A stretch of DNA of 20,099 bases, taken from Pigoraptor vietnamica. Taxonomy: Eukaryota; Opisthokonta; Filasterea. Positions 1 through 20,099 of this stretch are shown here, piece after piece; the first letter of the stretch is position 1, and each line of letters opens with the position of its first letter. Under the pieces are notes generated by a model. The model saw only the letters and a program-made list of their open reading frames with translations, made no database searches and was not told where the DNA came from. Both the position numbers and the translations under genes were made by a program. The DNA lies in the NCBI GenBank assembly GCA_943704525.1, contig CALSCQ010000572.1, positions 1 through 20,099 on the forward strand, written 5' to 3'.

Positions 1-103
<103 letters not shown>

Positions 104-158
104 CGCATCAGACGTGGGCCCTTGGTCCTTATGTTCGCGCCCTCTCGCGGATTTGCAG

Positions 159-1449
159 CTGCAAGGGTCTGGGTTGGATCTCGAGTTCGCCTTCACGCGG
201 CTCGTGGAAGCATCGCTAATTACTGCGCTGGAGGTGCATTCGGGTCGATTCATGGCCTCGTGTGATAAGGCGCTCGGGAGAGAGACGTGGGAGCCGCTTG
301 CGGGCGACGCGAACAAGGGGAAGATTACAGGTGTGTTGGACTTGCTCACAACCACCGCACTCGCACCCACATAATCGTACCCGTTCGTTTTTTATGCCGC
401 ACTGACTCGTGGGCATGTCGACTCTTCCTTCTTCTTTTTTTTTCTTTTTTTCTTTTTCGTTTTCCCCCCATGCGCTCGTGCTGACAACTCGCGACTGCAG
501 TGAACGGAGAGGAGCAGGAGGTCGGATTGTGTCGGATCGCCGTCGTCTTCAACGAGGGCATTACGGCACTTTCGCAGGACGTCTGCCGCTTCTACGAGCC
601 GAAGGTACGGAGCGGCGACAACATGCGTCTACTCGTTGTCCTGGCGCTTGTATGTGATGGCGTGTCATTGTGTGTTGACTACATCAGGCGCACGCGTGCC
701 ACTCTCTGTCCTGGCGTTTGTGTGATGGCGCGTCGGTGTGTGTTGACTTCGGCCATTTTCTTGCCTTAGGTTGTGCCGGCCATTGTCGAGAACTTTGTCA
801 AGATATACGACCACGTGGCAAGTGCGATCCTCCTGGGTGCAATCAGCTTGCTCGGAGCGAAGGTGGGCGCACAAGGATTTTGCGCACGTTTGGAGCTCTT
901 AATCGCCTCACGCGCATTAACTGCCGCCTTGACGTTGGGGGATAGACGCTGTCCGGCTTTTGCTGTGCGCTTGTCCTGCGACTGAGCAAATGTCCCTCTT
1001 TCGCAGCGGAAAGCGGCCGTGAACAGCGCACTCTTCATCATCAAAACGGTGCTCCCAACGACCTCTGAGCGTCTGCAGGTGGGGGCTGTGGTCGCGAATT
1101 GAGTAGCAACTGTGGTTTTGCTCCAGTGCTCACCTGACGTGCGCATTCGCGTTTGCTCGTATGCACGCCCGAACACATGGGCAAGTGCCGTATGTCGTTT
1201 GAGTGTGTGCGTGTGTGTGTTCCCTTTCTCGCGCGTATGTTCCTGTACATGTGTGTAGCTGCTGTTGACACAACACACGCGCAGAAACACATCGGTCGCA
1301 ACTTCTCCGAACTGGACGAGCTCATGACTTCCCTCGCCAAGTCTGTGGAGACGGTGGCGGAGAGCGAGCCCGATGACCTGGCGCGGAGTGCGCGCGCGGA
1401 CGAACTCGCAAAAAGTGGGAACCTAGGGAAGAGTGGGAGGGGGCGGTAG
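159..1449 (+). CDS. Vps54-like vesicle-tethering protein, 3' exons (partial)
   Basis: Five exons are predicted: 159-330, 501-604, 770-862, 1007-1078 and 1285-1449 (TAG stop). All junctions keep the reading phase, including a codon split G|TG between the first two exons. The encoded tail of about 200 residues is mostly helical. Its order of elements fits the C-terminal half of Vps54: a segment ending in an ETWEPL motif, a short VNGEEQEVG strand, then a helical bundle with ILLGAISLLG and a following helix with FIIKTVLP. Vps54 is a subunit of the GARP complex, which tethers endosome-derived vesicles at the trans-Golgi. The family assignment comes from remembered pattern similarity and is moderate; Vps50 or another CATCHR-type tether is the main alternative. 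Compared with animal Vps54 the protein stops early, in a low-complexity SARADELAKSGNLGKSGRGR tail. The 5' exons lie outside the window. The introns are 144-206 nt. Confidence 0.6.
421..472 (+). other. Long polypyrimidine tract in intron 331-500
   Basis: A run of almost pure T and C lies about 30-80 bases before the AG at 499-500. It is an unusually strong splicing pyrimidine tract for this window and supports the exon starting at 501. Confidence 0.6.
637..748 (+). repeat. Imperfect direct repeat inside an intron
   Basis: Two similar units of about 42-44 bases, 637-680 and 707-748, both start TGTCCTGGCG and end TGTTGACT. They lie within the 605-769 intron of the Vps54-like gene and look like a local intronic duplication that has since diverged. 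Confidence 0.7.
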
Positions 1450-1767
1450 CGCACCCGCGTGCATGGGCGTAGGCCCTGTCACCGACCGAGTGACAACAGT
1501 ATTTCAAAAAAAGCCAGCCAGTCCCTGAGTCAATAATGTAACAGCGCTATCACGTGACCAGCAGCTATTGATGGGGTGGAATCTCTTGTACGAGCGCATT
1601 TCACCGTTTGGCTTCGGCTGTGCGCAAGAAACGCTTCCCCACACGGTCTACAAAGCCAGCTGTCACGTGAGAACTGTCTGAAAATGTTCGAAGCGGATAG
1701 ATCCTTTAAGCCCATACAATAGCGAACCCAAACGCCCCGCGCGCAAAGTGCCAGCCGAGTGTGCATC
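1450..1767. other. Convergent intergenic region with two TCACGTGA palindromes
   Basis: This 318-base gap separates the stops of two convergent genes, the Vps54-like gene (+) and the NXPE-like gene (-). I see no coding signal. It should hold both 3' UTRs and poly(A) sites, but no clear AATAAA is present. It contains two copies of the E-box palindrome TCACGTGA, at 1550-1557 and 1663-1670. Their flanks are roughly inverted copies of each other. Confidence 0.6.
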
Positions 1768-4036
1768 TCAAGCGTCCTCTGCTGTGAGAATGTTCAGCAG
1801 CTCATCCACCACTGCCCCTTCGACGTCCAGCTTGAAGTGGCGGTTATCGGGCGCAGCGTCCGGCCGTCCGAGCGACATTTGATAATAGTCCAGCACACGC
1901 ACGGGCTTGTTGTGTCCACGCGCCTCTTCTTCTCCGTTGAATGCGACGATGGCGCTCGCCGCCCTCTCGTTTGCGAACGCGACGCGGTAGGACGTGCGAC
2001 ACCTGTGCGCTTCCGGCAGCAAGCGTTCCGTCCACTGCGTCGTCGCCGTCGAGCGCCACAGAATCGTGGACAGAGGGAAGTCCTCGCGTAAACTCTGCAG
2101 AAACGCCAACACGTACGACTCGTAGTGGGCGTCGAGGTGCGGGTCAGTGGCGTCCGACACGTGGTGTAGTCCTTTGTTCACCAGCAGGATGGGCTCGCGG
2201 CCCGGAGCGAAGAGCCTGTGCATTGCCGCACTACTACTGTCGACCACCTCGACGTGCTCCGGCTGCGAGGGCGCGTCCGTGTCACCCTCCGTCAACGTCC
2301 GGCTTGCGACGTCGGCGACGGCGGTAGCAGACGGTCGCGCAGCGTTCAACGTTGACGTTGGCAGAGGCCCCCAAAAGGCCTTGTGTCCGTCGACGAAACG
2401 GAGGAACGGGTCGAGCGCCCACGAGAAGTAGGGCGGGTGGTCGCGGGATCCGAAGGTCATCCACTGTTGCGTCATCGTGAAATTGAGGTCGGGATACTCG
2501 TGCACCATCCACCACACCGCGTAACGTGCTTGGTACACGCGACCCGTCGCGTCGTCCACCCACACGGTCGCCGTTTCGCTTGCCTGGCAGTCCCTCGAGA
2601 GCACGAGCAGTGGTGCCATTTTCGCCCGATCTCGCCACACGAGCGTCTTTGTGCCGTTCGGGAAGACGACGGGAACGGCGGCGAGGTTTCTGTACACGCA
2701 GAAGCGTTCAAAACGCACTCCCATACTTTGGAGAAGAAGCGCCATGTCGATGTTCAAGTTGCGCGAGAGCGAGTCCCCGATCGAGTGGACCCACTTTCCG
2801 CGCAGGGACGTGAGGGGAAGCACCGGCCGCCGGTCGTCGACGGGGTGCCACACCAAGTCGCTCGTACGGGGCACGCCAGCGTAGCAGCCGCTGCCGACGG
2901 CTTTTCCCCCGCGGCACACGAGCGACTCGTTCTGCCAGCGGCCTTTGAAGTACGAAGCGTCGTTAAATGCGACGCCCGCCCTGTACCAGATACCGCGCGC
3001 GTACGGGGAGGGAATGGCCTTTCCGTCCGTGCCAGCGCTCTGCTGGACCTTCAGCATCCGCCTTCCCACCCGCCCGACGTATTCGAAGACCAATTCGGTG
3101 ACGTTCTGCGACTGACAGCGCGACAGCCCCTGGCATGCGCGGAAATCGAGGCGCCCGCGGACGTCATAATTGCCGGGATCGAACAGCACGACCGACAGCG
3201 CGTACGTCCCATCCAGCAGATCGACGGGGTACCCTTGAAAGACGCTGGGGCCGCGAATGTCCACCTGAAAGCTGTCGCCGCCGCACCGGCGGTCATGGCC
3301 GTTCGCGTCACGCGCGCGTATGAGGACGACGAAGGGCTCGCCTGCCGTGACGACCCATCCGACGTCCTGTTCATCTGCGTGCACGATGCTGTAGACCGAA
3401 CTGAGCGCGTCCGTCTGCCGAGCGGGATCCAGCACGCACGGCGGGGGGTCCTTGCAGTAGTCAAACGCCGCCCGCCACAAGCGCAAGCCGCCGGTTGGAA
3501 GCCGATTCGAAATAGCGTCGCTGAGAGAATTTCCCGGTGTCGGCGCCGTCCGCGGCGGCGCTTCGTCTGCGCATTTCATTGACAGTTGGTATTGAGCATG
3601 TCCGTCGTTCACTCCAGTCGAGATGCAACAGTACCACGGCACTAACGCGCGCATCAACTGAAGACAGTCACGGCACGGCATTCAGGCCCTGGCATACACT
3701 GAGGTGACGGCCCGCCGACGGATCCGCCCGGCGAGGCCATGAACACGCACTGAAGCAACTAAAACAAGACAGCTTACCAATAAATATGGCGGCATTCGCG
3801 GCGCTGCTCGAAGACTGCGCACGGACGGCATCAGCCGAAGTTGCATCCGGCAAATCAGAAGCACTACCGACAGAGACCGATACCGTGCCGTCAGTGACTG
3901 GCGACGAACGAACATATACGAGCAAAACGCCGATTGCCAACAAGCCGACGACGCGAACGGCGCGGGCGACATGGCTGCCACGGAACCCCGTGAGCCATTG
4001 CATCAACGTCGTGTCGGTGCGCGCCGGGTCCGACAT
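1768..4036 (-). CDS. NXPE-like type II membrane protein with E-set and PC-esterase domains
   Basis: Two exons are predicted on the minus strand: 4036-3778 and 3611-1768, joined by a 166-nt intron (GTAAGC donor) with the split codon G|TG in phase, giving 700 aa. Residues about 25-42 form one hydrophobic segment (VVGLLAIGVLLVYV) close to the N-terminus, as in a type II Golgi membrane anchor. Residues about 171-238 look like a filamin/immunoglobulin-like E-set strand domain (GEPFVVLIRARDANG and LLDGTYALSVVLFDPGNYDV). The C-terminal part has the esterase block HSIGDSLSRN at about 363-371 (candidate nucleophile Ser367) and a terminal DNRH at 675-678 that fits the DxxH catalytic motif of PC-esterases. 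This order matches NXPE proteins, and the PC-esterase fold is known for O-acyl transfer onto glycans. The natural substrate is not visible. The start at 4036 is chosen because it supplies the membrane anchor. The exact 3' splice site of exon 2 is the least certain point. Confidence 0.75.
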
Positions 4037-4318
4037 TCACGCCGGCGGTCCCCGGCGGCCACGGCCGCGACCGGCAGCCGGTGGCGCAGCTCAGTCACTG
4101 TGACGGCACTGCACTCAACACGGCGGTGTCAAACGAGTGGCTCAAAGCCGCCCGGTATTAATGCGCCGGCCGTACAAAAAAAACTAAAAAGACTGACACT
4201 GCTGATCGGCGGAAAGCCAGTTACCGCTCAAACCGCGAAGCCTGATTCTCGGCGAGTCGTCACCAAGTCACGACGACTGTCACGGGTTAGACTGATTTGT
4301 TCGAAGCAATTAGACCCC

Positions 4319-4360
4319 ATTTTCGCCACAGCTCAATTTAATGTGCACGGGTGTCAAACA
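4319..4360. repeat. Diverged 40-bp repeat, copy 1
   Basis: A core reading AGCTCAATTTAATGTGCACG and then GGTGTCAAAC recurs near 4673-4714 as AGCTCAATATAATGTGCGCG and then GATGTGAAAC. A weaker third copy of the end (GGTGTCAAACGAG) is at about 4125-4137. A shared GAGTCGTC word lies 80-90 bases before both full copies, suggesting an older duplication of about 350 bases. Origin unknown. Confidence 0.65.
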
Positions 4361-4398
4361 AATGACAGCGTGCACTGCTGCTCGGCCGGCACTCGGCT

Positions 4399-4441
4399 GG
4401 CGGCATCTGATCTTCAGTACCAGTCAGGCTGAAGTGCCGCC
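4399..4441. repeat. Imperfect inverted repeat (hairpin potential)
   Basis: GGCGGCA (4399-4405) pairs with TGCCGCC (4435-4441), and CTTCAG (4412-4417) pairs with CTGAAG (4429-4434). A six-base bulge interrupts the left arm and the loop is 11 bases. It lies just beyond repeat copy 1 in the region upstream of the NXPE-like gene. Confidence 0.5.
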
Positions 4442-4672
4442 TGCGGGCCGGCTCGTAGAAAACTGGCAGCATTCCTCTCGCATATTTCGCTGGCAGTGAT
4501 GTCTGTTCAGCCCCGGGACTGGCAGTGGGTACGGCCCGAAGTGGCCCGGCCGGGGCTGCCGGCGCACCAGTCGTTGCAAGGTTAATCACTGTGGAGAGTC
4601 GTCTGATCGTCCACAAGTAGTCTTGCCAGGCCAAAATGGCAGTGACTGGCTGAGGCACACACCACGCACCAC

Positions 4673-4714
4673 CATTTCGCCCATAGCTCAATATAATGTG
4701 CGCGGATGTGAAAC
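4673..4714. repeat. Diverged 40-bp repeat, copy 2
   Basis: Second copy of the element described at 4319-4360, with only a few substitutions across the core, in the same orientation and about 350 bases away. It lies in the gap between the NXPE-like and palmitoyltransferase genes. It could be a promoter element or a transposon remnant; the sequence does not decide. Confidence 0.65.
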
Positions 4715-4927
4715 GAGCCACGCCCCGGTGATAGGGTGTGGGTTAGGATGCGTTCAAACGATGCGATTGAAGAGGCCGCGAGGTTCTTGTATTCTCTCTT
4801 CTTTCTTGCCTCATCTCCACGTAAACGCAAGCAGCAGCGACAGAAAACAGGCAGACGCAAGGGCAACGAACGAACGACAGCCCCCCGAGCACAAACCCAG
4901 GCGCCGGCATCCACACAGCCCGTCGCA

Positions 4928-7900
4928 TCACACTTCGATCAGCATTTCGAGCGGCGTGAGGGTGGTCGAGAGGCGCATCCAGTCGCCGGGGGGAAGGCAG
5001 CCGAAGAACTCCTTGCAGTTGTCGAGGAACCCGCGGTCGAAGGGGTTGCTGAAGACCTGCTGCATCTTGCCCGTCTCGGGATGGCGCTGGTCCCGCCAAA
5101 AGTAGTCGAGTTTCGTGTAGTACATCATCTCGCTCATGGTCATGTTGCGGCGCAACTGTGTGTGTGTGCGTGTGCGCGCGTGTGTGTGTGTGTGTGAGGG
5201 GGGGAGGGGAGGTGTTGGATCAGCATAACTCTAGACACAATCATCGATTCGTGTGCGAGAGATTAGACGGAAGGAGGAGATTTTGTGGGGAAGAGGGGGG
5301 GGGGGAATACAAGAAGCGAGTGCGCTTGCAACGGGATGGGAGTGCGACAGAAGCCGGAAACTCAACACAGGCATGATTTACATATGCCCAGATATGTGCT
5401 GCCACTCACCAAGACCCACTGCCCGCCGTGAACAAAGAAAATCCACACGAGGACGGCAATGTGGAGCACGCAGAGATAGCCGCCGAGGGGCGATGCCATG
5501 AAGAGCCCGGGGAAAAAGCGGTGGGGCGGATAGAACGGCGGCGAGATGGGGCGCATGGCTGCGCGTACAATGCATGTTAAGAATAAGCGCGAGTTCCACG
5601 CGCCAACGTGAGAGTGCGCGTGGATGCGGGTGCGCGCACAGGAAAGCATTCTGAGAAACAGCCGCAAGATCGACGCCAATTTACCGTTGAAGAGAACCGG
5701 AATGTAGAAGATGTGGACGAGGAGCTCGAGTCCGGACATGAACACAAAGAAGCGGTGGTTCTTTTGGCCGACGCAGCTGAGGAGCCACGGGCTGTGCAAA
5801 CGGAGCGAGAGTGGAGGGAGGTGTAAGCACGTCTGAAACGCACGTCGCGCCCGCGCAGCAGCAGGACAGTTATACAGCGTTCTCCTGCAACGCATTGGAA
5901 CTTACCAGTGGTGGTCGTATCGCTGGACGCAGCGGTTGCACACAAAGCAGTGCTTGGAGCGGATCGGCTGCACGCGACGGAGGGCGTTAATTCGCAGACG
6001 AGCAAACAAACCAGTACATGCGGAAGAAGAAGGGGGGAGGAGGGAGACGGATGGATGGAGAGTGAGAGAGATGGAGAGAGTGAACAGGGAAGGGGGAGGG
6101 GACGCACGCACCCTCGCAATGTTGCAGTAGATGCAGACGGCGTCCATCGAGGGCTCCTTGGCGGCGGGATTGTCGAGTGCGCGCAACATCGACTCCATGA
6201 CATTGCGGGAACCCGTCTGCACAGCAGCGGCAGAGAGGATTGGCATGATGTACGACACACGGACACACGGACACACACACACACACGGCACACGTAAACG
6301 TGGCACTCGCACACTTACCCGCACGGGAAGGAACCCCGGATCGAGTCGCACGAGGTAGACGTACGAGACGACCGTGAGTGGGAACAGAATTTGAAGCACG
6401 AGATGGAAGATGCCGTTCTCGTCGTACGGCACGTACATCAGCCACGTGTAATACGCGTAGAGCGTGAGGAACACGGACGACAGGTAAAAGGCGACGGGAA
6501 GATACTTGTAGCGGACCATTCCCGCGGCCTTGCCGGACGCCATGGTGCCCTGGCGCGGCGTAGTCACCAAGCGGTGCGCAGCCTGCACGCGCGCAAAAGG
6601 TGTGTGTGGGAAGGGAGGGGTAAGTGCTCAGCGATACGCGCGTGTGTGTAGTGTGTCTTACTGACACATTCCATGGGAGCACGTGCAAGTGTATGGTGAA
6701 ATGTTACTGTTGATGGAGAACACACCACACAAGAGCATACGCGCCCGTGGAGCACAGCGAGGTTATGCACGCACCATATTGTTCATGCGGAAGGCGAGGT
6801 CGCCGGGCGTTTCGCCGCGCGTGTCGACCGTGCGCATGCTGGCATTGCACTCCTCCTTCAGGTAACGGAGGCTGTCCAACTGCGACAGCGAGAAAGGGCA
6901 TCTCAGTTAGTTCAGCGAACAAAGGACGCCAAATTCCCAAATTCATGCGCTCGCCCTACGCGCTCGCCCTTCTCCTGCAAACACACAGAGGGAAAGACAC
7001 ACACGCACTCCCACTCACCTTATCGCCCTCGACCGCGCGGTGCATGGGCGTCATCCCCACGTGATCCTTGTGGTTGAAATCGGCACCGAGGTCCCTCAGC
7101 ACCGCAAGCACCTTGACATTGCCAAAGTGCGCAGCCCAGTGGACGGCCGTGCATCCCTTCGAGTCGGCCACATCCACGTGCGCGCCCCCGCGTGCGAGCA
7201 ACAGGACGGCGAAGGCCTGGTTGAACTGCGCGGCGATGATGAGCGGTGTCGCGCCGAGGTTGTCGGTGGCGTTGGGGTCAGCGCCCGCGCCGAGAAGCAT
7301 GCGGCACATGCGAAGGTGGCCCTTGGTGGCCGCCCACATGAGCGGTGTCTGAAGGTTGGCCGCGCGCGCGTCGACCTGAACGGGGAGAAGAGCGAGCAGA
7401 GGTGAGGGAAGAGGGACACGGGGGGGTGACAGGCGCCGCGAAATCGTCGAGGCTGAGTTCGAGTGCAACGCATTGGCTCCTTACGCGCGGGCAAAACGGG
7501 ATCGCGCACACGCAGCTCGAGACTCGAACGCCTCTTACCGACCCATCGCATTCACGATGCACACACACACAGTTCCCCGCATAAAAGGTAGGTACGGAAG
7601 CACGCGTTCAGGGCTGTCTGATCTACGACGACGCACCTCCGCTCCGAGCGAAATCAGCTCACGCGTCGCGTCCAATTGGTTGTTCAGCGCTGTCCAGTGC
7701 AGGGGTGTGCGACCCAGCGAGTCTCTCTCCGCCAGCACAGCGCGATTGGACCGCGCACGCTCCGCGATCACGTCGAACCGGCCCATGCCAATCAAGTCCG
7801 AAGTGGTGGCGTCTGCTCGCGTAGATGTCCGTGAGACATGACAGAACCACAATGAAGGAGGCGCACGAGCAGTCTCGAACGACGACAAACAAACAAACAA

Positions 7901-8258
7901 CTGGCAAAACATAGGCGCGATCGATGTCCGCGCCGCAAGAGGAACCAAGTTCTACGCCACATGAACACACGCACACATGCGCACACGCACGAACGTAGCA
8001 GGCATAGTAGGTACACGCACAGTCCGCCGCGCATTCTAAAAATCACCCACCGCCCAGCTTTGTCGGATCGATCGACGCGGGCGATTCCTTTTCGGAGCCC
8101 GGCTGAACCATAATGGAAGTGTGGGCGGGGGCGGAAAAACTCGGTTCACGAGGCCCACCAAGTCCTCCCGCTTGGCCGTTCGAGGACGACGGTGATGGAC
8201 CGCCGTGCCCGTGGCCATGGCACGGCGCGCCCCCGTGCGAGTGCGAGTGAGAAAACAT
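4928..8258 (-). CDS. Ankyrin-repeat DHHC protein S-acyltransferase
   Basis: Ten exons are predicted on the minus strand: 8258-8051, 7812-7637, 7375-7019, 6879-6775, 6582-6319, 6216-6112, 5967-5906, 5791-5685, 5558-5410 and 5155-4928. All are in phase and give 586 aa. The N-terminus is His/Gly-rich. Six ankyrin repeats follow at about 71-282 (SLGRTPLHWT, NLGATPLIIAA, SKGCTAVHWAA). Two membrane helices lie at about 309-332 and 341-361, then DPGF, then the zinc-binding cysteine-rich domain at about 398-442 (C-x2-C-x9-HC-x2-C-x2-C-x4-DHHC-x5-C). The catalytic DHHC is at 423-426, its Cys codon split by an intron (TG|C). Two further helices lie at about 440-460 and 488-507. Enzymes of this type transfer palmitate to substrate cysteines, with ankyrin repeats recruiting substrates. 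Domain order matches HIP14/ZDHHC17 and Akr1, but only four membrane helices are seen. The TTxE motif reads TMSE. An in-frame ATG at 8309 is an alternative start. Confidence 0.88.
5157..5198. repeat. TG/CA microsatellite forming a 3' splice site
   Basis: A TG-rich run with some CG steps sits at the 3' end of the last intron (5409-5156) of the palmitoyltransferase gene. On the coding strand it is a CA run whose final CACAG is the predicted acceptor before exon 10. The same intron holds an 11-base G run at 5295-5305. Confidence 0.8.
6259..6300. repeat. Imperfect CA-rich run in an intron
   Basis: An imperfect ACAC-rich run lies within the 6318-6217 intron of the palmitoyltransferase gene. It is noncoding and resembles the other GT/CA tracts found in introns of this window. 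Confidence 0.75.
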
Positions 8259-8674
8259 TGCGCGAGAGCGTCCCGATGAGGACGCGAAGGGATGCAGAAG
8301 TTGGCACACGAGGGGAAGGGGGGATCGCGTGCGTTGTGTGACAAATATTGAAAGAGATGCGAGCCAAAACAGGCCTTCGCCGTCTGCGTCGTCTGCGTCG
8401 CGACTGTGTGTGGCTGCAACCGCACTTTCCGCGCCGCATGTCCGTTACTGTATTGTTACTGTAGTGTTACTACTGTTACACCTTCACTCTTTACCGAAAA
8501 CGAGTTTCGGGCGTGGCGCTTGTAACTTGTAGCTAGGCGACGACCAGTACGTGCTCCGCGTGTGCGCAGGGTACTTACTGGTGTGTGGTAATGCAACCAG
8601 ATTCCACCCAAAACACAGGGTAAGATTGAAAAGGCGAACAGTCCTCATTGAGGTCGACATCGGCACTACATTCT
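8259..8674. other. Intergenic region between the holocytochrome c synthase and palmitoyltransferase genes
   Basis: These 416 bases lie between two minus-strand genes: the stop of the holocytochrome c synthase gene (8675) and the chosen start of the palmitoyltransferase (8258). No exon was found apart from a possible short N-terminal extension to 8309. At about 8440-8481 there are four loosely spaced TGTTACT-like words (GTTACTGT, GTTACTGTAG, GTTACTACTG, TTACACC), a degenerate short repeat in the likely promoter of the palmitoyltransferase. Confidence 0.5.
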
Positions 8675-9559
8675 TCACGCGGACGGCGCCTCCTTGCTAT
8701 CCGTCGAGAGCATTTCACGCACGGCCATGCGAAAGCGGTCAATGACGCCCGGAATGGACACGGCGGGCCGACAATCGATGTGGAAGCCAAGAGGTCGATC
8801 GGGTGTCCCGCGCGCTTGGTAGAAATCAATCACGTAGGTCACCTCTGTGCCACAGCGGTCAACTACCCAGTCGTGTCGATCGAAGGGAAGGGTGTAGCTG
8901 CAACACGAGTCGGACGTTAGAAGAGAAGGGCAATGGAAAGGTAAAAGTTCGGTCACCAGTTACTAGGGTCAAGCGAGTGGGTTTTGCGCTCACCCCATCA
9001 AATTCCGCAAGCGCGCCTTTGGGCTGAAGTCCTTCGGTCTTCCGCGAAATTTCAATAGCTTTGGAGTTGTGCAGGTGCTGCGAAACCATGAGGCCAAGTC
9101 AGCAATGGGCGAGACAAACCGCAGTGCGAGCAGAAGAGTTCGGGCACTTTCTCACCTTTCGTGCATCTTCTCCCATTTCAACACCTCCATCCAGGCGCGT
9201 TCGTTGACGGCGTTGTGTATCGACACGACTGTGGACATGTCGTCCTCGTTCGGATTCCACGCCTTTCTTCGCATGGCGTTGTAGAACATCTGCTCCGACG
9301 GGAACACCCATTTCTCATCGGGACCCGCCGCCCCCTTCGGAATGCTCGACGTCACGCGTTCCGTCGGCAACGAGTAACGCTGTCCTGGCGCGGGCCGCTG
9401 GTTCGGCGGCGGCATGTTGTTCCGTGGATCGAGCGCCTCTGCTGCGCCATTCCCCGCAGTGCACCCTCCCGCCATCGCCCCACCGCGCGCTTCGTGCGGG
9501 ACGGGACAACCGCCCGACAGCGGGTGCTCCTCCGCCTTCGGAGCTTCTGCAGCCCCCAT
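8675..9559 (-). CDS. HCCS: Holocytochrome c synthase (cytochrome c haem lyase)
   Basis: Three exons are predicted on the minus strand: 9559-9156, 9077-8994 and 8897-8675. Both junctions keep phase (AG|C and GG|C codons), giving 236 aa against about 270 in animals. The enzyme works in the mitochondrial intermembrane space, attaching haem to the CXXCH motif of apocytochrome c (System III). The N-terminus carries one CP motif (GGCPV, Cys18), a haem-regulatory type motif. The core contains [20 protein letters not shown], where His115 matches the known haem-ligand histidine. Then follow [20 protein letters not shown] and [20 protein letters not shown], a hallmark block of the family. The ATG at 9559 is the first in frame after the divergent intergenic region. 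I am confident because the second exon only makes family sense in the phase dictated by the splice sites. Confidence 0.95.
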
Positions 9560-9570
9560 TTTCACCAAAA

Positions 9571-9600
9571 GAGAGAGAGAGAGTGTGTGTGTGTGTGTGT
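9571..9600. repeat. (GA)n(GT)n microsatellite
   Basis: A GA run passes directly into a GT run ending at 9600, a few bases upstream of the holocytochrome c synthase start codon and therefore within its probable 5' UTR or core promoter. Confidence 0.9.
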
Positions 9601-9669
9601 TGTGAGCGCGAATGTTTTGCTGGAAAAAGAGCCCCTCAAAGTTTCAGGTTGGCAGCTTGGGGGGCTGAG

Positions 9670-9688
9670 CACGTGAGTTTATCACGTG
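9670..9688. promoter_or_regulatory. Paired CACGTG E-boxes
   Basis: CACGTG occurs at 9670-9675 and again at 9683-9688, 13 bases apart, about one helical turn. The second is part of the palindrome TCACGTGA. The position is about 110 bases upstream of the holocytochrome c synthase start. In other eukaryotes such sites bind bHLH-zipper factors. CACGTG is fairly common elsewhere in the window, so function is only suggested. Confidence 0.45.
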
Positions 9689-9928
9689 ATAGTGTAACAA
9701 TGCGTAACAAGCGGAACATGCGAGTGCCTGCGCGAACGTGCGAGAAAGTGGTGACACTGCTATCGAAAAATAAAGGCCGTTCAGTGTGGAAAATGTATGA
9801 AATTGTGATCTCGAAATAAATATTTGCTCCACTTTTGGTGACTGAAGCACCAAACACACACACTGAGGCACACACACACACACACACACAATCGCGCCCC
9901 GATTCCCCCTTCCTTGTTTGTGCGAGCG

Positions 9929-9935
9929 TATAAAA
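9929..9935 (+). promoter_or_regulatory. TATA box of the BAG gene
   Basis: A perfect TATAAAA lies 156 bases before the BAG start codon. It predicts a transcription start near 9960 and a 5' UTR of about 130 bases. It is the clearest TATA box in the window in a promoter position. Confidence 0.6.
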
Positions 9936-10090
9936 GACGCAACGCTCTTCTCTCTATCACAACCCCACAAAACTTCAAAGTCTCTTACAGGGCTTTTCTT
10001 CAAGTTGATGCGATTGACCCGCCGCTAGAGTAACAGTCGCGACTGTCAGTCCGACCGAGCGTGACGCAACAGGCAGCACCGATCCAGAAA

Positions 10091-12250
10091 ATGTTCGGCG
10101 GGATGGCTTTCGACCCCTTTGCGGCGCCCTTTTCGACGCCCATGTACGCGGCCCCACAAGTGCGACGACCGGTGCGTCAACCGCCTCGTGAGCAGTACGT
10201 CGTCGTTGAGGATGAGTACGGTCGGCCAGTGCGTGTGCCGCTCTCGGCACTCCGTGCTGCGCAAGCTCGCCAGGCCGCACCGCGTTCGGCATACTACGAC
10301 CACTACGACCCTCGCTACGAGCCTGTGCGGCGGCCGGTTGAGCGGTTCGTCCATGATGACGACGAGGATGAGGACGCCGACGTTGACCCTCGCTACGCGC
10401 GCGCCGCCGAGATGAAGCGGCGGGCGCTCGAGGCGCAGCGGCTGCGCGAGTTGGAACAGCAGCGGTTGGTTGAGCTGGAGGAGGAGCGGAGACGGCGCGA
10501 GATTGAGGAGCAGCGACGCCGTGTCGAGGAGCAGCGCCGGCAGCAGGAACTTCGCGCGCAGGAGCAGCTTCGGCGGCAACTCGAGCACCAGTGGCACGTG
10601 CCTCACGGTCACGGCCATGCGCACGGGCACTCGCAAGCGCACGCGCAAGCGGCACCGAACGTCGTCCCCGTTGCGGTGCGTCACGGCGGCCCCGTGTCGA
10701 TCCCGATCGTCTCGAAGAACGCGGAGCACGCCGCAGAGGCCGAGCGCAAGAAGGCGGAGGCCGAAAGGCGCGCCTTTGAGAAGAAGGTCAGCGGATTGCG
10801 CAACCTCGTCGCCGCGCGCAAGATTCAGCGGTGGTTCCGGAAGCTTCGCGCTCGGCGGGCCGCAGAGACGATCGTGCGCGCCATCCGTCGTCACACGGCG
10901 GTGACTGCGGCTCGTCGCGCGCTGAACAGCCTCCGCAAGCTGCGCGACATCGAGGAGCGGGCGCGGTCCATCACGTCCGAGTACGTCGAGTCGATTCCCG
11001 CGGCACGCAATGCCGTCGCTGCCGCCGAGCGCGCTGGCGACGCGGCGACCGTGGAGGAGGCGCGCAAGGCCCGCGACCGTCTCGTGCGTGCACACAACGA
11101 GCGCCTGCTCCAACTACTCCTCAAGATTGACGAGCTGTCGACGGCGGGCTCGGACTACGTGCGCGAGCGGCGGAAGGCGGCGGTGAACGCCATCGAGGCG
11201 TCCATTCGGGACGCGGAGAAGGCGCCGCAGTTGCAAGTGCAGCCGGCTGCGGAGGAGGCGCCTGTCACTGCCGACGACGCGGATGCCGCCGCCCCCGTCG
11301 CCATGGAGTGCGAGCAGGAAGCGCCTCAGGTGGTTGACGAGCACGCTGGTGGCGATGTCGAGATGGCCGAAGTTGGAACGAATGTGGAGGAGGAGACGTC
11401 TGCGAGCGACGAACAGGCGCTTGTGGGCGAGGAAGGCGCGCATGGTGACGATGCGGGCGATGCCTCCCCGACGGCGATGGTTGTCGACGAGACCCCGGCG
11501 GTGCCATCGCAGGTCGGTGCCCCGTTCGAAGACGCGTCTTCGGACAGCCCAACCCCAGGGAGTTGTGGCCAACACGCTACGCTTGAACGCGCAGAGGCCC
11601 CGCTTTGCTACGATGCGGACGGCAGCCGTAGCGCCGCGCAGGCACCGAAGGACGAGGCGCCGGCGGACGTCGGTATCGTCGCCGACGTCGACGCTCACGG
11701 CGACGACGGCGTGGACCGTGCGGCCGATTCACAGGACTCGTGCGGACACGCTGTGACGGCGCCCGATGTTGTCATGACGGAAGAAGCACAAACGCCAAGT
11801 GAATCGGTCGATCGTGTTGGAGATGTGAAGGAGCAGCTGAGCGAGGCTATGGACGGCGTGGCAAACGTGCAGGAGCCCGGCGAAGTCGACTTTGGCGCTG
11901 CGGCTGCGGAATCGGTCGTCGACGGACACTCTGAGGACTCGTGGGAACAAGTGAGCAACACGTCGAGCGACGGGCGGGGCGAATGTGCGTGCGCGGTTGC
12001 TCGCGCGGAATTTTCGGAGAGGGGGGTCGAGGCGGAGCCGCGAGAGCCCCCTCCTGACGAAACGACCGCTCTGCTTGCCCGCGACGTCCCGAACGAAACG
12101 ACCCCTCTTTTCAGCGACGTCCATAACGAAACGACGCCCAGTATTGCCGACGACGGTTCAGGCGCCGGGTGTGCTGAAGGCGAGGCAAAGACTTGCGTCG
12201 ACGGCGATGGCGTTGCTGCGACTGATGGTCTCTTTGCGGCGGAGCAATGA
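10091..12250 (+). CDS. BAG-domain protein with IQ motif (Hsp70 cochaperone-like)
   Basis: A single uninterrupted reading frame of 719 aa. The ATG at 10091 is the first in frame; the frame is open further upstream only from a GTG. Residues 1-105 are Pro/Tyr/Arg-rich with an acidic patch (about 89-99). Residues 105-168 form a highly charged coiled coil of Glu/Arg/Gln. A His-rich stretch follows (HVPHGHGHAHGHSQAHAQ, 169-186), then an IQ calmodulin-binding type motif (KIQRWFRKLRARRA, 244-257). A BAG-like three-helix domain spans about 275-375 and includes the conserved-type face VRAHNERLLQLLLKIDEL. BAG domains bind the Hsp70 ATPase domain and promote nucleotide exchange, and IQ plus BAG is a combination known from plant BAG proteins. 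The remaining 340 residues are acidic and low in complexity, ending with three spaced ETT repeats (656-685). It is intronless, in contrast to the neighbouring genes. Confidence 0.82.
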   Translation: MFGGMAFDPFAAPFSTPMYAAPQVRRPVRQPPREQYVVVEDEYGRPVRVPLSALRAAQARQAAPRSAYYDHYDPRYEPVRRPVERFVHDDDEDEDADVDPRYARAAEMKRRALEAQRLRELEQQRLVELEEERRRREIEEQRRRVEEQRRQQELRAQEQLRRQLEHQWHVPHGHGHAHGHSQAHAQAAPNVVPVAVRHGGPVSIPIVSKNAEHAAEAERKKAEAERRAFEKKVSGLRNLVAARKIQRWFRKLRARRAAETIVRAIRRHTAVTAARRALNSLRKLRDIEERARSITSEYVESIPAARNAVAAAERAGDAATVEEARKARDRLVRAHNERLLQLLLKIDELSTAGSDYVRERRKAAVNAIEASIRDAEKAPQLQVQPAAEEAPVTADDADAAAPVAMECEQEAPQVVDEHAGGDVEMAEVGTNVEEETSASDEQALVGEEGAHGDDAGDASPTAMVVDETPAVPSQVGAPFEDASSDSPTPGSCGQHATLERAEAPLCYDADGSRSAAQAPKDEAPADVGIVADVDAHGDDGVDRAADSQDSCGHAVTAPDVVMTEEAQTPSESVDRVGDVKEQLSEAMDGVANVQEPGEVDFGAAAAESVVDGHSEDSWEQVSNTSSDGRGECACAVARAEFSERGVEAEPREPPPDETTALLARDVPNETTPLFSDVHNETTPSIADDGSGAGCAEGEAKTCVDGDGVAATDGLFAAEQ
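12056..12145 (+). repeat. Coding repeat: three spaced ETT-x-L type motifs in the BAG protein
   Basis: Residues 656-685 contain DETTALL, NETTPLF and NETTPSI at 12-13 residue spacing, and the DNA repeats GAAACGACC-like words in step. The first fits the [DE]xxxL[LI] acidic dileucine sorting pattern. That role is speculative, since nothing else suggests a membrane protein. Confidence 0.65.
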
Positions 12251-12727
12251 GTTGTTGCGAGTGCGTTGCGCGTTGCCTGCGTTTGCGTCCGGTTGCGTGC
12301 GCGTGCGCGTGCGTCGCGGCTGCCTGTAAATAGCGGCAAAAATACGCCTATAAGAAATGTATATTTTTATGAACTGGAATTCACCGACTTGAATTGGCCG
12401 CTACAAAGCACAAATCATTCAGAAAGACTCGACGTAAAGCAACCTGCCCAGTGCAAAAGAGCGACTTGAGTTGTGGCGCGCCATATCGCTTGGTCGCACG
12501 TAATCAATATGGTACTGTACCTTAGTAAGGGAAGGAGGCGTGACTGAGTCGCAGACACTCTCAACACGACATGACGAGGGCACATTTTCTTCGTAACAGC
12601 TGTCGTACGCTTGCCTCAGCGCTTGCATGCATCAGCCTTGTTAATGCATGCCGCATGAGCTTCTTGGGCGTCGACGTGTACCTAACCGCTGTCGAAGGGG
12701 TTCAGTTGGACACAGAATGGGCAGCTG
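12251..12727. other. Intergenic region downstream of the BAG gene
   Basis: About 480 bases between the BAG stop and the stop of the small minus-strand frame at 12728. It begins with a GC-rich stretch of GTTGCG/TGCGCG words, then becomes AT-richer near 12340-12380, the probable BAG 3' end. Short frames occur on both strands but none has splice or family support. Confidence 0.5.
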
Positions 12728-12949
12728 TTACGAATTTTGCACGACAGACTGTCTCACTGGCACTGGCACTGAACGGGGATCCACCTGCAACAAACCACGC
12801 TCACCCTTCGCGCACGTGTGAAATCCACTCGCATCTTTCATGGCACAAAAGTACGGGTCGCGCATGCACTCGCAAGCGGCGCAGGCGACCGAGGGTCCGT
12901 CCGCTATGCCGAGGGACAACTTCACTTGCCACCCGATACGCCCATACAT
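12728..12949 (-). CDS. Small paralogue or fragment carrying the C-x2-C-x17-H-x-C module
   Basis: An ATG-started frame of 73 aa on the minus strand. Its middle aligns without gaps to the module in the large MYND gene (12949-12728 against 14287-14158). Both show C-x2-C, then P-x-F, then G-x-H-x-C and GE, with about 10 identities in 30 columns. The tail after the module probably reads through an intron: a GTGAGC donor follows the AKG codon, in the same phase as GTGAAT in the paralogue. No MYND exon is found downstream. A TATATA-like sequence (13006-13012) lies 57 bases upstream of the ATG, so expression as a small gene is possible. I favour a truncated copy of the neighbouring gene. The function of the module is unknown; its Cys/His spacing suggests zinc binding. 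Confidence 0.45.
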   Translation of the reverse strand: MYGRIGWQVKLSLGIADGPSVACAACECMRDPYFCAMKDASGFHTCAKGERGLLQVDPRSVPVPVRQSVVQNS

Positions 12950-13445
12950 GGCAAACTCGTGAGTGATGTGCGCAAATGTGCACACAACGGCGCGAGAGAG
13001 CGTACTATATATGGCACATGGGAGGGCGATATTATAATTCATTTGCAGAGACATGGGAGAGCACACAAAATGCACCATAGGGCAAAGGGAAAGTTGCGCC
13101 CACAACGATACGGACGATCCACTTGACATCTCCAGTTGACGCAATGCCGCCATGTCTCGAACACGGCAGGCGAACGCTCGGTGCAAGAAAGACACTGCAC
13201 AAACTGCCAAGGAAAAGCGAAAGGTGCAAAGATGAGACGAACTTCTCTTAAGTGGATCCCGCGCTTAAAACACGGTTGAGGGACACGTCGTCGTCCACCT
13301 TTCACCATAAATGGGGACGCGCTGTCTGGACAGGAGTGGGTCGGACGATTAACAGAATTCACGGCCATTTACACATCGACACATGGGTCAGTTTGAAATT
13401 TCCGGCATTGCCTTCAACGCAAGTGCATAAGTTTATCGCCGGCGC
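12950..13445. other. Region between the MYND gene end and the small paralogue
   Basis: About 500 bases without a convincing exon. The part next to 13446 should be the 3' UTR of the MYND gene. It shows patchy similarity to the sequence just beyond the second MYND finger (about 18930-18985), indicating that the duplicated unit extended past the stop codon. A TATATA-like word lies at 13006-13012. Confidence 0.5.
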
Positions 13446-16400
13446 TCATCGCCGCCCTGCGCACGCTTGGCGGTGCTGCGGCCACGCGGCCTTTTGGCAC
13501 TCGCGGGAACAGTAGCGCACCACGAGACACCCGCCGCACTTGAGCAGCTTGACGTCGCCCTTCCCACAGGCCGCGCACGCGCGCGAAACGGCGGCCTCGG
13601 CGCGCACTGGGGTGCCCTTGTTGCTGAACTGCGGGGCCGGCTCGGCAGACGGCGGAAGAGAGAGAGGGGGGGAAGTAGGCGCATTGTTCTCGGCGACCGA
13701 CGTCCGCGTGTTCACAGCCCCCATTACACCCGCTTGGCCTGTTTTCCACGAAACCCCTGTCGTTAGAACAGTGTCGCGCGTATCCGCCCGTACCGCCGCC
13801 TGTGTTCGCGCATGTTGGGGGGCGTCCATTGAGGGCGCCGGCGCAAGCGCAGCGGACGTGGAAGAGGGCGCACGCTGTTTCTCCCGCCCGGGTGTTTCTT
13901 GACTCGCCCTGCCATCACGGACACGCGTGCCCGTTCCTGCATTGCCAGCCATTGTAGCACGTCAAGAAGGGCACGAGAACCCAGACAAAAAGCCACTATG
14001 AAAGAGCCCCTCCTTCACATCACGCCACAATTTATGATATGGGCGATGCCGGCCCGCAGAATTCGTGCGAAGCCCGACTTGAAATGACGGAGGGCCACTG
14101 GGAGTACAAAATTTGGTCCCAATCACACTGACATGCGACTGAAAGAGAAATATTCACCGTTCTCGCACAGATGGGATCCAGCGCTTTCATCGTAGTCGGC
14201 GAAGAACGGGTGGTACTTGACCTGGCACACGGGGCACACGACCTTCGGGCGTGCGGCAAGTTCAGCCGGAGAGAGAAAAGAAATGCCCTGCACACAGACG
14301 GCGCCGTTAAGCCAACGAACAGCACGGCCTGTCATCCTCTTAATGAAAAACTAAATACCATGCACAAAGCGAGGTGCTGTGAGCAGACGAACAGCACAGG
14401 GTGGTCATACTCTCAACGCAAGCCGACAGTTGCTCAACATAATGGAAATAGACACAGCAGAGTCATGCGGCACTCACTCACCAGCTGGCGCAGGTGCGTC
14501 TCAGGGTCATTCTGCTGTTCGCTCGACATCAAGTCTGTGATGTTCATTCCCGTCGCCTTCCACACGCACACGGCAACGTATTCGCCCTGAAAATTATGCT
14601 GTTAGAGCGGAAGTACCATGCGTCTGTTCTCAATAACTATAGACATGTACAACTGCTGTGGACGCAAAGGTACCAACCGCCGACGCCTTGAGCATGCGCA
14701 TTGCAGTTCCGATCACCGCGAAGGTGCAGGGGTGCTCCCGCAGCGGCGCAACCGCAGCGACAACGGCCGCCATCGTCACGCGCTTCAACCAGACGGCATG
14801 GGCGAGAAAATCGGCGGCGTCGTCGCACACGTGCTCGTCGGGCGGTGGGGTGCAGCTCAGCAGCAGCTTAATTCTGCACGTGTAACACGTGGTGTTGGAA
14901 CTGGTAAGAAAGACGAACTCAGAGATCGTCCACTGCGTCAGAAATGGCAGTAATCGAAGTATAGGAAACACATAGGGGACAGACGAGACATGACGTTAGG
15001 CTCACTGCGGAAACACGCTGGTTCTGGGGAAAAGCACTGCGGTATACGTAACACACAGTTCACGATTCGAGATGCACGTTTGTCACGGCAACGGCCATAG
15101 ACACGCACCCGCCCACAATGCACTCGGCAGACAAGAAATTGGATCCCAATAAAGGTCCTGTCGTGAGGAACCCCCGCTTCCATATGTGTACCGCGCCGAA
15201 GATGCAAAACACGAGGAGCACGTCGCGGGTCGACTTGTCCCTCCCGTCGACCAGCCATTCCAACGTCGCGACCGAGCCGAAGTCCAGAAACGCCTCGACA
15301 GCGTACAAGGCCGCGCCATACCAACTGCGATCTTCCACTACCGGTACTCCCAACGCACAATCGCACCTGACGCCGAATCTCGAACGCGTCAGTTCAAAAA
15401 CAGCACGCGATCCTCCCTCCTTCGCCGCGACGGGCATGGGTGCACCCAGCACGCAACGTCCCCTCTCAAGTTCATCGATGCCCCGCAGCCACTCGAGCAC
15501 AAACCGCACGTCGTGCACCCACTCACTCGCAGAGCCCCACGTCCGCAGCGCATCGACGAGCCCCCGTTCGCAAGCGGCAAGGCCAACGAAGTAATCCTCA
15601 TCAAGGGGCACCCTGTTGAACACGTGACCAAAGGACGAGGCCACACGCACAATCCATCGCACCGGCTGTTGGTCGGCACGTTCACTGCCAAACGTACGCG
15701 CGAGATGACGCAACAACAGCGTCACGAGTGCCTGACAGTCCTTAAAGTCCACTCTAACATTCAGAGGCGGGGAAAGTTCGCACGTGCGCGCGAGTAGGCA
15801 CAGAAGAGTAGAGACATCCAAATCCGCCCGTTGATCCGGACAGGCACTGCCGACAGATATGCGAAGAAGTATCCTCATGAGCGTTATCGCCGTTTTAGCG
15901 GCAATGCGCACCGAGAAAATCGCATCGAAAGCGCGGGTGCGGCGCGTGTCGTCGAGGATACACTGCACCAGCCGCGCGTACGCCACTCCATCTGCGTCGT
16001 CCACAATCGAAATGGCCAAGGTCGCGACAAGAGGGTCCAAGCGGCCGTCGGTCACGCGAGTGAGATCCAGTGCGTCGACGCGCCCGCGCTTGTACTGCTC
16101 GAGAACGGCCTGCAAAGCGAGAGACCACAATCGCTCCCATTCGAAACTTTTCACGGTGTCAGCATCCACCTCACGTGAGAGAACAGTCTTCAACGCGGCC
16201 CAAAGAATCGACTCGGCGTGCTCCGTCAGCCCCCCTCGCGCGCTGTGGCCGCCGACGCCATCAACATCGCAGCGCGCGCGGACAACGGAGGGATCGCCCT
16301 CGTGTGCGTCGCAGCAAAATGCGTCACTCTCCGCCCGCTGCAGAATAACGTACAACTCCATGCAGTCAAGCACCAACATGAGATCGCTGTGGTTCGCAAG

Positions 16401-17294
16401 CCGCCCAATCCGATCGCCCACAACGCCATCGAGTGCGTGTCGAATTCGTTCCAATTTCACAACTTCGCGAATGTAGTTCTGGCCCTCGACGGACAAAAAG
16501 GGCCCATTGGCGAGGAGGTTCAAGGCACAACGCGTGTGCATCGCGGAATACCTGGCAAAGTTCGAGCGATAGAGATGGACGAATGGAACACAAGCAAATA
16601 TCGCGCGGTCCATATCGAGCGCCTTGCCTGGCGTCGGCGTCTCTCCCGTGCCCCCCACCGCCGCATAGAGCGACGCCTCGAGCGCCTTGTTCGCGCGCAG
16701 CATGTCGAGCACGGGCTGCGGGCACAGCTCTCGGAATTGGCAGAGACCGAAGGCGAGGAGCAAAGTCGTTGCCTCGCGGTGCCAGCCTGAACCATCGTCC
16801 TCAGCGGTCTCTACAAAGACGCGAGCAAGTTCGACCCACACGCGCTTCCACGCATTCGTGTCGACGACGAGACCGTTGAGCTCTCCTTCAGAGCCGCGAT
16901 TGCAAATTTCAGTTGAAAAGAGGCCGGCAACCTTCCAGGCGTTGCAGACGCGCTGCGACGCCTGGAGGGGGGGGGGGGGGGGGGGGGGGGGGGTGTCAGT
17001 GGGGCGTGAATAACAGGGCATGTTGTACGTGCTCATCCGCTCAGGTATCGTGGTCCGTGGAGCAGCATATGAAACGAGACAACGCACCGCCGCATCGCGA
17101 GAAGCCAGCGCGCGCCCCGCTTCTCCCTTGCTCAGTATCTGTTCGCACGCCACTGCGAGCGACACGCGCACGCCCTCGAGCAACGCGGCCGTTCCCCGTG
17201 CGTTCGCCATGGCCATCAAGTCGACGTCGTATTCCGGAAACATTCTCAAAAACTCGCGCACGGCGGGGCTGCACACCACAGACGACATTTGCAT
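13446..17294 (-). CDS. Large uncharacterised protein with C-terminal MYND zinc finger
   Basis: Six exons are predicted on the minus strand: 17294-17088, 16961-15192, 14932-14678, 14586-14482, 14287-14158 and 13936-13446. All are in phase and give 985 aa. Residues 1-780 are unrecognised and mostly helical. A candidate metal module C797-x2-C800-x17-H818-x-C820 follows, then a Ser/Ala/Pro-rich linker. A complete MYND finger closes the protein (C943, C946, C956, C959, C965, C969, H977, C981), five residues from its end. MYND fingers bind zinc and usually mediate protein-protein contacts through proline-rich peptides. Intron 1 is supported by the fragment at 18300-18823, which has a splice site at the same codon. 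The fifth intron's phase-1 donor recurs in the copy at 12728-12949. Junctions 15191/14933 and 14677/14587 use weaker donors. An alternative is two or three separate genes: 17294-15060, 14932-14123 and 13952-13446 are each open. Confidence 0.58.
13464..13580 (-). other. MYND zinc finger coding segment
   Basis: Encodes all eight zinc ligands in the order C-x2-C-x9-C-x2-C-x5-C-x3-C-x7-H-x3-C, including RYCSRECQKAAWPQH, the most typical stretch of the family. The same segment is repeated with high nucleotide similarity at about 19001-19120, which shows the two are recent paralogues. Confidence 0.92.
16967..16993. repeat. G27 homopolymer forming a splice pyrimidine tract
   Basis: Twenty-seven consecutive G on the plus strand. 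On the coding (minus) strand this is C27 followed by TCCAG, the predicted 3' splice site of intron 1 (17087-16962) of the MYND gene. If left unspliced it would be read as polyproline. The paralogous fragment has only a normal short tract, CGTCCCCTCAG, at the same splice site. Confidence 0.93.
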
Positions 17295-18299
17295 TCAACG
17301 CACAGCAGACGGTGCGCAAGGGGTCAACGCCGGGTGGAGAGGAGTGCGACAGACAGCCTCGTGCCTAGTAATAAAGTGTTATTGACCGTAAAACAAAGGT
17401 ACTATACTTGAAGTACGCCTGCAGTTGGTGCCTGTGCTGGCGCACTTCTGACGTCAGACAGCCTACCCAAATACAAATTTGCCCCCAAGGGAATTCCGCC
17501 GGCCGAAGACTTCAGCCCCAAATTGTGCGTCGCCCACTTCGGAACTCCTCGCTGTCGCGTCGCAGTTCTCTCTCTCTTTCTCTCTGAGCGCCGCGTCTCA
17601 CTCAGTCGCCGCTCTCCTTCTCTCTCACTTCGCCGCAGCGCGTACTGTTGTGTCGGCAGCTGCCGGCTGCTTCGTACAGCAGTTTACTTGTTCCGCAACC
17701 TGAACGCTTATCACCTTAACAAACTGAGCTTTTGTCGCAACTCTGTCTCGCGATTGAGATCTGTCGAGTCGCTCGCTTCCACTCGGAGCGATCCAGATCA
17801 CTCGCTACGACTAGCGGCGAAATCTCGGCTGATTAGGAGACGTTCATCCTCCGGACGCCATCTCCTTACAGAGAGTGTGTCTGGACGATAGTCTGCATGT
17901 CCATCACCGCAGCCGTTCCGGGCCGGCCGAGACGGCGCATGGGGTCGTCGGTGCGTTACATTGAATTCTCATTACTCGCTCCATGTTCAGTAACTGTTTG
18001 AGCACTGCAACTTGAGACGGCTGAGAATGAGGCGGAAAGAGTCAAGACTGGCGTCTCGAGCGGCGCAATCACTGCGTCCACTATCAGTAATGGTCAACTG
18101 GCCCTAGCCGGCAGACGCCGGCGCCGGCAATGTCGCTGCCGGCCGTCCAAAAAAATGTCGCCAAACCCAACGGAAACCCCTGCTGAGCACCACAGACAGC
18201 GCTGGCAACGTCGGGGTTGGGCTCCTGGCACACGGGATAGCGGCACCCGGATTGCACCCGTCCGGCGTCTTTAGTAACCCGACGCGCGCTTGGGTGACT
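17295..18299. other. Upstream region of the MYND gene
   Basis: About 1,000 bases with no supported exon. It should contain the promoter of the minus-strand MYND gene. A perfect CRE-like palindrome TGACGTCA is at 17449-17456, about 155 bases before the start codon. A CT-rich stretch spans about 17565-17630. Near 18100-18160 are several GCCGGC words. A GCCGGCCGTCCAAAAAAA word at about 18137-18154 resembles GCCGGCCGTACAAAAAAA near 4166-4183, a possible trace of a dispersed repeat. Confidence 0.5.
17449..17456. promoter_or_regulatory. CRE-like palindrome TGACGTCA
   Basis: A perfect eight-base cAMP-response-element type palindrome, extended to CTGACGTCAG (17448-17457), about 155 bases upstream of the MYND gene start. 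bZIP factors bind such sites in many eukaryotes. Function here is inferred from position and motif alone. Confidence 0.4.
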
Positions 18300-18823
18300 G
18301 CCGCCATGGTTGTGCTCTGGAGGATGTGGTTCGGGGTCGCATCATTCTGATAGCCTGCATCGTCATCAGCGGTCTCTACAGTGAGTGACGCGAGCCACAG
18401 TTCGACGGACCCACACGCGCTTCCACGCATCTCCATCGACGACGAGGCCAGCGACGGTGCGTCGGCAGACCTCGTGCGCGAGATCAATAGCGTCCGCCCA
18501 AGAGTCATCGACGCGTTGCGCCGCCTGAGGGGACGATGCATGTTGTCCGAGCAAGCGCCATGGAGATCGAAGCGCAACTGACACTGAGACCGGCCACATC
18601 CACCTGAATGCAATGACGACGGAACCCACCCCGGCATCCTTGAGTAAACCCAACACTGTCCGCTGCGGCTCTCCCTCGCGCAGAATCTGTTCGCACCTCA
18701 CAGTTGGAGCGACGCGTAGAGGGCATCGACTACGAAATTCGTGTCAGAATGACGGACGCGCGACACAGCGTCCTCGTCGGTGAATATTTCCAAGAAGTTG
18801 CACACGCCGGCGCTGCACGCCAT
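18300..18823 (-). pseudogene. Frameshifted 5' fragment of the MYND-gene family
   Basis: On the minus strand this repeats the start of the 13446-17294 gene in pieces that lie in different frames. MACSAGVCNFLEIF matches VVCSPAVREFLRMF. CEQILREGE matches CEQILSKGE. After an intron, AAQRVDDSW matches ASQRVCNAW, VVDGDAWKRVWV matches VVDTNAWKRVWV, and VETADDD matches VETAEDD. A stop and small insertion near 18696-18720 and further indels near 18375-18420 break the frame. The intron (GTGGGT donor, CCCCTCAG acceptor) is kept at the same place and phase as in the intact gene. Similarity fades below about 18300, so only the first fifth of the gene is present. It is a decayed, truncated duplicate; no restored protein is implied. 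Confidence 0.8.
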
Positions 18824-18985
18824 TGCCGACCTCACCACTGCGTGCGCACACGCGCTTGATGTGGTGCAGCAACGGGCATCGCCCTCTGAATGTGCATCAC
18901 GGGCATCGCCCTTATGGCACACTGACTGTTAAACACTTTGCAACCAAATTTCCCGCGCTTTTTTCAATGGCTTTACCGCCAAATC
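18824..18985. other. Gap between the MYND remnant and the 5' fragment
   Basis: A short noncoding gap with a GGGCATCGCCCT-type word repeated at about 18874-18883 and 18900-18911. The part next to 18986 resembles the sequence beyond the stop of the intact MYND gene. Confidence 0.5.
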
Positions 18986-19323
18986 TCATTGCTGCCCTGC
19001 GCACGTCTTGCGGTGCTGCGGCCACGCGGCCTTCTGGCACTCGCGAGAACAGTAGCGCACCACGCGACACCCTGCACACTTTGGCATCTTGAAGCTGCCA
19101 TTCCCACACGCCGCGCACGTGCGCTTCGGTGCAACAGATGATGCCGGCGGGACATCGGTTTGACAGCGCCCACTGTTCGGGGCGTTCTCGACGTTCGCGG
19201 AAGACACAGTGGGCGCGCCTTGCGTGGGCGCATCTCGCTGACGTGCGATGCCTTGTATCGCAAAGAACAGAGAGCCGTCAAGTCGGCGAATTTCGTTCCC
19301 AGCATTCAAGCCGTGGACTCCAA
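18986..19323 (-). pseudogene. Second MYND finger: 3' exon remnant of a paralogue
   Basis: A minus-strand exon-like frame ending in an intact MYND finger (ligands C-x2-C-x9-C-x2-C-x5-C-x3-C-x7-H-x3-C) and CAGQQ before the stop, nearly the same end as the intact gene's CAGRR. There is no ATG in this frame before the finger. A predicted acceptor (GGGTCAG, exon from 19323) has the same phase 1 as the last exon of the intact gene. It is therefore a terminal exon whose 5' partners are missing or degraded: only a damaged module lies upstream (19572-19652), and beyond that a different gene. The finger itself shows no damage, so a short expressed product cannot be excluded. The N-terminal linker is poorly conserved relative to the intact copy. 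Confidence 0.62.
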
Positions 19324-19360
19324 CTGACCCAGAATTATGCACACGCGCGATACGTCTGCG

Positions 19361-19570
19361 GCGTGCACCTATGGACGCGACAACGTAGCATATGTGCCAA
19401 ATCTCCACGACAGAACAGCAAACAGACCCGGCGTGCACCTATGGACGCGACAACGTAGCATATGTGCCAAATCTCCACGACAGAACAGCAAACAGACCCG
19501 GCGTGCACCTATGGACGCGACAACGTAGCATATGTGCCAAATCTCCACGACAGAACAGCAAACAGACCCA
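19361..19570. repeat. Three tandem 70-bp repeats
   Basis: Units 19361-19430, 19431-19500 and 19501-19570 are identical except for the last base of the third. Each begins GCGTGCACCTATGGACGCGA and ends AACAGACCC plus G or A. The unit length is not a multiple of three, so it is not a protein repeat in one frame. The array falls in the intron-like gap between the damaged module and the second MYND finger. The lack of divergence indicates recent expansion. Confidence 0.97.
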
Positions 19571-19571
19571 G

Positions 19572-19652
19572 TCCTTTTGCGCATGTGTGCCATGCGAAGG
19601 CGACGCGGGCGGCGGTCGAATGGCGGCTGATCATCAGCGCGCACTGGTACAT
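19572..19652 (-). pseudogene. Damaged copy of the C-x2-C-x17-H-x-C module
   Basis: Minus-strand codons from an ATG at 19652 give a frame in which one Cys (19643-19641) is followed by exactly 17 residues and then HTCAKG. The copy at 12728-12949 has the same ending (HTCAKG) and spacing. The first Cys of the CxxC pair is absent, apparently through loss of about three codons after a shared GP. It precedes the second MYND finger in transcription order, just as the module precedes MYND in the intact gene. Confidence 0.5.
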
Positions 19653-19775
19653 GGGCCCGTTTGCGTCGTTGCATGACACATATTATTATTTACCGCGTAA
19701 TACTGTCTAGGAAGAAGGGCGAACTGGATCGCACACTCATCGACGTGACGGCACACTCGCTGCATGGACATATAT

Positions 19776-20016
19776 TTACATGACGGCGCGCGTGAGCATG
19801 TCGTCTGGGTCGCACCCGAGGCTCTTGCGCCGCAGCCTGCGCGCGCGGTCGGCCTCTTCCTGTTCCTCCGCCTTCTCTTGGCGATACATGCCGTCGAGCA
19901 CGCGGTCCTTTGTAGCGAGCTTTCGCACGGCGCTGATGACGTCCTCCTGCAACGTCTCGCTCTGGTGAGCGGCCATGGTCACGCCGAGTAGGTCGAGCAT
20001 GTAGATTGTCCGCTCT
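19776..20016 (-). CDS. Unidentified protein, last exon (partial)
   Basis: A minus-strand terminal exon: acceptor CTTTGCAG before 20016, phase 2 entry, 80 codons to a TAA stop at 19776. The encoded tail is helical and charged. It contains LQEDVISAVRKLATKDRVLD, a run of Glu/Lys/Arg (RQEKAEEQEEADRARRLRRK) likely to be coiled coil, and ends LTRAVM. I do not recognise the family. The upstream exons lie beyond 20099. Codon use is GC-rich like the other genes, which with the clean splice site supports a real exon. Bases 20017-20099 are intron sequence. Confidence 0.6.
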
Positions 20017-20099
20017 CTGCAAAGAAGAGTGAAGCAGCGCGTTAAACGGGCTGTAGGTAAAAGTCGAATCGTCGTACAATAACAAAGGGCCTTTGAGGG

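Follow-up and report, generated by a model that had tools for sequence, protein, structure and literature searches.

In a gene family of Pigoraptor vietnamica, the DNA of a MYND finger is homogenised across loci while the solenoid exon of the same genes diverges, and this combination is what is new here. In the literature searched, mostly at the level of titles and the openings of abstracts, no report of finger-only homogenisation beside a diversifying solenoid was met. The family offers a compact natural example of genes that diversify over most of their length but share a 130-bp domain with apparently concerted evolution across contigs. The window, i.e., the whole stretch of DNA analysed, is the entire contig C224 (20,099 bp); the assembly comprises 1,395 contigs with a total of 32.5 Mb (GC 59%). 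A single intact family gene with six exons is located on its minus strand (17294-13446). The exon structure was set with the paralogues as a guide, and all five introns are GT-AG. The first-pass annotation had described an apparently complete gene of 985 aa at 13446-17294, and the paralogue-guided model confirmed a complete gene, with a product of 993 aa. The exons of this gene and the family pieces that flank it are as follows.

17088..17294, minus strand: exon 1a; start codon at 17294 or 17288; donor GTGCGT.
16962..17087, minus strand: intron 1; holds a long C tract (G on the plus strand), which is the polypyrimidine tract.
15109..16961, minus strand: exon 1b, ~617 codons; predicted variable alpha-solenoid, from 13 aligned open paralogues and AlphaFold models.
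14678..14873, minus strand: exon 2, placed by tblastn to paralogues and splice sites.
14482..14586, minus strand: exon 3, 35 codons, relatively conserved.
14158..14287, minus strand: exon 4, with a conserved C-x2-C-x4-H-P ... H-x-C motif.
13446..13936, minus strand: exon 5; low-complexity linker, followed by the MYND finger at the C-terminus and the stop codon; acceptor conserved in the four closest genes.
13461..13577, minus strand: MYND finger (PF01753, aa 951-989), at the core of the homogenised block of DNA (about 13443-13586).
About 12797-12940, minus strand: piece 1, an exon-4-like module closest to C546/C53, inside 12621-13234.
18384..18829, minus strand: piece 2, a decayed 5' piece of C954a/C686b type with exon 1a and the start of exon 1b.
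18989..19630, minus strand: piece 3, from the 3' part of a C686b-type gene; linker/exon-4 sequence and a MYND finger at 18989-19117.
19359..19569, strand undefined: a 70-bp unit repeated three times in tandem within piece 3.

The long open frame of the window gene reads across intron 1, and the poly-G/C run near 16969-16991 was considered as a polyproline stretch. This candidate was rejected, because intron 1 contains stops in C686e and has a length not divisible by three in 9 of 15 loci; the run is intronic, not coding. In the 993-aa protein, zf-MYND (PF01753) scored 50.3 bits against a cut-off of 22.7, and the Pfam search at E up to 1 returned MYND models only, with the SET domain absent. 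The zinc-ligand Cys and His residues are kept in the 12 fingers of members with an open exon 1b (the finger of C407 lies beyond the contig end), and the remnant finger of C954a is missing the last Cys. The motif of exon 4 is exact in 9 of the 11 exons 4 from members with an open exon 1b, the exceptions being C686b, in which the first H is one residue earlier, and C686a, which departs from it. Judging from this residue pattern, the motif is possibly a second zinc-binding site. An Rfam search of the window gave no match. In the assembly, a 5.8S search, which also gave a signal in 9 of 14 control genomes, had no match either, and a 75-aa fragment from the C-terminus of actin departs from the listed cytoplasmic actins at a single residue.

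Exon 1b of the 13 open members had no match in Pfam at E up to 0.1, and a profile of the exon had none among the PDB sequences. AlphaFold2 models of two members, which are 38% identical to each other, were helical throughout roughly the first 500 residues (mean pLDDT 71.2 and 71.3; pTM 0.67 and 0.69), with low confidence in the loops and the C-terminal parts. The structure matches of these models were many tied generic ARM/HEAT-type proteins (importins, Ric-8A, CAND1 and beta-catenin), none of which stands out. The predicted folds suggest that exon 1b encodes an ARM/HEAT-like solenoid of a separate kind. The presence of an alpha-solenoid and a MYND finger in one protein is supported by the two models and by the recurrent exon order from solenoid to MYND. 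Exon 1b of other subfamilies shows 35-41% protein identity to that of the window gene, and 43 columns are invariant in the 13 aligned sequences.

Three protein seeds (the first-exon protein and the exon 1b proteins of C546 and C686a) led to the same 15 contigs. The genome-wide count of members, proposed at the outset as a check, gave 21 gene-sized loci on them, besides short fragments. C686 carries a five-gene head-to-tail array (23.8-44.3 kb) and a remnant, C921 and C954 carry two gene-sized loci each, and a single one is found on each of C224, C1157, C407, C387, C769, C546, C819, C54, C473, C53, C992 and C1392. In this assembly, exon 1b (~600 codons) is open from end to end in 13 of the 21 loci and interrupted in 8, and some of the interruptions may be assembly errors. 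Among 23 modelled loci, with small shifts allowed, the introns at aa 69 (phase 0), aa 687 (phase 2), aa 752 (phase 0) and aa 787 (phase 0) were recovered in 16, 18, 16 and 13, respectively, and the linker intron (aa 831), in a region of weak alignment, in 7. Five of the 23 models run from exon 1a to the finger with neither frameshift nor stop (C224, C686e, C954b, C387 and C921b); the model of C686e has a doubtful 48-nt linker intron, and those of C387 and C921b have extra short introns. The models of C1157 and C407 are also free of frameshifts and stops, but contig ends truncate them. In the spliced models of divergent members, weak alignment may account for the frameshifts and stops in exons 4-5, and the models of C686f and C1392 are spurious.

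A whole-genome MYND scan gave 56 matches. At the DNA level, the family finger was found at 22 places with 78-100% identity, and 21 of these are among the 56. When 1.5 kb around each of four other MYND loci (C944, C374, C582 and C15) was analysed, a family match was detected only in and next to the finger (33-54% protein identity), and these four fingers had no DNA match to the family finger. No relatives were detected in IMG/VR (single protein and alignment) or in GTDB genomes (alignment) by scans that need short conserved peptides and could miss distant relatives, and the best match among viral structure models had an E value of 0.12.

The three pieces flanking the intact gene were evaluated by the best tblastn score against 19 family proteins, with the highest score among 100 first-order Markov shuffles of each stretch as the null. 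The scores were 39.7 bits for 12.4-13.4 kb, 65.5 bits for 17.3-19.0 kb and 177 bits for 18.9-20.1 kb, against null maxima of 29.6, 28.5 and 32.3, respectively. In the comparison stretch 1-12400, the low-complexity linker region accounted for all three matches obtained (E 2e-4 to 2e-3). The flanking family pieces reported by the first-pass annotation are therefore real, and the similarity above background on which it had staked them beforehand was found in all three. They share the minus-strand orientation of the intact gene, as it had stated. Its 5' piece at 18300-18823 is indeed frameshifted, with exon 1a and the start of exon 1b lying in two frames (18829-18701 and 18719-18384). Piece 3 shows 80% DNA identity to C686b over 460 aligned columns, and its three 70-bp units all align to one single stretch of C686b.

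In transcription order, C224 carries a C686b-type 3' end (19630-18989), a C954a/C686b-type 5' end (18829-18384), the intact gene and the exon-4 remnant (12940-12797), which matches the layout expected of a head-to-tail array. The gap from the 3' end to the next 5' end is about 160 bp; elsewhere, four of the six gaps between neighbours in the gene models measure 157-278 bp, and the other two are 648 bp (C686d-e) and 868 bp (C954a-b). The stretch 12621-13234 of C224 aligns with C686:48460-49103 (72% identity over 662 columns), which sits behind C686e, the member nearest to the intact gene (64%). C224 and C686 therefore appear to have an array segment in common, in which a portion of 4.1 kb in C686 corresponds to about 0.2 kb in C224. 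Birth-and-death evolution of a tandem family, as first proposed from the window, is supported beyond it by the C686 array with its remnant, by the pairs on C921 and C954, and by the 13 open and 8 interrupted loci. The proposal needs correction on two points: each remnant has its nearest relatives in another subfamily instead of in the intact gene, and the parts of the gene evolve unalike, with the MYND block homogenised across the core loci and the rest diverging.

For the analysis of silent sites, nine genes were taken as the core and C387, C769 and C546 as the outer members; C921a and C473 were added to the core for the edge profile, giving eleven loci. Between subfamilies of the nine core genes (the same 29 pairs for both regions), silent differences are about 0.5-0.6 in exon 1b, which is near saturation, and 0.06-0.34 in the finger. 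Where two genes have the same residue with degenerate codons, the codons agree in 86% of cases in the finger and 56% in exon 1b, and in 28 of the 29 pairs the finger singly exceeds its own exon 1b (Fisher p<0.05). The corresponding values are 87% and 76% for core pairs within one subfamily (1/7 significant), and 63% and 70% for outer pairs (0/3 significant). As a control for codon usage, codons were shuffled among equal residues within each gene. The same-codon identity of the finger in the 29 core pairs of different subfamilies was 0.863, against a median of 0.62 and a maximum of 0.654 in 300 shuffles. Shuffling gave expected values of 0.62 (finger) and 0.39 (exon 1b), and part of the raw silent identity of the finger is composition. 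Core fingers exceed chance by about 0.64 of the possible range, exon 1b by about 0.29 and core-outer fingers by about 0.21 (hand calculation).

The edges of the homogenised block are sharp. In 43 pairs from the eleven core loci, the ungapped identity is 0.30 at -20 to -10, 0.56 at -10 to 0 and 0.93 at 0 to 10 relative to the finger, and on the 3' side it is 0.43 at 130 to 140 and 0.23-0.32 beyond. The block thus spans about 130 bp, and the rise from 0.30 to 0.93 takes place within about 10-20 bp. The DNA identity of the fingers is about equal within contigs (0.937, 10 pairs) and between contigs (0.917, 33 pairs). We infer interlocus gene conversion as the best reading of the near-identical MYND DNA, because the excess survives the codon-usage control and is weak or absent against the three outer members. 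The GC3 of the finger is 0.85-0.90 in the core and 0.74-0.79 in the outer members, a contrast that would fit GC-biased conversion and is weak evidence for it. Exon 3, with an intermediate silent identity of 0.68, is not claimed as part of the converted block, and a comparison of the MYND tree with the exon 1b tree was set aside, as the nodes were weakly supported.

Strong purifying selection on the finger, acting also at the codon level while the rest of the gene drifts, would dispense with gene conversion. In its favour, the finger is short and structurally constrained, its GC3 in the core is high, and its raw silent identity is partly a matter of composition. We nevertheless consider this explanation improbable, since the identity among core fingers exceeds the largest value of the 300 codon shuffles, and the outer members keep the finger yet differ from the core at silent sites nearly as in exon 1b (66% agreement in the finger and 55% in exon 1b; 2 of 27 pairs significant). 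It is likewise improbable, in our view, that the MYND DNA is a small copied cassette, with 3' ends recently replaced via duplication or unequal crossing-over instead of by continuing conversion. Such a cassette is suggested by partial MYND copies behind C686d (about 39900-39965 and 40117-40190) and at C921:5155-5269, and by a further copy in C681; but exon 5 ends with the block in the modelled genes, and the flanks on both sides are unmatched between subfamilies, and therefore no whole 3' end moved along with it.

Selection on the solenoid was analysed at the codon level. In five close pairs chosen among the open members, about 8-12.5 stops would be expected in exon 1b under stop-blind mutation, and none was seen; stop-free simulations numbered 0, 0, 0, 0 and 1 of 500 for the five pairs. 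The site-class test (M1a vs M2a, F3x4, own implementation) was performed on the four closest solenoids, those of C224, C686e, C954b and C1157. With 594 codons, 2dlnL was 44.0, and 18% of the codons were placed at an omega of 3.0. When codons within 8 columns of gaps were removed (404 codons), 2dlnL was 17.4, and with removal within 15 columns (277 codons) it was 10.4. Two alternative topologies gave 41.6 and 42.1 for the full set, 17.7 and 16.2 for the first trim, and 10.8 and 9.1 for the second. The largest values in 40 null simulations each were 7.28 (594 codons) and 4.36 (404 codons), the simulations covering these two sets only. Recombination within exon 1b was not evident, because conflicting splits along the exon do not cluster (p 0.22). 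These values represent a signal of diversifying selection in the four closest solenoids, to which alignment error may contribute and for which four sequences are few. Estimates in groups of two or three genes ran to extremes and were dropped.

Alternatively, the family would be relaxed and mostly dying, and the high omega would reflect lost constraint, not diversifying selection. The eight interrupted loci among 21 agree with such decay, as do the nearly even differences over codon positions (138/116/151 for C224 vs C686e) and the average omega of 0.46-0.65 in three groups. We still judge it unlikely, since 600-codon frames are open in 13 loci with no stop where about 8-12 are expected, splice sites recur, 43 columns stay invariant in 13 sequences, and 2dlnL lies above the null simulations.

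Starting from the shared exon structure, the head-to-tail arrays with open and broken members, the fast divergence of the solenoid and the near-identical MYND DNA with sharp edges, we lean, by a modest degree, towards a birth-and-death family of adaptors in which the docking finger stays constant and the recognition solenoid varies. About twenty genes would encode long adaptor-like proteins, in which an ARM/HEAT-like solenoid of ~600 residues would be followed by a linker, possibly with a second zinc site, and by the MYND finger at the C-terminus. The finger would dock a common partner, by analogy with peptide-binding MYND fingers, and the solenoid would bind varied targets. Interlocus gene conversion would homogenise the MYND block across loci, and selection would favour novel target specificities, with a single docking partner retained. 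Genes would arise by duplication of array segments and would be lost by truncation and frameshift, as in the window. With a constant finger and a diversifying solenoid, new copies with new specificities could feed one pathway. The family may serve as a testable model of a repertoire that keeps a common output with changing inputs, and it may help explain other unexplained MYND expansions. It is doubtful, in our estimation, that the proteins form an intracellular recognition repertoire, in which solenoid receptors would diversify under selection, conversion would keep the docking finger near identical and each new receptor would plug into the same effector pathway; a link of the family to defence would be speculative.

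The solenoid-MYND architecture and its expansion are of a known kind with green-algal precedent, since solenoid-MYND families are described from Chlorophyta (PMC13126933), MYND-associated expansions from relatives of Chlamydomonas (PMC8226300) and a MYND expansion from a diatom (PMC8991070). In Chlorophyta, predicted alpha-solenoid proteins with a MYND-type finger occur in species-specific paralogue clusters and are candidates for organelle factors, and C. reinhardtii has a separate tandem array of seven solenoid genes with no Pfam domain (PMC13126933). By that description alone, they resemble the present family in architecture and in species-specific clustering; unlike here, finger homogenisation or selection is not mentioned in the accessible part of the report (PMC13126933). 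A role as organelle RNA-binding solenoid factors, like the candidates of green algae, would draw on this likeness, the combination of alpha-solenoid and MYND in species-specific families (PMC13126933), but appears very unlikely to us; the N-termini encoded by exon 1a have no evident presequence as judged by eye, which argues weakly against it.

MYND-associated expansions are also described in relatives of Chlamydomonas (PMC8226300). The diatom Fragilariopsis cylindrus resembles the present family as a unicellular eukaryote with many MYND genes, several of them with unknown accompanying domains; these domains are described as varied, whereas the 22 finger copies here have a DNA block in common, and the modelled genes are of a single architecture (PMC8991070). 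Among better-known proteins, ZMYND10 requires its C-terminal MYND to bind and stabilise DNAI1, and the MYND alone pulled no partners down in the account given (PMC5895051). As far as its described architecture goes, it shares with the present family a C-terminal MYND after a long part with no catalytic domain (PMC5895051, PMC9755447), but it has 440 aa and the members here about 990 aa in a multicopy family. The MYND fingers of SMYD proteins are reported to bind short peptides (PXLXP) (PMC9755447). The SMYD methyltransferases have a SET domain, unlike the 993-aa protein, and carry the same kind of MYND finger, the closest PDB sequence to the family finger being SmyD1 (E 4e-8).

A 70-bp unit was found in three identical tandem copies (window 19359-19569) within the decayed 3' piece of a solenoid-MYND gene, and all three units shared one stretch of C686b, a family locus in the array on another contig, as their common alignment target. 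The motif C-x2-C-x4-H-P ... H-x-C was conserved between exon 4 of the intact window gene (14158-14287) and the exons 4 of its paralogues, and it is possibly an undescribed, zinc-binding knuckle.

On other contigs of the assembly, two partial copies of the MYND block (L010/L011) were located in the spacer between the family loci C686d and C686e (C686:39900-39965 and 40117-40190). The C992 locus is perhaps rearranged, because its family-type MYND finger (C992:5143-5271) and the nearby piece of exon 1b, the main exon, lie on opposite strands.

The window also contains the following frames.

10061-12250, + strand: open frame of 729 aa with a BAG domain (30.5 bits)
about 5902-7468, - strand: a frame with ankyrin repeats, and an exon resembling a DHHC palmitoyltransferase (DHHC score slightly below its cut-off)

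At the contig end (window 1-110), a long TG/CA microsatellite was visible in the open frames.
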